This document shows, piece by piece, positions 1 to 64,000 of a stretch of 64,000 bases of DNA. Source of the DNA: Candidatus Endomicrobium embiratermitis (lineage in GTDB: Bacteria > Elusimicrobiota > Endomicrobiia > Endomicrobiales > Endomicrobiaceae); assembly GCA_009781315.1 (NCBI GenBank), contig WQYI01000001.1:124001-188000 (forward strand), in the 5' to 3' direction. Numbering within the stretch: the first letter of the stretch is position 1; each line of letters starts with the position of its first letter. The notes beneath the pieces were generated by a model that was not told the origin of the DNA, searched no databases, and saw only the letters and a list, made by a program, of their open reading frames with translations. The translations under genes were made by a program, and so were the position numbers.

Positions 1-432
1 CTTACAAAAAACGGAGCGAAGTTTATAACCGCGCTTACTTTGCAGACTTTATCCAAAAATAAAGTGTGGCAGGAAATGTTTGACGAGCCTGAAAAGTGGG
101 AAATAAGCCATATATCTATTGCAAAAAAGGCGGATATTATAGCGGTTGTTCCCGCAACGGCGGACGTAATTTCAAGGCTTGCCTGCGGCAGAGCCGACGA
201 TTTGCTTGTTTCTTCAATACTTGCCTCAAAAGCGAAAATAATGATTTGTCCGTCAATGAACGGCAATATGCTAAACCATAAAGCCGTTCAAAATAATATG
301 AATATCTTAAAAAGTTACGGATACAAATTCGTAAACCCGGAAAGCGGCGAACTTGCCTGCGGCGACATCGGCGACGGCAGGCTTGCGAACGTTGAAACGA
401 TTGTTTCCGAAATAGTAAAGGAATTGTCCTGA
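1..432 (+). CDS. coaC: Phosphopantothenoylcysteine decarboxylase, CoaC half (5' end outside window)
   Basis: The frame is open from base 1, so the start lies upstream. CoaC is the FMN flavoprotein that decarboxylates 4'-phospho-N-pantothenoylcysteine in coenzyme A synthesis. Visible family marks are VVPATADVISRLA, the PSMNGNM substrate-recognition motif (PxMNxxM) and the flap GELACGDIGDGRLA with the conserved Cys. In most bacteria this domain is fused to CoaB. Here a single TGA (430-432) ends it, and the CoaB half continues in the same frame 4 bases later. Family assignment is firm; whether the split is native or a read-through site cannot be decided from sequence. Confidence 0.93.
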   Translation, partial: LTKNGAKFITALTLQTLSKNKVWQEMFDEPEKWEISHISIAKKADIIAVVPATADVISRLACGRADDLLVSSILASKAKIMICPSMNGNMLNHKAVQNNMNILKSYGYKFVNPESGELACGDIGDGRLANVETIVSEIVKELS

Positions 433-435
433 CAT

Positions 436-1146
436 ATGCCTTTAACGTTTTTAATAACTTCAGGACCAACAAAAGAATATATAGACCCTGTGCGATACAT
501 ATGTAATGATTCATCGGGCAAAATGGGTGCGGCTCTTGCCTGCCGTGCGTTGAAAAAGAATCACAAAGTCATTTTTATAACCGGCAGTTCGGAAGCATCT
601 CTCCCTAGAGCGGCAAAGATAATAAAGGTTACAAGCGCTTTGGATATGTTTAAATCCGTTAAAGATAATTTTAAAAAAGCGGATATTATTATCGGCGCTG
701 CCGCGGTGGCGGATTTCAGACCGGTCTTGCGCAGCAGACACAAAATAAAAAAAGGGACAAAGTCCCCTCGGTTATTAATAAAACTGCAAAAAAATCCGGA
801 TATTATCGCCTATTGCGGAAAAAATAAAAAAAAGCAGGTTGTGGCCGGGTTTGCTCTTGAAACTCAAAATTTAATTTTAAACGCGGAAAAAAAATTAAAA
901 AATAAAAATCTAGATTTAATAATAGCAAATAACAAACAAAGTTTAGGTTCCGATAAAACAACAGTTCATTTAATTACAGCTAATTCTGTCATTGCGAGGA
1001 AGAAAACAAAGTTTTCTGACGAAGCAATCCAGGCTTTTGCCGTTAAGTCCTTAAAACAAGCGTCAAAAAATATTATCGCGGGAAAGATTATAGATGAAAC
1101 AATCCGAATATTTGAACGTATTAAAGCTGGCAAAAAGAACTCTTGA
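436..1146 (+). CDS. coaB: Phosphopantothenate-cysteine ligase, CoaB half
   Basis: Joins phosphopantothenate and cysteine (CTP-dependent in bacteria), feeding CoaC. The N-terminus has LITSGPTKEYIDPVR and the SSGKMG loop, then AAAVADFRP, the KLQKNPDII motif and VAGFALETQNL with IIANN, all typical of the CoaB domain. An AAGGA at 419-423, about 12 bases before the ATG, could serve as ribosome-binding site if the protein is made separately. Between LITANS and KNIIAGKIIDE about 25 residues look inserted compared with my recollection of the family. They coincide with a GTCATTGCGAGG-type palindromic repeat at 986-1033. The 3' end overlaps the next gene by 53 bases. Confidence 0.93.
   Translation: MPLTFLITSGPTKEYIDPVRYICNDSSGKMGAALACRALKKNHKVIFITGSSEASLPRAAKIIKVTSALDMFKSVKDNFKKADIIIGAAAVADFRPVLRSRHKIKKGTKSPRLLIKLQKNPDIIAYCGKNKKKQVVAGFALETQNLILNAEKKLKNKNLDLIIANNKQSLGSDKTTVHLITANSVIARKKTKFSDEAIQAFAVKSLKQASKNIIAGKIIDETIRIFERIKAGKKNS
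986..1033 (+). repeat. GTCAT-type palindromic repeat inside coaB
   Basis: GTCATTGCGAGG opens the element and GAAGCAATCC closes it. AGAAAAC/GTTTTCT forms a 7-bp stem with an AAA loop, and ATTGC/GCAAT is the outer stem. The same kind of element fills several intergenic gaps in this window. Here it is read through in frame as part of CoaB (about residues 184-200). Confidence 0.75.
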
Positions 1147-1852
1147 AGAATATTCAAACTGGGGTGAAGAAGAATTGCGTAAATTTCCCGTTTCCGAAAC
1201 AACAGAAAAAAATGCGAATATTGCAAAATCCGCTGATCCGTCCGCAAGGCAGGCTTTGCCCGCCGCAAAACTTTTACAGTCTTTAAGAGAAGAAGCTTCA
1301 AAATGTAAAAAATGTCCGCTGGGAACAAGCCGTTTAACATGCGTTTTCGGCGAAGGTTCGCCAAACGCCGAACTTATGTTTGTCGGCGAAGGTCCGGGAT
1401 ATGAAGAAGACCACAAAGGACTTCCTTTTATAGGCAGAGCCGGACAACTTTTGACAAAAATAATAGAAGCCATGGGGCATACAAGGGAAACGGTTTATAT
1501 TGCCAACATCGTAAAATGCCACCCTATGAAAGATCCGTCGGATCCTGAAAAACGCTCAAACGACAGGCCGCCGACTTTTGACGAAATGGAAATTTGCAGA
1601 ACATATTTGGACAGGCAGCTTGAAATTATAAAACCTAAAATAATAGTAACTTTAGGCGCGTCTTCGACAAAAGGGTTGCTGAAAACGGAAGAATCAATAA
1701 GTTTAATCAGGGGCACGTTTAAAGAATATAACGGAATTAAACTGCTGCCTACCTATCATCCCGCGGCTCTTTTGAGAAATCCGGATTTAAAAAAAGACGT
1801 ATGGGCTGACATGAAAAAGGTCATGAATTATCTGAAAACGGGCGCGGTATGA
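1094..1852 (+). CDS. Uracil-DNA glycosylase, family 4 ([4Fe-4S])
   Basis: Removes uracil from DNA at the start of base-excision repair. The 252-residue protein has the iron-sulfur cysteines C71 and C74 (KCKKC), then C142 and C168, the uracil-binding loop VGEGPGYEED (about 97-106), the NIVKCHP block and the C-terminal HPAALLRNP motif. The spacing between the third and fourth Cys is about 10 residues longer than in the textbook family 4 enzyme because of a Pro/Asp-rich insert (DPSDPEKRSNDRPP). The N-terminal 60 residues are variable, as usual. The start overlaps coaB by 53 bases; a GGAAAG at 1081-1086 supports it. The gene ends in an ATGA overlap with priA, so the two are translationally coupled. 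Confidence 0.92.
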   Translation: MKQSEYLNVLKLAKRTLEEYSNWGEEELRKFPVSETTEKNANIAKSADPSARQALPAAKLLQSLREEASKCKKCPLGTSRLTCVFGEGSPNAELMFVGEGPGYEEDHKGLPFIGRAGQLLTKIIEAMGHTRETVYIANIVKCHPMKDPSDPEKRSNDRPPTFDEMEICRTYLDRQLEIIKPKIIVTLGASSTKGLLKTEESISLIRGTFKEYNGIKLLPTYHPAALLRNPDLKKDVWADMKKVMNYLKTGAV

Positions 1853-3840
1853 AAGTCTTAGAAGTCGCGCTTCCCGTTCCGTTAAACAAAACGTTTTATT
1901 ACCTGCCTGCCGATAATTTATCTCCCGAAAATATAGTCGGAAAAAGAGTGAAAGCGCAATTCGGAAAAAGAGTTGCGACCGGTTATGCTTTATCAGTTGT
2001 TGATTACGACGGAGATGAATTTAAAATAAAAAAAATAGACGGCATTGTAGATTCCGAACGCATTATAAATGAAGAAGCCGTAAGTCTTGCGAAATATATA
2101 TCGGAAAATTATATTTGTTCTTTAGGAGAAGCTCTTTCGGCAATTGTTCCCGCTTCAATGAAAGCCCCGAAAAGACAAAGTGCAAAGTGCAAAGTGAAAA
2201 GTGAAAAGTGTGAAGATAAAAGAGCAATAGTATTAACTTCTTATCAGCAAACCGCGGTTGATAAAATAAATCAAACCATAAAAAAAAACGAATCTAAAAC
2301 ATTCCTTATACACGGAGTTACCGCTTCCGGTAAAACCGAAATTTATTTAAACTGCATAGAAAAAGCCGTAAGCCTTAATAAAAGCGCGGTTTTCCTTATT
2401 CCCGAGATTTCTTTGACTGCCCAGTTTGTGGAAATAGTTATAAAAAGGTTCGGCTCGGAAAATGTCGGCATTTGGCACAGCGGTATAAGCAGCATAGAAA
2501 AATATAAACTTTTTCTTAAAGCTAAAAAAGGCGAAATAAAAGTAATGCTTGGCGCAAGGTCCGCGGTTTTTGCCCCTTTTGAAAATTTGGGCGTTATAAT
2601 CATAGACGAAGAGCACGAACATACGTATAAACAGGAACAGAAACCTTCGTATGACGCGAGAGAAATTGCCATACATCGGGCATTGTATCATAAAGCCGCG
2701 GTTATTTTAGGTTCAGCCACGCCTTCTCTTGAAAGTTTTAAAAACGCTTTGGAAAATAACGCGGAACTTATAGAGCTTCCCGAGAGAATCGACGGAAAAT
2801 CTTTTCCGGAATTTAAAATTTTATCGTTAAAAAATAAATTCGCGGGAAGAAGCCTTTTTTTGCCGGAAACAATCGAAGCAATTTCAAAAACCCTTTCAAA
2901 AAAAGAACAAATAATAGTTTTTTTAAACCGCAGAGGTTATTCTCCGTCAATAATGTGCCATAAATGCGCAAGCGTTTACCAATGCCCTAATTGTTCGATT
3001 TCTATGGTGTATCACAGAAATCCCGACTCCGTAAAATGCCATTATTGCGGTCACGCTAAAAAATTACCGATGACGTGTTCCGTATGCGGCTCAAAAGAAA
3101 TCGCGGTTTTCGGCACCGGAACCCAAAAAGCGGAAAATGAACTAAAAGGAATGTTTCCGAAATCTAAAATTTTCAGGCTGGACGGCGATACCGCATCTTT
3201 TGCCGAAAACTATGCTAAAGCGTACGAGGGGATAAAAAGCGGAGAATACGATATTTTGCTCGGCACTCAGATGATTGCGAAAGGTTTTGATTTTCCCAAA
3301 GTCACGTTAGTGTGCGTTATTGACGCTGATACGTCTTTATATCTTCCGGATTTTAAATCCGCCGAAAGAACTTTCCAGCTTATTACTCAGGTTTCGGGAC
3401 GTTGCGGCAGAGGAGAAATCCGCGGCAGCGTGATTATACAAACTTCACATCCGGAACATTATGCGATTTCTCACGCGAAAAAATACGATTATGCGTCTTT
3501 TTACAAAGAAGAATCGGAACAGAGAAAAAAATTAATGTATCCGCCGTATTGCGATATCGCTAAAATTACCGTAAGAAATAAAGACGAAAATAAAGCTTCG
3601 CAAGACTCGGAAAAGTTGTTTTTTTATCTGGATGAAATTATAAAAAGCCACGGCTTGCCTTTAAAGATGCTGGGACCGGCAGCGGCATATATAGTAAAAA
3701 TGCATAATACTTACAGGAAGCATATAATAATTAAAGGCTGCAGGCAAAACATAGTGAAACTTTCGGGTTTTATAAGCGCGTATAAACAATTTTCCGGCAC
3801 GCAGATAAGCATAGGAATAATGCCTCCCGATTTAATATAA
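1849..3840 (+). CDS. priA: Primosomal replication restart helicase PriA
   Basis: A 3'-5' superfamily 2 helicase that reloads the replisome at stalled forks. In order: N-terminal DNA-binding domain (VALPVPLNKTFYYLP), Walker A GVTASGKTE, DEEH box (IIDEEHEHTY), and the zinc-binding insert with CHKC, CPNC, CHYC and CSVC pairs. Then come GTGTQKAE and the helicase C motifs (GTQMIAKGFDFPKV, QVSGRCGRG). Length 663 is slightly below E. coli PriA (732). The linker between the N-terminal domain and the helicase core (residues about 110-122, QSAKCKVKSEKCEDK) is encoded by a heptanucleotide AAAGTG(A/C) array. Confidence 0.96.
   Translation: MKVLEVALPVPLNKTFYYLPADNLSPENIVGKRVKAQFGKRVATGYALSVVDYDGDEFKIKKIDGIVDSERIINEEAVSLAKYISENYICSLGEALSAIVPASMKAPKRQSAKCKVKSEKCEDKRAIVLTSYQQTAVDKINQTIKKNESKTFLIHGVTASGKTEIYLNCIEKAVSLNKSAVFLIPEISLTAQFVEIVIKRFGSENVGIWHSGISSIEKYKLFLKAKKGEIKVMLGARSAVFAPFENLGVIIIDEEHEHTYKQEQKPSYDAREIAIHRALYHKAAVILGSATPSLESFKNALENNAELIELPERIDGKSFPEFKILSLKNKFAGRSLFLPETIEAISKTLSKKEQIIVFLNRRGYSPSIMCHKCASVYQCPNCSISMVYHRNPDSVKCHYCGHAKKLPMTCSVCGSKEIAVFGTGTQKAENELKGMFPKSKIFRLDGDTASFAENYAKAYEGIKSGEYDILLGTQMIAKGFDFPKVTLVCVIDADTSLYLPDFKSAERTFQLITQVSGRCGRGEIRGSVIIQTSHPEHYAISHAKKYDYASFYKEESEQRKKLMYPPYCDIAKITVRNKDENKASQDSEKLFFYLDEIIKSHGLPLKMLGPAAAYIVKMHNTYRKHIIIKGCRQNIVKLSGFISAYKQFSGTQISIGIMPPDLI
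2175..2216 (+). repeat. In-frame heptanucleotide array within priA
   Basis: Five consecutive 7-nt units of the form AAAGTGN cover these bases. Three units equal seven codons, so the array stays open and encodes a Lys/Ser/Cys-rich linker. The same GTGAAAA heptamer forms the arms of the element at 5764-5886 and the junction at 26429-26460. Confidence 0.8.
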
Positions 3841-3931
3841 CATATAAAAGTTTAGTCCGTAATTTTCCCGCTAAGAAAGCAAAAATAATGACTACGATAG
3901 CCGTAAGAAATATTCTTGCGGCGGCATAATG

Positions 3932-3961
3932 TTTTTTAATAAGCCGCAATTTTGCTATAAT
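3932..3961 (+). promoter_or_regulatory. Extended -10 promoter for HD gene, likely leaderless
   Basis: TGCTATAAT (TATAAT at 3956-3961) is an extended -10; the -35 is poor. With the usual 7-base gap, transcription would start at about 3968, one base from the ATG at 3969. No Shine-Dalgarno sequence is present. Confidence 0.6.
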
Positions 3962-3968
3962 TTCACCT

Positions 3969-4634
3969 ATGAAACAAGAACTTACTTTTGAGTCAATCAG
4001 AAATAACAAGGAAATTCAGACGTATCTTGAGTTTACGGACGAAGCTTTTGCCCAGATGGGATATAAAGAGCACGGGCAGAGCCACGCTATGTATTGCGCG
4101 GAAATCGCCGAGCAGGTTTTAAAATATCTCGGCTACTCAAAACGCGAGCAGGAAATTGCTAAAATTGCCGCTTACCTTCACGATATGGGAAATATCATTT
4201 CAAAAGACGAGCATGACAAAAGCGGCGCCGCCATGTTTTTAAATATTATCGATAACCATGATTTTAATGAGGAAGTTTACGCCGTTACAAGCGCGATAGG
4301 CTGTCATGAAGATAAGCATACCGATCCGATTTCGCCTATAGCCGCGGCTTTGGTTTTAGGCGATAAAACCGACGTCCGCCGCGAAAGGCTGAGAACGGAA
4401 ACAAAAGCTGCTCTCGACAAACATTCAAAAGTTATCGCAGCGTGTCAGAAAGTCGACGTGGTGGTTAACAAAGAAGAAAAAACAATAGCATTGCGCCTTA
4501 AAATAGACACTTCAATATGTTCGGTAATGGACTATTTTGAAATATTTTTAGCAAGAACAAATTATTGCCGCAGGGCAAGCCGCGTTTTGGGCTGCAATTT
4601 CGAATTATATATTAATAAGGATAAGTTTTTATAA
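3969..4634 (+). CDS. HD-domain phosphohydrolase-like protein (paralogue 1)
   Basis: Small single-domain HD protein (221 residues). Metal ligands are visible as H39 (HGQSH), H71-D72 (YLHDMGN) and a downstream CHEDKHTDP stretch followed by LGDKTDV. HD proteins of this size are usually metal-dependent nucleotide phosphohydrolases or phosphodiesterases; the substrate cannot be told. It is clearly homologous to the gene at 6447-7133: both keep GY.EHG..H, YLHD.GN, NPVAAALIL/SPIAAALVL, MEYFEIF/MDYFEIF and CRRA..LGCNFEL. The stop overlaps the tgt start (TAATG), so it is cotranscribed with tgt. Confidence 0.85.
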   Translation: MKQELTFESIRNNKEIQTYLEFTDEAFAQMGYKEHGQSHAMYCAEIAEQVLKYLGYSKREQEIAKIAAYLHDMGNIISKDEHDKSGAAMFLNIIDNHDFNEEVYAVTSAIGCHEDKHTDPISPIAAALVLGDKTDVRRERLRTETKAALDKHSKVIAACQKVDVVVNKEEKTIALRLKIDTSICSVMDYFEIFLARTNYCRRASRVLGCNFELYINKDKFL

Positions 4635-5773
4635 TGGAATGCGGCTCTTACCGTCTGATAAAAAAATCATCTCAATGTAAAGCAAGGCTTGGTCAGGTTT
4701 ACACTTCAAGAGGCGTTATAGATACGCCCGTTTTTATGCCTGTGGGCACGCAAGGCACGGTAAAAGGCGTTGCCACGGAATATCTGGTAAGTTCCGGCGC
4801 GCAGATAATACTTGCGAATTCATATCATTTATATCTGCGCCCCGGTACGGACATAATCAAAAAAGCCGGCGGAATACAAAAGTTTAATTCATGGGATAAG
4901 CCTATGCTTACCGATTCCGGCGGTTTTCAGATTTTCAGTTTGAACGATATAAGAAAACTTACCGAGGAAGGCGCTAAATTTCAGTCTCATATAGACGGTT
5001 CAACCCACTTTTTTTCTCCGGAAAAATCAATGCAGATTCAAAAAGACATAGGCGCGGACATCATAATGTGTTTTGACGAATGCACGCCTTATCCCGCGCA
5101 GTACAAATATGCCAAAGACTCTATGGAGTTAAGCTTACGCTGGGCGAAAAGATGCAAAGACGAATTTTATAAAGACGACTCTTTTGAAACGCAGGCTCTT
5201 TTCGGCATAATTCAGGGATCAATTTATGAAGATTTAAGAAAGCAAAGCGCGCGTGAAATGGTCGCAATGGGTTTTACGGGTTATGCGATAGGCGGAGTAT
5301 CCGTAGGAGAACCTAAAGAAGAAAAAGAAAAAGTTATAGATATTGTCGAACCTTTGCTTCCCCAAGACAAAGCGAGATATTTAATGGGTGTCGGAATGCC
5401 CGAGGATTTATGGGAAGGAGTGGAGCGGGGAATAGATATGTTTGACTGCGTTATTCCTACGCGAAACGGAAGAAACGGTCAGGTTTTTACCAGTCTCGGA
5501 AAATTAAACATAAGAAACGCCGAATTCAGGGAAGATTTTAGCCCGCTTGACCCCGGATGTAATTGCCCTACATGCAAAGGATATTCAAAAGCTTATTTAA
5601 ACCATTTGGTCCGAGCGCAAGAGAGTTTGTATTTAAGCCTTTTATCTTTACATAACATTTATTTTATGATAAACTTGATGTTAAAAATACGAAAATCATT
5701 GGAAAACGATACGTTTCTTGAAACAAAAAAAGAGTTTTTTAGTAAATACTACAACAGCAGAGAGAAAAGTTAA
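4634..5773 (+). CDS. tgt: Queuine tRNA-ribosyltransferase
   Basis: Exchanges guanine 34 of Asp, Asn, His and Tyr tRNAs for the queuosine precursor preQ1. Seen in the protein are PVGTQGTVKG, SYHLYLRPG, TDSGGFQIFSL (with the catalytic/substrate Asp region), GIIQGS, AIGGVSVGE and DCVIPTRNGRNG. The zinc site is CNCPTC followed by HL.R. Length 379 is normal. In many bacteria tgt precedes yajC-secD-secF, as here. The stop lies at the left edge of a heptamer-arm palindromic element. Confidence 0.97.
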   Translation: MECGSYRLIKKSSQCKARLGQVYTSRGVIDTPVFMPVGTQGTVKGVATEYLVSSGAQIILANSYHLYLRPGTDIIKKAGGIQKFNSWDKPMLTDSGGFQIFSLNDIRKLTEEGAKFQSHIDGSTHFFSPEKSMQIQKDIGADIIMCFDECTPYPAQYKYAKDSMELSLRWAKRCKDEFYKDDSFETQALFGIIQGSIYEDLRKQSAREMVAMGFTGYAIGGVSVGEPKEEKEKVIDIVEPLLPQDKARYLMGVGMPEDLWEGVERGIDMFDCVIPTRNGRNGQVFTSLGKLNIRNAEFREDFSPLDPGCNCPTCKGYSKAYLNHLVRAQESLYLSLLSLHNIYFMINLMLKIRKSLENDTFLETKKEFFSKYYNSREKS

Positions 5774-5886
5774 AAGTGTAAAGTGAAAATATTGTGTTTC
5801 GGCGTTGCCGAAACTTATTTTAAGTTTTTGCAAAGCAAAAACACATAATTTTTAACTCTTCACTTTCCACTTTTCACTTTGTAGTT
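5764..5886 (+). repeat. Heptamer-arm composite palindrome A (GTGAAAA type)
   Basis: The left arm (about 5764-5793, GTGTAAAGTGAAAA-like) is inverted relative to the right arm (about 5844-5885, ending CCACTTTTCACTTT). They enclose two perfect hairpins: 5796-5814 (8-bp GTTTCGGC stem, GTT loop) and 5824-5842 (8-bp GTTTTTGC stem, AAA loop). The yajC ribosome-binding site AGGAG follows directly. Confidence 0.85.
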
Positions 5887-5902
5887 AATAGGAGATGTTT
5901 TA

Positions 5903-6286
5903 ATGTCTAAATTTTTAAATTTGTTTTCTTTTGCAGCGCTTTCTATTTTTGTTATGCCGTCTTTAGCATTTGCTAATGAAGGGGGAGCCGCGGGGCTTGG
6001 CGGGCTGATGCCTTTTATTCTGATTTTTGTTTTTTTCTATATATTTTTGATAATGCCGCAGAGAAAAAAAGCCAAAGAACATCAGTTAAAATTGAAATCT
6101 TTAAAAGAAAACGATAAAGTTATCACGGCAGGCGGTATTTACGGTACTATCGCGAGAGTCAGCGAAAATGACAAAATCATAGGCTTAAGAATAGCCGACG
6201 GAGTCATTATAAAAGTTGAAAAAAGCGCTGTATCCGATATAATTTCGGACGATTCTGTAAAAATTCCCGATGTTGTGAAAAAATGA
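5903..6286 (+). CDS. yajC: Sec translocase accessory subunit YajC
   Basis: YajC is a small inner-membrane protein that associates with SecDF. The 127-residue protein has an N-terminal hydrophobic stretch that may be a signal sequence (FAALSIFVMPSLAFA). The YajC membrane helix (PFILIFVFFYIFLIMPQRKK) and the cytoplasmic DKVITAGGIYGTIARV domain follow. AGGAG at 5891-5895 fits the start. It lies between tgt and secD, the usual order, although an HD gene is interposed. Confidence 0.95.
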   Translation: MSKFLNLFSFAALSIFVMPSLAFANEGGAAGLGGLMPFILIFVFFYIFLIMPQRKKAKEHQLKLKSLKENDKVITAGGIYGTIARVSENDKIIGLRIADGVIIKVEKSAVSDIISDDSVKIPDVVKK

Positions 6287-6319
6287 CAAAAGCAGGTTTT
6301 AAATCCTCTCTTTTGTCAT
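6283..6319 (+). terminator. Strong hairpin at the yajC stop codon, without a T-run
   Basis: ATGACAAAAG (6283-6292) and CTTTTGTCAT (6310-6319) form a perfect 10-bp stem with AGG/CCT pairing inside. The yajC TGA stop sits in the left arm. There is no following U-tract, so it may protect the mRNA end rather than terminate transcription. Confidence 0.45.
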
Positions 6320-6413
6320 CCCCGAATTTCGTAATCGGGGATCCATTTTAAAAAACAACGTGGATTCCTGTTGGAATTTACCCTCGAGTGTCTAAATCGG
6401 GGGCGGGAATGAC
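6311..6413 (+). repeat. GTCAT...ATGAC intergenic repeat between yajC and HD gene
   Basis: GTCAT at 6315-6319 and ATGAC at 6409-6413 bound the element. Inside is an 8-bp hairpin ATCCCCGA/TCGGGGAT (6318-6342) and a smaller ATTCC/GGAAT hairpin at about 6364-6377. Confidence 0.7.
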
Positions 6414-6446
6414 AAGCGGGTTGGGTTGATGACAAACTGAAAACAA

Positions 6447-7133
6447 ATGAACGATAAAAACTATAACTATTCGAATATAACGCTGGAAAACGTTAAAAGT
6501 AATCCGATAGTCAATACTTTTATAAAAGCGGCAAACGAATATCTCGGAACTATAGGCTATACCGAACACGGCTTAAGGCACGTAGGACTTGTGGCGGCGA
6601 TAGCCGAAAACGTTTTGCTTCATCTTGATTATCCCAAAAGGCTTCAAGATTTAGCAGGCATAGCGGGTTATCTGCACGATATCGGAAATGTTGTCAACAG
6701 GCAGTCGCACGGACAGTCTGCGGCTTTGATAGCGATGAGAATTCTTAAAGATATGGGAATGACTTCCGACGAAATCGCTTTAATTATTTCTGCAATCGGA
6801 AACCACGAAGAAGAGATAGGCGACCCTGTAAATCCCGTAGCGGCGGCTTTAATACTTGCCGATAAATCCGATGTGCATAAAACCAGAGTGAGAAGTCCGG
6901 AAGTCACTGCGGACGACATTCACGACAGGGTAAATTTAGCCGCTGAGCGCTCTTTTTTAAAAGTCTTAAAAGACAAAAAAATAATATCGCTTCAGCTTAC
7001 AATCGATACGCAAAAATCCAAAGTTATGGAATATTTCGAAATTTTTATGTCGAGAATGCTTATGTGCAGACGTGCCGCAAATTTTCTTGGCTGTAATTTT
7101 GAATTAATTATAAATGAAAGGAAGCTACTCTAA
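6447..7133 (+). CDS. HD-domain phosphohydrolase-like protein (paralogue 2)
   Basis: 228 residues and homologous along its length to the gene at 3969. The ligand motifs are kept: EHGLRH (41-45), YLHDIGN with H77-D78, SAIGNHEEEIGDP and ILADKSDV. HD-family enzymes hydrolyse phosphate esters or nucleotides with bound metal; the substrate is unknown. The stop overlaps the secD start (TAATG). Both HD copies therefore end flush against a tgt or sec gene, which suggests a tandem duplication of an HD unit in this operon. Confidence 0.85.
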   Translation: MNDKNYNYSNITLENVKSNPIVNTFIKAANEYLGTIGYTEHGLRHVGLVAAIAENVLLHLDYPKRLQDLAGIAGYLHDIGNVVNRQSHGQSAALIAMRILKDMGMTSDEIALIISAIGNHEEEIGDPVNPVAAALILADKSDVHKTRVRSPEVTADDIHDRVNLAAERSFLKVLKDKKIISLQLTIDTQKSKVMEYFEIFMSRMLMCRRAANFLGCNFELIINERKLL

Positions 7134-8560
7134 TGAGCAAAATTAACTGGAAGTTGTGGATTACCGTAGTATTGCTGGCTTATTCGGTTTGGGCGTTGTG
7201 GCCTTCGATTCAATGGTCTCAAATGACGGAAGAGAGAAGGGAAAGAGCGGAAAAAGAAAAAGATCCGATTTTGGGGAAGGCTTTAAAACTCGGTTTGGAT
7301 TTAAAAGGCGGAACGCATCTTCTTCTTGAAGTTGATTCTTCAAAACTTGACGAAAACGTAAAAATTAAAGACGCGGTTGACAGGGCCACTGAAATCATAA
7401 GAAACAGAATCGACCAATTCGGCGTTGCCGAGCCCATGATTGCAAAACAGGGAGACAGATGGATAGTTATACAGCTTCCCGGAATTAAAGACCCGAAAGC
7501 CGCGAAAGATTTGATAGGCAAAACAGCGCTTTTGGAGTTCAGAATAGTAAACAACAGCAAAGAAGCCAACGAAGTTTTAGACTTGATGAGAGATAAAAAT
7601 ATTACGCCTGAGGAATTCAGGAACAATCCTTCGGCTTTTCCCGAAATAGAAAAAATTATGCCGGAAGGCGCGTCTGTTTTTGAAAGCAAAGAAGGCAGTA
7701 GTTATTACGTTTTGGATAAAGCCGTTTTAACCGGCGCTTCGCTTACAAACGCGAAAGTTGATTTCGGAGGGCAGTTTGGCCAGCCCGTGGTATCAATAGA
7801 ATTTAATAAAGAAGGCGGCAGAATATTTGCCGATGTTACCGACAGAAACAGAGAAAGAAATTTGGCAATAGTTCTTGACGAAATAGTCCAGTCCGCTCCC
7901 GTAATACGCTCAAAAATTCCAGACGGAAAAGCTATTATCGAAGGCAATTTCCGCGCCGATGACGCGAGGCTTTTGGCAACGGTATTAAGAGCCGGAGCTC
8001 TTCCAGCGCCGGTTAATGTTATAGAGGAAAGAACGGTCGGACCTTCTTTGGGAGACGATTCCATAAGGAAAGGGTTTGGTTCGGCTTTGATAGGCCTCAT
8101 AGTAGTTCTTTTGTTTATGGTTGTATATTACCGTTTGTCTGGATTAATTGCGGATATCGCGTTGGTTATAAACCTTGTAATACTTATGGCTGTTATGTCT
8201 CACTTCCAGTTCACTTTGACTTTGCCTGGCGTTGCGGGTATAGCGTTGACTCTTGCGATGGCCGTTGACGCGAACGTTCTGATTCTTGAAAGAATCAGGG
8301 AAGAACTTGCCGCCGGTAAAACCGCCAGAGTTGCCGTTGACGCCGGTTACCAGAAAGTTTTCCTGACCATTGTGGACACAAACCTTACGTCTTTGATAGC
8401 CGCGGTCTTTTTGTTTCAGTTCGGGACAGGACCTATAAAAGGTTTTGCGGTTACGCTCAGCATAGGTTTGATAATCAGCATGTTCACGGCGATAGTGGTT
8501 ACCAAACTGATATACGATTTCCTTTTTAAAGAAAATCTTTTGTTAAATTTTAAAATATAA
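7133..8560 (+). CDS. secD: Protein translocase subunit SecD
   Basis: Inner-membrane RND-type subunit that uses the proton gradient to pull secreted proteins into the periplasm with SecF. The first membrane helix (residues about 8-25) is followed by the DLKGGTHLLLEVD motif and a periplasmic P1 region. A cluster of membrane segments then runs from about residue 320, including MAVDANVLILERIREEL. The 475-residue length is normal for the shorter SecD form. secF follows 13 bases later. Confidence 0.97.
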   Translation: MSKINWKLWITVVLLAYSVWALWPSIQWSQMTEERRERAEKEKDPILGKALKLGLDLKGGTHLLLEVDSSKLDENVKIKDAVDRATEIIRNRIDQFGVAEPMIAKQGDRWIVIQLPGIKDPKAAKDLIGKTALLEFRIVNNSKEANEVLDLMRDKNITPEEFRNNPSAFPEIEKIMPEGASVFESKEGSSYYVLDKAVLTGASLTNAKVDFGGQFGQPVVSIEFNKEGGRIFADVTDRNRERNLAIVLDEIVQSAPVIRSKIPDGKAIIEGNFRADDARLLATVLRAGALPAPVNVIEERTVGPSLGDDSIRKGFGSALIGLIVVLLFMVVYYRLSGLIADIALVINLVILMAVMSHFQFTLTLPGVAGIALTLAMAVDANVLILERIREELAAGKTARVAVDAGYQKVFLTIVDTNLTSLIAAVFLFQFGTGPIKGFAVTLSIGLIISMFTAIVVTKLIYDFLFKENLLLNFKI

Positions 8561-8573
8561 CCGGAGGAACAAC

Positions 8574-9506
8574 GTGCAATTTATTAATAAGACAAACATA
8601 GACTTTATAGGTAAAAGATATACGTTTTTTATAGTGTCGGTGTTATTGCTTTTATTTAGCGTCGGAGCATATATTTACCGCGGAGGCATGAATTACGGCA
8701 TAGATTTTACCGGCGGTATGCTTATGCAGATTTCTTTTGATAAAAATGTCGGATTGCAGGAAGTCCGCAGCGCTTTGGATGAAGGCGGGCTTAAATCTTT
8801 TGAGCTTCAGACTGCAGACAAAATGGTTATGATAAGAGCAAAAAAAGAAGTCGGTTCGCAGCAGGAATTTGAAGGTAAAGTAAAGGACGCTCTTACTTCA
8901 AAATTTGCAGACAATAGAATTACCGTTGACAGAGTTGAATACGTAGGACCTTCGGTCGGCGAGTATCTTTCCAAACAGGCTTTATACGCTTTTGTTTTTG
9001 CTTTTATAGGCATTATTATTTACGTGGCTTTCAGATTTAAGTCTACGCTTTGGGGAGTCTCTGGCGTTATCGGAATTATACATGACGTTATTGTAACTTT
9101 GGGTATGGTTATTATCGTCAATAAAGAAATAGATATTACGGTTATAGCCGGGCTTCTTACCGTCGCGGGTTATTCCATTAATGACACCATAGTTTTGTTC
9201 GACAGAATGAGAGAAAACATGAGGCTTTCCATTAAGGAAGATTTTGGGAGCATAGTAAATAGAAGTATAAACGCCATTCTTTTAAGAACAGTGGTTACTA
9301 CCGTGACGGTTTTTATAGTTTCGTGCTCTCTGTTCTTTTTAGGCGGAGAAGTTATACATACCTTCGCGTATATTATGGTTGTAGGCACGGCTCTCGGCGC
9401 GTTTTCTACAATTTTCCTTTGCGCTCCTATTGTTTATGAATGGGAAACAAGAAAACGCGAACGCATGAAAGCCGCAAGACAACAGGGATTTTCCAAAGTA
9501 AGATGA
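8574..9506 (+). CDS. secF: Protein translocase subunit SecF
   Basis: Partner of SecD. It starts with GTG after a good GGAGG (8563-8567). Motifs are MNYGIDFTGGMLMQI and, in the membrane domain, AGYSINDTIVLFDRMREN. Six membrane helices can be counted in 310 residues. The TGA stop is the first three bases of a perfect 8-bp hairpin (9504-9522). Confidence 0.97.
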   Translation: MQFINKTNIDFIGKRYTFFIVSVLLLLFSVGAYIYRGGMNYGIDFTGGMLMQISFDKNVGLQEVRSALDEGGLKSFELQTADKMVMIRAKKEVGSQQEFEGKVKDALTSKFADNRITVDRVEYVGPSVGEYLSKQALYAFVFAFIGIIIYVAFRFKSTLWGVSGVIGIIHDVIVTLGMVIIVNKEIDITVIAGLLTVAGYSINDTIVLFDRMRENMRLSIKEDFGSIVNRSINAILLRTVVTTVTVFIVSCSLFFLGGEVIHTFAYIMVVGTALGAFSTIFLCAPIVYEWETRKRERMKAARQQGFSKVR

Positions 9507-9560
9507 CAGGCAACGCCTGTCACCCTGAGTGAAGCAACGAAGTTGCGAAGCCGAAGGGTC
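9504..9560 (+). repeat. GTCACCCTGAG-type intergenic repeat after secF
   Basis: TGACAGGC/GCCTGTCA (9504-9522) is an 8-bp stem with an AAC loop. GCAAC/GTTGC and CCCT/AGGG pairings follow up to about 9557. It ends 8 bases before the ATG of the next gene and supplies a spurious upstream GTG frame, which is why that gene is called from 9568. Confidence 0.7.
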
Positions 9561-9567
9561 TATTCCG

Positions 9568-10137
9568 ATGAGAAAAATTAAAAATTTTAAAATAAATTTA
9601 CGCGTACGCGAAATATCGCGCGTTATAAAAAAACTCGTTAACGCTTCCGAAATGTCCGCGGAGCTTGAAGAGGCCGTGCAGAGAGGCTGCCATTTTTATT
9701 CAAAATTTCTTTCTTTGTCATTAGTGTATGAGACTTTTGCCAAAGATTCGCTGAATTTTGTTTACGACAAAGACGTACCTTCAAAATGGGTGGCAAAGAG
9801 CGTTTATTTTTTAACTATAGGTTCCAAACTACCGGAAGAATTTAAAAAGAACGAAAACGCTTTCGGCGAACATACCTGTAAAATAGTTTCCGCAATAGCG
9901 GTTGACGCTTTGGAACAAGGTAAAAATTTTCTAAAAAGGCTTATAGAGGGCGAAGCGGAAGATGAAAACTGCGAAGTTTCCAGAAGCGTGGAAATTCCGT
10001 CTGAATTATACGAAGAAGTGATAAAAATTGTTCCTGCGGACAAAATAGATATTGTCGTAAACGATGGGAAATTTTCGCCTCAATATTCTGTTTGCGGGCT
10101 TTTTTACTGGATTCCTACAAAAAGCAAAAAAAGATAA
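9568..10137 (+). CDS. Uncharacterised protein, weakly like the B12-dependent methionine synthase activation domain
   Basis: 189 residues with no signal peptide or membrane segment. Two stretches recall the activation domain of cobalamin-dependent methionine synthase, which binds SAM during reductive reactivation of MetH. These are an early TIG(S/P).L segment followed by a helix (residues about 80-110), and a C-terminal SPQYSVCGLFYWIP, where the family has P..SVSGlyf.hP. The match is by eye and divergent, so function is tentative. The next gene is 132 bases away across element B; no metH is visible nearby. Confidence 0.55.
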   Translation: MRKIKNFKINLRVREISRVIKKLVNASEMSAELEEAVQRGCHFYSKFLSLSLVYETFAKDSLNFVYDKDVPSKWVAKSVYFLTIGSKLPEEFKKNENAFGEHTCKIVSAIAVDALEQGKNFLKRLIEGEAEDENCEVSRSVEIPSELYEEVIKIVPADKIDIVVNDGKFSPQYSVCGLFYWIPTKSKKR

Positions 10138-10139
10138 AG

Positions 10140-10261
10140 GCAATTAATAAATTAGCAATTAACAATTAACAATGTCGGTGTGCGGCTACGCCGCACTTAA
10201 TAATACTGCGGCAAAAGGCCGCTCCGAAATTATTAATTGTTAATTATTAATTGTTAATTGA
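10140..10261 (+). repeat. Heptamer-arm composite palindrome B (AATTAAC type)
   Basis: The left arm (10140-10172) repeats CAATTAA/AATTAAC. The right arm (10229-10261) is its inverse (TAATTGTTAATT units). Between them are a 7-bp hairpin GTGCGGC/GCCGCAC with TAC loop (10180-10196) and GCGGC/GCCGC (10208-10222). The element ends 8 bases before the waaA ATG. Confidence 0.85.
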
Positions 10262-10269
10262 TTATAAAA

Positions 10270-11532
10270 ATGGTTGCAATTTTACTTTTCATATATAATT
10301 TTCTCATAATTTTACTAATTATTCCCGTGCTGCTTCTTGTTTTGGTTTTCAGCGGAAAATACAGAAGAGAGATTTTTTATAACCTAAAAGAACGCTTGGC
10401 TTATTTTAAGCCTTTTCCTGAACAATCTAAAAAAATAATCTGGATTCATTGTTCGTCTTTGGGCGAAGTAAGAGCCGTCGAACCTGTTTTAGACGTTTTA
10501 AAACAGGAATTTTTTATTGTTTTAACAGCCGTGACAAAAACCGGCAGAGAGTACGCTTCAAAAATTCAAAAAGCCGATTTTGTTTCTCTTCTCCCCGTAG
10601 ATCTTTATTTTTTAATGCGAAAAGCGTTTAGACTTATTAAACCTGATATTCTGATCCTCGTTGAAACGGAATTATGGCCCTCAATGCTATATGCGGCGAA
10701 AGCAAACAATATCAAAGTTATAACCGTCAACGGCAGGATGTCGGAAAAATCTTTTAAAGTCTATAAACTTTTAAAATTTTTCTGGAGATATTTCGCGCAA
10801 TTTATTAACATGGTTCTCGCGAGAAGTAAAGAAGATGCGGACAGGTTTGCTTATTTGTCCGGTAAAAGCGACGGAGTTTACGTTGCAGGCAATATTAAAT
10901 ATGACAGAGATTTTATAGCCGGATTTACGCGCTCGGATTTCGGTTTAAAAGACGCCGATAAAATTTTTACCGCGGGAAGCACGCGCAAAGGCGAAGATGA
11001 AATCATCGCGGACGCTTACAATAAAATCAGAAAAAGTTTCCCGGAGATTAAATTTTTTCTTGCGCCAAGGCATCTAGCGTGTATTGAAACCGTTAAGAAA
11101 ATATTATCTAAAAAAGGGATTAAATTTTCGTTGTTTTCCGAAAAGCAATATAAAGAGAACTTTATTCTCATTGACGTTTTCGGGCAGCTTCAAAACATAT
11201 ATTCTATTTCCGACATTTGTTATGTCGGCGGTTCTGTAGTAAAAAAAGGCGGCCAAAACCCGATAGAGCCGGCGGCTTACGGGAAGCCCGTGCTGTTTGG
11301 GATTTATATGGAAAATTTTAAATCCGAGGCTGAAATTCTTATCAAATACGGCGGCGCGATAAATGTTTTCGACGCGGACGATATAGCGGAAAAAGTCAAT
11401 AAACTCCTTTCAAGTAAGAAATTTATTTCCGAAACCGGCAAAAACGCCCTCAGAGCCGTAAATTCCCAAAAAGGCGCGGTAAATCTGACCGCGCAAAAAA
11501 TCAGAGAATACTTAACGGCAATTAACAAATAA
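10270..11532 (+). CDS. waaA: Kdo transferase (lipid A core), GT30
   Basis: Adds 3-deoxy-manno-octulosonic acid from CMP-Kdo to lipid IVA at the inner membrane. Seen: an N-terminal membrane anchor (ILLFIYNFLIILLIIPVLL), SSLGEVRAVEPVL, TAVTKTGREYA, LVETELWPSML, VNGRMSEKS, AGNIKYD and the nucleotide-binding end VGGSVVKKGGQNPIEPAAYGKPV. The 420-residue length is normal. I take the ATG at 10270. A TTG at 10258 inside element B is in frame, and neither start has a clear ribosome-binding site. The last codons run into element C. Confidence 0.95.
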   Translation: MVAILLFIYNFLIILLIIPVLLLVLVFSGKYRREIFYNLKERLAYFKPFPEQSKKIIWIHCSSLGEVRAVEPVLDVLKQEFFIVLTAVTKTGREYASKIQKADFVSLLPVDLYFLMRKAFRLIKPDILILVETELWPSMLYAAKANNIKVITVNGRMSEKSFKVYKLLKFFWRYFAQFINMVLARSKEDADRFAYLSGKSDGVYVAGNIKYDRDFIAGFTRSDFGLKDADKIFTAGSTRKGEDEIIADAYNKIRKSFPEIKFFLAPRHLACIETVKKILSKKGIKFSLFSEKQYKENFILIDVFGQLQNIYSISDICYVGGSVVKKGGQNPIEPAAYGKPVLFGIYMENFKSEAEILIKYGGAINVFDADDIAEKVNKLLSSKKFISETGKNALRAVNSQKGAVNLTAQKIREYLTAINK

Positions 11533-11601
11533 CAATTTACAAAGTTGTTGCCGTAAGTCGTTGCCGTTAATTGTAATTTATTAATTGATAATTGTTAATT
11601 G
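11518..11601 (+). repeat. Heptamer-arm element C (AATTAAC type), degenerate core
   Basis: The left arm CAATTAACAAATAACAATTTAC (11519-11540) is inverted against TTAATTG...AATTGTTAATTG (about 11567-11601). The core has a direct repeat of GTTGCCGT rather than a clear hairpin. It contains the end of waaA and stops just before the GAGG of the next gene. Confidence 0.7.
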
Positions 11602-11609
11602 AGGTATCA

Positions 11610-13292
11610 GTGAAAGAAAAAATTATTGTAAAAACCATATCTTTTTTATCCCGCCTGATATCCTTGTCAATGAGAAAAAAAATATTAAACGAAACCCACT
11701 ATTATCCGGAACCGGCGGTTTACGCTTTTTGGCACGGCAGCGAGTTTTCAATGATGGTTTTCAACCAAAACAGCGGCGTAGTCATTATGGTAAGCGTTTC
11801 AAAAGACGGCGAACTTATGTCGCGTCTGCTTGAAAGTTTCGGATATATTACGGTAAGAGGTTCGTCAAGCAGGAGAGCGGAAAGAGCTTTAATTGAAATT
11901 ATAAGGCATGCCAGAGAAGGGCGCAAACTTGCTTTTGCGGCCGACGGTCCGAGAGGTCCGTATCATAATCTTAAATCAGGGCTGATTTATGCGGCTATGA
12001 AAAGCGGTCTGCCCGTTATTCCCGTAAGCGTTTCGCCTAAAAACAGGATAACTTTAAATAATTGGGATAAAACCGTTATTCCCGTTCCTTTCACAAAGGC
12101 TGTGCAGATATACGGAGAACCTGTTTACGTTCAAGAGGGCGATGACATAGAAGAAAAGAGAATTCAAGTCGAAACCGAGCTGAACAAACTTTTTGAATTC
12201 ACCAGCGAAGCTTATTGGAAAAAAGATATAGCCAAATATCTCGAACTTCATCCGTTTCCGAAGATACTTATAGTACAGCCAAGCAGAATCGGCGACATAA
12301 TATTTTCGCTTCCGGTTTTATCAGCAATTAAAAGAAAATATCCTAAAGCTAAAATCAGCTGGATTGTCGATGAGCGCTGCGCCGAAATTTTAGAAGGCAA
12401 TCCGTATCTTGACAAAATTTTTATATGGAACAGAAAACGGCGTTCGCCGTCTTATTATTTGAATTTAAGGAAACAATTGAGAAACGAACGTTTTGATTTA
12501 AGCATAGACTTGCACGGGCTTTTTAAGTCCGCGATGCTTGTAAGCTTTGCCGGAGCGAAATATAAAATAGCATCGTCTTCGACAAACGGCATGAAGGAAC
12601 TCTCATGGCTGTTTTCAAAAGAAATAAAAAATAAGAATCCGGAAGCTCATTGCGTTGAAAGGCATATGTCCGCGGCAAAATATATTAATTGCGGCGACGA
12701 TATAGAATATCCGATCACGGTTTCGCAAAAAGATATTGACAGCGTAAAAGAAAAACTGAAAAATGAAAATATAGATTCAAATAAAATAATAGGCATACAT
12801 CCGGGCGGCGGCTGGGTTTCAAGAAGGTGGAACACTTATAAATTCGCTATGCTTGCCAAAAGATTAAAAAATGAATTGGATGCGGATATTGTTTTGGTCG
12901 GAGGGAAAGAGGGCGGTTCGAGCGAAAAAGGTTTGAATGAAGAAATAATCGCGGATTCCGGCGTAAAAATAACCGATATGACCGGAAAATTTACTTTAAA
13001 AGAATTGTGCGCTTTTTTTAAAATGTGCAGGGTTTTTGTCGGAAATGAAGCGGGTCCAATGCACATAGCCACGGCTTTAAACGTTCCTGCCGTAGCTATT
13101 TTAGGACCTACAAACGCTAAACGCACGGGACCATATAAAGGCAATACGCATATTCTACAGCATCAGGTAAGCTGCCAGCCGTGCCGCAACAGAAACTGCA
13201 AGAATCCTCTTTGTATGAGAGATATAACCGTTGAAGAAGTATTCAAAGTTGTAAAAGAAAAATTTAAAAAAAAGCGAGGGTTAGATGCATAG
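11610..13292 (+). CDS. Fusion: lysophospholipid-acyltransferase-like (DUF374) domain + GT9 heptosyltransferase
   Basis: Residues 1 to about 205 form a DUF374/LPLAT-type acyltransferase domain: YAFWHGSEFSMM (HxxxxF-like), SVSKDGELMS, RGSSSRRAERAL, FAADGPRGPYHNLKSG and PVIPVSVSPK. From about 215 a complete GT9 heptosyltransferase follows: ILIVQPSRIGDIIFSLPVL, DLHGLFKSA, GIHPGGGWVSRRW and GNEAGPMHIATALNVP. DUF374 proteins often sit beside waaA and are thought to act in lipid A acylation; GT9 adds heptose to the core. Having both in one chain is unusual. I take the GTG at 11610, with GAGG at 11601-11604. The last residues (RGLDA) and the stop come from element G. Confidence 0.88.
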   Translation: MKEKIIVKTISFLSRLISLSMRKKILNETHYYPEPAVYAFWHGSEFSMMVFNQNSGVVIMVSVSKDGELMSRLLESFGYITVRGSSSRRAERALIEIIRHAREGRKLAFAADGPRGPYHNLKSGLIYAAMKSGLPVIPVSVSPKNRITLNNWDKTVIPVPFTKAVQIYGEPVYVQEGDDIEEKRIQVETELNKLFEFTSEAYWKKDIAKYLELHPFPKILIVQPSRIGDIIFSLPVLSAIKRKYPKAKISWIVDERCAEILEGNPYLDKIFIWNRKRRSPSYYLNLRKQLRNERFDLSIDLHGLFKSAMLVSFAGAKYKIASSSTNGMKELSWLFSKEIKNKNPEAHCVERHMSAAKYINCGDDIEYPITVSQKDIDSVKEKLKNENIDSNKIIGIHPGGGWVSRRWNTYKFAMLAKRLKNELDADIVLVGGKEGGSSEKGLNEEIIADSGVKITDMTGKFTLKELCAFFKMCRVFVGNEAGPMHIATALNVPAVAILGPTNAKRTGPYKGNTHILQHQVSCQPCRNRNCKNPLCMRDITVEEVFKVVKEKFKKKRGLDA

Positions 13293-13366
13293 AGGCATAG
13301 ATGCATGGCAAAAACAAACGTCCGTTACTGCGCATCCATGCGTCCATGCATCTTCGCATCTATTAA
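13284..13366 (+). repeat. Octamer-arm element G (ATGCATAG type)
   Basis: Left arm 13284-13308 consists of three ATGCATAG-like 8-nt units. The right arm (about 13331-13366) is the inverse (CATCCATGCGTCCATGCATC). The core holds only AACG/CGTT. It carries the stop of the previous gene and ends two bases before the next ATG. Confidence 0.75.
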
Positions 13367-13367
13367 T

Positions 13368-14276
13368 ATGAAAATTCTAATAATTAAACCCAGTTCTTTC
13401 GGAGATATTGTTCAGGCTTTGCCTTGCGCAAACGCTTTGAAACTTGCTTATCCTGATTGCGAGATAACGTGGGTTGTTTTTAAAGGCTGGCAAGATTTAA
13501 TTTCTTTGTGTTCCGACGTGGATAAAATAATTGTCTGGGACAGAAAAAAAGGAATAAAAGGCTTTTTTGAAGTTTTAAAAACAGCCCGCCAAACCGAATA
13601 CGATTTGATTTTTGACTTGCAGGGTCTTTTGAGAAGCGCTTTGCTTGCAAAGTTTGCTAATGGTAAAAATCAAATCGGCGTTTCAGGAATGAAAGAGTTT
13701 AGCGGCATTTTGATAAAAGAAGCTTATCCTGAAAATGCAAAGATAAACGCGACTCTGCGCAATCTTAAAACAATAAGTTTTATTACCAAAAAAGAATTTC
13801 CCGTAAACGTTAATATAAAAACCGAAAGCAACAGTTTAATGGACGGAAATTATATTTCTTTAATACCTTTTGCCAGAGGTAAAGGCAAAGACTGGAATAT
13901 AGAAAATTATTTTAAATTTATAGATTTGATAATTAAGAGATTACCCGGTTTAAAAATAGCTGTTTTAGGTTCTAAATCCGATTACGGAAAAATAAATTCG
14001 GATAAAATAATTGATTTGTGCGGCAAAACGGATATAAAGCAGTTAGCGTCGGTTTTGGCAGGCTCTAAAGCTGCCGTAGGCGCGGATACGGGGCCTATGC
14101 ACTTGTCGTCTGTTTTACAGATTCCGTCTGTTTTTATTTTCGGCGACTCCGATATCAACGAGACTTCTCCCTATATCGGCAGGTTTTCTTTGCTTATAAA
14201 TAAAGATAATCCGGCGGATATAAATAAAGTTATGCCTGAAGAAGTGTTTTCAGAGGTTGAAAAGTGGATAAAATAG
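13368..14276 (+). CDS. GT9 family glycosyltransferase (heptosyltransferase-like)
   Basis: 303 residues with the two-lobed GT9 fold. The N-terminus MKILIIKPSSFGDIVQALP is the family hallmark (KP.slGD...alP). LIFDLQGLLRSALLA and a C-terminal GADTGPMHLSSVLQIPSVFIFG nucleotide-sugar site follow. It probably transfers ADP-heptose or a related sugar to the LPS core. The frame is open upstream through element G, but the hallmark begins exactly at this ATG. It overlaps the next gene by 13 bases. Confidence 0.92.
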   Translation: MKILIIKPSSFGDIVQALPCANALKLAYPDCEITWVVFKGWQDLISLCSDVDKIIVWDRKKGIKGFFEVLKTARQTEYDLIFDLQGLLRSALLAKFANGKNQIGVSGMKEFSGILIKEAYPENAKINATLRNLKTISFITKKEFPVNVNIKTESNSLMDGNYISLIPFARGKGKDWNIENYFKFIDLIIKRLPGLKIAVLGSKSDYGKINSDKIIDLCGKTDIKQLASVLAGSKAAVGADTGPMHLSSVLQIPSVFIFGDSDINETSPYIGRFSLLINKDNPADINKVMPEEVFSEVEKWIK

Positions 14277-15196
14277 TATTTTTTCATATGAATCAGCTCG
14301 GCGATTTGCTTTTTTCGCTTCCGGTTTTAAAAGCGGCTAAAAATGAACTGAACGCTGAAATTTATTCGGTTATAAAACCCGGCCTTGCCCCGCTTTTGAC
14401 CGCAAGCGCTTTGGTTGACAACATAATTTCTAAAGATTTGCCTTTTTTAAAACTTATAAAAGAGTTAAGAGCTAAAAAATTTAATAAAGCCGCCCTCTTT
14501 TCAGAGTCGCCAAGTTCCGTTTTGGCGGCTTATTTTTCCGGTATAAAAGGAAGATACGGTTTTGGGACTTCGTCTTTGAATTTTTTGCTTACAAAAGAAT
14601 CCAAAAGAACAGGAGTTCCGTCGGTTTTTAATAATATAACTTTAGCTTTGGATATAGGGTTAAAAAATATACCTCAGGATTATACGGATATATTAAAAAT
14701 TCCCAAAGAAAATATTTCTAACGTCGATAAATGGTTTAAAGAAAATTCAATAAATTCGTCAAATACCGTCGCGGTTTCAATAGGCGCAAGCAAAAAAAGA
14801 GTAAATAAATGTCTGCCTGTGAAAAAATGGGTTGAGGTTATAGACGTCTTATCGGAAAAAAATATTCCATGCGTTTTAATCGGCGCGTCTTGGGAAAAAG
14901 CCGCGCTTTCTGATATTTCCAAACAATGTAAAAGCAATCCCAAAGTTTTTAATTCTGAAAACGGTATTTTAGATACTGCGGCGTTTTTTAAATCAGTACG
15001 CCTGTTTATGGGTATAGATTCCGGTCCTATGCATTTAGCCGCCGCTGTCGGCACAAAATGTCTTGCGGTATTTGGCCCTACGGACCCTTCGCAAATAGGG
15101 CCTATGCCTTTTAATAAACACGTAATATTGAAAAAAGACGATATAAATCTTATTTCTCCCGAAGATATAATTGTAAAAGCTATGCGGATATTATAG
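14264..15196 (+). CDS. GT9 family glycosyltransferase (heptosyltransferase-like)
   Basis: 310 residues starting at GTG with MDKIVFFHMNQLGDLLFSLPVL (GT9 N-motif). ALFSESPSSVLAAY and the C-terminal MGIDSGPMHLAAAVGTKCLAVFGPTDP site follow. This is the third consecutive GT9 module of the LPS block (after the fusion and the 13368 gene), implying at least three core sugars added by this family. The stop TAG is part of the hairpin that covers the hflX start. Confidence 0.92.
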   Translation: MDKIVFFHMNQLGDLLFSLPVLKAAKNELNAEIYSVIKPGLAPLLTASALVDNIISKDLPFLKLIKELRAKKFNKAALFSESPSSVLAAYFSGIKGRYGFGTSSLNFLLTKESKRTGVPSVFNNITLALDIGLKNIPQDYTDILKIPKENISNVDKWFKENSINSSNTVAVSIGASKKRVNKCLPVKKWVEVIDVLSEKNIPCVLIGASWEKAALSDISKQCKSNPKVFNSENGILDTAAFFKSVRLFMGIDSGPMHLAAAVGTKCLAVFGPTDPSQIGPMPFNKHVILKKDDINLISPEDIIVKAMRIL

Positions 15197-15209
15197 AATT
15201 TCATTCTAT
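15193..15209 (+). promoter_or_regulatory. Hairpin over the hflX start codon
   Basis: ATAGAAT/ATTCTAT, a 7-bp stem with a TTC loop, includes the upstream stop codon and the first two bases of the hflX ATG. No Shine-Dalgarno sequence precedes the ATG, so hflX translation probably depends on ribosomes arriving from the upstream gene. Confidence 0.45.
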
Positions 15210-16443
15210 GGAAAAAGTAATTCTGGTCGGCTTACAAACCAAAGATAAAACGAGAGAGGATACGGAAAAATCTCTTAACGAACTTGAGAGTCTTTGTCTT
15301 ACCGACGGCGCTGAGACTATAGAAAAGATTATCCAAAAAAAAGACGTTCCGGACGCCGCGTATTTTATAGGTTACGGCAAGGTTTTGGAAATTAAAGAAA
15401 AAGTTGAAAATCTAAAAGCCGACGCGGTAGTTTTTGACGACGCCTTAAAGCCCGTTCAGCAGAGAAATCTTGAAAAGTTAATAGATAAAAAAGTAGTTGA
15501 CAGGACAAGGATTATTCTCGACATATTCGCTTACAGGGCAAGGACTAAAGAGGGTAAACTTCAGGTTGAACGCGCGGAGATGACTTATCACGCGGCAAGG
15601 CTTGCAAGCCAGGGCGTTCATTTGGACAGCCAGACCGGCGGTATAGGCACAAGACGCGGTCCGGGCGAGAGAAAAATAGAAACGGATAAAAGAAAAATCA
15701 GAGACAGAATCGCGGAGCTTGACAGGGAAATAGAAAAAATCAAAGAAAGACGCGAAATACAGAGAAATTTAAGGGATAATTCCGATTTGCCGGAAGTAGC
15801 TATAGCTGGATACACTAACGCCGGAAAATCCACTTTGCTTGCAACGCTTTCCAAAAGCAAAGTTTATGCGGACGATAAACTTTTTGCGACTCTTGACCCG
15901 CTTACAAGAAAAATAAAACTGCCAGGCGGTAGGGACGTTCTTTTAACCGATACGGTCGGATTTATAAATAAACTTCCTCACGATTTGGTCGCTGCTTTCA
16001 GATCGACAATGGAAGAAATTTTAAGGGCAAAATGCATTTTGCACGTTGTCGACGCCTCTAACCCGGACAGGAAAAAACAAATTCAAACGGTTTTAGACGT
16101 TTTAAAAGATATAGGCGCGGACAAAATTCCGGCGATTACGGTTTTTAATAAAGCGGACAAACTTGACGAGCAGGAAAAACTCATTTTTAATACCCGCGAC
16201 GTATTTTTGATTTCGGCAAAAAATTCAAGCGGAATAGAAAGGCTTTTAAATGAAATAGAAAAAAAAGTTGTTCCGCTTCACAGCGCGCGTAAAATTAACG
16301 TAAGTTATGAAAATCAGGACAAGACGGGCGCGATTTATAAACTTGCCAATGTGAAATCGGAAAAATATAATAAAAAATCGATATCGTTAACTTTTGAATG
16401 TTCCGACGAAAATTGGGAAAAAATAAAGAATTTGATTAAATAG
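15208..16443 (+). CDS. hflX: GTPase HflX
   Basis: Ribosome-associated GTPase that splits stalled or heat-damaged 70S ribosomes. The N-terminal HflX domain (residues 1-180) has the TDGAETIEKIIQKK and GYGKVLEIKE blocks and the GxGxRRGPGERKIETD segment. The G domain has GYTNAGKST (G1), DTVGF (G3), NKAD (G4) and SAK (G5). The 411-residue length is typical. It begins 11 bases after the GT9 gene. Confidence 0.96.
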   Translation: MEKVILVGLQTKDKTREDTEKSLNELESLCLTDGAETIEKIIQKKDVPDAAYFIGYGKVLEIKEKVENLKADAVVFDDALKPVQQRNLEKLIDKKVVDRTRIILDIFAYRARTKEGKLQVERAEMTYHAARLASQGVHLDSQTGGIGTRRGPGERKIETDKRKIRDRIAELDREIEKIKERREIQRNLRDNSDLPEVAIAGYTNAGKSTLLATLSKSKVYADDKLFATLDPLTRKIKLPGGRDVLLTDTVGFINKLPHDLVAAFRSTMEEILRAKCILHVVDASNPDRKKQIQTVLDVLKDIGADKIPAITVFNKADKLDEQEKLIFNTRDVFLISAKNSSGIERLLNEIEKKVVPLHSARKINVSYENQDKTGAIYKLANVKSEKYNKKSISLTFECSDENWEKIKNLIK

Positions 16444-16445
16444 TT

Positions 16446-16537
16446 TTGTCGCCCTGCGCGAAGTCGCAGGGTCTATAAATTAATAGATTCTGCGACGGAG
16501 TTTATCCTGCACGAAGCTGCAGGGCGCAGAATGACAT
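16446..16537 (+). repeat. Intergenic repeat with nested CGAAG-loop hairpins (hflX-der)
   Basis: CCCTGCG/CGCAGGG (16452-16471) and CCTGCA/TGCAGG (16506-16523) both have CGAAG-type loops. ATTCTGCG (16487-16494) pairs with CGCAGAAT (16525-16532) around the second. The element ends GAATGAC, like the other GTCAT...ATGAC repeats, 14 bases before der. Confidence 0.75.
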
Positions 16538-16550
16538 ATAAGGAAAAGCA

Positions 16551-17882
16551 ATGCTCACAAAAGCAGCCGTTGTCGGCAGGCCTAATGTAGGCAAATCCAC
16601 TTTATTTAACAGGTTTATCGGCAGAAAAAAAGCCATAATCCATGAAATACCCGGCACGACCCGCGACAGAAACGATTATGAGGTAAACTGGAAAGATAAA
16701 AAATTTATCATCACGGATACTGCGGGATGGTCCAGCGACGTTACCGTATTTTCAAAAGATATGGCAAAACAACTGGATTTGGCCGTAGGCAAAGCCGATA
16801 TAATTTTGTTTGTCGTTGACGGAAAAAGCGGCGTTCTTCCGATGGATTATCAGATAGCGCAGCAGATACGCCAGACCCGTAAAAAGACAATTCTTGTGGT
16901 AAATAAAATAGACACGCAGGCTGAAGAATCCAAAGGTTACGAGTTTTACGAGCTTGGTTTTGACGATGTGGTTTTTGTTTCTGCAAACCACGGCAGAAAC
17001 ATAAATGAGCTTTTAGACAAAGTCTGGAGCAATATAAAATACGACAGACGTTCCAAAAAGACAGATGAGATTTTAAAAATAATACTTGTCGGAAAACCTA
17101 ACGTAGGCAAATCTTCTTTTGTAAACGCCGCCGCTAAAGAAGAGAGAAGCATAGTTCACGATGCGCCGGGTACTACAAGAGATTCTCTTTCCGTTCACGT
17201 CAGTTTTAACGATAAAGAATATATTTTAACCGACACGGCTGGGCTTCACAGAGGCAGCAAAACAAAAGACGATATGGAATATCTTTCTACGCTCAGCACG
17301 AGTTACGCGATTGACGACGCGGACATTGCCGTGCTTCTCGCCGACGCTTCTCAGGGAATAGGCGAAACGGAAGTAAAAATCGCAAGGCTTCTTATAGAAA
17401 AAAGAAAGCCGGTGATAGTAGCGGTAAATAAATGGGATTTAATCGAAGACAAAGAAGAAGCGGCAAAATATTTTACCGAGCAGCTCCGCGAAAAAATAAA
17501 ATTTATGAGCTGGGCCGACATAATTTTTATTTCGGCTAAAACAGGTCAGAGACTAGAGAGGATTTTTGCCGAATCCGAGCTTGTTTATAAGCAATATACC
17601 AAAGAGATTTCCAAAGAAGAACTTAACGAGCTTGTCCGCGAAGCGGTCGCGAAAAAGCCTTTCGTAAGAAAAGGCAAAGTTTTAAAGTTTAAAGAATACG
17701 CGCAGGTCGCGGTAAAGCCGCCGGTGTTTATTTTTTCGGTAAACGATTTGGAGCTTGTTCATTTTTCTTACGAAAGATTTCTTGAAAACCGTTTCAGGGA
17801 AAGATTCGGTTTTAAAGGCACGCCGATAGTTTTGAAATTCAGGCAGTTTTTCAGAATAAAAAACGAGAGCAATATTAATTAA
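16551..17882 (+). CDS. der: Ribosome assembly GTPase Der (EngA)
   Basis: Tandem-GTPase protein needed for 50S subunit maturation. G domain 1 has GRPNVGKSTLFN, DTAGW and NKID. G domain 2 has GKPNVGKSSFVN, DTAGL, NKWD and SAKTGQ. The KH-like C-terminal domain follows, with GTPIVLKFR near the end. 443 residues is standard. AGGAAAAG at 16540-16547 is the ribosome-binding site. Confidence 0.97.
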   Translation: MLTKAAVVGRPNVGKSTLFNRFIGRKKAIIHEIPGTTRDRNDYEVNWKDKKFIITDTAGWSSDVTVFSKDMAKQLDLAVGKADIILFVVDGKSGVLPMDYQIAQQIRQTRKKTILVVNKIDTQAEESKGYEFYELGFDDVVFVSANHGRNINELLDKVWSNIKYDRRSKKTDEILKIILVGKPNVGKSSFVNAAAKEERSIVHDAPGTTRDSLSVHVSFNDKEYILTDTAGLHRGSKTKDDMEYLSTLSTSYAIDDADIAVLLADASQGIGETEVKIARLLIEKRKPVIVAVNKWDLIEDKEEAAKYFTEQLREKIKFMSWADIIFISAKTGQRLERIFAESELVYKQYTKEISKEELNELVREAVAKKPFVRKGKVLKFKEYAQVAVKPPVFIFSVNDLELVHFSYERFLENRFRERFGFKGTPIVLKFRQFFRIKNESNIN

Positions 17883-17899
17883 GGCAGACGAAAAAAAAT

Positions 17900-18682
17900 A
17901 TGTTCAAAAAGATATTTCTGATTATTATTGCGTTTGCCGTATTTGTGAACGCGGCATATGCTCAATATTATCCCGATAACAATGAGAATATTAAACATGA
18001 AAACGGCGGATACGATATAGATGTCGTATATAACATCGCAAATATCGGAATTGATTTTAATATTTACGGATCGGGAAATTATTTAAGCATGTTTACGGCG
18101 GAAGTAGCAAATATATATTTACAGGAAAGAGAAACCTCTTTAGGTTTGCATTTCAGTCCTTTTTTATACGTAACCGGGTCTGACGAGAATGAAATGTACC
18201 GCAAAATAAGTCCTTTGAATTTGACTGTTTTTTGGAATCCTGTATGGAGTATAAAAAGAGGCGGAATATTCGGTCCGTATGTGTCTGTAAATTATTTTCT
18301 TTCCGAAAAAAACGATTTTTCATTTGGTACGGGATTATATTTCTCTCTTTTTTCGAATTATTCTTACGACGGAAGTTTTATAAATAACGTAGTATCCGCT
18401 AAAGTGGGTTATCGTTATATAAATGATAGAAATACATATTATATAGGCATCAATACCGATATAGCACAACTGCTGAAATTGTTATTATTGGGATTGTTAT
18501 CTTCCGGTTCCAATAAATATGACGACGATTATAGCAGCAGCTTTAGCGACAATAAAAAACATGATGATAAAAAGCAAAAACATAAAGAACGCGAACATAA
18601 GGAACGTAAAAGTAAGGAAAATAAACCAAAAAAAGATAAGAAAAAAAATAAGAAAGAAGCCGGTAATGCAGGGGCGTCATAA
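17900..18682 (+). CDS. Secreted, probable beta-barrel protein with lysine-rich C-terminal tail
   Basis: Not recognised. Signal peptide MFKKIFLIIIAFAVFVNAAYA, then about 180 residues of alternating aromatic/polar strands (FLYVTGSD, GIFGPYVSVNYFL, FSFGTGLYFSLFSNY, YRYINDRNTYYIGINTD) that look like a small outer-membrane barrel. A short hydrophobic run (LLKLLLLGLLSSG) follows, then a highly charged tail from about residue 215 (KKHDDKKQKHKEREHKER and on). The stop overlaps plsY (TAATG), so it is in the der-plsY-gpsA operon. The tail may be a surface or cell-wall-contacting segment, which is inference only. Confidence 0.75.
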   Translation: MFKKIFLIIIAFAVFVNAAYAQYYPDNNENIKHENGGYDIDVVYNIANIGIDFNIYGSGNYLSMFTAEVANIYLQERETSLGLHFSPFLYVTGSDENEMYRKISPLNLTVFWNPVWSIKRGGIFGPYVSVNYFLSEKNDFSFGTGLYFSLFSNYSYDGSFINNVVSAKVGYRYINDRNTYYIGINTDIAQLLKLLLLGLLSSGSNKYDDDYSSSFSDNKKHDDKKQKHKEREHKERKSKENKPKKDKKKNKKEAGNAGAS

Positions 18683-19278
18683 TGCTTATAAAAATTTTAT
18701 ATTTGATTTTCGCTTATTTTTGCGGGGCGATTCCGTTTGCTTATATTATTTCAAAATTTGCCGCGAACGTTGACATAAGAACAGTCGGCTCGGGAAATCC
18801 CGGGGCTACAAACGTTTTCAGGGCAGTCGGCAAAAAAGCAGGAATAATTACTTTTATTCTCGACGCGCTGAAAGGTTTTTTACCGGTACTATTTGCGATA
18901 CATATAGATAATTCTTTTTCTTATTCCGTAGCTGTCGCGACTATGACAATGGTCGGGCATATGTTTACCGTGTTTTTAAAATTTAAAGGCGGAAAAGGCG
19001 TTGCCACGGCCTGCGGCGCGTTTTTGGCTTTAATGCCTTTTCCTACGCTTATAGCTTTTGCCGTGTTTGCTTTGGTTTTTGTTTTTTCGGGATATGTCTC
19101 TTTGGGCTCGGTATGCGCGGCTTTATCTTTGCCTTTGGCGTCTTATTTTTCCGGTTACGCGCTTGAAGCCGTAATTTTTGCTTTTGCTTTAGCTTCAATA
19201 ATCATTTACAAGCACAAAGCTAATATGCAAAGATTACGCAGAGGCGAAGAATATAAATTTAAAATATTGAGGAAATGA
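18682..19278 (+). CDS. plsY: Acyl-phosphate:glycerol-3-phosphate acyltransferase PlsY
   Basis: Integral membrane enzyme making lysophosphatidate, the first step of phospholipid synthesis. The signature GSGNPGATNVFRAVGKKAG, the FKGGKGVAT loop and a third conserved loop near YKHKANMQRLRRGEE are present. Five or more membrane helices fit the 198 residues. gpsA, which makes its substrate glycerol-3-phosphate, follows after 1 base. Confidence 0.96.
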   Translation: MLIKILYLIFAYFCGAIPFAYIISKFAANVDIRTVGSGNPGATNVFRAVGKKAGIITFILDALKGFLPVLFAIHIDNSFSYSVAVATMTMVGHMFTVFLKFKGGKGVATACGAFLALMPFPTLIAFAVFALVFVFSGYVSLGSVCAALSLPLASYFSGYALEAVIFAFALASIIIYKHKANMQRLRRGEEYKFKILRK

Positions 19279-19279
19279 T

Positions 19280-20272
19280 ATGAAAATAACCGTATTGGGA
19301 GCAGGCTCCTGGGGCGCGACTCTTGCAGCTTTGCTTTTGGAAAACGGCCATCAGGCTGTGCTTTGGGAGTTCGATAAAAAAAGAGCGGACGATTTGCAGT
19401 CCAGAAAAATAAAACCTTTTTCAGCCGGTATAGATTTGCCGAAAGATTTATATATTACAAACAGTCTTGAATCCTTAAAAGACAGCCAAGGGCTGTTGTT
19501 CGCGGTACCTTCGCAATTTATGCGTTCAACGTGTAATTTATTAAAAAGCAGCGGTGTTACTCTTTCCGGTAAACTTATAATGAGCGCCACTAAAGGAATA
19601 GAAAATAAAACTTTGCTCAGAATGTCTGAAGTTATTGAGGAAATTTTTCCCGGAAGTTATGATAATATTGCCGCGTTGTCGGGTCCCAGCCACGCGGAGG
19701 AAGTTTGCAGAAAAATGCCTACTGCCGTAACGTCGGCGTCATATAATATTGAAACGGCAGAAAAATGCAGAGCCCTTTTTATGAACGATTATTTCAGGGT
19801 GTATAACCAAACGGATATTATCGGCGTGGAAACCGGCGCGGCGCTTAAAAACGTTTTTGCTATCGCCTCAGGCATTGTGGACGGATTAAAATACGGCGAC
19901 AATACCAAAGCCGCGATAGTATCAAGAGGCTTAAAAGAGCTTGCCAGAATCGGCGTTGCTTTAGGCGGCAAAGAGCAGACTTTTTACGGTTTATCCGGAG
20001 TAGGCGATTTAATGGTGACATGTTTTTCAATGCATTCAAGAAACCGCGCCGTAGGTCAGGCCGTAGGCGAAGGAAAAAGCGCGTATGAAGCGGAAAAAAG
20101 TCTGGGTATGATAGCCGAGGGCGTAAAAAACTCGATAAGTGCTTATGAAATCGGAAAAAAACTGAATGTCGAGCTTCCAATAATAAATGAAGTTTATGAA
20201 GTTTTGTTTAACGGAAAAAATCCTTTGGAAGCGGTAAATATTTTAATGACCAGAGAGCCTAAACATGAATAA
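19280..20272 (+). CDS. gpsA: Glycerol-3-phosphate dehydrogenase [NAD(P)+]
   Basis: Reduces dihydroxyacetone phosphate to sn-glycerol-3-phosphate for phospholipids. N-terminal Rossmann motif VLGAGSWGATLA, FAVPSQFMR, SATKGIE, ALSGPSHAEEV with the catalytic-lysine region, GAALKNVFAIASGI and GVGDLMVTCFS are all visible. 330 residues is normal. The end overlaps the HU gene by 8 bases. Confidence 0.97.
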   Translation: MKITVLGAGSWGATLAALLLENGHQAVLWEFDKKRADDLQSRKIKPFSAGIDLPKDLYITNSLESLKDSQGLLFAVPSQFMRSTCNLLKSSGVTLSGKLIMSATKGIENKTLLRMSEVIEEIFPGSYDNIAALSGPSHAEEVCRKMPTAVTSASYNIETAEKCRALFMNDYFRVYNQTDIIGVETGAALKNVFAIASGIVDGLKYGDNTKAAIVSRGLKELARIGVALGGKEQTFYGLSGVGDLMVTCFSMHSRNRAVGQAVGEGKSAYEAEKSLGMIAEGVKNSISAYEIGKKLNVELPIINEVYEVLFNGKNPLEAVNILMTREPKHE

Positions 20273-20528
20273 AAATAATATAGCGGATTCTCTTACCAAT
20301 ATTTTAAGCTCCAAAAAAGAAGCGGCAAAAGCCGTTGATATGGTTTTTGAGCAGATTTCAAAAGCTTTGAAAAACGGCGAAAAAGTCGTGATAACGGGTT
20401 TTGGAAGTTTTAATATGTTTATAACAAAAACAAAAAAAGGGCGAAATCCAAAGACCGGCGAAAGCCTTTTTATCGCTCCGATGAAAAAAATCCGTTTTAA
20501 ACAGTCCAAAGAGTTTTTTGACAAATAG
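20265..20528 (+). CDS. HU/IHF family DNA-binding protein
   Basis: 87-residue nucleoid protein that bends DNA. It has the DNABII fold signature GFGSFNMFITKTKKGRNPKTGESLFI with the proline-tipped beta-arm region (GRNPKTGE) and a helical N-terminus with LSSKKEAAKAVDMVFEQI. It lies in the gpsA operon with an 8-base overlap and ahead of a MerR-type gene. That order resembles the common IHF-alpha/MerR pairing beside translation genes. Confidence 0.94.
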   Translation: MNKNNIADSLTNILSSKKEAAKAVDMVFEQISKALKNGEKVVITGFGSFNMFITKTKKGRNPKTGESLFIAPMKKIRFKQSKEFFDK

Positions 20529-20570
20529 TTATAAATAAGTAAAATATAACGGTTTAGGGGAAATGCAGAT

Positions 20571-20936
20571 ATGAAAGAAATACCTCCGATTCCGGATAAA
20601 GAATACTTCACGATAGGCGAAGTTTCGCAGATTACGCAGTCGCCTAAATATACTTTGAGATACTGGGAAAACGAGTTTAAACTTCTTCGTCCCGTAAGGA
20701 AAAGCTCGGGGCAGAGGCGGTATCGCAAAGAGGAAGTCGAGCTTGTTTTTAAAATTAAAGATTTATTGTACAATAAGCGTTACACCATTGAAGGCGTTAA
20801 AAAGTATTTGACGGGCGACAAACGTAAAACGCAGCTGGTGTTTAAAGATTTAAAAGAAGAACATTTACCGGACACGAAGATATTAAGGGAAATAAAAGAA
20901 GAACTGACAGCAGTTATTAAACTGTTAAAAAGATAG
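20571..20936 (+). CDS. MerR-family transcriptional regulator
   Basis: 121 residues. The winged helix-turn-helix YFTIGEVSQITQSPKYTLRYWENEF...SGQRRYRKEEVELVFKIKDLLY fills residues 12-75, followed by a short helix with YTIEGVKKYL. There is no effector-binding domain, as in the small MerR proteins found next to HU/IHF genes in many bacteria. Target genes are unknown. Confidence 0.93.
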   Translation: MKEIPPIPDKEYFTIGEVSQITQSPKYTLRYWENEFKLLRPVRKSSGQRRYRKEEVELVFKIKDLLYNKRYTIEGVKKYLTGDKRKTQLVFKDLKEEHLPDTKILREIKEELTAVIKLLKR

Positions 20937-20980
20937 TTAGCTGATATTTCGATTACTTTGAAATATTAAAAAGCAAAAGT

Positions 20981-21054
20981 CGGGGCGTAGCGCAGTTGGC
21001 TAGCGCACTCCCTTGGGGTGGGAGAGGCCGCTGGTTCAAGTCCAGTCGCCCCGA
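20981..21054 (+). tRNA. tRNA-Pro (anticodon GGG)
   Basis: Cloverleaf read by eye: acceptor CGGGGCG/CGCCCCG, D stem GCGC/GCGC, anticodon stem CTCCC/GGGAG with loop TTGGGGT (anticodon 21015-21017), and T arm with TTCAAGT. Discriminator is A, and CCA is not encoded. Reads CCC and CCU codons. Confidence 0.96.
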
Positions 21055-21064
21055 TGTTTTAAAA

Positions 21065-21097
21065 GTCCATTGCAAGTTCTTTGCAATGGATTTTTTA
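21065..21097 (+). terminator. Rho-independent terminator after tRNA-Pro
   Basis: TCCATTGCAA and TTGCAATGGA form a 10-bp stem around a short loop, followed by TTTTTT. It ends 13 bases before the next gene's ATG. Confidence 0.85.
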
Positions 21098-21109
21098 AGC
21101 TTATACGAT

Positions 21110-22873
21110 ATGAAAATAAAATTTTTTTTTATTTTAGCTTTAATGTTTGCAATACAGTTTTCTTACGCCGCCTCCGGCAGGAGAAAGCATTTTTTATCGC
21201 ATGGCCCGTCGGTCGCTTCTTTTGGCGCTGGCGAAACGGTTTTCTCGGGATACAAAGACCCTTTAATAATACAATACAATCCGTCGCTTGCGGCGTTTTT
21301 TCAGGAAAACGCAATAGGGCTTTCAAGATTTGATTTATATGAAGGCAGCGCGTATAATGCCGCTTCCGCGGCTTTGTCGCTCGGGAATAATTATTTTATA
21401 GGAATTTCCGCGTCCAATTTATCGAGCGGAAATATTGAAGTAAGAGAAACAATTTACAGCGACGCTAAAGAAATATCCATAAACACATGGGATTACGTTT
21501 TATCCGGCGCAGGTTTTGTGGATTCTTTAGGTCTGGCTTACGGTTTGAATATAAAATATCTGTATTACGATTTATATCTTAAACGCGGCGGAACGTTTGC
21601 CATAGACGGGGGCGTCGCGAAATCTTTTAAGGGTCCTGAAATATTCAATAACTTATCTAAAATAAAACTCGGATTTTCAGCCCAGAATTTTGTTGCGGGC
21701 GAATTAAAAGTAGACGCTGAAGCGGATGATATTCCTTCGATTTACAGGTTAAGTTCCGCGATTATAGTCCCTGTTTATTACAGATTTCAGTCGCAGGATT
21801 CCTTAAGCATATACGCAGATTTAAAATATGAAGACTATTTTCTGGATATTTACGCCGGTCTTTCCTATACATTCGTCGATAAATATTGCGTAAGGGCAGG
21901 CTATTATCCAGGACACTTTACTTTCGGTTTCGGAATAGATTTTTATTATTTTACTTTTGATTATGCCGCGGATTTCGGCGAGCTGGATTTGATTAACAGA
22001 TTCGGTCTGACATACAGATGGGGAGACAGAAAAAACGGCGAACTTGAACAAGAAGCTAAAGAAGCTTTGGATAAAGAAAAAATTACTTTAAGCGAAGCGG
22101 AAAAAAGATTTAAAGAAGCCAAAAAGCTTTATGATAGAAAAGAATATTTAAGAGCGACCGATATGCTTTCCGCGATAGTCGTTTCTTACCCGTCTTTTGA
22201 GTCGCCTATGTATTTTTATACAAAAATTATCGATGATGCGCGCAAAACGGCTTTGTCAAACGACGAGCTTGATTTTTCAAATCTTACCTACGCGAGAGGT
22301 TATTGCGCTTATTACAATACAGATTATAAAGAGGCTTTAAACGAATGGAACAAGTATATTCATTTTACCGGCGGAAGTGATGAAATAACGGAGTATAAAA
22401 ACAAAATAGACAATGCTTTAAACCTGGAACAGCTTAAAATGCGTGAAGCCGAACTTGCCGCAAAAGCAAATGAGATTTTGCAATCGGGAATAACGATGTT
22501 TGATTTATCAAAATGGGTCGGCTGCATAAAAACTATGGAGAAACTGCAAAAGTTTGTAAGCGATAACAATTTTTCAAAGTCGGTAGAATATTACTCTAAA
22601 GCAAAAGAGTACATTAACCAATCAGTATTGGAACTTTCAAAAACCATAAAACCGGAACCAGAATCACAGCATGCGGAAATACAAGAAGAAAAACAACATG
22701 AAATAGACGAAGAAAGCGCGGATAAAAAATACAATGAAGGCCTTATTCTATACGCACAGGGGCGTTATTTTGAAGCTGAACGCGTATGGGAACTCACGTT
22801 AAGATTAAATCCCAATCACCGGAAAGCAAAAATCGCGCTTAACAGGCTGCGTAAAAACAGTATGGATAATTAG
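21110..22873 (+). CDS. Outer-membrane PorV/UPF0164-like barrel with C-terminal TPR repeats
   Basis: Signal peptide MKIKFFFILALMFAIQFSYA, then a PorV/FadL-like barrel of about 300 residues (ASFGAGETVFSGYKDPLIIQYNPSLAAF, GIGISASNLSSG-like strands, GLTYRWG closing strand). From about residue 320 the chain is helical, with TPR-like units. The first is EAEKRFKEAKKLYDRKEY; the last has GLILYAQGRYFEAERVW...LNPNHRKA. The role is not known; the TPR part would lie in the periplasm and bind partners. The longer open frame runs back through the tRNA, so I start at 21110. Confidence 0.82.
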   Translation: MKIKFFFILALMFAIQFSYAASGRRKHFLSHGPSVASFGAGETVFSGYKDPLIIQYNPSLAAFFQENAIGLSRFDLYEGSAYNAASAALSLGNNYFIGISASNLSSGNIEVRETIYSDAKEISINTWDYVLSGAGFVDSLGLAYGLNIKYLYYDLYLKRGGTFAIDGGVAKSFKGPEIFNNLSKIKLGFSAQNFVAGELKVDAEADDIPSIYRLSSAIIVPVYYRFQSQDSLSIYADLKYEDYFLDIYAGLSYTFVDKYCVRAGYYPGHFTFGFGIDFYYFTFDYAADFGELDLINRFGLTYRWGDRKNGELEQEAKEALDKEKITLSEAEKRFKEAKKLYDRKEYLRATDMLSAIVVSYPSFESPMYFYTKIIDDARKTALSNDELDFSNLTYARGYCAYYNTDYKEALNEWNKYIHFTGGSDEITEYKNKIDNALNLEQLKMREAELAAKANEILQSGITMFDLSKWVGCIKTMEKLQKFVSDNNFSKSVEYYSKAKEYINQSVLELSKTIKPEPESQHAEIQEEKQHEIDEESADKKYNEGLILYAQGRYFEAERVWELTLRLNPNHRKAKIALNRLRKNSMDN

Positions 22874-22883
22874 CAGTTATTGC

Positions 22884-22912
22884 TTGACTGGTGTTTTTCA
22901 AAAGTATATAAT
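22884..22912 (+). promoter_or_regulatory. Sigma70-type promoter for the ABC ATPase gene
   Basis: TTGACT (22884-22889), a 17-base spacer and TATAAT (22907-22912). It starts a leader of about 60 bases. Confidence 0.75.
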
Positions 22913-22983
22913 ATTTCGATAATTCATATATAAAAATCAACAAATTTTAATTCTGCGTACTTTTTCGGGGGGGTAGAAGGGCA

Positions 22984-24090
22984 ATGGCAAACATTATTTT
23001 GAAAGACGTTTGGAAACGTTACGGAGATTTAGATATTGTAAAAAATTTCAATATTGAAATACCGGATAAATCTTTTTGTATTCTCGTCGGACCTTCCGGC
23101 TGCGGGAAAACGACTACTTTGCGCATGATAGCTGGGCTTGAAGAAATTTCCGACGGAGATATTTATATAGACGGTTTACGGGTCAATGATATTCCTCCCA
23201 AAAAACGCGATATAGCGATGGTTTTTCAAAGCTACGCGCTTTATCCCCATATGACGGTTTATGACAATATGGCTTTTGGTTTAAAGCTCAGAGGTTACAG
23301 CAAAAAAGAAATACAGCAGCGAGTAAACGAAGCCGCTGAAATTTTAAGCATAGAACATCTTCTTGAAAGGCGCCCTAAGCAGCTCAGCGGAGGGCAGAGG
23401 CAGAGAGTCGCGGTAGGAAGAGCTATTGTGCGTAAACCTAAAGTATTTTTGTTTGACGAGCCCCTTTCAAACCTAGACGCAAAGCTAAGGGGACAGATGA
23501 GAGCCGAACTTAAAAAACTCCATGAAAGGCTTCAAAGCACGATGATATACGTTACCCACGACCAGACCGAAGCTATGACTATGGGCGATATGATTTGCGT
23601 TATGAAAGAGGGAATAATACAGCAGATTGCCGGTCCTATTGATCTTTACGATAACCCCGCCAATAAATTTGTAGCTGGTTTTATCGGCAGTCCCGCGATG
23701 AATTTTTTTGAAGTCGAAGTATTAAATAAAAACGAAGAAATTTTCTTAAACGAAGGCACTTTTGAATTTCAGATTCCGGCGCAGTTAAAAGATAAAGTCT
23801 CGTCTTATGCCGGACAAAAAGTAACAATGGGAATAAGACCTGAAGATATATATGACAAACTTTTCTTTAATCCCGCAAATAAAGCCGCTATATCTACTTT
23901 TAGCGCCACCGTCGAAGTCGTAGAGCCACTAGGAAGCGAAATTTATCTGCACTTGAACACCGGCAAAAACGAACTGGTTGCAAAAGTCGATTCTCATAAT
24001 CAGGCGAAAACGAACCAGATAATAGAGCTTGTGTTTAACATTTCAAAGACCCATTTATTCGACAATGCCAGCGGCGCAAAAATTATGTAG
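22984..24090 (+). CDS. ABC transporter ATP-binding protein, MsmK/UgpC/MalK type
   Basis: 368 residues: Walker A GPSGCGKTT, Q-loop FQSYALYPHMTVYDN, signature LSGGQRQRVAVGRA, Walker B VFLFDEPLSNLDAK, H-loop VTHDQTEAMT. A C-terminal TOBE/MalK regulatory domain holds MGIRPEDI. Such ATPases energise sugar or glycerol-3-phosphate importers of the CUT1 class. No permease or binding protein lies near, so it probably serves one or several importers encoded elsewhere, as MsmK does in streptococci. The leader carries an odd GGGGGGG run just before the start. Confidence 0.93.
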   Translation: MANIILKDVWKRYGDLDIVKNFNIEIPDKSFCILVGPSGCGKTTTLRMIAGLEEISDGDIYIDGLRVNDIPPKKRDIAMVFQSYALYPHMTVYDNMAFGLKLRGYSKKEIQQRVNEAAEILSIEHLLERRPKQLSGGQRQRVAVGRAIVRKPKVFLFDEPLSNLDAKLRGQMRAELKKLHERLQSTMIYVTHDQTEAMTMGDMICVMKEGIIQQIAGPIDLYDNPANKFVAGFIGSPAMNFFEVEVLNKNEEIFLNEGTFEFQIPAQLKDKVSSYAGQKVTMGIRPEDIYDKLFFNPANKAAISTFSATVEVVEPLGSEIYLHLNTGKNELVAKVDSHNQAKTNQIIELVFNISKTHLFDNASGAKIM

Positions 24091-24112
24091 GGTTTTACGC
24101 TTGAGGCAAAAA

Positions 24113-25015
24113 ATGAAAAAAATTTTAACAGGCGTTTCGATTATTTTTTTTACTATAATTTGCGCTTGTTCGAACAACGTATTAAACCCGCCGGCTCCTC
24201 CGGCGCCTAAACCGGACAATAATTACGATATTACGGCAGTCGCCGCAAAAAAAGCGGACTATTACGCCCGGCTCTTTTTTGATCTTGCCGACGGATACCT
24301 TTCCGACGACAATGTCGCCAAAGTAAGGTTCGGCGGCGACGGAAAATACGTTGAATCTTTAAATTTTTCAAACGCGAATACCACGGGCGAAATACATTCA
24401 ACCGCCTTAGGCTCTTTTGATTTTTATTATGAAAGCAATACCGGCGAAGGGGAATCAACCTTAAAACGCATAAATGATTATACTCTTGCCGGATATACGT
24501 CTAATGTGCAAAGAAGGAAATCCGTTGTCGACAGAGCTACGGCGGGAGCTTGGAAAGCCGCGAGAATTATGAATATAAATTTTAAAAATACCGATATAAC
24601 CGGCGAAAGTTTTTCTCTTGCGCTTAATTACGCGGTTCAGGGTTATGATACGTCAAAAGGCGCAAGCATCAGCGGTACAATTTCGTTTGACGTTTTGGAT
24701 TCGTCAGGCACCCGTAATACTTTTACAATTACTTATAATTTAAACGGCGCTCTTTGGGGCGCAGGAGAAGGGTATGCTCCGAGTACAAGATATAATTTTA
24801 TAATTAACAGCGGTAATATTACCGTACAGGGAACAGGCGCTCTTGCCGCATATAAAATTTATCTTACTTATTCGAATGACAAAGGAGAAGGTTCATTTAC
24901 AGTTAGTACTACTACGTATGCGGCTTATACTGTCAGTAAAACTGAGGCGTATTACGTGAAGGACGGGGATCTTCCGGGTCAAAAAAGATACGTTTTGTGG
25001 GATTACCCGTTGTAA
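24113..25015 (+). CDS. Uncharacterised lipoprotein
   Basis: Signal sequence with lipobox (TIICAC, Cys about residue 18), a proline-rich linker (NPPAPPAPKP), then about 250 residues rich in Gly, Asn, Thr and Tyr with beta character (GEIHSTALGSFDFYYESNTGEG, GTRNTFTITYNLNGALWG). No family is recognised. The frame extends upstream into the ABC gene, but the lipoprotein signal fixes the ATG at 24113, 22 bases after that stop. Confidence 0.8.
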   Translation: MKKILTGVSIIFFTIICACSNNVLNPPAPPAPKPDNNYDITAVAAKKADYYARLFFDLADGYLSDDNVAKVRFGGDGKYVESLNFSNANTTGEIHSTALGSFDFYYESNTGEGESTLKRINDYTLAGYTSNVQRRKSVVDRATAGAWKAARIMNINFKNTDITGESFSLALNYAVQGYDTSKGASISGTISFDVLDSSGTRNTFTITYNLNGALWGAGEGYAPSTRYNFIINSGNITVQGTGALAAYKIYLTYSNDKGEGSFTVSTTTYAAYTVSKTEAYYVKDGDLPGQKRYVLWDYPL

Positions 25016-25082
25016 AGATAATTACGAATTACGAATCAACTGCAATGGCAAAACGACGATTACAAGTAACGAATTACGAATA
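25016..25082 (+). repeat. Heptamer-array element D (ATTACGA type)
   Basis: ATTACGAATTACGAAT at 25020-25036 and ACGAATTACGAATA at about 25068-25082 are in the same (direct) orientation, unlike the inverted arms of A, B and E. The core is about 30 bases with a small TGC/GCA hairpin. It ends just before the malic enzyme ribosome-binding site AGGAAG. Confidence 0.65.
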
Positions 25083-25099
25083 AAAAAACAGGAAGCAAA

Positions 25100-26449
25100 A
25101 TGGCTAAAAAACAGGACGTTAAGAAACTTTTAAAAGCAGCGCAGGAACCTTCAAAACTTGCAAGAAAACTTCATCCTTTTTATAGAGGAAAAATTGAAGT
25201 TGTCCCGAAATGCAGAATAAAAAATTTTAACGATTTTTCCATATGGTACAGCCCGGGCGTTGCGGCCGTATGCACAGACATATATAAAAACCCCGAACTT
25301 GTTTACGAATATACAAATAAATGGAACAGCGTTGCAGTTATAAGCGACGGCACAAGGGTTTTAGGCCTTGGCGATATAGGTCCCGAAGCAGGTATGCCGG
25401 TTATGGAAGGCAAAGCCCTTTTATATAAATATCTTGGCGGGGTTGACGCTTATCCGATTTGTTTAGACACAAAGGACGAAAAAAAGATTATCGAAACCGT
25501 AAAGATTTTACAGCCTTCTTTCGGCGGGGTTAATCTCGAAGATATTGAACAGCCGAAATGTTTTCCCATACTACACACTTTAAGAAAAGAGTGCCGCATA
25601 CCAGTTTGGCACGACGACCAGCAAGGCACGGCTCTTGTAACTCTGGCGGGTTTTATTAACGCTTTAAAAGTCGTGGGCAAAAAAATAGGAAAAGTTAAAA
25701 TAGCAATGATAGGCGCGGGTTCGGCAAATATATGCATAGCAAGGCTTTTGATGCTTCACGGCGCAAATCCCGCAAATATCATAATGACAGACTCTAAAGG
25801 CACGCTCCATAAAGGAAGAACCGAACTTAAAAATACTCATCCTGAAAAGTGGGAAATGGCGGTTGAAACCAACGCGGGAAACATTCAGGGTTATATTAAA
25901 GAAGCTATGGAAAACGCGGATGCGGTAATAGCTCTTTCTACGCCCGGACCGGACATAATAAAAAAAGAATGGATTAAAAGCATGGCAAAAAATCCTATCG
26001 TGTTTGTATGCGCCAATCCCGTTCCTGAAATTTGGCCTTGGGAAGCAAAAGAAGCCGGCGCTGCCGTAGTGGCAACCGGAAGAAGCGATTTTGAAAATCA
26101 GGTAAACAATTCGTTAGGTTTTCCAGGGGTATTTCGCGGAGTTTTAGACGTTAGGGCTTCCACAATAACGGATACTATGGCTATAACGGCTGCAACGGAA
26201 CTTGCCGCATGTATAGCTGACAACAAAATAAAACCAAATAAAATTATTCCGACAATGGACAATTGGGAAATTTACCCTAAAATAGCAGCCGCTGTCGGCG
26301 TGAAAGCCATAAAAGAAAAAGTTGCGGCGAGAAAATTGAGTTATGACGCTATTTATTCGCAAGCAAAAGATATGATAAAAAGAAGCAGAGCGGTTACGGA
26401 AACTATGATGGCTAAAGGCTATATAAAGAAAGTGAAGAGTGAAAAGTGA
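25100..26449 (+). CDS. Malic enzyme (NAD(P)-dependent malate dehydrogenase, decarboxylating)
   Basis: Converts malate to pyruvate and CO2. Catalytic block [13 protein letters not shown] and [31 protein letters not shown], metal site [11 protein letters not shown] and [16 protein letters not shown], then the NAD(P) fold [17 protein letters not shown]. 449 residues matches the short bacterial type without a phosphotransacetylase tail. The adjacent fumarase subunits suggest a fumarate-malate-pyruvate route. The last codons (VKSEK, stop) are made of GTGAAAA heptamers shared with the next gene's start. Confidence 0.95.
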
Positions 26450-26460
26450 AAAGTGAAAAA
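26429..26460 (+). repeat. GTGAAAA heptamer array at the malic enzyme/fumarase junction
   Basis: Four near-identical 7-nt GTGAA(A/G)A units. The malic enzyme TGA (26447-26449) and the fumarase GTG (26446-26448) are read from the same unit in two frames. No paired hairpin core or opposite arm is present here. Confidence 0.8.
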
Positions 26461-27303
26461 GCAGTCCGAATAATAAAATCAATTGAAATATCTAACGCAG
26501 TTGAAAAACTTTGCGCGGACGCAAATTATTTGCTGCCAGCGGACGTTTTAAATTCTTTGAAGGAAAACTCCGGAAAAGAGAAAGGAACCGCAAAAGACAT
26601 TTTTGACGAAATAATAAAAAACGCCGAAATCGCCGAAACCGAAAAAATTCCTTTGTGCCAAGACACGGGCTCGGCGAATTTTTTTATAAAAATCGGCAAA
26701 GACGTTGTAATTGAAGACGGCGATATTTATTCCGGCGTTAATAATGGCGTAGCCGAGTGCTACAAAAAAAAATATCTGCGTAAATCCATAGTTTCGGATC
26801 CGCTTGAAAGAAAAAACACCGGCGACAATACTCCCGCGAACATATATGTGGACATTGTTGACGGCGAAAATATAGAAATAATTTTTCTTCCCAAAGGCGG
26901 CGGCAGTGAAAACGCGAGCGCTTTAAAAATGCTTGAGCCTTCTGCCGGCTGGGACGGAGTAAAAGATTTTGTTTTAAACGCGGTTAAAGAAAAAGGCGCG
27001 AACGCCTGTCCTCCTTTAATAATCGGCATAGGCATAGGCGGAGATTTTGCAAGCGTCGGGTATTTGGCAAAAAAATCGCTGCTCAGGGAAATAGGTTCCA
27101 AAAATACAAACCCTTATTACGAAGAAAAAGAAAAAGAGCTTTTAGCAGAGATTAACAAACTTAATATAGGAGCAATGGGACTCGGCGGAAATACTGCCGC
27201 TTTGGCTGTTTTTATAAATACAAAACCCTGCCATATAGCGTCGCTTCCGGCAGCGGTAAATATTCAATGCCATTCCTGCAGAAGAATGACGATTAAAATA
27301 TAA
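26446..27303 (+). CDS. Class I fumarate hydratase, alpha subunit
   Basis: [4Fe-4S] hydratase interconverting fumarate and malate. The alpha subunit carries the cluster cysteines: IPLCQDTGSANFFIK (first Cys), GGGSENASALKML followed by CPPLIIGIGIGGD, and ASLPAAVNIQCHSC near the end. 285 residues is normal. The GTG start is supplied by the GTGAAAA heptamer array and overlaps the previous stop by 4 bases. The last eight residues (CRRMTIKI) replace the usual ARHK-like end and coincide with a short CATTC...GAATG palindrome. Confidence 0.93.
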   Translation: MKSEKAVRIIKSIEISNAVEKLCADANYLLPADVLNSLKENSGKEKGTAKDIFDEIIKNAEIAETEKIPLCQDTGSANFFIKIGKDVVIEDGDIYSGVNNGVAECYKKKYLRKSIVSDPLERKNTGDNTPANIYVDIVDGENIEIIFLPKGGGSENASALKMLEPSAGWDGVKDFVLNAVKEKGANACPPLIIGIGIGGDFASVGYLAKKSLLREIGSKNTNPYYEEKEKELLAEINKLNIGAMGLGGNTAALAVFINTKPCHIASLPAAVNIQCHSCRRMTIKI

Positions 27304-27344
27304 ACGGCAATTTGGTTTCATGAAAAGCAGTTTCGTACAAAGTG

Positions 27345-27420
27345 TGTCATGCTGAACTTGTTTCAGCATCTAGTTGTGAAAACAGACAACAGCAGACCCT
27401 GAAACGAGTTCAGGGTGACA
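27345..27420 (+). repeat. GTCAT-type intergenic repeat between fumarase subunits
   Basis: ATGCTGAA/TTCAGCAT (27349-27369) and ACCCTGAA/TTCAGGGT (27396-27416) are two 8-bp hairpins with 5-base loops. The element starts GTGTCAT and ends GGTGACA. Confidence 0.75.
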
Positions 27421-27453
27421 ATAGAAAGAGTTTTTCAAGAAACAAAATTACAA

Positions 27454-27987
27454 ATGACAAAGGCTATGACTATACAAGAATTGTTATCGAACATAAAAAA
27501 TATCAAAGCGGGGCAGCGCGTTTTATTAAGCGGAACAATATATACCGCAAGAGATGCCGCTCATGCAAGAATTATCGATTTAATTAATAAAGAAGCGAAG
27601 CTCCCCTTTGGTTTAAAAAACAGCGCGATTTATTATTGCGGCCCTGCGCCTGCGAAGCCCGGAGAAATTATCGGCGCGTGCGGGCCTACCACTTCGGCAA
27701 GAATGGACGTTTTTACTCCTAAAATGCTTGAAGCGGGCGTAAAAATTCTTATAGGCAAAGGCGCCCGTTCGGAAAGCGTCCGGGACTCCATAAAAAAAAA
27801 TAAAGCTGTTTATATGGCTGTCACAGGCGGTGTCGCGGCGCTGCTTTCAAAAACAGTTAAATCCTGCGAATTGATTGCCTTTGAAGATTTGGGTCCGGAA
27901 GCCGTATATAAACTTGAAGTGAAAGATATGCCGTTGATAGTTGCGGTTGATAGTGAAGGAAACAACATTTTTAAAGGCAGTGAGTAG
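27454..27987 (+). CDS. Class I fumarate hydratase, beta subunit
   Basis: Partner of the alpha subunit. Motifs: LLSGTIYTARDAAHARI, YYCGPAPAKPGEIIGACGPTTSARMD, GKGARS, AVTGGVAALL and FEDLGPEAVYKLEV. About 177 residues, as for stand-alone beta subunits. An upstream extension into the repeat element is unlikely. Start choice between ATG 27454 and ATG 27466 is uncertain because neither has a well-spaced ribosome-binding site. Confidence 0.93.
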   Translation: MTKAMTIQELLSNIKNIKAGQRVLLSGTIYTARDAAHARIIDLINKEAKLPFGLKNSAIYYCGPAPAKPGEIIGACGPTTSARMDVFTPKMLEAGVKILIGKGARSESVRDSIKKNKAVYMAVTGGVAALLSKTVKSCELIAFEDLGPEAVYKLEVKDMPLIVAVDSEGNNIFKGSE

Positions 27988-28098
27988 TGAGTAATTAGTA
28001 GTTAGTAATTGGTCGTGCGGGGCTTTGCCCCGCTTATCAATTTAAGTGCGCAAGGCGCACTCAAAAACTACTCACTATTCACTACTAACTACTAACTG
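27979..28098 (+). repeat. Heptamer-arm composite palindrome E (GTAGTTA/GTGAGTA type)
   Basis: The left arm (27979-28012, AGTGAGTAGTGAGTAATTAG) is inverted against the right arm (28068-28098, CACTACTAACTACTAACT). They flank two perfect 7-bp hairpins: GCGGGGC/GCCCCGC with TTT loop (28017-28033) and AGTGCGC/GCGCACT with AAG loop (28045-28061). It contains the fumarase stop and ends directly at the coaX GGAG. Confidence 0.87.
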
Positions 28099-28106
28099 GA
28101 GTATTT

Positions 28107-28895
28107 ATGTTTTTAGCATTGGACATCGGAAATACTAATATAACAATCGGTTTATTCATGATGGAAAGCAATACAGTTTTGCCTAAACCTCAAAAAGTCT
28201 GGCGTATGTCAACTTCAAAAAAGCGGACTGCCGACGAGTATGCCGCGCTTCTCATGGATATGTTTTACTATAACGGTTTTGACGCAAAAAAAGTAAAATA
28301 TGTCGCAGTTGCCAGCGTGGTTCCTACTTTAAACAGCGTTTTTGAAGAACTTGTTTCAAAATATTTCAATAAAAAAGCCTTTTTTGTAAACCACATAAAT
28401 AACGGCGGTTTAGTGTTCAAAACCGGCAATCCGAAAGAAGCCGGAGCCGACAGAATTGCCGATGCTGTCGCTGTGTATTCCATTTACGGCGGCGGCTGTA
28501 TAGTTATAGATTTCGGCACTGCTACGACTTTTGACTGCATAGATTCAAAAGGCAGGTATCTTGGCGGAGCAATTGCTCCCGGCCCTATGATATCCGCGCA
28601 ATCCTTAAGTTTAAAAACAGCGCAGCTTCCGCAAGTCGAAATGAAAAAACCGTCAAAGTCCATAGGAACTACTACCGTAGAATGTATCCAGTCCGGACTT
28701 TTTTTCGGATATGTCGGGCTTATAAAAGAGCTTATAGCAAGAATTAAAAAAGAAATGAAAGTAAAACATATTATAGCTACTGGCGGACTTGCCGATTTGA
28801 TGAGCGCTGAAATAAAAGAGATTCAGGCGATTGCTCCGGATTTGACTCTGGAAGGTATCAGAATAATTTGGGAAAAAAGCAGAGGGAAAAAATGA
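28107..28895 (+). CDS. coaX: Type III pantothenate kinase
   Basis: First step of coenzyme A synthesis. Acetate/hexokinase-like fold: MFLALDIGNTNITIGLF (phosphate loop), GADRIADAVAVYSIYGGGCIVIDFGTATTFD and GGAIAPGPMIS, then ATGGLADLM. 262 residues is normal. It complements coaC/coaB at the window start. The stop overlaps the following gene (ATGA). Confidence 0.95.
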   Translation: MFLALDIGNTNITIGLFMMESNTVLPKPQKVWRMSTSKKRTADEYAALLMDMFYYNGFDAKKVKYVAVASVVPTLNSVFEELVSKYFNKKAFFVNHINNGGLVFKTGNPKEAGADRIADAVAVYSIYGGGCIVIDFGTATTFDCIDSKGRYLGGAIAPGPMISAQSLSLKTAQLPQVEMKKPSKSIGTTTVECIQSGLFFGYVGLIKELIARIKKEMKVKHIIATGGLADLMSAEIKEIQAIAPDLTLEGIRIIWEKSRGKK

Positions 28896-29638
28896 AAAAA
28901 GTATTATATTTGCCATTTTTGCTGTTATTTTTTGCCGGAACGGCCTATGCCGATCCTTTTGATCTTTTTAATTATTTTTTAAATACCGCGCCAAACAGAC
29001 CAGCAGCCCAAAAGCTTCTTGATTATTTTGCCGAAGACATAGGTCAGGCAATAGCGGGCGGCTCTTACGGCGTCGGCGGAGATTTGGGCCTTATGGGCGT
29101 AAAATTAAGTATAAAAATGTCGTATCAGCAGATTTCACAAGACAATGAAATAATAAGAGCCGTCGGAGAAACAACTTTAACTTATCCTGTAATTCAGGGA
29201 GAATTCGGGATTTTCGAAGATTTTGACGGAATATTAAGACTTTCCAATATGAATAATTCCACTCTTTTAGGGGGAGGCGTAAGATACAGAATAAGGGAAG
29301 GCGATGATATGTTTGTTCCGACAATTTCAATTCAGTCTGTGTATAACTTTCTTATAGCCGACGACGGTGACAATAAATTTAACGCGTGGAATTTAAAAAC
29401 TTCTCCGACGGCGTATTTCGGGCAAATTCCTTACATACAGCCGTATGTTTTTATAAGCTATGACGTGACAAGTCTTACTGCAAAATCTTCGGCAAGATCG
29501 GGTTTGTCATCTCTTGTCGACGGTTTCGGCTACGGAGCAGGCGGTAATTTGAGCCTGGGGACTGTAAATGTGACCGGCGCCATATCTATGTATAACGGCA
29601 ATGCAAACTATAACTTCGGCATATTTATAGGTATTTGA
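28892..29638 (+). CDS. Secreted, probable outer-membrane beta-barrel protein
   Basis: Signal peptide MKKVLYLPFLLLFFAGTAYA, then alternating strands (GGSYGVGGDLGLMGVKLSIKMSY, LLGGGVRYRIRE, PYVFISYDVTSL) and a final strand NANYNFGIFIGI. No family recognised; a barrel of 8-10 strands is an inference. It is translationally coupled to coaX. Its stop codon overlaps the -35 box of the groES promoter. Confidence 0.75.
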   Translation: MKKVLYLPFLLLFFAGTAYADPFDLFNYFLNTAPNRPAAQKLLDYFAEDIGQAIAGGSYGVGGDLGLMGVKLSIKMSYQQISQDNEIIRAVGETTLTYPVIQGEFGIFEDFDGILRLSNMNNSTLLGGGVRYRIREGDDMFVPTISIQSVYNFLIADDGDNKFNAWNLKTSPTAYFGQIPYIQPYVFISYDVTSLTAKSSARSGLSSLVDGFGYGAGGNLSLGTVNVTGAISMYNGNANYNFGIFIGI

Positions 29639-29664
29639 CAAAAGAAAAAGGAATTTTATATAAT
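29635..29664 (+). promoter_or_regulatory. Sigma70 promoter of groES-groEL
   Basis: TTGACA (29635-29640), 18-base spacer, TATAAT (29659-29664). No CIRCE operator (TTAGCACTC-N9-GAGTGCTAA) is visible in the leader, so HrcA control is not supported. Confidence 0.8.
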
Positions 29665-29715
29665 CAGCAATCATTTGCGTTGAGTGATAAAAATAAATAG
29701 AGGGAGGAAGTTAGC

Positions 29716-30000
29716 ATGATAAGACCATTAGGCGACAAAATCTTAGTAAAGCCCGCGGAAGCGAAAGAAGTGAAGAAGAGCGGTATAATAATACCCGATA
29801 CCGCGAAAGAAAAACCCCAGGAGGGCGAAGTAATAGCTGTCGGCAAAGGAAAAACTTCCGATGACGGAAAAGTTATAGCTTTAGACGTAAAAGCAGGAGA
29901 TAAGGTTCTTTTCGGAAAATATTCGGGAACAGAAGTAAAAATTAACGACAAAGACTATTTGATAATGATTCAGGATGATATTTTGGGAATAATAGAATAG
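29716..30000 (+). CDS. groES: Co-chaperonin GroES
   Basis: 10-kDa lid of the GroEL folding chamber. [13 protein letters not shown], the mobile loop [23 protein letters not shown] and [12 protein letters not shown] are visible. 94 residues. A strong GGGAGGAA (29701-29708) precedes the start. Confidence 0.97.
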
Positions 30001-31789
<1,789 letters not shown>

Positions 31790-31817
31790 TGTAAAATAAT
31801 ATACAAAAATAAAAAAC

Positions 31818-31852
31818 AAACGCCTCCGAAAAATACTCGGAGGCGTTTTTTC
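31818..31852 (+). terminator. groEL terminator
   Basis: ACGCCTCCGA and TCGGAGGCGT form a 10-bp stem with an AAAATAC loop and a T-run. Confidence 0.9.
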
Positions 31853-31882
31853 GTCATTACGTTTTAAGAATGTCGTCTAATG

Positions 31883-31891
31883 TGCTATAAT
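31883..31891 (+). promoter_or_regulatory. Extended -10 promoter for the autotransporter gene
   Basis: TGCTATAAT, with TATAAT at 31886-31891. The leader would be about 100 bases and contain the repeat at 31911-31970. Confidence 0.55.
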
Positions 31892-31910
31892 TTTCTAAAA
31901 ACCTACATTT

Positions 31911-31970
31911 GTCATACCCTGCGGGAGAGGGAGGATGTGTATACACTCTAGTACAGCTGGTGGTTATGAC
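31911..31970 (+). repeat. GTCAT...ATGAC repeat in the autotransporter leader
   Basis: GTCATA at 31911 and TATGAC ending 31970 are inverted ends. A perfect 10-base palindrome GTGTATACAC lies between. The ribosome-binding AGGAAAG follows about 20 bases later. Confidence 0.6.
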
Positions 31971-32001
31971 TTATAAAAAATAAGAAAAAGGAAAGTAAAA
32001 A

Positions 32002-35000
32002 ATGAAAAAGTTTTTATTGTTTCCGTTATTAATGATAGTTTTATTTAGCATTAATGGGTTTTCTCAAACGATAAACGTTTCCAGTTATAGCTATCTTCAA
32101 CAACTGTTTAGGCAGGCGGGCGTTAGGAACGTGGTGCTTATAGACAATATAACCGGCACAGAGCGTCTCGGAAGCATGGCTTCTTCGGGTATTATGACAA
32201 TAAGCGGGAATTATAATCTTTCTGTTTCATTGTCAACAAGCAGCAATGGCGGGGCTTTTAGCGTTACTAATTCTACGTTAACTTTTAATACCGGCGGCAA
32301 TATAACATTTAGCAGCAATTCAGCAACAAATTACGGCGGAGCGATATATAATACCAGAGTGATAAATTTTGAAACAGCTGCGGGAAGAAGCGTGATATTT
32401 AGCAATAATACCGCAGATTACGGCGGAGCAATATATAATACCGGCGCTAGTGCAAACATAACATTTACAAACGGCAATATAATGTTTGCCGGAAATAGAG
32501 CGGATGTTACAAGCTACACGTACGGTGGCGGAGCGATATACAACCAGTCGGGCGGTCAAATAAATTTTGATATGTCTTCGGTCGGCAAGGTAACATTCAG
32601 CAGCAATACTGCGGCAAGCAGCGGCGGAGCGATATATAACAATGGCGATAATTCGCAAATAACATTTACAAATGGCGATATATTGTTTTTCGGAAATAAA
32701 GCGAACGGCGCAGGATCAATCACCGGCGGCGGCGCGATATGCAATTATTTGGGTCAAATAAATTTTGATATGTCTTCGAGCGGCAGGGTAACATTCAGCA
32801 GCAATACTGCAACTTCCGGCGGAGCGATATACCATTTCGGTTTAGCCGGTAATTCAAAAACAGTATTTGCAAACGGCGATATAATATTTATCGGAAACAG
32901 CGCAAATTACGGCGGAGCGATATATACTAACGGCAGTTCATCAATAAGTTTTGCAGGCAGCAATGTAAGATTCGGCGGCAATACTGCGGCAACTTCCGGC
33001 GGAGCGATATGTAATGAGGGCGGGCAAATGGATTTTGAGATGTTTTCCGTCGGTGCGATAACATTCAGCAGCAATACTGCAAGGTTTGGCGGAGCGATAT
33101 ACAATTCCAGAACAATAAGTTTTAGAGCAGCGTCCGGCAGCAATATAATATTCAGCAGCAATACTGCAACAAGTTCCGGCGGAGTGATATACAACTCAAG
33201 CGGTCAAATAAATTTTGAGATGTCTTCAGGAGGCAAGGTAACATTCAGCAGCAATACTGCGGCAAGTAACGGCGGAGTGATATACAATGACGGTTGGAGC
33301 GCTAATACAAAAATAACATTTACAAACGGCGATATACTATTTGACGGAAATAGGGCAAGTTCCGGCGGCGCGATACATAGTGAGTACAATTCAATAATAA
33401 ATTTTACCTCTTCAACAATAACCTTCACCGGTAATGTAGCCCAAAGCAGCGGCGGAGCGATATACAACTATGCAGGCGGTCAAATAAGTTTTGAAATGTC
33501 TTCAGGAGGTAAGTTAACATTTAGCAGTAATACGGCAAGATGGGGCGGAGCGATAAGTAATAATAGAGCTAATTCAACTATAACATTTACGAACGGCAAT
33601 ATAATGTTTATCGGAAACAGCGCAAGCAGTTTAGGCGGAGCGGTATATAATGAGGGGACGATAAATTTTGAAACAGTATCCGGCAGCAGCATAACATTCA
33701 TAGGCAATCGTGCCGGCGACGGCAGCGCAGGAAATGGTAACGACATATACAATAGCGGAACAATAAACATAACCGGCGGCGGAGCTGTAATAATAAGCAG
33801 CGGGATAGCGGGAAGCGGGACGATAAACAACGCGGCAAATGTATATTTGAACGGCAATAGTTCGGGATATACGGGAACGTATACGCAGACAGGCGGAACA
33901 ACCGCAATAAGCGCAAGCTTCTTTAACGGAACAAATAATATAACCGCAGGAACAATACAAATAAACGACGGAGCAGTGATAAACAGCGTATTGTCAATGG
34001 GAGCGTCTTCGCTGCTCAATATAAATGTTACGGGAACGATTGCATTGCAGCGCGACAAATTTATCGGGACAACATTCGCCGTAAGTAAAACAAACAGCGG
34101 AACATTAAACATATCCGAAGATTTCAGCGCGCATACGGGAGCATTTACGCAAACAGCGGGAAATACCAATGTAACAAATAAAACATTTAATTCGATGCAT
34201 ACGATAGACGGCGGAACATTAACATTTGCAACCGGGGCAGTGGTAGCTGCGAATACAAAAGTATCCGTAGGAACAAACGGAACATTGTCGCTCACCGGTA
34301 ATGACAATTTAAGTTTCGCAGCAAGTTTCTTAAGCGGAAACGGAACTGTAAACAAGAGCGGAACAGGGACATTAGATATAGCAGGCAATAATAGCGCATA
34401 CACGGGAACATATACGCAAACAAACGGAAATACAATAGTAACAAGCAATTATTTTAACGGGCAAAGCAATATCAACGGCGGAACGTTAACATTTGCTACG
34501 GGGACGGCAGTAGCCGCAAACACAAAAGTATCTGTAGGAATAAGCGGAACATTGTCGCTCACCGGTAATGACAATTTAAGTTTTGGAACAAGTTTCTTAA
34601 GCGGAAACGGAACTGTAAACAAGAGCGGCACGGGTACATTAAACATAACGGGCGATAACAGTTTGTTTACGGGAACATTTACGCAGACGGCGGGGCAGAC
34701 AATTGTATATGAGACTGGAAAAATGTTTAGCGGAACAAATGCAATAGCAACCAGCACGCTGACGGTATACGGAGCTGCAAGCGCTGCAAGCATGGGATAT
34801 AACGTAAATTTGGGAAACAACGCGATATCCGATTATTACAGTAAAAATACGGTGCCAACTATATTAAACGAGACAAACATTAATTTTACGGGAACGGGAG
34901 CAAAAGCGAACTTTCTTAATTCGGGAACAGGCGATTACGCATATTATGTGTTAAACAGTTCATATACCGGAGTGGTTGGGAACAGCGTAAACTTCAAGAA

Positions 35001-38000
35001 CTCTTTCGTAAGTTTTGCGCCTTCTAATTTTAGCGGGAACATAGAGTACAGTTTTGAGAATTCTGTAATAGACATAGCAAATACCGTAAGCAACAGCACG
35101 AGAACAATAACGTTTAACAGATTAAATTTGATAGGAGCCAACAACGGATTGAATTTCGGAATAAGATTTAGTTCTCATGCCGGAAACACTTACAGCATGG
35201 ATACGGACAAGATTGACTTAACGGGCGGCGGCAGCGGAGTAATAGGCAGCATTTTTGACATAAGGGTATATTACGGCGAAGAACTGGCAGATTTAAACGG
35301 AACATTTAATTCCCGGGTCTTGTACGGCGGTCTGATGTTTGCGACGAACATATCAAGCTTTACATTGGGAATGGGCGTGCATACGTATAAAATAGGAGTA
35401 AACAGCGATTGGCAAACCATAAACGTAACCATAGACGGCGGCGGCGGAGTAGTGTATACATTGTATGATTACAACGCCGGGACAGTCGGAACAAATAGAG
35501 CCTGGGTATGGAATAATAGCAGCGCATATTATATAGACAAAGAATTAGGAATTACGGCGCCGGGATTATTTAGCGTAAGCGGCAATGACGGCGTAGCGTC
35601 CAGACGCGTAATTTCCGGGAAAATAAACAACGGCAGCACGTACGGTTCGTTGTTTAAAATAACCGACGGAGTAAATGCGTCGACGTTTACTTTGGAAAAT
35701 ATAACGGTAACGCAGGCGCTTGCGGACGGTATGGGAGGAGACACCGGACACGGTTCGGTACTTTATATGGACAGCGCGGTGTCGGAAGCTTTGATAAAAA
35801 ATGTGATAATCGCCGAAAACAGTTCAGTCTATTTTGGCGGTGCGATATATCTCGGAGCCGGAAAATTGACTGTAGAAGACACGGTATTCTCAAGCAACAC
35901 GGCGGATAGTGGCGGCGCGGTATCTTTGGCGGACGGCAGCAGCGCGCTGTTTAAAGGAAATATAAGTTTTATAAATAATACGGCAAACGGCCTCGGCGGA
36001 GCAATATACGCGGAAGGCACAAACAGCGTTTTTAACGCTTCAACGGGAAGCATATCATTTACTTCAAACAAAAGTATGACGGGCGGGGCGATATATAATA
36101 TCATTTTTTCCGAGATGTCATTTTCCGCGGGACAAGATATATCGTTCAATCACAATAACGCGTCTGGGTGCGGCGGAGCAATAAATTCCGAATTTGATTC
36201 TTTCATGACATTTGCTTCCGGCGGAGATGTTTTGTTTAACAATAATAAGGCTCCCAGTTTCGGCGGAGCAATACACGCTGGGTATTATTCCGATATGAAA
36301 TTTTCTGCCGTCAGAGATATTGTGTTTGACAGCAATTCCTCGTTTTACGGCGGAGCCGTGTACAGTGACTGTTATTCGTATATGTTCTTTACCGCAAACA
36401 GAGATATTATATTCAATAATAACAAGTCGGATAATATCGGCGACAATAACATGCCGGATAATGTCGGCGGCACTTTCGGCGGAGCAGTATATGCTATGGA
36501 TAATTCTTCAATGACATTTACGGCAGGTCGGAATATTACTTTCAGCAATAACAAGGCGTTGGAAGAAGGAACAGGCGGGGCTATTTTTACTTATGCATCC
36601 AGTACGTCTTTTATCGCGACTAATAATATTTCTTTTACGGGCAATCAAAGCGCTGCCGAAGGCGGGGCATTATACGTTTGGAATTCGATAATGAATTTTA
36701 ATGCTTCATCAATAACATTCAACACAAACGTCGCGGTGTCTTCCGGCGGAGCGATATACAATAAAGGAAGCGTGCTGGCGTTTAACGGAAATGTTTTATT
36801 CAGCAGCAACACGGCAAGTTCAGGCGGCGCGATATATAATGACGGCGGTACGATAAACTTTGTAACTACGGCGGGAAGCAGCGTAACATTTGCGGGAAAT
36901 ACGGCAAGCGGTCTCGGAAAAGACATATATAATGCCGGCGGAACAATAAACATAACCGGAGCCGGAGCAGTAATAATGGACGGCGGTATAGCCGGCTGGG
37001 GCTCAATAACAAAAGGTACAGGAGCAGGCAGGCTTAATTTGAGCGGGGATAATAGTTCATTTTACGGAACATTTACGCAGACAGTGGGACAGACAACCGT
37101 TTATGAAACAGGAAAAATGTTTGGCGGGACAAACGCAATATCAAACAGCACTGTGACGGTATATGGAGCCGCAAGCGCGGCAAGCATGGGGTATAACCTG
37201 GATCTCGGGAACAACGCGGTATCTGATTATTACAGCAAAAGTACCGGAACAACTACATTAGACAGAACAAACATAAATTTTACGGGAACCGGAGCAAATG
37301 CGAATTTCCGTAATTCGGGAACAGGCGATTATGCGTATTACGTGCTAAACAGTTCGTTTACGGGCTCTACGGGAAACAGCGTAAATTTCAAAAACTCTTT
37401 TGTAAGTTTTGCGGCGAATAGTTTTGTCGGCAATATTGGTTATAGTTTTGAGAATTCGGTAATAGACATAACAAACACAGTAGGAAGCAGCACGAGAACA
37501 ATAACTTTTGACAAGTTAAGTTTAATAGGAAGCAGCAATGCTTTGAATTTCGGTATAAGATTCAGTTCACACGCAGGAAACACTTACAGCATGGATACGG
37601 ACAAGATTAACTTAACGACCGGCAGCGGAGTGATAGGCAGCATATTTGACATAAGAGTATATTACGGCGAAGAGTTGGCAGATTTAAACGGAACATTTAA
37701 TTCCCAGGTCTTGTACAACGGTCTGACATTTGCGACGAGTATATCAAGTTTTACATTGGGAATGGGCGTACATTCGTATAAGGTAAGCGTGGATACTAAC
37801 AATTGGCAAAATATTAATGTAACCATAGAAGGCGGCTCGGGAATACTTACATTGTATGATTACAATGCTATGGTCGGACCGAGAGCGTGGGTATGGAATG
37901 AAGCGGGCACATATTATATTGACAGAGAATTGGGAGATACGGGAGCAGGACTGTTCAGCGTAAGCGGAAATGACAGCGTTGCGTCAAAATGGGTAGTTTC

Positions 38001-40116
38001 CGGAAAGATAAATAACGGTAGCACGTACGGTTCAATGTTTAAGTTAGTAAACGCGTCAACGTTTACCCTTAAAGACATAACGATAACGCAAGCGCGCGCG
38101 GACGGCACGGGAGATACAGGAAACGGTTCAGTACTTTATATGAGCAACGCGCTGTCGGAATCTTTGATAAGAAACGTAGTGCTGAATGTTAACACTTCCG
38201 TCGGGAACGGAGGAGCGGTGTATTTTGGAGCCGGAAAATTGACGATAGAAAACACAACGTTCAGCGGCAACACGGCAACCTTAAACGGCGGAGCACTATA
38301 TTTGGCGTCCGGAAGAAGCGCTGAGTTTAACGGCAATATGATTTTTGCAAATAATTCCGCGGGACAAAGAGGCGGCGCTGTTTTCTTAAGCAGTAATACG
38401 ATAGTAAATTTTAATACCGGCGGTTCCAACATAAATATAACTTTTAATAACAATACGGATACGAACGGTCTTAACGACATATATTTCTCAAATTCTTCAA
38501 CAATCAACTTTAATGCGTCAAATTACTCAATAATATTGGAAAACGGGCTGATAGCCGAAGGAAACGGAATAATAAATAAAACAGGTAACGGAAATTTGAT
38601 TTTTGGCGGCAATACGGTAATGAATATAGCGCAGTTTAACATAAGCGGCGGGAATATAGTATTTTTAGACAGCGCGACGTTTAAAGGGACAAGCATGATA
38701 TTGTCTGCGGGCAGCGCGCTGGATTTGCAGAACGGAACGGTAAATACTATAACAGTAGATACATTTTCAAGCACGACAAACACCAAAATAGACATATTTG
38801 CCAATAATAACGAGTGTGATAAAATAATAGCGGGGAACGCGACCGTAGGCGGAAATTTAGACATAAAAACGTATGTAGGCACATATGACAACCAAACATA
38901 TGAAATACTATTGTCAACGCTGACAAACGTGCAGGGATTGTTTACAAGCACAAGCACCAATAACGGTTTGCTTAAATTTACATTTAATGATTATGCGAAT
39001 TCCGACAGGATAATATTGACGATTAACGGAACGTTCGCGTCAAATCTGTCAAATTTGGAAGGTTTAAGTTTTAATCAAAAGGAAACAGCCAGAGTGTTAG
39101 ATAAATTATCTACGGACTCAAGTATAAGCAGCGCGCTTGCGGGAGTAATAACGGAAATAACATCGAAAAACGAAGCGGAACAGATGGCAGCGCTGTCGGA
39201 TGTAGCAGGGCATTTTATAAGCAATATAGTAAGAAATTTTGCCATAGCCAGCCCCAATACCGAAATATATGACAAAATAAACAATGCCGACGATAACGGA
39301 ATATGGACGCAAGTCAGAGGCGGACAAGAAACGTTTAAAGAGAACGAGAATTCTTTGGAAGATTATATAGACAATTCTCTTGGAGCTTTGTTAGGATATG
39401 ACTGCGTAAAAAATTTAACAGACAGTAATTTAGTATACGGAGTGTTTGCAAGATTTGTGAAAGACAGCGCAGAACAGGGCGAGAGTAAATCCGACGGTAC
39501 AAAAATAGGAGGAGGGTTATACGCGGGATATGTAAATAAAAATTGGGAAATTAAAACAATGGTATTGGGAAGCATGGATAATTTCAATTCTGAAAGATAC
39601 ATACCGACGTTTGACAAAACGGCCAAAGCCGAAATAGAAGCAATAACAATAAGCGCGGATATAGAAGGAGCGTTATATTATGAATTAACAAATAACGTAA
39701 GTATCAAACCGTATGTCGGAATGGAAGCCGGGAACGTAAATTATAAAGATTTTAAAGAGACCGGAGCGCCGGGACTAAATTTAGAAGTAAAAGGCGACAG
39801 CTATATAAGAAGCGCGGCGCGTTTTGGATTGGGAATAGAATGCGGGCAAGACAAATGGAACGTATATTTAAAAGGCGAAGGGAAATATCTGATAATGGGA
39901 TATGAGCCTGAAATTCTGGGAGTATTTGAGGATACGGGGGAAAGTTTTACAAGCAGAGGTGCAAAAGAAGAAGGAATACAGATAGGAGTATTACTCGGAG
40001 GAGATGTTTTTATAACCTCAAATATAAAAATGTTTATCAATGCGAATTATTATACCGGAGAGAACTACATTAATATGAGCGCTAATGCCGGATTTAGATT
40101 TTTATTGGGGATTTAA
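32002..40116 (+). CDS. Giant autotransporter adhesin with Chlamydia-Pmp-like repeats
   Basis: 2704 residues. Signal peptide 1-22 (ending INGFSQ). The passenger is a long beta-helix with about 30 GGA[I/V/L] motifs, many paired with F(S/T)(S/G)N(T)A, like chlamydial Pmp proteins: 15 in a first block (residues about 100-560), 12 in a second (about 1280-1620) and 3 near 2080-2130. Between the blocks are autotransporter-associated strand repeats (SGTGTLDIAGNNSAYTGTYTQT), including a tandem 89-residue repeat at about 34210-34743. A duplicated module of about 375 residues lies at 34690-35820 and 37083-38195. The C-terminal 270 residues (IWTQVRGGQETF to GFRFLLGI) form the outer-membrane barrel. It is a type V secreted surface protein, probably an adhesin. 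The ribosome-binding site is AGGAAAG. Confidence 0.93.
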   Translation: MKKFLLFPLLMIVLFSINGFSQTINVSSYSYLQQLFRQAGVRNVVLIDNITGTERLGSMASSGIMTISGNYNLSVSLSTSSNGGAFSVTNSTLTFNTGGNITFSSNSATNYGGAIYNTRVINFETAAGRSVIFSNNTADYGGAIYNTGASANITFTNGNIMFAGNRADVTSYTYGGGAIYNQSGGQINFDMSSVGKVTFSSNTAASSGGAIYNNGDNSQITFTNGDILFFGNKANGAGSITGGGAICNYLGQINFDMSSSGRVTFSSNTATSGGAIYHFGLAGNSKTVFANGDIIFIGNSANYGGAIYTNGSSSISFAGSNVRFGGNTAATSGGAICNEGGQMDFEMFSVGAITFSSNTARFGGAIYNSRTISFRAASGSNIIFSSNTATSSGGVIYNSSGQINFEMSSGGKVTFSSNTAASNGGVIYNDGWSANTKITFTNGDILFDGNRASSGGAIHSEYNSIINFTSSTITFTGNVAQSSGGAIYNYAGGQISFEMSSGGKLTFSSNTARWGGAISNNRANSTITFTNGNIMFIGNSASSLGGAVYNEGTINFETVSGSSITFIGNRAGDGSAGNGNDIYNSGTINITGGGAVIISSGIAGSGTINNAANVYLNGNSSGYTGTYTQTGGTTAISASFFNGTNNITAGTIQINDGAVINSVLSMGASSLLNINVTGTIALQRDKFIGTTFAVSKTNSGTLNISEDFSAHTGAFTQTAGNTNVTNKTFNSMHTIDGGTLTFATGAVVAANTKVSVGTNGTLSLTGNDNLSFAASFLSGNGTVNKSGTGTLDIAGNNSAYTGTYTQTNGNTIVTSNYFNGQSNINGGTLTFATGTAVAANTKVSVGISGTLSLTGNDNLSFGTSFLSGNGTVNKSGTGTLNITGDNSLFTGTFTQTAGQTIVYETGKMFSGTNAIATSTLTVYGAASAASMGYNVNLGNNAISDYYSKNTVPTILNETNINFTGTGAKANFLNSGTGDYAYYVLNSSYTGVVGNSVNFKNSFVSFAPSNFSGNIEYSFENSVIDIANTVSNSTRTITFNRLNLIGANNGLNFGIRFSSHAGNTYSMDTDKIDLTGGGSGVIGSIFDIRVYYGEELADLNGTFNSRVLYGGLMFATNISSFTLGMGVHTYKIGVNSDWQTINVTIDGGGGVVYTLYDYNAGTVGTNRAWVWNNSSAYYIDKELGITAPGLFSVSGNDGVASRRVISGKINNGSTYGSLFKITDGVNASTFTLENITVTQALADGMGGDTGHGSVLYMDSAVSEALIKNVIIAENSSVYFGGAIYLGAGKLTVEDTVFSSNTADSGGAVSLADGSSALFKGNISFINNTANGLGGAIYAEGTNSVFNASTGSISFTSNKSMTGGAIYNIIFSEMSFSAGQDISFNHNNASGCGGAINSEFDSFMTFASGGDVLFNNNKAPSFGGAIHAGYYSDMKFSAVRDIVFDSNSSFYGGAVYSDCYSYMFFTANRDIIFNNNKSDNIGDNNMPDNVGGTFGGAVYAMDNSSMTFTAGRNITFSNNKALEEGTGGAIFTYASSTSFIATNNISFTGNQSAAEGGALYVWNSIMNFNASSITFNTNVAVSSGGAIYNKGSVLAFNGNVLFSSNTASSGGAIYNDGGTINFVTTAGSSVTFAGNTASGLGKDIYNAGGTINITGAGAVIMDGGIAGWGSITKGTGAGRLNLSGDNSSFYGTFTQTVGQTTVYETGKMFGGTNAISNSTVTVYGAASAASMGYNLDLGNNAVSDYYSKSTGTTTLDRTNINFTGTGANANFRNSGTGDYAYYVLNSSFTGSTGNSVNFKNSFVSFAANSFVGNIGYSFENSVIDITNTVGSSTRTITFDKLSLIGSSNALNFGIRFSSHAGNTYSMDTDKINLTTGSGVIGSIFDIRVYYGEELADLNGTFNSQVLYNGLTFATSISSFTLGMGVHSYKVSVDTNNWQNINVTIEGGSGILTLYDYNAMVGPRAWVWNEAGTYYIDRELGDTGAGLFSVSGNDSVASKWVVSGKINNGSTYGSMFKLVNASTFTLKDITITQARADGTGDTGNGSVLYMSNALSESLIRNVVLNVNTSVGNGGAVYFGAGKLTIENTTFSGNTATLNGGALYLASGRSAEFNGNMIFANNSAGQRGGAVFLSSNTIVNFNTGGSNINITFNNNTDTNGLNDIYFSNSSTINFNASNYSIILENGLIAEGNGIINKTGNGNLIFGGNTVMNIAQFNISGGNIVFLDSATFKGTSMILSAGSALDLQNGTVNTITVDTFSSTTNTKIDIFANNNECDKIIAGNATVGGNLDIKTYVGTYDNQTYEILLSTLTNVQGLFTSTSTNNGLLKFTFNDYANSDRIILTINGTFASNLSNLEGLSFNQKETARVLDKLSTDSSISSALAGVITEITSKNEAEQMAALSDVAGHFISNIVRNFAIASPNTEIYDKINNADDNGIWTQVRGGQETFKENENSLEDYIDNSLGALLGYDCVKNLTDSNLVYGVFARFVKDSAEQGESKSDGTKIGGGLYAGYVNKNWEIKTMVLGSMDNFNSERYIPTFDKTAKAEIEAITISADIEGALYYELTNNVSIKPYVGMEAGNVNYKDFKETGAPGLNLEVKGDSYIRSAARFGLGIECGQDKWNVYLKGEGKYLIMGYEPEILGVFEDTGESFTSRGAKEEGIQIGVLLGGDVFITSNIKMFINANYYTGENYINMSANAGFRFLLGI
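34690..35820 (+). repeat. Autotransporter internal duplication, copy 1
   Basis: Begins near TVYETGKMF-type sequence (here IVYETGKMFSGTNAI) and runs through SMGYNVNLGNNAISDYYSK to GSVLYMDSAVSEALIKNV. Copy 2 is offset by about 2.39 kb. Confidence 0.85.
37083..38195 (+). repeat. Autotransporter internal duplication, copy 2
   Basis: TVYETGKMFGGTNAIS, SMGYNLDLGNNAVSDYYSK and GSVLYMSNALSESLIRNV align with copy 1 with few gaps. Amino-acid identity is high but DNA has many synonymous changes, so the duplication is not recent. Confidence 0.85.
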
Positions 40117-40135
40117 ACGCGGAAAAAAAACGGCT

Positions 40136-40185
40136 ATGCCTATGGGCGGCGGAATGCCTCCTATGCCGGAATATTAATAACGGCA
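40136..40185 (+). repeat. 50-bp direct repeat, copy 2 (orphan groEL 3' end)
   Basis: Exact copy of 31740-31789, encoding [13 protein letters not shown] and stop with no reading frame in front of it. It lies 20 bases after the autotransporter stop. Confidence 0.9.
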
Positions 40186-40203
40186 CAGTAATATATAAAA
40201 TAA

Positions 40204-40241
40204 AAAACGACTCCGAAAAATACTCGGAGTCGTTTTTTATT
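40204..40241 (+). terminator. Autotransporter terminator (paralogue of the groEL terminator)
   Basis: ACGACTCCGA/TCGGAGTCGT with the same AAAATAC loop as at 31818. It differs from the groEL stem by compensating changes on both arms. A T-run follows. Confidence 0.9.
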
Positions 40242-40260
40242 TTAAGATGTTATCTAATTT

Positions 40261-40269
40261 GGTATAATT
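40261..40269 (+). promoter_or_regulatory. Extended -10 promoter for tex
   Basis: TGGTATAAT, corresponding to TGCTATAAT at 31883-31891 in the first copy of the duplicated region. Confidence 0.55.
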
Positions 40270-40300
40270 ATAAAAATAGACGGAATATAGAGGAATTTTT

Positions 40301-42457
40301 ATGAGCGCGGAAAAGAGAATTATAGATTGGATTACTTCGGATTTAAATTTGCCGGAAAGCGGCGTAAGAAATACCGTAGTAATGTTAAGCGATGGCGATA
40401 CAGTGCCTTTTATATCGCGTTACAGGAAAGAAAAGACCGGAAATTTAACGGAAATCAATGTCCGCGATATATCCGACAAACTTCAATATTACATAGAACT
40501 TGAAACCAGAAAAGAAACTATTATCAACAGCATTGACGAACAGAAAAAGCTGACTTCCGAACTAAAAAAACAAATAGAAGAGTGTAAAGAAAAAACTAAA
40601 CTTGAAGATATTTATCTTCCGTATAAACCCAAACGCCAGACAAAAGCCACGATAGCGAAAGCCGCGGGGCTTGAACCTCTTGCCATAGAAATTACGGAAC
40701 AAAAAATCTCTATGAAAGAAAACAGGGAAGAAATCCTGAAAAAGTATCTTAATCCCGAAAAAGGAATAGACACTATTGAAAAAGCCGTTATGGGAGCAAT
40801 AGATATTGTCGCCGAACAAATATCCGACAACGCGGCGATAAGAGGTTTTGTGAGGACGTTTATATTAACTACCGGAAGCATTCGCTCAAAAGCCACGAAA
40901 GCCGCTGAAAATTTAAAAACAAAATACGATATGTATTACGATTACAGCGAACCTTTAAAAACCGTTCCCGGACACAGGCTGCTTGCCGTAAGGCGCGGAA
41001 CAAATGAAAAGGTTTTAACATGGAAAATAGTGATTGAAGACGAGCAGGCTGTGGAGCTGATACTTTCCAAAGTGGCAAAAAACAATAAATCGCTTTTTTA
41101 TCCCGAACTTTTTAATTCCGTCCAAACGGCTTATGACAGGCATTTGTATCCGTCTTTGCAGGTTGAAATATTTTTATCTAAAATGGACGATGCCGATAAA
41201 GACGCCATAAATGTTTTCGCGTCTAACGCGAAAAATCTTCTTCTGGCGTCTCCTGCCGGGCATAAAGTTATTATGGGGATAGATCCGGGTTTCAGGACAG
41301 GCTGCAAAGTGGCAGTTGTTGACGTTAACGGCAACTTTAAAGAGTATCATGCTATTTTTCCTCATGAACCGGTATCAAAAGTTAAAGAAGCTGAAGATAT
41401 TTTGATAGATTTAATTGAGGAGTATTATGTCGAACTTATTGCCATAGGAAACGGAACAGCGTCAAAAGAAACTACGGCTTTTGTGCATAACGCTTTGAAA
41501 AAGACAAAACATACGCCTAAAGTTGTTATTGTAAGCGAAGCAGGGGCTTCCGTATATTCCGCTTCTCCTCTTGCGTCTGCCGAGTTTCCGGATTTGGACG
41601 TAACCGTAAGAGGCGCGATAAGCATTGCCAGAAGGCTTCAAGACCCTTTGGCGGAACTTGTAAAAATAGACCCGAAATCCATAGGAGTAGGGCAATACCA
41701 GCATGACGTAAATCAGATTCAGCTTAAAAAGCAGTTGGACGGGACCGTGGAATCTGCCGTTAATTTTGTCGGAGTAAACTTAAACTCGGCTTCCACGGAA
41801 CTATTGTCATATGTTTCCGGAATAGGCAAAACAGCCGCGAAAAACATTATCCAGTACAGAACAAAAAACGGTTCGTTTAAAGATAAAAAAGATTTACTGA
41901 AAATTACGGGGCTGGGGGATAAAACTTTCACGCAATGCGCGGGATTTTTAAGGATTTCAGGAGGAATAAACCCGCTTGACAATTCGGCGGTTCACCCGGA
42001 AAGTTATGCGGTAGTTGAGAAAATGGCGCAAGATTTGGGCGTGGACGTTTCAGGTCTTGTCGGAAATGACAATCTCATAAAAAACATCAATCCGAAAAGT
42101 TATATTACCGAAGAAACCGGAATACTGACTTTAAACGATATTATCGCGGAGCTCAAAAAGCCGGGAGTTGACCCCAGAAAAGATTTTTCAACTGCGGAAT
42201 TCAGCTCGGATATCAATACTTTGGAAGATCTGCAGGAGAATATGATTTTGTCTGGAACAGTGACAAACGTCACGAATTTCGGCGCTTTTGTGGATATAGG
42301 AGTACATCAGGATGGACTTGTGCATATTTCAAAACTGAGTTCTAAATTTGTTACAAATCCGCACGAAGTCGTTTCAGTAGGGGAAACATTAAAGGTTAAA
42401 GTGCTGAAAGTCGATACCGAGCTTAAAAGGATAAGTCTGGAAGTGATAGGTAAGTAA
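40301..42457 (+). CDS. tex: Tex-type transcription accessory protein
   Basis: Nucleic-acid-binding protein related to eukaryotic Spt6, involved in transcription and RNA turnover. In order: N-terminal helical Tex domain (SGVRNTVVMLSDGDTVPFISRYRKE), YqgF/RNase H-like domain (IMGIDPGFRTGCKVAVVD, about 325-450) and helix-hairpin-helix (YVSGIGKTAAKNIIQYR, GLGDKTFTQCAGFLRI). The C-terminal S1 domain (ILSGTVTNVTNFGAFVDIGVHQDGLVHISKLS, about 645-716) closes it. 718 residues is slightly short but complete. GAGG precedes the ATG. Confidence 0.96.
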   Translation: MSAEKRIIDWITSDLNLPESGVRNTVVMLSDGDTVPFISRYRKEKTGNLTEINVRDISDKLQYYIELETRKETIINSIDEQKKLTSELKKQIEECKEKTKLEDIYLPYKPKRQTKATIAKAAGLEPLAIEITEQKISMKENREEILKKYLNPEKGIDTIEKAVMGAIDIVAEQISDNAAIRGFVRTFILTTGSIRSKATKAAENLKTKYDMYYDYSEPLKTVPGHRLLAVRRGTNEKVLTWKIVIEDEQAVELILSKVAKNNKSLFYPELFNSVQTAYDRHLYPSLQVEIFLSKMDDADKDAINVFASNAKNLLLASPAGHKVIMGIDPGFRTGCKVAVVDVNGNFKEYHAIFPHEPVSKVKEAEDILIDLIEEYYVELIAIGNGTASKETTAFVHNALKKTKHTPKVVIVSEAGASVYSASPLASAEFPDLDVTVRGAISIARRLQDPLAELVKIDPKSIGVGQYQHDVNQIQLKKQLDGTVESAVNFVGVNLNSASTELLSYVSGIGKTAAKNIIQYRTKNGSFKDKKDLLKITGLGDKTFTQCAGFLRISGGINPLDNSAVHPESYAVVEKMAQDLGVDVSGLVGNDNLIKNINPKSYITEETGILTLNDIIAELKKPGVDPRKDFSTAEFSSDINTLEDLQENMILSGTVTNVTNFGAFVDIGVHQDGLVHISKLSSKFVTNPHEVVSVGETLKVKVLKVDTELKRISLEVIGK

Positions 42458-42469
42458 GTTGTTATAATA

Positions 42470-42518
42470 AAAAAAACAACCGGCTCACAGTTTTCTCTCT
42501 GGAGCCGGTTGTTTTTTT
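42470..42518. terminator. Bidirectional terminator between tex and the exopolysaccharide locus
   Basis: ACAACCGGCTC and GAGCCGGTTGT form an 11-bp stem, with A-run on the left and T-run on the right. It can stop both converging transcripts. Confidence 0.88.
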
Positions 42519-42535
42519 TTATTTATTATTTACAA

Positions 42536-43681
42536 TTAGAAAGCAAATTTAAATTCTATGCCTGTTGAATTGTTAACATATTCAAATACTTCAATGTTAG
42601 ATGTTCTTGTGGAATATTCATAAAATACGGCAATTTTGCCATTTTCAAAAATTTCCATTTCAACAGCCGGGCGCACTCTAAGAAACTCGTCATTTCTCAA
42701 AACATCGGAGCCGGCTATTTCTATAGGGTATGCCATATCCTCATAGCTGCCTAAAACAGAAGCGCTATATTTGTCATATATCTTTTGTGAAGCATACAAG
42801 GACACTGACGTTGAAATATAGTATCTGTTTAAATCATAAAGAGTTTCCTGGGCCGCTCTGTTGCCGGATAAAGTAAGCGAGGTGCTGTAAGTAGGGTCCC
42901 ATTTCACGGAAACCAAGTAACCCACTAAGCTGGTTTCATTTTCGGCAACATTGCCAAGAGAATCCACTTTATCATTAGCATAATCTCTCATATCATAGCT
43001 TACTTTTGCAAGAGCCGTTATGCGTTCAGACAAATCGCCTTTTATGCCAAGTCCGATACTGTCGCCGGAAGAGTTGTTAGCTTCATTTTTAGAATAATCG
43101 ATTATCGAGTGAGTGTAATTCACGAATAGTCTTGTTTTAGGCATAACCGTGTAAAATAAATCTACAAGCGCATCAATTCTGTTTCTGGATAAATAATCAA
43201 ATTCTTCTTTAATATAGCTGTCATAAGTGTTCTTGCCGCCGATGCCTATGGCAAAGTCTTTATCTCTTGAAGAAATAAAATACAAATCCGTAGTATTGTT
43301 TATACGCTCCGCTCTTTCCGTAAGGGCTGAATTTGCCGGATCTGAAGTGAATAAGAAAGTATTGGAAACATTAAAATAATCATGTTCTCCGGATACATAC
43401 ACCAAAGCGTCAAAATAACTATTGACCGACGGGTCTGTCATATAGTAATTATAACCGCCTAAAATTCCTGCTTTTAAACTTATGTTTGTTGAAGGTATTA
43501 AAGACTCATAATTAAGCCCTAATTTTGTAGTTGATATCATAGACGATTCTGTATCTTCGTTTGTAAAGTATATATTATCGTCGTAAGAAACCCGTTCCGT
43601 AAAAACAAAACTCAAATCACCGGCAAACGATACTGTTACGCTTAAAGCCACTGCTAAAACCGACAATAAAATTTTTTTCAT
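42536..43681 (-). CDS. Outer-membrane beta-barrel porin of the exopolysaccharide locus (BBP2-like)
   Basis: Signal peptide MKKILLSVLAVALSVTVSFA, then about 360 residues of regularly spaced amphipathic strands ending in an aromatic (GIEFKFAF), as in barrels assembled by BAM. The start GDLSFVFTERVSYDDNIYF resembles the putative beta-barrel porin 2 family common in exopolysaccharide clusters. It is the last gene of the locus. With a short OPX protein lacking an obvious outer-membrane helix, it could be the export pore. That role is inference; the barrel prediction is fairly sure. Confidence 0.8.
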   Translation of the reverse strand: MKKILLSVLAVALSVTVSFAGDLSFVFTERVSYDDNIYFTNEDTESSMISTTKLGLNYESLIPSTNISLKAGILGGYNYYMTDPSVNSYFDALVYVSGEHDYFNVSNTFLFTSDPANSALTERAERINNTTDLYFISSRDKDFAIGIGGKNTYDSYIKEEFDYLSRNRIDALVDLFYTVMPKTRLFVNYTHSIIDYSKNEANNSSGDSIGLGIKGDLSERITALAKVSYDMRDYANDKVDSLGNVAENETSLVGYLVSVKWDPTYSTSLTLSGNRAAQETLYDLNRYYISTSVSLYASQKIYDKYSASVLGSYEDMAYPIEIAGSDVLRNDEFLRVRPAVEMEIFENGKIAVFYEYSTRTSNIEVFEYVNNSTGIEFKFAF

Positions 43682-43722
43682 TTAGTTAACTCCTATTTTA
43701 CTATGTTTTCCTTATTTTTAAA

Positions 43723-44256
43723 TTACGGATTCGACACGCTTATGGGATTAACGAAATCATTTTTAAACTGCTGGTAATTATCATTTTGTATTTCAGAATC
43801 CAAAGCGAGTATTGAAAAAGACCCGCCTGCCTGATAGCTTTCTATAGTAACTTTATCCGAAGTGCTTAAAACGTCTACGCCTCCCTCCAAAACTTTAATA
43901 TTTATTTCGTGGGAGTCTTCTTTAAGCACTAATAATATATTGGATTGACCTTCATTTGTTCTAAGCAGAGTGTTGCCTATTACAACATAACCGGAATCGC
44001 CGGATTTTATTGCAAGCGCTTTCCTGCCTTCGTATGTTTTTTCTTCTAAAGAATATGAAATATCAGCGGATAATTTTATTATCGTGCCGTTAAAAACTAC
44101 GTATGTGTTTTTCTGCTCCGAAGTTTTTAACGTTATAATGCTGCCGTCTTTATAATTACTCTTTACGCCGTCTCTTACGACAAAAATCTTCGCGCTTCCG
44201 ATTGAAACAAAAAGCATAAAAATCACGCCTGCAACAAACAATTTCTTTAAATACAT
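43723..44256 (-). CDS. Secreted protein, possibly FecR-like
   Basis: 177 residues: signal peptide (LFVAGVIFMLFVSIGSA), then a beta-rich domain. TYVVFNGTIIKLSADISY, GDSGYVVIGNTLLRTNEG and EINIKVLEGGVDVLS recall FecR-domain repeats (GT..v.v...v.Vl.G.v.v). The match is weak. A strong GGAGG precedes the ATG. FecR-like secreted proteins occur in several polysaccharide export loci. It sits between the porin and the hydrolase-like gene. Confidence 0.72.
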   Translation of the reverse strand: MYLKKLFVAGVIFMLFVSIGSAKIFVVRDGVKSNYKDGSIITLKTSEQKNTYVVFNGTIIKLSADISYSLEEKTYEGRKALAIKSGDSGYVVIGNTLLRTNEGQSNILLVLKEDSHEINIKVLEGGVDVLSTSDKVTIESYQAGGSFSILALDSEIQNDNYQQFKNDFVNPISVSNP

Positions 44257-44293
44257 GCACTAGCCTCCTTGTTTTATGACTAAATACTTTTTT

Positions 44294-44323
44294 AATTTAC
44301 TATATTTCCTATTATAATGTCAA
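44294..44323 (-). promoter_or_regulatory. Possible internal promoter before the FecR-like gene
   Basis: On the minus strand, TTGACA (44318-44323) with TAAATT 18 bases downstream. The -10 is poor, but a 124-base gap here, against the tight packing just upstream, makes a separate start plausible. Confidence 0.35.
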
Positions 44324-44380
44324 TACCCTGTATACCCGACGGACAAATCCCCATTATATGCCGTTTATTAGCCGCGTACT

Positions 44381-45436
44381 TTAAAATTCCAAAACGTAAA
44401 CTCTGAACGGCTTAATCTTTTGTCCTCGGTTGACTGTTTTCAGCGAAGCCGATTTTTCAAACTTAAGTTTATATTTTTTATCAAGAAGTCCGAAGGGAAG
44501 AAGCTCTTCTTCAATATTTATATTAGCAATAATTGAATATCTTTTACCTTCATATTCCCATGTCTTCATAATGAGAGGATAGTCGATTATTACCGGATTG
44601 TCAATTATTTTGCCTTTTATAAAAATATCCGACAAAGCGCTTATTTCTTTGACGACTTTAGCCAGCCTGTCCCAGTTTTCTTTATTTTCTATAAGAAGGC
44701 CTTTATCTTTTGTTTTAAAATAAAAATAAAATATTCCTTCGGCGCCGTTTAAAACAGCGTGATAAGTCATAAAACGTATTTGTTCATAGGAGGGAAAACC
44801 GCCGACTTTATCTTCACGCTTCTGCGGAAAATCAAACCAGTCAAAAGCCTGTATAACCGCCCATAAAGGTTTCTCTCTAAGATTTCTGTTGTCAAGCTCT
44901 TTTCTTGCTATATATATTTGGTCGCCTAATGATTTTAGCGGCAAATGGGGAACAGGATACCAGTCAACCATCAAAATATCGGCTATGGAGTAATAATCGT
45001 TTTCCGTGCCGCCCTGGCTTATTACAAACGCGGTCTTTTGGTTTGGAAAAATCGCTTTAACCGCCTTGTCTTTTTCTTTTAGATCCGCGGGGGGATAGTT
45101 AAAAATATCCGGCTCGTCAAAAAGATACCATACAATATTACGGTTTTTCGCTTCTTCCGTATAATCCGACTGAATAATTTCGTCAGGATATGCTAAAAGA
45201 AACATATCATGGTTCCCGCATTCAAGCGCGAACTTTTTTACAGTTTCTTTATCTTTTTTATACGTTTGTATTATGTTAAAACCGCATTCTTTTAAATCTT
45301 TAATATATTTCGTATCGTCAACGCAGTATATGCCTATCGGAAAAACTTCGGATATGTCTTTTGCGAATGCTTTGGTAAACGAAAAAACAAGCAGGCAGGC
45401 TGTAAACGAAAATAAGATTAAACAAGATTTTTTCAT
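44381..45436 (-). CDS. Secreted TIM-barrel glycoside-hydrolase-like protein
   Basis: Signal peptide ends KAFA. The mature part looks like a (beta/alpha)8 barrel of the GH-A type: FPIGIYCVDDTKYIKDLKECGFNII, IVWYLFDEPDIF (acidic residues at a strand end where the acid/base would sit), ILMVDWYPV, PLWAVIQAFDWF, QIRFMTYHAVLNGAEGIFYFYF. A small C-terminal beta domain follows. No exact family is recognised. In a polymer locus, a secreted hydrolase usually trims or releases the polymer. It follows the sugar transferase gene after 3 bases. Confidence 0.8.
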   Translation of the reverse strand: MKKSCLILFSFTACLLVFSFTKAFAKDISEVFPIGIYCVDDTKYIKDLKECGFNIIQTYKKDKETVKKFALECGNHDMFLLAYPDEIIQSDYTEEAKNRNIVWYLFDEPDIFNYPPADLKEKDKAVKAIFPNQKTAFVISQGGTENDYYSIADILMVDWYPVPHLPLKSLGDQIYIARKELDNRNLREKPLWAVIQAFDWFDFPQKREDKVGGFPSYEQIRFMTYHAVLNGAEGIFYFYFKTKDKGLLIENKENWDRLAKVVKEISALSDIFIKGKIIDNPVIIDYPLIMKTWEYEGKRYSIIANINIEEELLPFGLLDKKYKLKFEKSASLKTVNRGQKIKPFRVYVLEF

Positions 45437-45439
45437 AAA

Positions 45440-46777
45440 TTAGCCCATCTTCTTGTCGCTGATAAAAAGCCTTCGGATAGTTTTTAGTATTATTGATATA
45501 TCAAGAAAAAATGATTTGTTTTTTATGTAGTAAATGTCATAAGCAAAACGTATAACGCAGTCTTCTATATTTCTTACAGCCCTAAAATTAAGCTGTGCCC
45601 AGCCTGCTATTCCGGGGCGAACTATATTCCTTAAACTGTAATTAGATATTTGTTTTTCGGCAGTTTCATATTCTTTATCCCAGACGGGTCTGGGGCCTAC
45701 TAAAGACAAATCGCCTTTTATCAAATTAATTAATTGCGGTATTTCATCCAGCCTAAATCTTCTTAAAATTTTTCCGGTTACGCCGTATTCGCTCTGTTCT
45801 TTGTTATATTCATTAAAAACTTCTTTTGCCGCCGTATCGTTCTTTTTTTGTTTCATCGTCCTGAATTTGTAAATATAAAAAGTCTTGCCCAAGTATCCTA
45901 TCCTTTTTTGTTTAAATACCGGGTTATATCCGTCAACAATTTTTATAACAAGCCATATAAACAAAAACGGTATAAAAAATAATAAAACCGCTAAAAGAGA
46001 AACTAAAATATCTATTGAGCGTTTAAGTATTTTATAGACGCCGTATTCATCGCGTTCTGCTATAGTTTTTATAAGCCATAAACTCTCTTTTACGCTTTCA
46101 TCAGGTATTCTTCCGAATAATTCTTCGTAAAAGTCGAAATCTGTTTTTATGGTTATTCCCTTATTTACAAAATTTTTAGCTAAAGGTTTCCAAAAAGCAG
46201 TGTCACGGTTAAAAAGATATCCGTTTTGTATAACTATAAAATCAATATTTTTTTTTGTATAGTTTTCTATATTTCCTTTTTGTTCATCTAAGGATGCATA
46301 TTCAAAAATGACTTTATATTCTTTATTGTTTAAAAGATTTTGTTTTATCTCGTTTATTGTGGAGCTAACGCCTATAATGACTATTTTTTTTACAAGCAGT
46401 CCGCGTTTATCTTTAAAACTTAAAAACTGTTTTCTGGTAAAATAAGCCGCAAGATAAAATATTGATAAGGAACTAAACAACGTAGTTTTAGGAGTGCCTA
46501 AGTTCATAATACCGGAGAATAAATAAAAAAATCCCATTCCAAAAAGAATGTTTATAAAAAACAGGGCGAGAAAAGTTTTTTTTAAACCGTGTTTTCTTAA
46601 AAAATTTAAGTCATAAATTGAAAAAATATAAGAGGTTAAAACTATAGGTATAAATAAAGGGATGTAATCTGTCCAATAAAAAAAATGATCAATATTAAGC
46701 TGCCTTAAAAAAAGCGCTAAAAATATTGAGCCTAAAAACAAAACAGCATCAATGATAAGTAAAAGAAATTTTGACAT
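45440..46777 (-). CDS. Initiating polyprenyl-phosphate phosphosugar transferase
   Basis: Attaches the first sugar phosphate to undecaprenyl phosphate in the inner membrane. Four N-terminal helices (from LLLIIDAVLFLGSIFLALFL), a CoA-binding-like middle domain, then the catalytic bacterial sugar-transferase domain from about residue 255. There KRSIDILVSLLAVL is the membrane re-entrant helix, followed by VFKQKRIGYLGKTFYIYKFRTM, RFRLDEIPQLINLIKGDLSLVGPRP and RPGIAGWAQLN. 445 residues is typical of WbaP/WcaJ-class enzymes. Confidence 0.95.
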   Translation of the reverse strand: MSKFLLLIIDAVLFLGSIFLALFLRQLNIDHFFYWTDYIPLFIPIVLTSYIFSIYDLNFLRKHGLKKTFLALFFINILFGMGFFYLFSGIMNLGTPKTTLFSSLSIFYLAAYFTRKQFLSFKDKRGLLVKKIVIIGVSSTINEIKQNLLNNKEYKVIFEYASLDEQKGNIENYTKKNIDFIVIQNGYLFNRDTAFWKPLAKNFVNKGITIKTDFDFYEELFGRIPDESVKESLWLIKTIAERDEYGVYKILKRSIDILVSLLAVLLFFIPFLFIWLVIKIVDGYNPVFKQKRIGYLGKTFYIYKFRTMKQKKNDTAAKEVFNEYNKEQSEYGVTGKILRRFRLDEIPQLINLIKGDLSLVGPRPVWDKEYETAEKQISNYSLRNIVRPGIAGWAQLNFRAVRNIEDCVIRFAYDIYYIKNKSFFLDISIILKTIRRLFISDKKMG

Positions 46778-46837
46778 CGTTGTCTGAATTTATAGCAATT
46801 ACTGTATTTTAATGCAAATTTAAAACCTAATATTTTT

Positions 46838-46954
46838 TTAATATTTTACAAACGCTAAGCATATGGGTTTTCTAACACGATTAAATGGGATAATTAGCTT
46901 AAGTAGTAATTCTTTCTGAATTTTTTTGAGTGGAATTTTATTTTTCAGTTTCAC
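46838..46954 (-). pseudogene. Possible short coding remnant after the acyltransferase gene
   Basis: A 38-codon frame (GTG start at 46954) overlaps the acyltransferase end in another frame. It reads [18 protein letters not shown] then IPFNRVRKPICLAFVKY. The basic, amphipathic character and lack of stops resemble a glycosyltransferase C-terminus. It could be a truncated gene or chance. Confidence 0.25.
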
Positions 46955-47567
46955 TGTGATATCTTTCTACAAAAGCCTTTGGGCTTGGCATATACTCTAC
47001 TGACTCCAATATCTTTTTTAAACTCCAGTCCCACCATTTAATTTTATTTAATTTTTCAATTATATCTTCTGAAAAGCGGTACTTTATAACCTTGGCCGGA
47101 ACTCCGCCTGCAATAGCAAAATCAGGAATATCTTTAACCACAACAGCACCCGCTGCAATAATGGCGCCATTGCCTATTTTAACTCCGGATAATATTGTTG
47201 CATTTGCGCCAATCCAAACATCATTGCCTATTTCAATATCTCCTTTATATTTTATAGTGGATAGATGTTGCAAATTTTTCATTTCATGACGAGGTATAAA
47301 TGGATATGTGGACACCCATTCAACATCATGTTCACCACCGCAAATTATATGTGTGTTTTTTGCTATTGAGCAAAATTTACCTATAGTCAGCTTTATTCTT
47401 GGGTCCCAACATTGTATAAACGTACCGTTGGAATGAGAACATTGTCCAACATTTATTATGGGGTAGGCACTTCCGCTAAAAGTTAAGTGCATCCCGGTAA
47501 TTTTTGGAGGCTTAGCTTTTTTGGGGCAAAGAAGTTTGTTTTTTAATTTTTTAAATATTTCTTCCAT
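46938..47567 (-). CDS. Left-handed beta-helix (hexapeptide) O-acyltransferase
   Basis: CatB/Xat-like trimeric acyltransferase. Hexapeptide repeats run from about residue 60 ([23 protein letters not shown]) to 175 ([37 protein letters not shown], then [11 protein letters not shown]). The catalytic His is likely in GGEHDVEW. In this locus it most likely acetylates a sugar of the repeat unit. A GGAG 6 bases before ATG 47567 favours that start over an upstream ATG at 47582. A 160-base gap separates it from the sugar transferase gene. Confidence 0.9.
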
Positions 47568-47641
47568 TACACACTCCTGCATGGTAAATAGATATTGGTT
47601 TTTAAATATGTGTTGTGATATTTTACTTTTAAATTAAAAAA

Positions 47642-48748
47642 TTATTTAACCTGCGCCAACCTTTCTTTAAGCAGCGCTATATATTTCTCCCAAGCGTTTT
47701 GCTTATGCTTCTTAAGAAGTTCATTTTCGTCAATGATGTCGGCTGTTGTCTTATCTATAAGATTAAAAATGTCTTGTACAGAAGTATTTTTGTTTATAAT
47801 TTTCGCCTTAAAGCCGTTAAGCGTATCTGCCCTAAGGTCATGCGCCAAAGCTATTCCCGGTATGGCTAAGGATGCACTCATTCCTATGCCGTGGATTCTA
47901 TGTCCTATAACCAAATCAAAACGGGAAAAGATTTCCCGGTAATCTTTGGCGTCGTACGAATAAGAAATATCCATTCCGGGGAAGTCCCGCGCAGCAGAGG
48001 GCATCTCGTCAATATAATGACAAACCAAACCTATTTCATATTCTTTAGAATATTGTTTTATAATCTGTTTGTAAAGCGAAATTAAAAAAGTGTAAGTTTC
48101 CCGCGAGATATTATTACAGGGCGATGCCTGGGGGCAACCGTAAATAAGGCCTATTTTTTTAACTTTTTTAATTTCTTTTTCCTTTCCTAGAGATACGCTA
48201 AAGAGCGCCGGACAAGGCATCTGAACAGCGTTTACAGCATTCAGGCTTTTTGCAAGATTAGTATCCCTGGTAATAATAAGTTTGGCGTTTTTAAGGGTTT
48301 GGATTTCAACTGCTTTTAGTTCAGACAGATTAAGATTCTGTTGGTCAGCACGCAGTCCTATGCCTAGATAAACGGCGGGTATATTGTATCTATTGATAAC
48401 ATCATACAATTTTGCGTTGCGGTAACCGTACCATTCCGGCGAACCGGCAAAAACGGCAAGGTCTAAAAAAGAAGCGTCGGTATTATCCTTAAAGGAATTA
48501 TCAAAAAACCCCATTCTTAAAAAAGCATCCGACAAGCCTTTACTTTTACATGAAACGCGCTCCCAAAAAGTATTTCTAAAAAAATTTAAGTTTGAATATT
48601 TTTCCTGCCGTATGGCGGGATTCCTGTTATATATTACCGGATTAAAACCCGGGTATAATTCTTTAAGCAGATTTATGCAGCCGAGAAGTATAAACTCATC
48701 CCCCGGGTTCCACTGCCTAGTGGTGGAAAAAAGTATATTCTTTCTCAT
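47642..48748 (-). CDS. Polysaccharide pyruvyltransferase family protein
   Basis: Members of this family transfer pyruvate from phosphoenolpyruvate onto sugars of exopolysaccharides as ketals, giving acidic polymers. Seen are the N-terminal ILFSTTRQWNPGDEFILLGC (G-D-x-x motif), YLGIGLRADQQN, ITRDTNLAKSLN and the C-terminal LVIGHRIHGIGMSASLAIPGIAL, where H-R-x-H-G is the family signature. 368 residues. Start overlaps the flippase stop by 4 bases. Confidence 0.9.
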   Translation of the reverse strand: MRKNILFSTTRQWNPGDEFILLGCINLLKELYPGFNPVIYNRNPAIRQEKYSNLNFFRNTFWERVSCKSKGLSDAFLRMGFFDNSFKDNTDASFLDLAVFAGSPEWYGYRNAKLYDVINRYNIPAVYLGIGLRADQQNLNLSELKAVEIQTLKNAKLIITRDTNLAKSLNAVNAVQMPCPALFSVSLGKEKEIKKVKKIGLIYGCPQASPCNNISRETYTFLISLYKQIIKQYSKEYEIGLVCHYIDEMPSAARDFPGMDISYSYDAKDYREIFSRFDLVIGHRIHGIGMSASLAIPGIALAHDLRADTLNGFKAKIINKNTSVQDIFNLIDKTTADIIDENELLKKHKQNAWEKYIALLKERLAQVK

Positions 48749-50280
48749 ATCGCAAAGCCTCTCTTTAAAAAAGATTTTATTTTATCGGTAATTAATTGCC
48801 TCTCAGAACCGTTTAACGCTACAAAGTATGATGATAATGCTGCGCACATTGTACTAAAAAACAATATGCATATAAATCTTATCCAACCCTGTTCAAGGTA
48901 ATGCATCAAAGCGAGCGACGGCAAAACAGAAAGCAGCAAAACAATGGCGCCTTTTAAAACAATATCCTTCAAAAACGCGGTAACTCTGAAGTCTTTTATA
49001 TATTTGCCGGCAAATGCACATAATACTGCAAAAAGCAGCAATGTCGCACTTAAGTTAACTATGAAAGGTATGGCAGGCGCGGCGCCCGCTTTGAGCATAA
49101 GCCAGGAAATCGGTATTATCAAAAAATAAACCGTGCCAAGCAAAAGGCTTACCGCAAACAATTTACCGGTAGCCTGTATGGCAAGAAATAAAGTTCTGTA
49201 CGTTACTGAAATCAAATTGGCGGCTAGCAGCATTTTACAAAACAGGGCTGTATAAGGCGGCGCTTCTTTAAGCCAGAGAGTTAAAATAAAATCTATCTCT
49301 AAAAATAACGGGATAGTAATCATAAGCACTAGTATAAAGGCTATTTTTGCGCCGTTGTTGATTAGAAGGAGCATCTCCTTATAATCGCCGCGGGCGTAAT
49401 TTTTTACTATCTGCGGTCTGCTCGCCAAAAGGAAGTTGTCAGAAAGCCCTGCCACAGCAAAAAACACTTGGTTGGCTATACCTGTTGCCGCGCTTAAAAC
49501 CGGTCCGAAAAACATATTTTGAAGTACGTTAATACCCTGCGATTTGAAAACAGACATGCTTTCCGAATATAAGGTATTTGACGAAAAACCCAGTAAAGGT
49601 TTTAAAAATACGGTGTTAAATGCTGGTTTGGCACGGGCTTCAACATTGTGCCGCAATGTGTAAATGACATATAAAATCATTGTGGCAAAAGATATGACAA
49701 ACAGTACCAAACCGTACAATATGATCAAATTATAATCTTTAAACAAAAACAGCGCCGCTACTAAAATAAATTTTAAAACAACATTAAATATCGAAAAGTA
49801 TGAAAATATATTCATCTTTTCATGTGCTATTATAAGCGCTTCGTAAGGTATCCTAAGAATAGAAAACAGCGTCGCAAACACGGTTGCCTGATAAAGAATA
49901 TTCGCGGCAAAAAGGCTTTGCGCGGGGATAAGCAGTTTATTGTTGATAAACCAAAGTCCCGCAGTTTGGGCAAGTAATAAAAAGATAGCTGCAGCTGCTA
50001 AATGCACCGTCAGCACCGCTGAAAATACGGACTTAAGTTTGTCGGGATTGCCAAGACCGATTTCATAAGTAAGAAAGCGCGATGCCGCTCCGCTCAAAGA
50101 GCCGTTAAGAAAAGTTATAATGACAACGGCGCTTGTTATAACGCTGACAATACCGAAATTTTCCATACCCAATAAAGCCAACAGCATACGGGAGATATAT
50201 AAATTTATAAAAATTATTACCAGCGTGCGTACGTAAAGCATTATTGTGTTTACGGCAATTCTTTTATGTGTTGTTTTCAT
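48745..50280 (-). CDS. Wzx-type lipid-linked oligosaccharide flippase
   Basis: 511 residues with 12-14 membrane helices (IMLYVRTLVIIFINLYISRML at the start; MENFGIVSVITSAVVIITFLNGSLSGAASR). This is the layout of the polysaccharide-specific MOP/MATE exporters that flip undecaprenyl-linked repeat units to the periplasm. With EpsG-type and O-antigen-ligase-type proteins it defines a Wzx/Wzy-dependent pathway. Confidence 0.9.
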   Translation of the reverse strand: MKTTHKRIAVNTIMLYVRTLVIIFINLYISRMLLALLGMENFGIVSVITSAVVIITFLNGSLSGAASRFLTYEIGLGNPDKLKSVFSAVLTVHLAAAAIFLLLAQTAGLWFINNKLLIPAQSLFAANILYQATVFATLFSILRIPYEALIIAHEKMNIFSYFSIFNVVLKFILVAALFLFKDYNLIILYGLVLFVISFATMILYVIYTLRHNVEARAKPAFNTVFLKPLLGFSSNTLYSESMSVFKSQGINVLQNMFFGPVLSAATGIANQVFFAVAGLSDNFLLASRPQIVKNYARGDYKEMLLLINNGAKIAFILVLMITIPLFLEIDFILTLWLKEAPPYTALFCKMLLAANLISVTYRTLFLAIQATGKLFAVSLLLGTVYFLIIPISWLMLKAGAAPAIPFIVNLSATLLLFAVLCAFAGKYIKDFRVTAFLKDIVLKGAIVLLLSVLPSLALMHYLEQGWIRFICILFFSTMCAALSSYFVALNGSERQLITDKIKSFLKRGFAI

Positions 50281-50296
50281 TTTTATTTTACGTTAT

Positions 50297-51349
50297 TCAT
50301 ACCTGTGTATTTGTAATACTTTTAACAATGTCGTCAGATGATATGTTGTTTATCTCTTTTGCTTTTAGCGCCTTTGTTAAAATATTTTTTGATGAAAAAA
50401 ATATGCTGTTGCTCTCCACGCTTGCTGAATCATCGGCATATAAAACCGTCATTTTTTTATTATAAGCGTCGGCAATATGAGCTATGCTAGTGTCTACCGT
50501 TAAAATACAGTCTACTCGTTTAATTAGCGCGGCAGCTTCTGAAATTGACGAACTTTTAAATGTACAGACGCCTTTTATCCCGGCATAGTCTGTTAAGTAT
50601 TGTAAAAGAATAATATTATATTTATCAAGCTTATTTATTTTTTCCGTTATATCTTTTATTTTATCAAGTTTAAGGGTTCTTAACGATGACGACGCTTCCG
50701 GGTTAAATAATAAATTTATTTTGCCGTTATCAAGATGCTTGGCTGCAAAAAAAACGCTTACGGATAATTCAGCGTCTTCAGGTAAAAACAGTTCGTAATC
50801 CGTATTAACATTTTTTGCGCCTAAATTAGTAAGAGCTTTTGCCAAAACGCATGATATATGGCCTTCGGCCGGGTTAAAATTTAAAGGATAGTCAACAAAA
50901 TTAAAGCCATTTAAATTAGACGTCATTACATGATTGGCTTTTATAAAATATAAATATATCAGCCTTTTCAGAGTTGCCGGCCAGGGGATATCTATTATCA
51001 GGTCGTATTTTTCTTTTCTGAGTTTTAATATATCGGATGCGGCTTTTATAAACTTTACGTACCTGCTGTAATACGGCCATATTATTATTTTATCTATGTG
51101 ATGATTATCTTTGATTAAAGCGTCAAACGGGGAATGAATAATTACCGTAAGTTTTGATTTCGGAAATAATTTTTTCAATTCTCTTATAAAAAAAGTATCT
51201 ATTATTGTATCGCCTACTTTATTGTCAAAACGTATAAAAAGTATGTTGTTAATAGATTTATTGTGTTTTTTTCTAAAAACGAATAAAAAATTAAATATCG
51301 CGCGAAAAATAAAATTGTTTACAAAAGAGTGATTGAATTTAAATGACAT
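50297..51349 (-). CDS. GT9 family glycosyltransferase (exopolysaccharide locus, copy 1)
   Basis: 350 residues. GT9 marks: ILFIRFDNKVGDTIIDTFFIRELKKLFP, DLIIDIPWPATLKRL, LFNPEASSSLRTL and ILTVDTSIAHIADAYNKKMTVLYAD. It is most similar to the other GT9 in this locus (52486-53508): both have KVGDTII.TFF..ELKKLFP and HVMTSN/QVMTSN followed by YPL.. . Heptosyltransferase-type enzymes are common for LPS core, less so in polymer loci. Confidence 0.9.
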   Translation of the reverse strand: MSFKFNHSFVNNFIFRAIFNFLFVFRKKHNKSINNILFIRFDNKVGDTIIDTFFIRELKKLFPKSKLTVIIHSPFDALIKDNHHIDKIIIWPYYSRYVKFIKAASDILKLRKEKYDLIIDIPWPATLKRLIYLYFIKANHVMTSNLNGFNFVDYPLNFNPAEGHISCVLAKALTNLGAKNVNTDYELFLPEDAELSVSVFFAAKHLDNGKINLLFNPEASSSLRTLKLDKIKDITEKINKLDKYNIILLQYLTDYAGIKGVCTFKSSSISEAAALIKRVDCILTVDTSIAHIADAYNKKMTVLYADDSASVESNSIFFSSKNILTKALKAKEINNISSDDIVKSITNTQV

Positions 51350-51355
51350 TTTTTG

Positions 51356-52477
51356 TTATCCCTGAAAAAAGAATCTGTATGGCAACGGCATGCCCCACTC
51401 GGGCCTGTAAATAAAAAATATTGAACTGCATATTATAAAAAACAAGCATATCGTAAATATAATCAACAGTCTTTTTCTTGCGGGATAAAGCATTATAAAA
51501 TTGCTAAACCCTAAAATTGTTATTCCCGAAAATATGTATGCCAGCCTGTCAAATGTTGGCGATACCATTGATACTGCGTATATGCAAAAAGTAACGAAAG
51601 ATGTCCAAGTCAGAAAATCCGGCGATATGGGCATTTTAATTTTATCTTTGTATTTCCTGTATGTTATTATTATAAAACTAAAAATACCTAAAGAGACTAA
51701 CGCGTTCATGGCAGCGGCGGCTTTAAAACCTTCTTCATGATAATGCACAAAACGCGTAAAAACGGTGCGCTGCATTAAGGATATAAACGCATCCATAACC
51801 GGTGTAAAAATTAAAAGCGCAACGACGGCTAAAGAGGTTAAGATATATTTTTTCTTAAGTTTAATGTCATATAAAAAGTATAATATCACGGCCGTAAATG
51901 CGGCGGTATGAAAGGTTCCGGCTATAAAAACAAGTGCAAGGTAACGCCATAAAGATCGCTTTACAATAAACTGTACGGCAAACATCAAAATGCCTATGGC
52001 AAGATACTGTCGCGAAAGATTCAAAATACGCACGTAACCGTCAACAGGTGTTAAGGCAAAAATCATAAATGCCAGATAAGGATTTGTTGCGTATCTCGTA
52101 TAGCAAAAGTAGTAACCGGCAATTGTTATTAAGGCATTAAAGAATAATACTATTTGAGCGTTATCCGAAAACATCGCCAAAAACTTATTATATAAAATAT
52201 AGCCGCTTTCCATATAACCTGTAACGTATGAAAACCCGCTTGTAAATTCCTTGAAAACGGATATGTATATATATGTGTCATTTGTCAGATGCTGATTCCT
52301 AAACCCCGCTATAAACACCAAAAAAGCGGCAAACAGCAGACAAGCCGTTTTGTGCCGTTTTCCGACAGTTGCAAACGACAGCAGCATAAACATAACCGCA
52401 AGGAACAGTGCGTATTGCCACAAATAAGCGGCCAGTTGTTCCGGAGACAAAAGCATGCTTAGGGTTAAATTTCCCAT
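51356..52477 (-). CDS. EpsG-family membrane protein, probable polysaccharide polymerase
   Basis: 373 residues with about 10 membrane helices. FLVFIAGFRNQHLTNDTYIYISVFKEF and the following ESGYILYNKFLAMFSDN are typical of EpsG proteins (GxR...DTxxY...E.gy...), which act as Wzy-type polymerases in Gram-positive exopolysaccharide loci. It lies between the two GT9 genes. Confidence 0.87.
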   Translation of the reverse strand: MGNLTLSMLLSPEQLAAYLWQYALFLAVMFMLLSFATVGKRHKTACLLFAAFLVFIAGFRNQHLTNDTYIYISVFKEFTSGFSYVTGYMESGYILYNKFLAMFSDNAQIVLFFNALITIAGYYFCYTRYATNPYLAFMIFALTPVDGYVRILNLSRQYLAIGILMFAVQFIVKRSLWRYLALVFIAGTFHTAAFTAVILYFLYDIKLKKKYILTSLAVVALLIFTPVMDAFISLMQRTVFTRFVHYHEEGFKAAAAMNALVSLGIFSFIIITYRKYKDKIKMPISPDFLTWTSFVTFCIYAVSMVSPTFDRLAYIFSGITILGFSNFIMLYPARKRLLIIFTICLFFIICSSIFFIYRPEWGMPLPYRFFFQG

Positions 52478-52485
52478 TATAAACC

Positions 52486-53508
52486 TTATAAACTATCAAT
52501 TATATTCTGCGTTGAAATATCGTTAACGCTATAAAATGATTTTAAGTGTTTATTATTAGCGTTTTTAGAACTCCAAAAAAATTCAACCATAGGCCTTGGC
52601 CTGTTATCAGTATTTGCTTCGCTAAACAATATTGTTAAAGGTTTGTTAAAAGCGTCAGCTATATGCACTATTCCGGTATCAACACTCAAAACAAAACCGG
52701 CTTTACTTATAATTGCAGCTATATCCATAATAGAATTACTGCTAAATAATACAACATTTTCCGGCAAATTCGTATATTTTTGCTTATGAGATAAAAGGAC
52801 TATTTTTTTTTCGGATTTTTTATTAAGTTTTTCTAAAATTTCTTTAACTTTTTGCGGTTTTAACGTTCTTGGCGGTAATGAACCTTCGGGATTAAATAGC
52901 ATAAAATCGTTAGCATTAATATTGTTATAGTTTAAAAAATTTGTTGCGCAATTCTCGCTTTCTTTAGGTATATATAGATCATAATTTACAGTTAAAGAGC
53001 CTTTTGCGCCAAGCATTCTTAAAGCTTTTACAAAAACTTCTTGAGAGATGTGTTGTTTTACATCTTCCGACCACGAAAGAGGATAAGTAATAAAATCATA
53101 TCCGCTTATATTGCTGGTCATAACCTGCTTTGCCCCGCAGACATACAGGAACAAATACCTTAAAAAGCCATAACCGCTGTGAGGTATGTCGATAAGCAAG
53201 TCATATTTTTTGCGGCGAATCCAAAAAGCTCTAAAAATTAGAAAAAGCAATTTTTTGTACTTATTAACCGGCATTGTAATAATTTTATCAATATTCGGAT
53301 TGGCGCTTAGCAAAACTTTATAAGGGTCTAAAATAAGAACGGTTATTTCTGCAGAAGGAAACAACTTTTTTAATTCTTTTACAAAAAAAGTTTCAATAAT
53401 CGTATCGCCTACTTTGCTTGCAGGCAAAAAATATAAAATTTTATTTACTTCTTTATTAGCTGTTTTTTCTTTAGATTTGTATAAAAAGTTTAAAATTGCT
53501 TTTGTCAT
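52486..53508 (-). CDS. GT9 family glycosyltransferase (exopolysaccharide locus, copy 2)
   Basis: 340 residues. The GT9 N-motif is KILYFLPASKVGDTIIETFFVKELKKLFP, then LLIDIPHSGYGFLRYL, LFNPEGSLPPRTLK and SVDTGIVHIADAFNKPLTILF. The ATG at 53508 follows the upstream stop by one base, with AGGAAG in that stop region, and is preferred to the longer frame from 53532. It is paralogous to 50297-51349. Confidence 0.9.
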   Translation of the reverse strand: MTKAILNFLYKSKEKTANKEVNKILYFLPASKVGDTIIETFFVKELKKLFPSAEITVLILDPYKVLLSANPNIDKIITMPVNKYKKLLFLIFRAFWIRRKKYDLLIDIPHSGYGFLRYLFLYVCGAKQVMTSNISGYDFITYPLSWSEDVKQHISQEVFVKALRMLGAKGSLTVNYDLYIPKESENCATNFLNYNNINANDFMLFNPEGSLPPRTLKPQKVKEILEKLNKKSEKKIVLLSHKQKYTNLPENVVLFSSNSIMDIAAIISKAGFVLSVDTGIVHIADAFNKPLTILFSEANTDNRPRPMVEFFWSSKNANNKHLKSFYSVNDISTQNIIDSL

Positions 53509-53509
53509 C

Positions 53510-54343
53510 TTACTTCCTAAGCAAACTCGCATAAAGTTTTGCTCTTAAACCGTTTGGCATTAAAACCTGAGCAGTAAAACGTGCTGCTATATTAAACAAA
53601 TAACGGGGAACGGAAATTATTTTAAATTTTAAAAGTTCATCCTGTACGGCTTTATTGCTTTTAAAATATTTCCACCCGCCGCGCCGCGCATACATTTGCG
53701 TCCCAACGCGCGCATTCACAAGCACGCTTGAAAGGTTACGCATTTTTAATCCTTCGCGTGCCATACGTACCCAGAGATAATAATCTTCCATCAGATGCAT
53801 AGGCTGATATCCGCCGGCTTTAATTACATCATTTTTTTTGAACATAACCGTCATCTGATTGAACGGGCTGCGGTTTTTAAGATATTTTTTTATGTCTTTG
53901 TCAGATAACGGCACTAATCGTTTTGATATAGGTTTTAAAGAATACTCGTCTACTTCTTCTATTTGCCCGCCAACTATGCTTAGATTTGCATCTTCGTTAA
54001 AGCATTCAATTAATTTTTCAAACCTGTCGGAAAGATTTATATCATCCGCATCAGCCAATGCAACCAATTCGTTTCTAGACATAGGCAAAGTCTGCTTAAG
54101 CGCTTCGCCTCTGCCCTGATTAACCGGCAAAAAAATATTTTCTATCATAATTGTTTTTAAGGTGTATTCTTTAAGCAGATTTGATATTTCATCAGGAACG
54201 GGACCATCAACAACAATGATGATTTCTGAAGGAGAAACTGTCTGGTTTATAAGGCTGTCTAATGCTTCCTTAATCCATTCAGGTTTATCTTTGGCATAGA
54301 CTGACATTAAAACTGAAAACTTGAGATTTGTTTGATTTTTCAT
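53510..54343 (-). CDS. GT2 family glycosyltransferase
   Basis: 277 residues with the GT-A fold: FSVLMSVYAKDKPEWIKEALDSLINQT, EIIIVVDGPVPDEI, NQGRGEALKQTL and the metal-binding LVALADADDINLSDRFE (DxD). MLMEDYYLWVRMAREG-like acceptor-side helix follows (QPMHLMEDYYLWVRM). It adds one sugar to the lipid-linked repeat unit on the cytoplasmic face. Confidence 0.93.
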   Translation of the reverse strand: MKNQTNLKFSVLMSVYAKDKPEWIKEALDSLINQTVSPSEIIIVVDGPVPDEISNLLKEYTLKTIMIENIFLPVNQGRGEALKQTLPMSRNELVALADADDINLSDRFEKLIECFNEDANLSIVGGQIEEVDEYSLKPISKRLVPLSDKDIKKYLKNRSPFNQMTVMFKKNDVIKAGGYQPMHLMEDYYLWVRMAREGLKMRNLSSVLVNARVGTQMYARRGGWKYFKSNKAVQDELLKFKIISVPRYLFNIAARFTAQVLMPNGLRAKLYASLLRK

Positions 54344-54355
54344 ACTTATGTTATG

Positions 54356-54376
54356 GATTTCCGCGGCAATGACGAC
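54356..54376 (-). repeat. Truncated GTCATTGCCGCGG repeat
   Basis: On the minus strand GTCATTGCCGCGGAAATCC, half of the GTCAT-type palindromic element. It is the only clear trace of these repeats in the exopolysaccharide locus. Confidence 0.6.
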
Positions 54377-54407
54377 AAAGGCAATTCTTATAGTTCAAGG
54401 CGACAGA

Positions 54408-56150
54408 TTAATGGCTTTTTTTACTATTCTCATTGTAGTAATAGTAATATTTGTTGTACTTAAATCCTTTGTTTTCATACATTGTAAGTACTACTCCTAA
54501 AATATTAATACCTGCCGTTTTTAAATTATCAATAGCAGTTTTGGCAAGCTTTGCATTTGTTGAGGCCGTTTTAACTGCAAACACAGCGTTACTTACGAAT
54601 TTGCCCCATAAAAGAGTATCTGTTATAGGTAAAACAGCAGGACAGTCTATTATAACTCTGTCAAAATTTTTTTCAGCCCAGTGTATAAACGCTTTAAGTT
54701 TGGGCGTATTAAGAAGTTCCGCAGGATTAGGCGGATTAGGACCTGATGGCAATAAAAATAAACCATTCACATCGGATTTGACAACCGCGCTGTTTGCCGT
54801 TTTATCTATATTTTCCGCGTCATCTACAGCCAGTATATTGCTTAAACCTTTCTCATTAGAAATTTTAAATATTTTATGAAGCCTTGAGCGCCTTAAATCG
54901 CCGTCAATAAGCAATACTTTTTCGCCTGTTTGCGCCATAGCCACAGCCAAGTTGCAGGATAAATAACTTTTGCCTTCGCCTTGTATAGAACTTGCTATCA
55001 AAAGAGATCTGTCTTTAATGTTTGAAAGCGCAAATCCTATCATAGTTCTTATGTTTCTTATGGATTCTGACGATAAAAAATTTCCCTTTTCAAGCATTGT
55101 AGAATATTCTGTTTTGTTTTTTGACAGCTTTTCAATGTGAGACATTCCTAAAAAAGGCATCTTAAGTTTTACTTCAAGTTCTTCTGAATTTTTTATAGTG
55201 GTATCAAAAAGTTCCATAATAAAAGCAATGCAGAATGAAACTAAACAGCCCGCTAAAAAACCTATAATAAGGTTAAGTCTTTTATTTGGCTTATATGGTT
55301 TTACGGGTTCTATTGCTCTGTCTACTATTCTTATATTATTGCCTAAAAATTGGCCTGACAAATCTATTTTTACGCTTTGCAGTATTTTTTGAGTCTCGTC
55401 ATCTATTTTAGCCTTTATAGTGTTTATTTGTTTTTGAAGGGCGATTATATCAGGATGCTGGTCGGTATATTTGCCGGCAAGTTTGGCTTTTTGTATTTCA
55501 AGTTCGGTTTGTTCAGCCTTATACTTTTTTATAAGCTCGTTATTCACTACTTGCGGCATAGAATTTAATATATCCCTGTCTTTTTGGGTAGACTTGGAAT
55601 CGCTTTCGTTTAAAGCTTTTAAAACGTCTTGTGCTATTATAACGCGGTTGCTTATATTACCTGCAACATATAAATCAGCCATTGTATTGGCTATTTTTGC
55701 GGCTAGTTTCGGATCTACGGAACTTACTTCAAGATTTAAAAGACGGCTTCTAGGCACAGGAACTACATTTATTCTGTTTCTTAATTTTTCTATGCCCGTA
55801 ACTCTGCCGACAGGTCGGAATTCGTCGTACTGGGAAAGGTTTAGCTGTTTATAAACGCTTTCCAAAATAGTCCGTGATTCAAGCAATTTATATTGCGTTC
55901 TGTAATAATCCTCATCACTATTCCATGAGGACTGCGGATTGTAATAATCAACCCTTGCGGTATTTTCCCTGTCTATCATCAAAAGGACGCATGCTTTATA
56001 AACAGGCTGGGTTGTAAATGATATTACCAAAGAACCAAAAATGAAAAAAACGATTATAGCAAGCACAAGCCATAAACGCTTTGTTACAATGTGAAAGTAA
56101 TAAATAAAATCTAAATCGTTTGCTTGTAAAGGCTTGTCGTTATCTGCCAT
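54408..56150 (-). CDS. Wzc-like polysaccharide co-polymerase / BY tyrosine kinase
   Basis: 580 residues. The Wzz chain-length domain has membrane helices at about 30-52 and 288-312 and periplasmic coiled coil between (KYKAEQTELEIQKAKLAGKY). The cytoplasmic BY-kinase carries Walker A SSIQGEGKSYLS, Walker A' VLLIDGDLRRSRL and Walker B RVIIDCPAVL. A C-terminal tyrosine cluster (YNKYYYYYNENS) would be autophosphorylated. It controls polymer length and works with the OPX protein 14 bases upstream. The Wzb-like phosphatase at 59317 is the likely opposing enzyme. Confidence 0.95.
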   Translation of the reverse strand: MADNDKPLQANDLDFIYYFHIVTKRLWLVLAIIVFFIFGSLVISFTTQPVYKACVLLMIDRENTARVDYYNPQSSWNSDEDYYRTQYKLLESRTILESVYKQLNLSQYDEFRPVGRVTGIEKLRNRINVVPVPRSRLLNLEVSSVDPKLAAKIANTMADLYVAGNISNRVIIAQDVLKALNESDSKSTQKDRDILNSMPQVVNNELIKKYKAEQTELEIQKAKLAGKYTDQHPDIIALQKQINTIKAKIDDETQKILQSVKIDLSGQFLGNNIRIVDRAIEPVKPYKPNKRLNLIIGFLAGCLVSFCIAFIMELFDTTIKNSEELEVKLKMPFLGMSHIEKLSKNKTEYSTMLEKGNFLSSESIRNIRTMIGFALSNIKDRSLLIASSIQGEGKSYLSCNLAVAMAQTGEKVLLIDGDLRRSRLHKIFKISNEKGLSNILAVDDAENIDKTANSAVVKSDVNGLFLLPSGPNPPNPAELLNTPKLKAFIHWAEKNFDRVIIDCPAVLPITDTLLWGKFVSNAVFAVKTASTNAKLAKTAIDNLKTAGINILGVVLTMYENKGFKYNKYYYYYNENSKKSH

Positions 56151-56164
56151 TTAATATTTTTCCT

Positions 56165-56842
56165 TTAAAACACGCTTTGCGGAACAAAAATAACATCGCC
56201 CGGCATAAGGCTTATGTCAAGCGACTTGTCGCCTTGTTTCGTTATTTGTGACACGTCTATTTCTATGGTTTTATGCTCTCCGTTTTTTTCGGTGCGCAAA
56301 ACTTTTACCTTTGAAGGCGCGGCAATTTTTGTAAAACCGCCCGCCGAACTTATGGCTTCAAGCACCGTAAAAGTTTTTTCCGGAGGCATTTGGATGGCGC
56401 TTGGCTTTTCAACCTGCCCTAAAACGTAAATAGTTTTATTGCCGTATTCTTTAATAAATATCGTAAGAGACGGGTTTAAATAATATTTTTTAAGCGCTTC
56501 GGAAAGAGTTTTTTCGGCTTCATCAAGCGATTGTCCCGCTATTTTTATATTGCCGACCATAGGATAAGTTATTGTGCCGTTAGAATTTATCCTTATGGTT
56601 CTGTCCATATCTCCTTCCCTGAACATTTTAATTTCTATCAAATCTCCGGGCTGCAGAACGTACTCGTTGGACATTTTTATTTTTGATATGGCTTCCTGCA
56701 TTTGGGCGGATTCCGTATTTTTTGATTCCATTTCGTTATACATTTTGGACGATATCGTATTTTTGCGGGCGCCGGCGCACGAGGTGAGAAATAGTACAGC
56801 CAAAAACAGCAAATAAATAATACAGTATTTTAATTTTAACAT
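56165..56842 (-). CDS. Wza-like polysaccharide export lipoprotein (OPX), short form
   Basis: Lipobox LTSC (Cys22). The poly-export domain lies at about 58-130 (VLQPGDLIEIKMFREGDMDRTIRINSNGTITYPMVGNI) and one SLBB domain at about 140-205 (TIYVLGQVEKPSAIQ, EAISSAGGFTKIA, LMPGDVIFVPQ). 225 residues is much shorter than E. coli Wza (379). It ends right after SLBB, so the C-terminal amphipathic helix that forms the Wza outer-membrane pore appears missing. A partner porin is then expected; the barrel gene at 42536 is the candidate. Confidence 0.93.
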   Translation of the reverse strand: MLKLKYCIIYLLFLAVLFLTSCAGARKNTISSKMYNEMESKNTESAQMQEAISKIKMSNEYVLQPGDLIEIKMFREGDMDRTIRINSNGTITYPMVGNIKIAGQSLDEAEKTLSEALKKYYLNPSLTIFIKEYGNKTIYVLGQVEKPSAIQMPPEKTFTVLEAISSAGGFTKIAAPSKVKVLRTEKNGEHKTIEIDVSQITKQGDKSLDISLMPGDVIFVPQSVF

Positions 56843-56850
56843 AATATTTG

Positions 56851-56879
56851 ATTCTACAATTTTTTAAAATTTATTTCAA
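56851..56879 (-). promoter_or_regulatory. Sigma70 promoter for the wza-like gene, nearly leaderless
   Basis: On the minus strand TTGAAA (56874-56879), 17-base spacer, TAGAAT (56851-56856). Start of transcription is expected at about 56844; the ATG is at 56842. No ribosome-binding site. Confidence 0.7.
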
Positions 56880-56966
56880 TTGTTTTGTTGTTTTTAGATC
56901 AAATTGACAGGCTATTAGAAATTGCTGAAAGGAAATCAACCAAGAAAGTATTTAACCCTGCCGTAT

Positions 56967-57278
56967 TTATATTAACTCTGCAAGTTGCCTTTTGCTATAA
57001 ATAAATCTTCTTACTTCCATAGTATCGCCGATAATCACATAAAAGACTGTGAAATTCTTCACATATATTCTGTAATATGTTTCATTTCTGTCTTTTAGGG
57101 AATTGTACGGCTCAAAAGCCAAAGGAGAGGATAGCCTTTTTAATATTGATTTTTCAACAAGTGCAATCAATTTTAATGCCGCAGACTGATTTTTTAGCGC
57201 TTTTGAAATATAATCAACCGCTTTTGATAAATCTTCTTCAAAAAGAGGAAGATAGACAAGTTTATATTTCTTATTCAT
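56967..57278 (-). CDS. RelE/ParE-family toxin
   Basis: 103 residues of the ParE/RelE fold: KYKLVYLPLFEEDLSKAVDYISKAL at the N-terminus, LKDRNETYYRIYVKNFTVFYVI and MEVRRFIYSKRQ at the C-terminus. Such toxins cleave mRNA on the ribosome or poison gyrase; sequence alone does not say which. The start overlaps the antitoxin stop (TAATG). Confidence 0.88.
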   Translation of the reverse strand: MNKKYKLVYLPLFEEDLSKAVDYISKALKNQSAALKLIALVEKSILKRLSSPLAFEPYNSLKDRNETYYRIYVKNFTVFYVIIGDTMEVRRFIYSKRQLAELI

Positions 57279-57535
57279 TATTTTTTCACTCTGTTTCTAA
57301 GTCTTGTAAAAACTTCCTTATGACTATGACGGACGCTGTTTTCTTTTGCTGCTCTATCTGCGTCGTCAAGTTTTAATTCAATATCCTGAGTTAAATCGGC
57401 ATATTGGGCTAAATTCAAAATTACCATAGAGCCATATCCGTTTTTGGTGAGATATACGGGATTTCCTTCATTAACAATTTTTTCAATCTCAGGAAATTTA
57501 TTTCTTAAATCCGAAACAGGTCTAATTTTAATCAT
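57278..57535 (-). CDS. Phd/YefM-family antitoxin
   Basis: About 85 residues. IRPVSDLRNKFPEIEKIVNEGNPVYLTKNGYGSMVILNLAQYADL is the Phd/YefM DNA-binding domain; the C-terminal helix (about 50-85) would wrap the toxin. GGAGG 7 bases before ATG 57535 selects this start over 57547. It neutralises the ParE/RelE toxin encoded next and represses its own promoter. Confidence 0.9.
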   Translation of the reverse strand: MIKIRPVSDLRNKFPEIEKIVNEGNPVYLTKNGYGSMVILNLAQYADLTQDIELKLDDADRAAKENSVRHSHKEVFTRLRNRVKK

Positions 57536-57563
57536 AATATCCTCCATTTATTTATCTATCATT

Positions 57564-57592
57564 ATTTTATCACAATTTTATCATAGTGTCAA
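57564..57592 (-). promoter_or_regulatory. Antitoxin-toxin promoter with repeated operator
   Basis: Minus strand TTGACA (57587-57592), 17-base spacer, TAAAAT (57564-57569). The 9-mer TGATAAAAT occurs twice (57564-57572 and 57575-57583), 11 bases apart, covering the spacer and -10; it is a likely operator. Confidence 0.75.
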
Positions 57593-57593
57593 T

Positions 57594-59225
57594 TTATCGC
57601 ATTGTCGTTTTTATATTATCGCTTATATATTTAAACTCACGCAGATTTTTATTGGCAGGATAACGTTTAAGATATTTTGAAGTAAGATTGTCAAGCTTAT
57701 CCGAATATTCCGTCTTTTTTAATTCGTCGTGTTCCGATACAAACGCGTTATAATAAGCAATTGCCAGTCTTTCGGCGTACGGAGCAGACGGATAATAATA
57801 AAAACCGCGTTCAAAGTAGTCTGCTTTGCTTTCATATACTCTGGACGTTCCCATAAAAAAGTTATGCCATGCCAAAGTATATCTGAAATAAAACATTATG
57901 CTAAAGACCGCTAAAACCGTAATCGCGGTTTTTATAAAAAACGATTTGTTAAAAGATATGCGCCATCCGAACGTTTCGCTTGAAAGAGCGCCAAAAACAA
58001 TAAAAAAAGTCAGAGCATTTGCCGGAATATGAAAATCAAAATCAACAGCGCTGCCTAAACACATCGCAAATAAAGAAGCGGATAACGACAAAAACACAAT
58101 TTTCTTTTTGTTATCGTCTATTTTGTTAAGTCTGTTAAAAATATTATACGTTATTAAAATAATTGTTATAAATAAAATTAAACCGCCTGTTATACCGAAA
58201 CCTAAAACAAATTCCAGCCAGTCATTGTGTAATCTGTCTATATAACCGTCTACGTTTTTAATAAAATAATTGTCTATCCCCAGCGGAAAACTGCCGACAC
58301 CCACGCCAAAAGTAGGATATTCTTGAATCATATCGACTGCGCTTTTGTAAAGTTCAATGCGCACGGCTTCCGAATAGCCGCCGCTTCTTTGGGTAAATTT
58401 GTTAATAGCATTAACATTTATGCTTACCGCTTTAAACAAAACGATACTAAGAATTATTAAACCTGTGGCAGTTATAATTTTTGCGTTTTTTGTTTTAAAA
58501 AAATACAGAGAATAAACAAACAAAAACAATACTGAAGTAACGGTAAGCGCCATCATAGAGCCTCTTGAAAAAGTGCTTATAATGCCGAATGCCAAAATTG
58601 CCAAAACAGCGAAAGATAACAGATATTTCCCGATATTCTTTTCTTTATTGTCAATAAAGCTTTGTAAAAAATAACCGAGCGACGCGAAAAAACACATATT
58701 TAAAAATATGCCCGCGTGATTCCTGTTAACAAAAGGGCCGAAAGATCCTATAACAGTGCTTGTTTTTCTGAATAGAAGGATATATTCGTTTCTTACAAAA
58801 ATATTACTGATTGTTATAACGCCTAACCCGCATACCGTAAGGCACAAGCATAGAGTTTTTACGCTTTTAAAATTATCAAATACGCCGGCGCACGCTAGCG
58901 AAGCCGCGAATACCGTGAACATAAAAACTATTTCGTTAACGGAATAAAGTCTGCTTAAAGTAAGAGGGTAATACCCCGGCGTGTCAAGAATTGTTTTTTC
59001 ATTCAGACATTGTAAAACGGTTAATAACAGGCAGGCGATAAAAAACAGGAAAAGTATTTTATTTAAAGCCGTAAACTTAATATGGCCGTTTGCATACATA
59101 TACGCGATAAGCGGCGCGAAAATAAAAAACTGCATCAGGAGAACAGCCCACGGTTCAACCGCCGCGAAAGTGAAAACAGATATAAAAAGCGTCGTAATGA
59201 TAATTGTCTTTGAATATAAATTCAC
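57594..59225 (-). CDS. O-antigen ligase/polymerase (Wzy_C-type) membrane protein
   Basis: 543 residues with about 12 membrane helices. The conserved region GSFGPFVNRNHAGIFLNM and GVGVGSFPLGI.NYF...GYIDRLHNDWLEFVLGFGITGGLI, with the key His in HNDWLE, marks the O-antigen ligase/Wzy_C superfamily. It is followed by a periplasmic C-terminus that may be TPR-like. It could ligate or polymerise the polymer. Since an EpsG-type polymerase is also present, a ligase-like or alternative polymerase role is possible. It is transcribed first in the locus. Confidence 0.88.
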   Translation of the reverse strand: MNLYSKTIIITTLFISVFTFAAVEPWAVLLMQFFIFAPLIAYMYANGHIKFTALNKILFLFFIACLLLTVLQCLNEKTILDTPGYYPLTLSRLYSVNEIVFMFTVFAASLACAGVFDNFKSVKTLCLCLTVCGLGVITISNIFVRNEYILLFRKTSTVIGSFGPFVNRNHAGIFLNMCFFASLGYFLQSFIDNKEKNIGKYLLSFAVLAILAFGIISTFSRGSMMALTVTSVLFLFVYSLYFFKTKNAKIITATGLIILSIVLFKAVSINVNAINKFTQRSGGYSEAVRIELYKSAVDMIQEYPTFGVGVGSFPLGIDNYFIKNVDGYIDRLHNDWLEFVLGFGITGGLILFITIILITYNIFNRLNKIDDNKKKIVFLSLSASLFAMCLGSAVDFDFHIPANALTFFIVFGALSSETFGWRISFNKSFFIKTAITVLAVFSIMFYFRYTLAWHNFFMGTSRVYESKADYFERGFYYYPSAPYAERLAIAYYNAFVSEHDELKKTEYSDKLDNLTSKYLKRYPANKNLREFKYISDNIKTTMR

Positions 59226-59237
59226 AATTTGTATAAT
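59210..59237 (+). promoter_or_regulatory. Promoter for the phosphatase gene (rightward)
   Basis: TTGAAT (59210-59215), 16-base spacer, TATAAT (59232-59237). It faces a leftward promoter, so the two transcripts would overlap at their 5' ends. Confidence 0.5.
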
Positions 59238-59292
59238 AGCAGCGTTATGCCGCGTTCAATTTATGTTCCTGTAGTGCCAAGTTACGTTGGTT

Positions 59293-59321
59293 ATTATACA
59301 AAAAAGACGGGTATTTATGAA
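59293..59321 (-). promoter_or_regulatory. Promoter for the exopolysaccharide locus (leftward)
   Basis: Minus strand TTCATA (59316-59321), 17-base spacer, TATAAT (59293-59298). It gives a leader of about 60 bases before the 59225 start. Confidence 0.45.
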
Positions 59322-59772
59322 GATTTGTTTTATATGCACGGCTAATATTTGCAGAAGCTATGTTTCTGAAATGCTTTTAAAGCATTACTCGGGCATTAAT
59401 GCCGTAAATTTGGAAGTAATATCCAGAGGCATTTACGCGCAAGCCCATTTTAAAGTGCCGCAAAAAATTATCGATTACCTTAAATCAAAAAATATAGAAT
59501 TCGACAACCACGTTTCAACGCTTGTGTCGAAAACGGATATAGAAAGTTCGGACACGGTGCTTGTTATGGAGCACAGCCATTATGATTTTTTAACGAATAA
59601 ATATTCGCAGTTTAGCGATAAAATACATTTGCTTATGGGTTATGTTTACAATAAAGACGAAGAAGTTGAAGACCCTATAAGCGAAACCGGCAGAAGTTTT
59701 ATTAAACATATGGATATGCTGGATAAAATCATAAAAACTTTAAGTTCAAAACTTAATCCAATCAGCCTTTAG
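59317..59772 (+). CDS. Low-molecular-weight protein-tyrosine phosphatase (Wzb-like)
   Basis: 151 residues from ATG 59317. The P-loop C7-T-A-N-I-C-R13-S (CX5R) directly follows the first strand MKICFI, and the general acid is in EVEDPISE. Such enzymes dephosphorylate the tyrosine tail of Wzc-type kinases in capsule production. It is divergent from the exopolysaccharide locus, which encodes that kinase. An in-frame TTG at 59287 is an unlikely start, because the enzyme fold begins at MKICF. Confidence 0.93.
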   Translation: MKICFICTANICRSYVSEMLLKHYSGINAVNLEVISRGIYAQAHFKVPQKIIDYLKSKNIEFDNHVSTLVSKTDIESSDTVLVMEHSHYDFLTNKYSQFSDKIHLLMGYVYNKDEEVEDPISETGRSFIKHMDMLDKIIKTLSSKLNPISL

Positions 59773-59814
59773 TATCCTGCGTTACCTTCCAAATTTCCAA
59801 AAATCCGAAAAATA

Positions 59815-59823
59815 TGCTATAAT
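59815..59823 (+). promoter_or_regulatory. Extended -10 promoter for yggS
   Basis: TATGCTATAAT contains TGCTATAAT (TATAAT at 59818-59823), the same extended -10 seen before the HD gene, the autotransporter and tex. Confidence 0.6.
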
Positions 59824-59851
59824 CAAAGTTAATTTTTAATTTTAAAGAATA

Positions 59852-60562
59852 ATGAAAGATATTTGCGGCAATATTAATTCTATAAAAGACATTATAAATT
59901 CAATAAAAAATGCGTCAACAGGTAAATCGTCGGAAATTTTTCCGGTTGAAATAATTGTTGTTACAAAAACGTTTCCTTATACGGAAGTTTTAGAAGCGTT
60001 GAAGTGCGGAATAAAACATATAGGGGAAAGCAGGATTCAGGAAGCTCTTCCGAAATTTGAGCAGCTCGGAGCAAATCTCAACGGCATAACAAAGCATTTT
60101 ATCGGGCATTTGCAGTCTAACAAAGCTAAAAAAGCAGTTGAAAATTTCGATTTAATACATTCTTTAGACAGTTTAGACCTTGCCAAAGACATTAGCAGAC
60201 ATGCGAAAAACATAAATAAGGTGCAAAATTGCCTTATAGAAATTAAAGTTTCAAGCGAAGCTTCAAAAAACGGCGTTGCTCCGGAAAAAGCGGCGGAGTT
60301 TTACTGCGAATGTCTTAAAATTCCGAATATTTTGATAAAAGGATTGATGACCATAACTCCCATAGTCGAAAATCCGGAGGATGCGAGAGTTTATTTTAAT
60401 CAGGTTTATTCTTTGTTTTGCGATTTGAAAAAAGATAATCAAGATTTTAATATTTTGTCTATGGGAATGTCAGGCGATTATAAAATAGCCGTTGAAGAAG
60501 GCGCGAATATGGTGCGCATAGGTTCGGCTGTTTTCGGAGACAGGTATTATGGAAATAAGTAA
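59852..60562 (+). CDS. PLP homeostasis protein YggS/PROSC
   Basis: 236 residues, a single alanine-racemase-like barrel binding pyridoxal phosphate. IIVVTKTFPYTEVLEALKCGIKHIGESRIQEA contains the PLP lysine. HFIGHLQSNKAKKAV and LSMGMSGDYKIAVEEGANMVRIGSAVFG are the other signatures. It controls free PLP and amino-acid balance. It overlaps proC by 14 bases; yggS-proC-yggU order is common. Confidence 0.96.
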   Translation: MKDICGNINSIKDIINSIKNASTGKSSEIFPVEIIVVTKTFPYTEVLEALKCGIKHIGESRIQEALPKFEQLGANLNGITKHFIGHLQSNKAKKAVENFDLIHSLDSLDLAKDISRHAKNINKVQNCLIEIKVSSEASKNGVAPEKAAEFYCECLKIPNILIKGLMTITPIVENPEDARVYFNQVYSLFCDLKKDNQDFNILSMGMSGDYKIAVEEGANMVRIGSAVFGDRYYGNK

Positions 60563-61361
60563 AAAACTTTTTTTTATCGGTTCGGGAAATATGGCGGGCG
60601 CTATTATTTCCGGTCTTTTGCAGTCAAAGCTCGTCAAGCCTGAAAATATAGTCTGTAACGATGTCGTAAAAGAAAAAGTTATAGCTTTATCGGAAAGATT
60701 CGGTATTGCTATAGCGGAAAATAAAGCCGAAGCCATAATAGGCTCGGACATGATATTTTTATCCGTCAAGCCTCAGAATATGCCCGGAGTTTTTGAAGAA
60801 ATAAAACAATTCGTAAAAAAAGGCGCGATAATAATTTCAATAGCCGCGGGAATTACCACAAAGTATATAGAGGACAGCATAGGCAAACAAGTCGCAGTTA
60901 TAAGGGCGATGCCGAACACTCCCGCGCTTGTTCTTTCCGGAGCTACCGCTTTATGCAAAGGGCGTTTTGTTTCCGAGGACAGGCTGCAAAAAGTCAAACA
61001 ATTGTTTTCGGCCATAGGAAAAGCCGCTATAGTTCCCGAAGAAAAGTTCGACATTATCACCGCTCTTTCGGGTTCGGGTCCCGCTTACGTTTTTTATTTG
61101 TGCGAACTGATGCAGAAAGCCGCTATGGAAATGGGGCTTGAAAAAGAAACAGCCGAAGCTTTTGCCGTCCAGACTATATATGGTTCCGGAAAAATGCTTG
61201 ATATTACAAAAACGCCCGCTTATTTGCTTAAGGAGATCGTAAAATCTCCGAACGGCACTACCGAAGCGGCTTTAAAATATTTTGAATCTCAGAATCTTTC
61301 GTCTATAATTTCCAATGCTATGCAAGAGGCCGTCAAAAGGTCTAAAGAACTGAGCAAATAA
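60549..61361 (+). CDS. proC: Pyrroline-5-carboxylate reductase
   Basis: Last step of proline synthesis. N-terminal Rossmann fold FFIGSGNMAGAIISGLL, FLSVKPQNMPGV, ISIAAGITTKYIE, RAMPNTPALVLSGATALC and C-terminal ITALSGSGPAYVFYLCELM...GSGKML plus SPNGTTEAAL. 270 residues, normal. Confidence 0.97.
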   Translation: MEISKKLFFIGSGNMAGAIISGLLQSKLVKPENIVCNDVVKEKVIALSERFGIAIAENKAEAIIGSDMIFLSVKPQNMPGVFEEIKQFVKKGAIIISIAAGITTKYIEDSIGKQVAVIRAMPNTPALVLSGATALCKGRFVSEDRLQKVKQLFSAIGKAAIVPEEKFDIITALSGSGPAYVFYLCELMQKAAMEMGLEKETAEAFAVQTIYGSGKMLDITKTPAYLLKEIVKSPNGTTEAALKYFESQNLSSIISNAMQEAVKRSKELSK

Positions 61362-61383
61362 CTCCCAAGAGGGGGAATTAATA

Positions 61384-61647
61384 ATGGTTATAAAAGTAAG
61401 GGTTATTCCGAATTCCGTAAGAAACGAAGTAGTGAGCAGAATCGGCTCTATTTTAAGGGTTAAAATTTCCGCGCCGGCGGTTGAAGGAAAAGCCAACGAA
61501 GAACTTTGTGAATTTCTGTCGGATTTTTTCGACGTAAAAAGGTCTATGGTATTTTTAAGAAAAGGCGAACGCGGCAGAGAAAAAACTATTGAAATAAACG
61601 GACGTTCCGAAGAAGAACTGGACGAAGTGTTGGACACAATACCCTAA
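61384..61647 (+). CDS. DUF167/YggU family protein
   Basis: 87 residues. VIKVRVIPNSVRNEVV, RVKISAPAVEGKANEELCEFLSDFF, VKRSMVFLRKGERGREKTIEI is the full DUF167 fold. Function unknown; usually beside yggS/yggT/proC. GAGGGGG lies about 10 bases before the ATG. Confidence 0.94.
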   Translation: MVIKVRVIPNSVRNEVVSRIGSILRVKISAPAVEGKANEELCEFLSDFFDVKRSMVFLRKGERGREKTIEINGRSEEELDEVLDTIP

Positions 61648-61657
61648 ACGACAAAAG

Positions 61658-61740
61658 GCAATTAACAGATAACAAGTTACAATTGACAATAAGGCATTGC
61701 CGCTAATTGTTATTTGTAAATTGTTAATTTTTATTTGTAA
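61658..61740 (+). repeat. Heptamer-arm element F (AATTAAC/ATAACAA type)
   Basis: The left arm (61658-61690, CAATTAACAGATAACAAG) is inverted against the right arm (61704-61740, AATTGTTATTTGTAAATTG). The core is a short GGC-ATT-GCC hairpin (about 61693-61701). The ileS AAGG begins at its end. Confidence 0.75.
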
Positions 61741-61749
61741 GGATGTAAA

Positions 61750-64000
61750 ATGGACACAGAGAAAAAAGACTATTCTAAAACCGTAAATCTTCCGAAAACA
61801 GATTTTCAGATGAAAGCCAATCTGGCCCAGAGGGAGCCGTCTTTTGTCGAAAATTGGGATAAAGAGGATTTATACGCCAAAATATGCGGGAAAAATAAAG
61901 ATAAAGAAAAATTTATTTTTCACGACGGGCCTCCTTATGCAAACGCGCATATTCATATCGGTACGGCGTTAAATAAAGTATTGAAAGATTTTATTTTAAA
62001 ATACCGCTCTATGATCGGTAATTACGTCCCGTATACTCCCGGCTGGGACTGCCACGGGCTTCCGATAGAGCAACTCGCGTTAAAAGAACTTAAAACCGAT
62101 AAAAATAAAGTCGACAGAATGGTTTTCAGAAAGCAGGCTGCTGATTTCGCGAGAAAATTTGTCGAAATACAAAAAGAAGAATTTAAGCGTCTTGGCGTGA
62201 TAGCGGACTGGAAAAATCCGTATTTGACTTTAGACCCTAAATATGAAGCTTCGATAGTAAAAGTTTTCGGGCAGCTTACCGAAAAAGGGTATATTTACCG
62301 CAAAAAGAAGCCGGTGTATTGGTGTCTGTCGTGCGAAACGGCTTTGGCTGACGCCGAGGTAGAATATGCGGATCACGCTACAGACTCGATTCTTGTCAAA
62401 TTTAAAATAGTTTTGCTTCCCGAAGAATTGAAATCAAAAGAATATAAGCTTAAAGATTTCTCGGTTTTAATATGGACAACCACTCCCTGGACGCTTCCCG
62501 CGAACGTCGCTTTGGCATTTAAAGGGGACGCGGAATATGTTGCCGCCGTATATAAACTTGAAGACGGCAGGGAAGAAAAAATTATAGTCGCAAAACCTTT
62601 GGCGGAAAGCGTAAAAGAAAAAATAAAAGCATTAAGCTGCGAAGTAATTTTGGAAGCCAAAGGCGTGGATTTTGTAAATATTCAATGCCAAAATCCCGTG
62701 GTTGAAAGACAATCAAAAGGAATACTCGCGGATTTTGTAAGTATGGAAGACGGCACCGGAATAGTGCATATTGCTCCGGGACACGGTGTGGAAGATTATC
62801 AGGCCGGTTTGGAATATGGTCTTGAAGTCATTTCTCCGCTTAATGACAGGGGACAGTTTACCAAAGAAGTTCCCGAGTTTGAAGGTCAAAATGTTTTTAA
62901 AGCAAATCCGTTGATAATAGAAAAACTTGAAAGAGAAGGAAAACTGCTGGGGAAATTTCAACTCGAACACTCGTACCCCCATTGCTGGAGATGCAAAAAG
63001 CCCGTAATATTAAGAGCTACTCCGCAGTGGTTTTTAAATGTCGAGCATAACAATTTAAGAAAGAAACTTTTAGATTCGATAAAAACTGTCAACTGGATTC
63101 CTAAATACGGCGAAAACAGAATTACCGGAATGATTGAAAGCCGGCCGGACTGGTGTTTAAGCCGCCAGCGTTTGTGGGGCGTTCCGATACCCGTATTTTA
63201 CTGTAAAGATTGCGGCGAAGCGTTAATTGATCCGAAAATTATATACAAGATATCCGAATTATTCGGGCAAAAAGGCTCGGATATCTGGTTTGAGTTAAAC
63301 GAGGCCGAACTTCTGAAAGGAACAAACGCGAGCTGCACGTCCTGCCATTCCGTAAACTTCAGGAAAGAAGAAGATATTTTAGACGTCTGGTTTGATTCGG
63401 GCGTGTCGTATGAAGCTGTTTTATCGAGCGGCAATTATAAAGATTTGGAATTTCCCGCCGACTTGTACCTTGAAGGCAGCGACCAGCACCGCGGATGGTT
63501 TCAGACGTCGTTAATTCCTTCCGTAGCCGTCAAAGAGCGCGCGCCGTACAACAACGTTTTGACGCACGGCTTTGTAGTCGACGGACAGGGAAAGAAAATG
63601 TCTAAGTCGCTCGGCAACGCCACGTCAAGCGAACAGCTTATAAGCAAATACGGAGCGGATATCGTAAGGCTTTGGATAGCGTCCAGCGATTACAGGGAAG
63701 ATATAAGAATTTCCGAAGAAATTATAAAAGGTTTAAGCGACGCTTACAGAAAAATAAGAAATACCATGAGATTTTTGCTTGGCAATATCGGCGATTTCGA
63801 AGTAAAAAATATTTTGCAGTTTAAAGATTTGCAGGAAATAGACAAGTATGCTTTAAGCCGTTTGCAGGAACTTATAAACCAAACGTCGGCGGCGTACGAA
63901 AGTTACGAATTTCATAAAGCCGTTACCGCGTTAAATAATTTTTGCAATGTGTTTTTAAGCGGTTTTTATCTTGACGCATTGAAAGACACGCTCTATTGCA
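61750..64000 (+). CDS. ileS: Isoleucyl-tRNA synthetase (3' end outside window)
   Basis: Class I synthetase, 750 codons present of roughly 930. HIGH-type motif HDGPPYANAHIHIG at residues 58-71 and KMSKS at 616-620 (GKKMSKSLGNATSS). The editing domain between holds WTTTPWTLPANVALAF, and GSDQHRGWFQTS precedes KMSKS. The start MDTEKKDYSKTVNLPKTDFQM matches the usual IleS opening. It ends the yggS-proC-yggU group, as in many Firmicutes-like ylm clusters. Confidence 0.97.
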   Translation, partial: MDTEKKDYSKTVNLPKTDFQMKANLAQREPSFVENWDKEDLYAKICGKNKDKEKFIFHDGPPYANAHIHIGTALNKVLKDFILKYRSMIGNYVPYTPGWDCHGLPIEQLALKELKTDKNKVDRMVFRKQAADFARKFVEIQKEEFKRLGVIADWKNPYLTLDPKYEASIVKVFGQLTEKGYIYRKKKPVYWCLSCETALADAEVEYADHATDSILVKFKIVLLPEELKSKEYKLKDFSVLIWTTTPWTLPANVALAFKGDAEYVAAVYKLEDGREEKIIVAKPLAESVKEKIKALSCEVILEAKGVDFVNIQCQNPVVERQSKGILADFVSMEDGTGIVHIAPGHGVEDYQAGLEYGLEVISPLNDRGQFTKEVPEFEGQNVFKANPLIIEKLEREGKLLGKFQLEHSYPHCWRCKKPVILRATPQWFLNVEHNNLRKKLLDSIKTVNWIPKYGENRITGMIESRPDWCLSRQRLWGVPIPVFYCKDCGEALIDPKIIYKISELFGQKGSDIWFELNEAELLKGTNASCTSCHSVNFRKEEDILDVWFDSGVSYEAVLSSGNYKDLEFPADLYLEGSDQHRGWFQTSLIPSVAVKERAPYNNVLTHGFVVDGQGKKMSKSLGNATSSEQLISKYGADIVRLWIASSDYREDIRISEEIIKGLSDAYRKIRNTMRFLLGNIGDFEVKNILQFKDLQEIDKYALSRLQELINQTSAAYESYEFHKAVTALNNFCNVFLSGFYLDALKDTLYC

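What the first reader, a model, noticed from the sequence alone, without database searches (positions are those of the whole stretch)
32002..40116. Chlamydia-Pmp-like GGA[I/V/L] / FxxN autotransporter outside Chlamydiae
About 30 GGA[I/V/L] motifs with paired F..N sequences match the pattern of chlamydial polymorphic membrane proteins, combined here with autotransporter strand repeats and a C-terminal barrel. A 2704-residue adhesin is a large investment for a small genome. It points to surface contact with a host or other cells and possible antigenic change through repeat recombination.
Basis: partly seen in the sequence, partly recalled or inferred. Interest (0 to 1): 0.55.

Follow-up and report, generated by a model that had tools for sequence, protein, structure and literature searches.

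The report
Giant Pmp-like surface adhesin in Endomicrobium
A gut bacterium of the termite-symbiont group Endomicrobium carries a very large self-exporting surface protein built from the same repeat as Chlamydia adhesins; the protein type is already known outside Chlamydia, but the size, turnover and wall-anchored relatives of this gene family are of interest.

Summary
Window 32002-40116 encodes a 2704-aa protein with 29 GGA[ILV] and 46 FxxN motifs, 25 paired (shuffle mean 0.07), Pfam Chlam_PMP E=1e-67 and a C-terminal PF03797 autotransporter barrel, seen only when that end is scanned alone. AlphaFold2 gives a confident all-beta repeat passenger (pLDDT 94) and a barrel matching EstA, EspP and NalP. 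The organism is inferred to be an Endomicrobium (Elusimicrobiota), with 12 autotransporter barrels in 1.9 Mb. It is not a Pmp in the strict sense: the Pmp middle region was not found. Pmp-repeat proteins outside Chlamydiae are in print, and E. coli K-12 YfaL has the same two profiles. Best reading: a type Va autotransporter adhesin of a fast-evolving family. Added here: the gene lies between groEL and tex beside a duplicated groEL 3' end and is missing there in a near relative; 40 of 75 complete related barrel ORFs carry an OmpA domain after the barrel; E. proavitum genes share 3' cassettes at 95-97% under different passengers. Function remains inferred.

The parts
32002..40116 (+). Pmp-like giant autotransporter gene, 2704 aa
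32002..32067 (+). probable Sec signal peptide (residues about 1-22)
   Evidence: read directly from the translation; inferred, no signal-peptide predictor was run
32308..33789 (+). Pmp repeat block 1 (residues about 103-596, 14 GGA[ILV])
   Evidence: AlphaFold2 of residues 60-400: pLDDT 94.4, all-beta
35836..36900 (+). Pmp repeat block 2 (residues about 1279-1633, 12 GGA[ILV])
38209..38454 (+). Pmp repeat block 3 (residues about 2070-2151, 3 GGA[ILV])
34651..35979 (+). internal duplication, copy 1 (module between repeat blocks)
   Evidence: 78% DNA identity over 1340 columns with copy 2 (also families D3, D5, D11, D12)
37045..38355 (+). internal duplication, copy 2
39001..39300 (+). helical linker before the barrel
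   Evidence: AlphaFold2 helices 24-36, 44-54, 58-68, 71-82 of the C-terminal piece
39301..40047 (+). PF03797 autotransporter beta-barrel (residues 2434-2682)
30153..31781 (+). upstream neighbour: groEL-like chaperonin (PF00118)
   Evidence: found in 13 of 15 genomes searched
40301..42457 (+). downstream neighbour: tex (Tex_YqgF, S1)
31727..31892 (+). direct repeat copy 1: groEL 3' end, terminator-like hairpin and following promoter-like stretch (ends approximate)
   Evidence: (80% over 166 columns)
40123..40268 (+). direct repeat copy 2 just after the adhesin stop codon: second copy of the groEL 3' end plus terminator-like hairpin (right end approximate)

Best explanation
The gene encodes a type Va (classical monomeric) autotransporter adhesin whose passenger is a very long Pmp-type beta-helix. 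After Sec export the C-terminal barrel is placed in the outer membrane, and the passenger is threaded out and folds from its C-terminal end into stacked rungs of about 30 residues in which FxxN and GGA[ILV] are packed, leaving variable loops on the outside to touch other cells or gut surfaces. It belongs to a rapidly changing multigene family of Endomicrobiaceae, diversified by internal duplication, reuse of 3' cassettes beneath different passengers, and gain or loss of whole genes. Shown: repeat profile, barrel profile, confident all-beta and barrel models, paralogues, internal duplication, locus polymorphism. Inferred: export route, folding order, surface position, adhesion and the partner (termite gut surface, gut flagellate or another bacterium).
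For: Motifs far above shuffles. PF02415 and TIGR01376. PF03797 and TIGR01414 on the C-terminus. Barrel model pLDDT 89.8, pTM 0.85; Foldseek best hits EstA 1.9e-17, EspP 2.9e-15, NalP 5.5e-15. Passenger segment pLDDT 94.4, pTM 0.93, strands only. 12 PF03797 barrels in the genome; 13 of the 14 other loci fetched have 6 or more GGA[ILV] in the open frame (some are likely halves split by contig ends). Relatives in 50 of 76 family genomes. Of 66 related complete barrel ORFs with at least 300 aa of passenger held, 60 have two or more GGA[ILV]. Pmps mediate adhesion in Chlamydia, and Pmp-motif proteins raise adhesion when expressed in trichomonads (abstracts and passages).
Against: No experiment. No Foldseek hit of the passenger reached E<=0.001 in solved structures, so the beta-helix is a prediction. 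Structure prediction covered residues 60-400 and 2334-2704 only. No profile hit in the modules between repeat blocks. Neighbours say nothing specific about host contact. Barrels are no more frequent in the reduced genus g8 than elsewhere, rather fewer, which does not point to host-cell invasion.
Confidence: 0.8

Rival explanations
1. A true chlamydial Pmp, inherited or transferred from Chlamydiae together with its middle region and barrel.
For: PF02415 E=1e-67 and the same order of N-terminal repeats and C-terminal barrel as in Pmps.
Against: PF07548 middle region not found at E<=1 in the whole protein or pieces, nor in any of 76 family genomes (no positive control available). The barrel scan of genome contigs returned only Endomicrobia (29 of 29 confirmed loci), although its patterns came from Endomicrobium paralogues and so favour them. 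Other modules split the repeat into blocks.
Confidence: 0.05
2. The passenger is not an adhesin but a glycan-active enzyme or a protective or structural coat of beta-helical rods.
For: Beta-helices are common in polysaccharide lyases and tailspikes; weak Foldseek matches include such enzymes beside adhesins (SRRP) and Rhombotarget A, none at E<=0.001.
Against: No enzyme family at a credible E-value in any piece. The invariant columns of the passenger alignment are F, N, G, A and I, as expected of the structural motifs rather than a catalytic site.
Confidence: 0.15
3. An active antigenic-variation or contingency system in which passengers are exchanged onto expressed 3' cassettes during growth.
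For: In the complete genome G002 (length of E. proavitum) several genes share 2.3-2.6 kb 3' ends at 95-97%, and some share their N-terminal region, while the middles differ; two 1152-aa ORFs are 100% identical over 3456 nt. Internal 1.3-kb duplication in the window gene and tandem repeats of about 260 nt at 88-94% in a paralogue. Direct repeats flank the window gene.
Against: In the window genome no other paralogue shares the gene at 85% DNA identity or more over 100 nt. No silent-cassette array, recombinase or phase-variable tract was looked for systematically or noticed. One assembly per species, so no switching could be observed. Of 21 genes with enough flank to compare, only the window gene had a long flanking repeat.
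Confidence: 0.12

Closest known systems
Chlamydial polymorphic membrane proteins (Pmp; PF02415 + PF07548 + PF03797)
   Same: GGA[ILV]/FxxN repeats at about 30-residue pitch, N-terminal passenger, C-terminal autotransporter barrel, multigene family
   Different: no Pmp middle region found; repeat region broken into three blocks by other modules; 2704 aa; host is a termite-gut Elusimicrobiota lineage
Escherichia coli YfaL and other PF02415-bearing type Va autotransporters
   Same: PF02415 repeats plus PF03797 barrel in one protein
   Different: YfaL has 2 PF02415 stretches, PATR and the AC_1 autochaperone; the window protein has 23 stretches and no AC_1 or PATR hit
Pmp-motif beta-helix proteins of Phycisphaerae, Methanobrevibacter and trichomonads (PMC10715098, PMC6701047; passages read)
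   Same: FxxN/GGA repeats outside Chlamydiae
   Different: trichomonad proteins have a transmembrane segment in place of an autotransporter barrel; the Methanobrevibacter one is described as an Ig-like repeat protein
OmpA-family peptidoglycan-binding proteins and LysM-bearing inverse autotransporters
   Same: many relatives of the window gene carry an OmpA (PF00691) domain after the barrel, so barrel plus wall anchor as in OmpA
   Different: the window gene itself ends at the barrel; in inverse autotransporters the periplasmic part is N-terminal (recalled)

Membership tests
Type Va classical autotransporter | C-terminal 12-stranded autotransporter barrel | tested here: met
   PF03797 109 bits, TIGR01414, model and Foldseek to EstA/EspP/NalP
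Type Va classical autotransporter | N-terminal Sec signal and long beta-helical passenger | tested here: inconclusive
   hydrophobic N-terminus read from sequence only; beta-rich passenger predicted for residues 60-400
Chlamydial Pmp family | repeated paired FxxN and GGA[ILV] | tested here: met
   25 pairs against shuffle mean 0.07; PF02415, TIGR01376
Chlamydial Pmp family | Pmp middle region (PF07548) between repeats and barrel | tested here: not met
   no hit at E<=1; 0 of 76 family genomes (no control genome rang, so the genome search alone is not proof)
Chlamydial Pmp family | barrel groups with chlamydial Pmp barrels in a tree | not testable with these tools
   no chlamydial genome was reached; tree of 77 family barrels only
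Chlamydial Pmp family | adhesion to host cells | not testable with these tools
   needs experiment
Autotransporter strand-repeat (PATR) proteins | PF12951 PATR or equivalent strand-repeat profile in the passenger | tested here: not met
   no hit at E<=1 in middle pieces; the YfaL control does hit PF12951
OmpA-anchored relatives of this family | PF00691 after the barrel | tested here: not met
   window protein ends 1 residue after the barrel model; 40 of 51 long tails of relatives have it

The most novel reading that the evidence does not exclude
Endomicrobiaceae possess a distinct type V adhesin system: giant Pmp-type beta-helices on a common barrel, in many members tethered to the cell wall by an OmpA domain (or a TPR or coiled-coil tail) placed after the barrel, with 3' cassettes recombined beneath changing passengers and whole genes gained or lost at sites such as groEL-tex. 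It would be a modular surface-diversification system of symbionts, with an internal rather than terminal barrel signal.
Probability: 0.3. Interest if true: 0.62.

Novelty: new member of a known kind. Interest (0 to 1): 0.42.

Why it matters
The protein type is known, so the window gene alone is a new, very large member. The family matters more: Endomicrobium includes a cultured species (E. proavitum) beside relatives that live inside gut flagellates, so a large Pmp-type repertoire in a non-chlamydial symbiont lineage gives a tractable, non-pathogenic place to test what FxxN/GGA beta-helices do. The OmpA tail after an autotransporter barrel raises a direct question for the BAM and type V field: how is a barrel recognised and closed when its last strand is not the C-terminus? 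Endomicrobiaceae are reported to lack BamBCD (PMC11257099, passages read).

Tried and rejected
Whole-protein hmmscan suggested no barrel; rejected after the C-terminal piece and the genome scan both hit PF03797. A chlamydial origin was considered and given low weight (no PF07548). A mobile 5' element was considered for the 147 bases before the ORF: only one copy in the genome. A general cassette rule (every paralogue flanked by a repeat) was tested and not found: of 24 genes tried (9 from the window genome, 15 open frames from G002) 3 had too little flank, and among the other 21 only the window gene had a long flanking repeat; one other had a 62-nt 82% match and one a 19-nt match. 'Adhesins lost in endosymbionts' was tested: genus g8 (taken to be Endomicrobiellum from genome sizes, inferred) has a median of 0 barrels per Mb in 41 genomes against 2.1 in 35 others (p=1.5e-4), but among genomes at least 80% complete 1.3 against 2.1 (28 against 30, p=0.013), with exceptions of 9, 9 and 21 barrels, and several larger-genome genera are also poor (0-4); no correction for kinship; so only a trend. 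Literature: 10 searches of the CC-licensed PMC library found no paper linking Elusimicrobia or Endomicrobia with Pmps or autotransporter adhesins, nor one that holds autotransporter, PF00691 and PF03797 together; most subscription papers are not held. Read: PMC4505116 whole text; PMC11257099 outline, passages and sections 6, 13, 15; PMC8809381, PMC10715098, PMC6701047 and PMC4827864 passages; the rest as search listings.

Full report
OBSERVATION. The ORF 32002..40116 (+) is one open frame of 2704 aa. It holds 29 GGA[ILV] and 46 FxxN; 25 GGA motifs follow an FxxN by 6-20 residues, most by 8 or 9. One thousand shuffles of the passenger gave means of 0.67, 17.5 and 0.07 and maxima of 4, 30 and 2. 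The motifs form three blocks with a pitch near 30 residues. Pfam PF02415 (E=1.2e-67, 23 stretches) and NCBIfam TIGR01376 (E=1.9e-58, 21 stretches) recognise them. The whole-protein scan did not list an autotransporter barrel; the C-terminal 371 aa alone give PF03797 at 4e-31 and TIGR01414 at 9e-13, and the genome scan places PF03797 at window 39301-40047.

STRUCTURE. An alignment of the window barrel with 29 relatives gave an AlphaFold2 model with pLDDT 89.8: a helical linker and then strands. Foldseek against solved structures ranks EstA, EspP and NalP first. Residues 60-400 with 16 relative segments gave pLDDT 94.4 and pTM 0.93 with strands only; no solved structure matched at E<=0.001, the best being Rhombotarget A at 0.054. 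This agrees with PMC10715098, which found only generic beta-helix relatives of the Pmp passenger in the PDB and described paired FxxN/GGA motifs as buried rung elements (passages). The gene also holds two copies of a 1.3-kb module at 78% DNA identity (34651-35979 and 37045-38355).

ORGANISM. The only genome-contig scan, with the barrel alignment of six paralogues, confirmed 29 of 243 pattern stretches; all 29 lie in records named Endomicrobium or Endomicrobia. One same-genus genome, G002, is a single contig of 1,588,979 bases, the length published for E. proavitum Rsa215 (PMC4505116, whole text); another, G003, has contig lengths equal to those of Ca. Endomicrobium labiotermitis records. So the window genome is inferred to be an Endomicrobium species. 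It measures 1.90 Mb in 25 contigs.

REPERTOIRE. The genome has 12 PF03797 barrels and 9 by the stricter family profile. Of the 14 other loci fetched, 13 have 6 or more GGA[ILV] in the open frame. Several frames run into contig ends (C1, C6, C9, C14, C15), so some are likely halves of one gene. The family profile hits 50 of 76 genomes of the bacterial family, with 0 to 26 barrels each (candidates capped), and none of the 16 genomes searched outside that family. PF02415 hits 55 of 198 genomes of the phylum. A tree of 77 barrels shows both subfamilies shared across genomes and lineage-specific groups (E. proavitum, E. labiotermitis); the window barrel pairs with the barrel at the start of contig C1 at 60% identity.

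CHANGE OVER TIME. In G002, pairs of genes share 2.3-2.6 kb 3' ends at 95-97% DNA identity although their ORFs run from 2197 to 7051 aa, and two 1152-aa ORFs are identical over 3456 nt. In the window genome no other paralogue reaches 85% with the window gene over 100 nt, so recent exchange is not seen there.

LOCUS. The gene sits between groEL and tex. In G001, a same-genus genome (Tex 94%, GroEL 95% identical), the two genes lie 1.36 kb apart on one contig, and the interval holds a different gene on the other strand, with an HxHxDH-like motif that resembles a metallo-hydrolase (motif recalled, no search) and no adhesin. In the other genomes where both genes were found they are on different contigs or far apart, so this locus order could be compared only between these two genomes. 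In the window the DNA just after the adhesin stop codon repeats the 3' end of groEL: 72 nt at 89%, with an identical run of about 50 nt that encodes the GroEL tail, then a second terminator-like hairpin; the alignment runs 166 columns at 80%. The adhesin thus lies between copies of the groEL 3' end. Insertion by recombination at groEL, or loss in the G001 line through such repeats, would both fit; the duplicated gene end favours insertion in the window line (inference). No other tested gene has a comparable repeat (1 of 21 with enough flank), so this is one event, not a rule.

TAILS AFTER THE BARREL. Among all loci held at that time (L001-L030 left out as duplicates; barrels not reaching the end of the model dropped), 88 ORFs had a barrel, 78 were distinct and 75 of these complete; 24 end within 60 aa of the barrel, as the window gene does, and 51 have longer tails. 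PF00691 OmpA is found in 40 of these 51 and TPR_2 in 4; some others are coiled coil by eye. In the window genome three paralogues have the OmpA tail and one a 443-aa Lys/Glu/Ala-rich tail. The sample is made of best matches and is not a census. By autotransporter topology the tail is on the periplasmic side (established knowledge), so it probably ties the adhesin to peptidoglycan (inference). No paper in the library holds autotransporter with PF00691 and PF03797, and a wider search listed one paper, on inverse autotransporters.

MEMBERSHIP. As a type Va autotransporter: met on the barrel, likely on the rest. As a Pmp: repeats met, middle region not found, barrel kinship not testable. It works like a Pmp-type surface beta-helix; it is not filed as a Pmp. 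E. coli K-12 YfaL with PF02415, PF03797, AC_1 and PATR shows that the pairing of repeat and barrel is ordinary among autotransporters.

CONTEXT. Downstream of tex, on the other strand, lies a polysaccharide cluster. Published work on Endomicrobiaceae describes free-living and flagellate-associated genera and reports that BamBCD and LptD are missing from all (PMC11257099, passages and sections 6, 13, 15); 'adhes', 'autotransport' and 'polymorphic' do not occur in its main text, nor in that of PMC8809381. Pmp-motif proteins also occur in trichomonads, which are parabasalids like many termite-gut flagellates (recalled), and a prokaryotic source has been proposed (PMC6701047, passages); whether Endomicrobia-like bacteria were a source is untested speculation.

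VERDICT. Observation confirmed, interpretation partly supported. The window gene is a new, large member of a known kind; the OmpA-tailed relatives and the locus polymorphism are the more interesting parts. Interest 0.42.

Noticed in passing
L033, L034, L035 (window genome) and 37 further ORFs among those: OmpA (PF00691) domain fused after an autotransporter barrel; 40 of 51 long tails, others TPR or coiled coil. Unusual placement for a type V protein.
   Followed up: partly
window 31727-31892 and 40123-40268: Second copy of the groEL 3' end and its terminator-like hairpin just after the adhesin gene, i.e. the adhesin lies between direct repeats.
   Followed up: yes
L125 (G001:C64) 2020-3135, minus strand: A different gene occupies the groEL-tex interval in the near relative; a motif suggests a metallo-hydrolase (recalled motif, no search).
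   Followed up: no
L107-L108 (G002:C1:792767-817255) and L111-L112 (G002:C1:327293-348445): Open frames of 8163 and 7051 aa in a 1.6-Mb genome, with the same type of 74-aa tail after the barrel.
   Followed up: partly
L105, L114, L119 (G002): Short C-terminal tail motif (DDLSDDLRNALR / NDLPDELQNALR / NDMPDDLQNALR), duplicated in L105: a possible periplasmic tag.
   Followed up: no
window 45440-59225, minus strand: Exopolysaccharide or O-antigen cluster: Bac_transf, hexapeptide transferase, pyruvyl transferase, two GT9, EpsG, Wzz-type, Wzy_C.
   Followed up: partly
window 42536-43681, minus strand: Putative BBP2-type outer-membrane porin next to tex.
   Followed up: no
G073, G083, G172 (family f1, genus g8): Small genomes of 1.0-1.3 Mb that keep 21, 9 and 9 barrels although the rest of their genus have 0-5: possible lineage-specific retention.
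   Followed up: no
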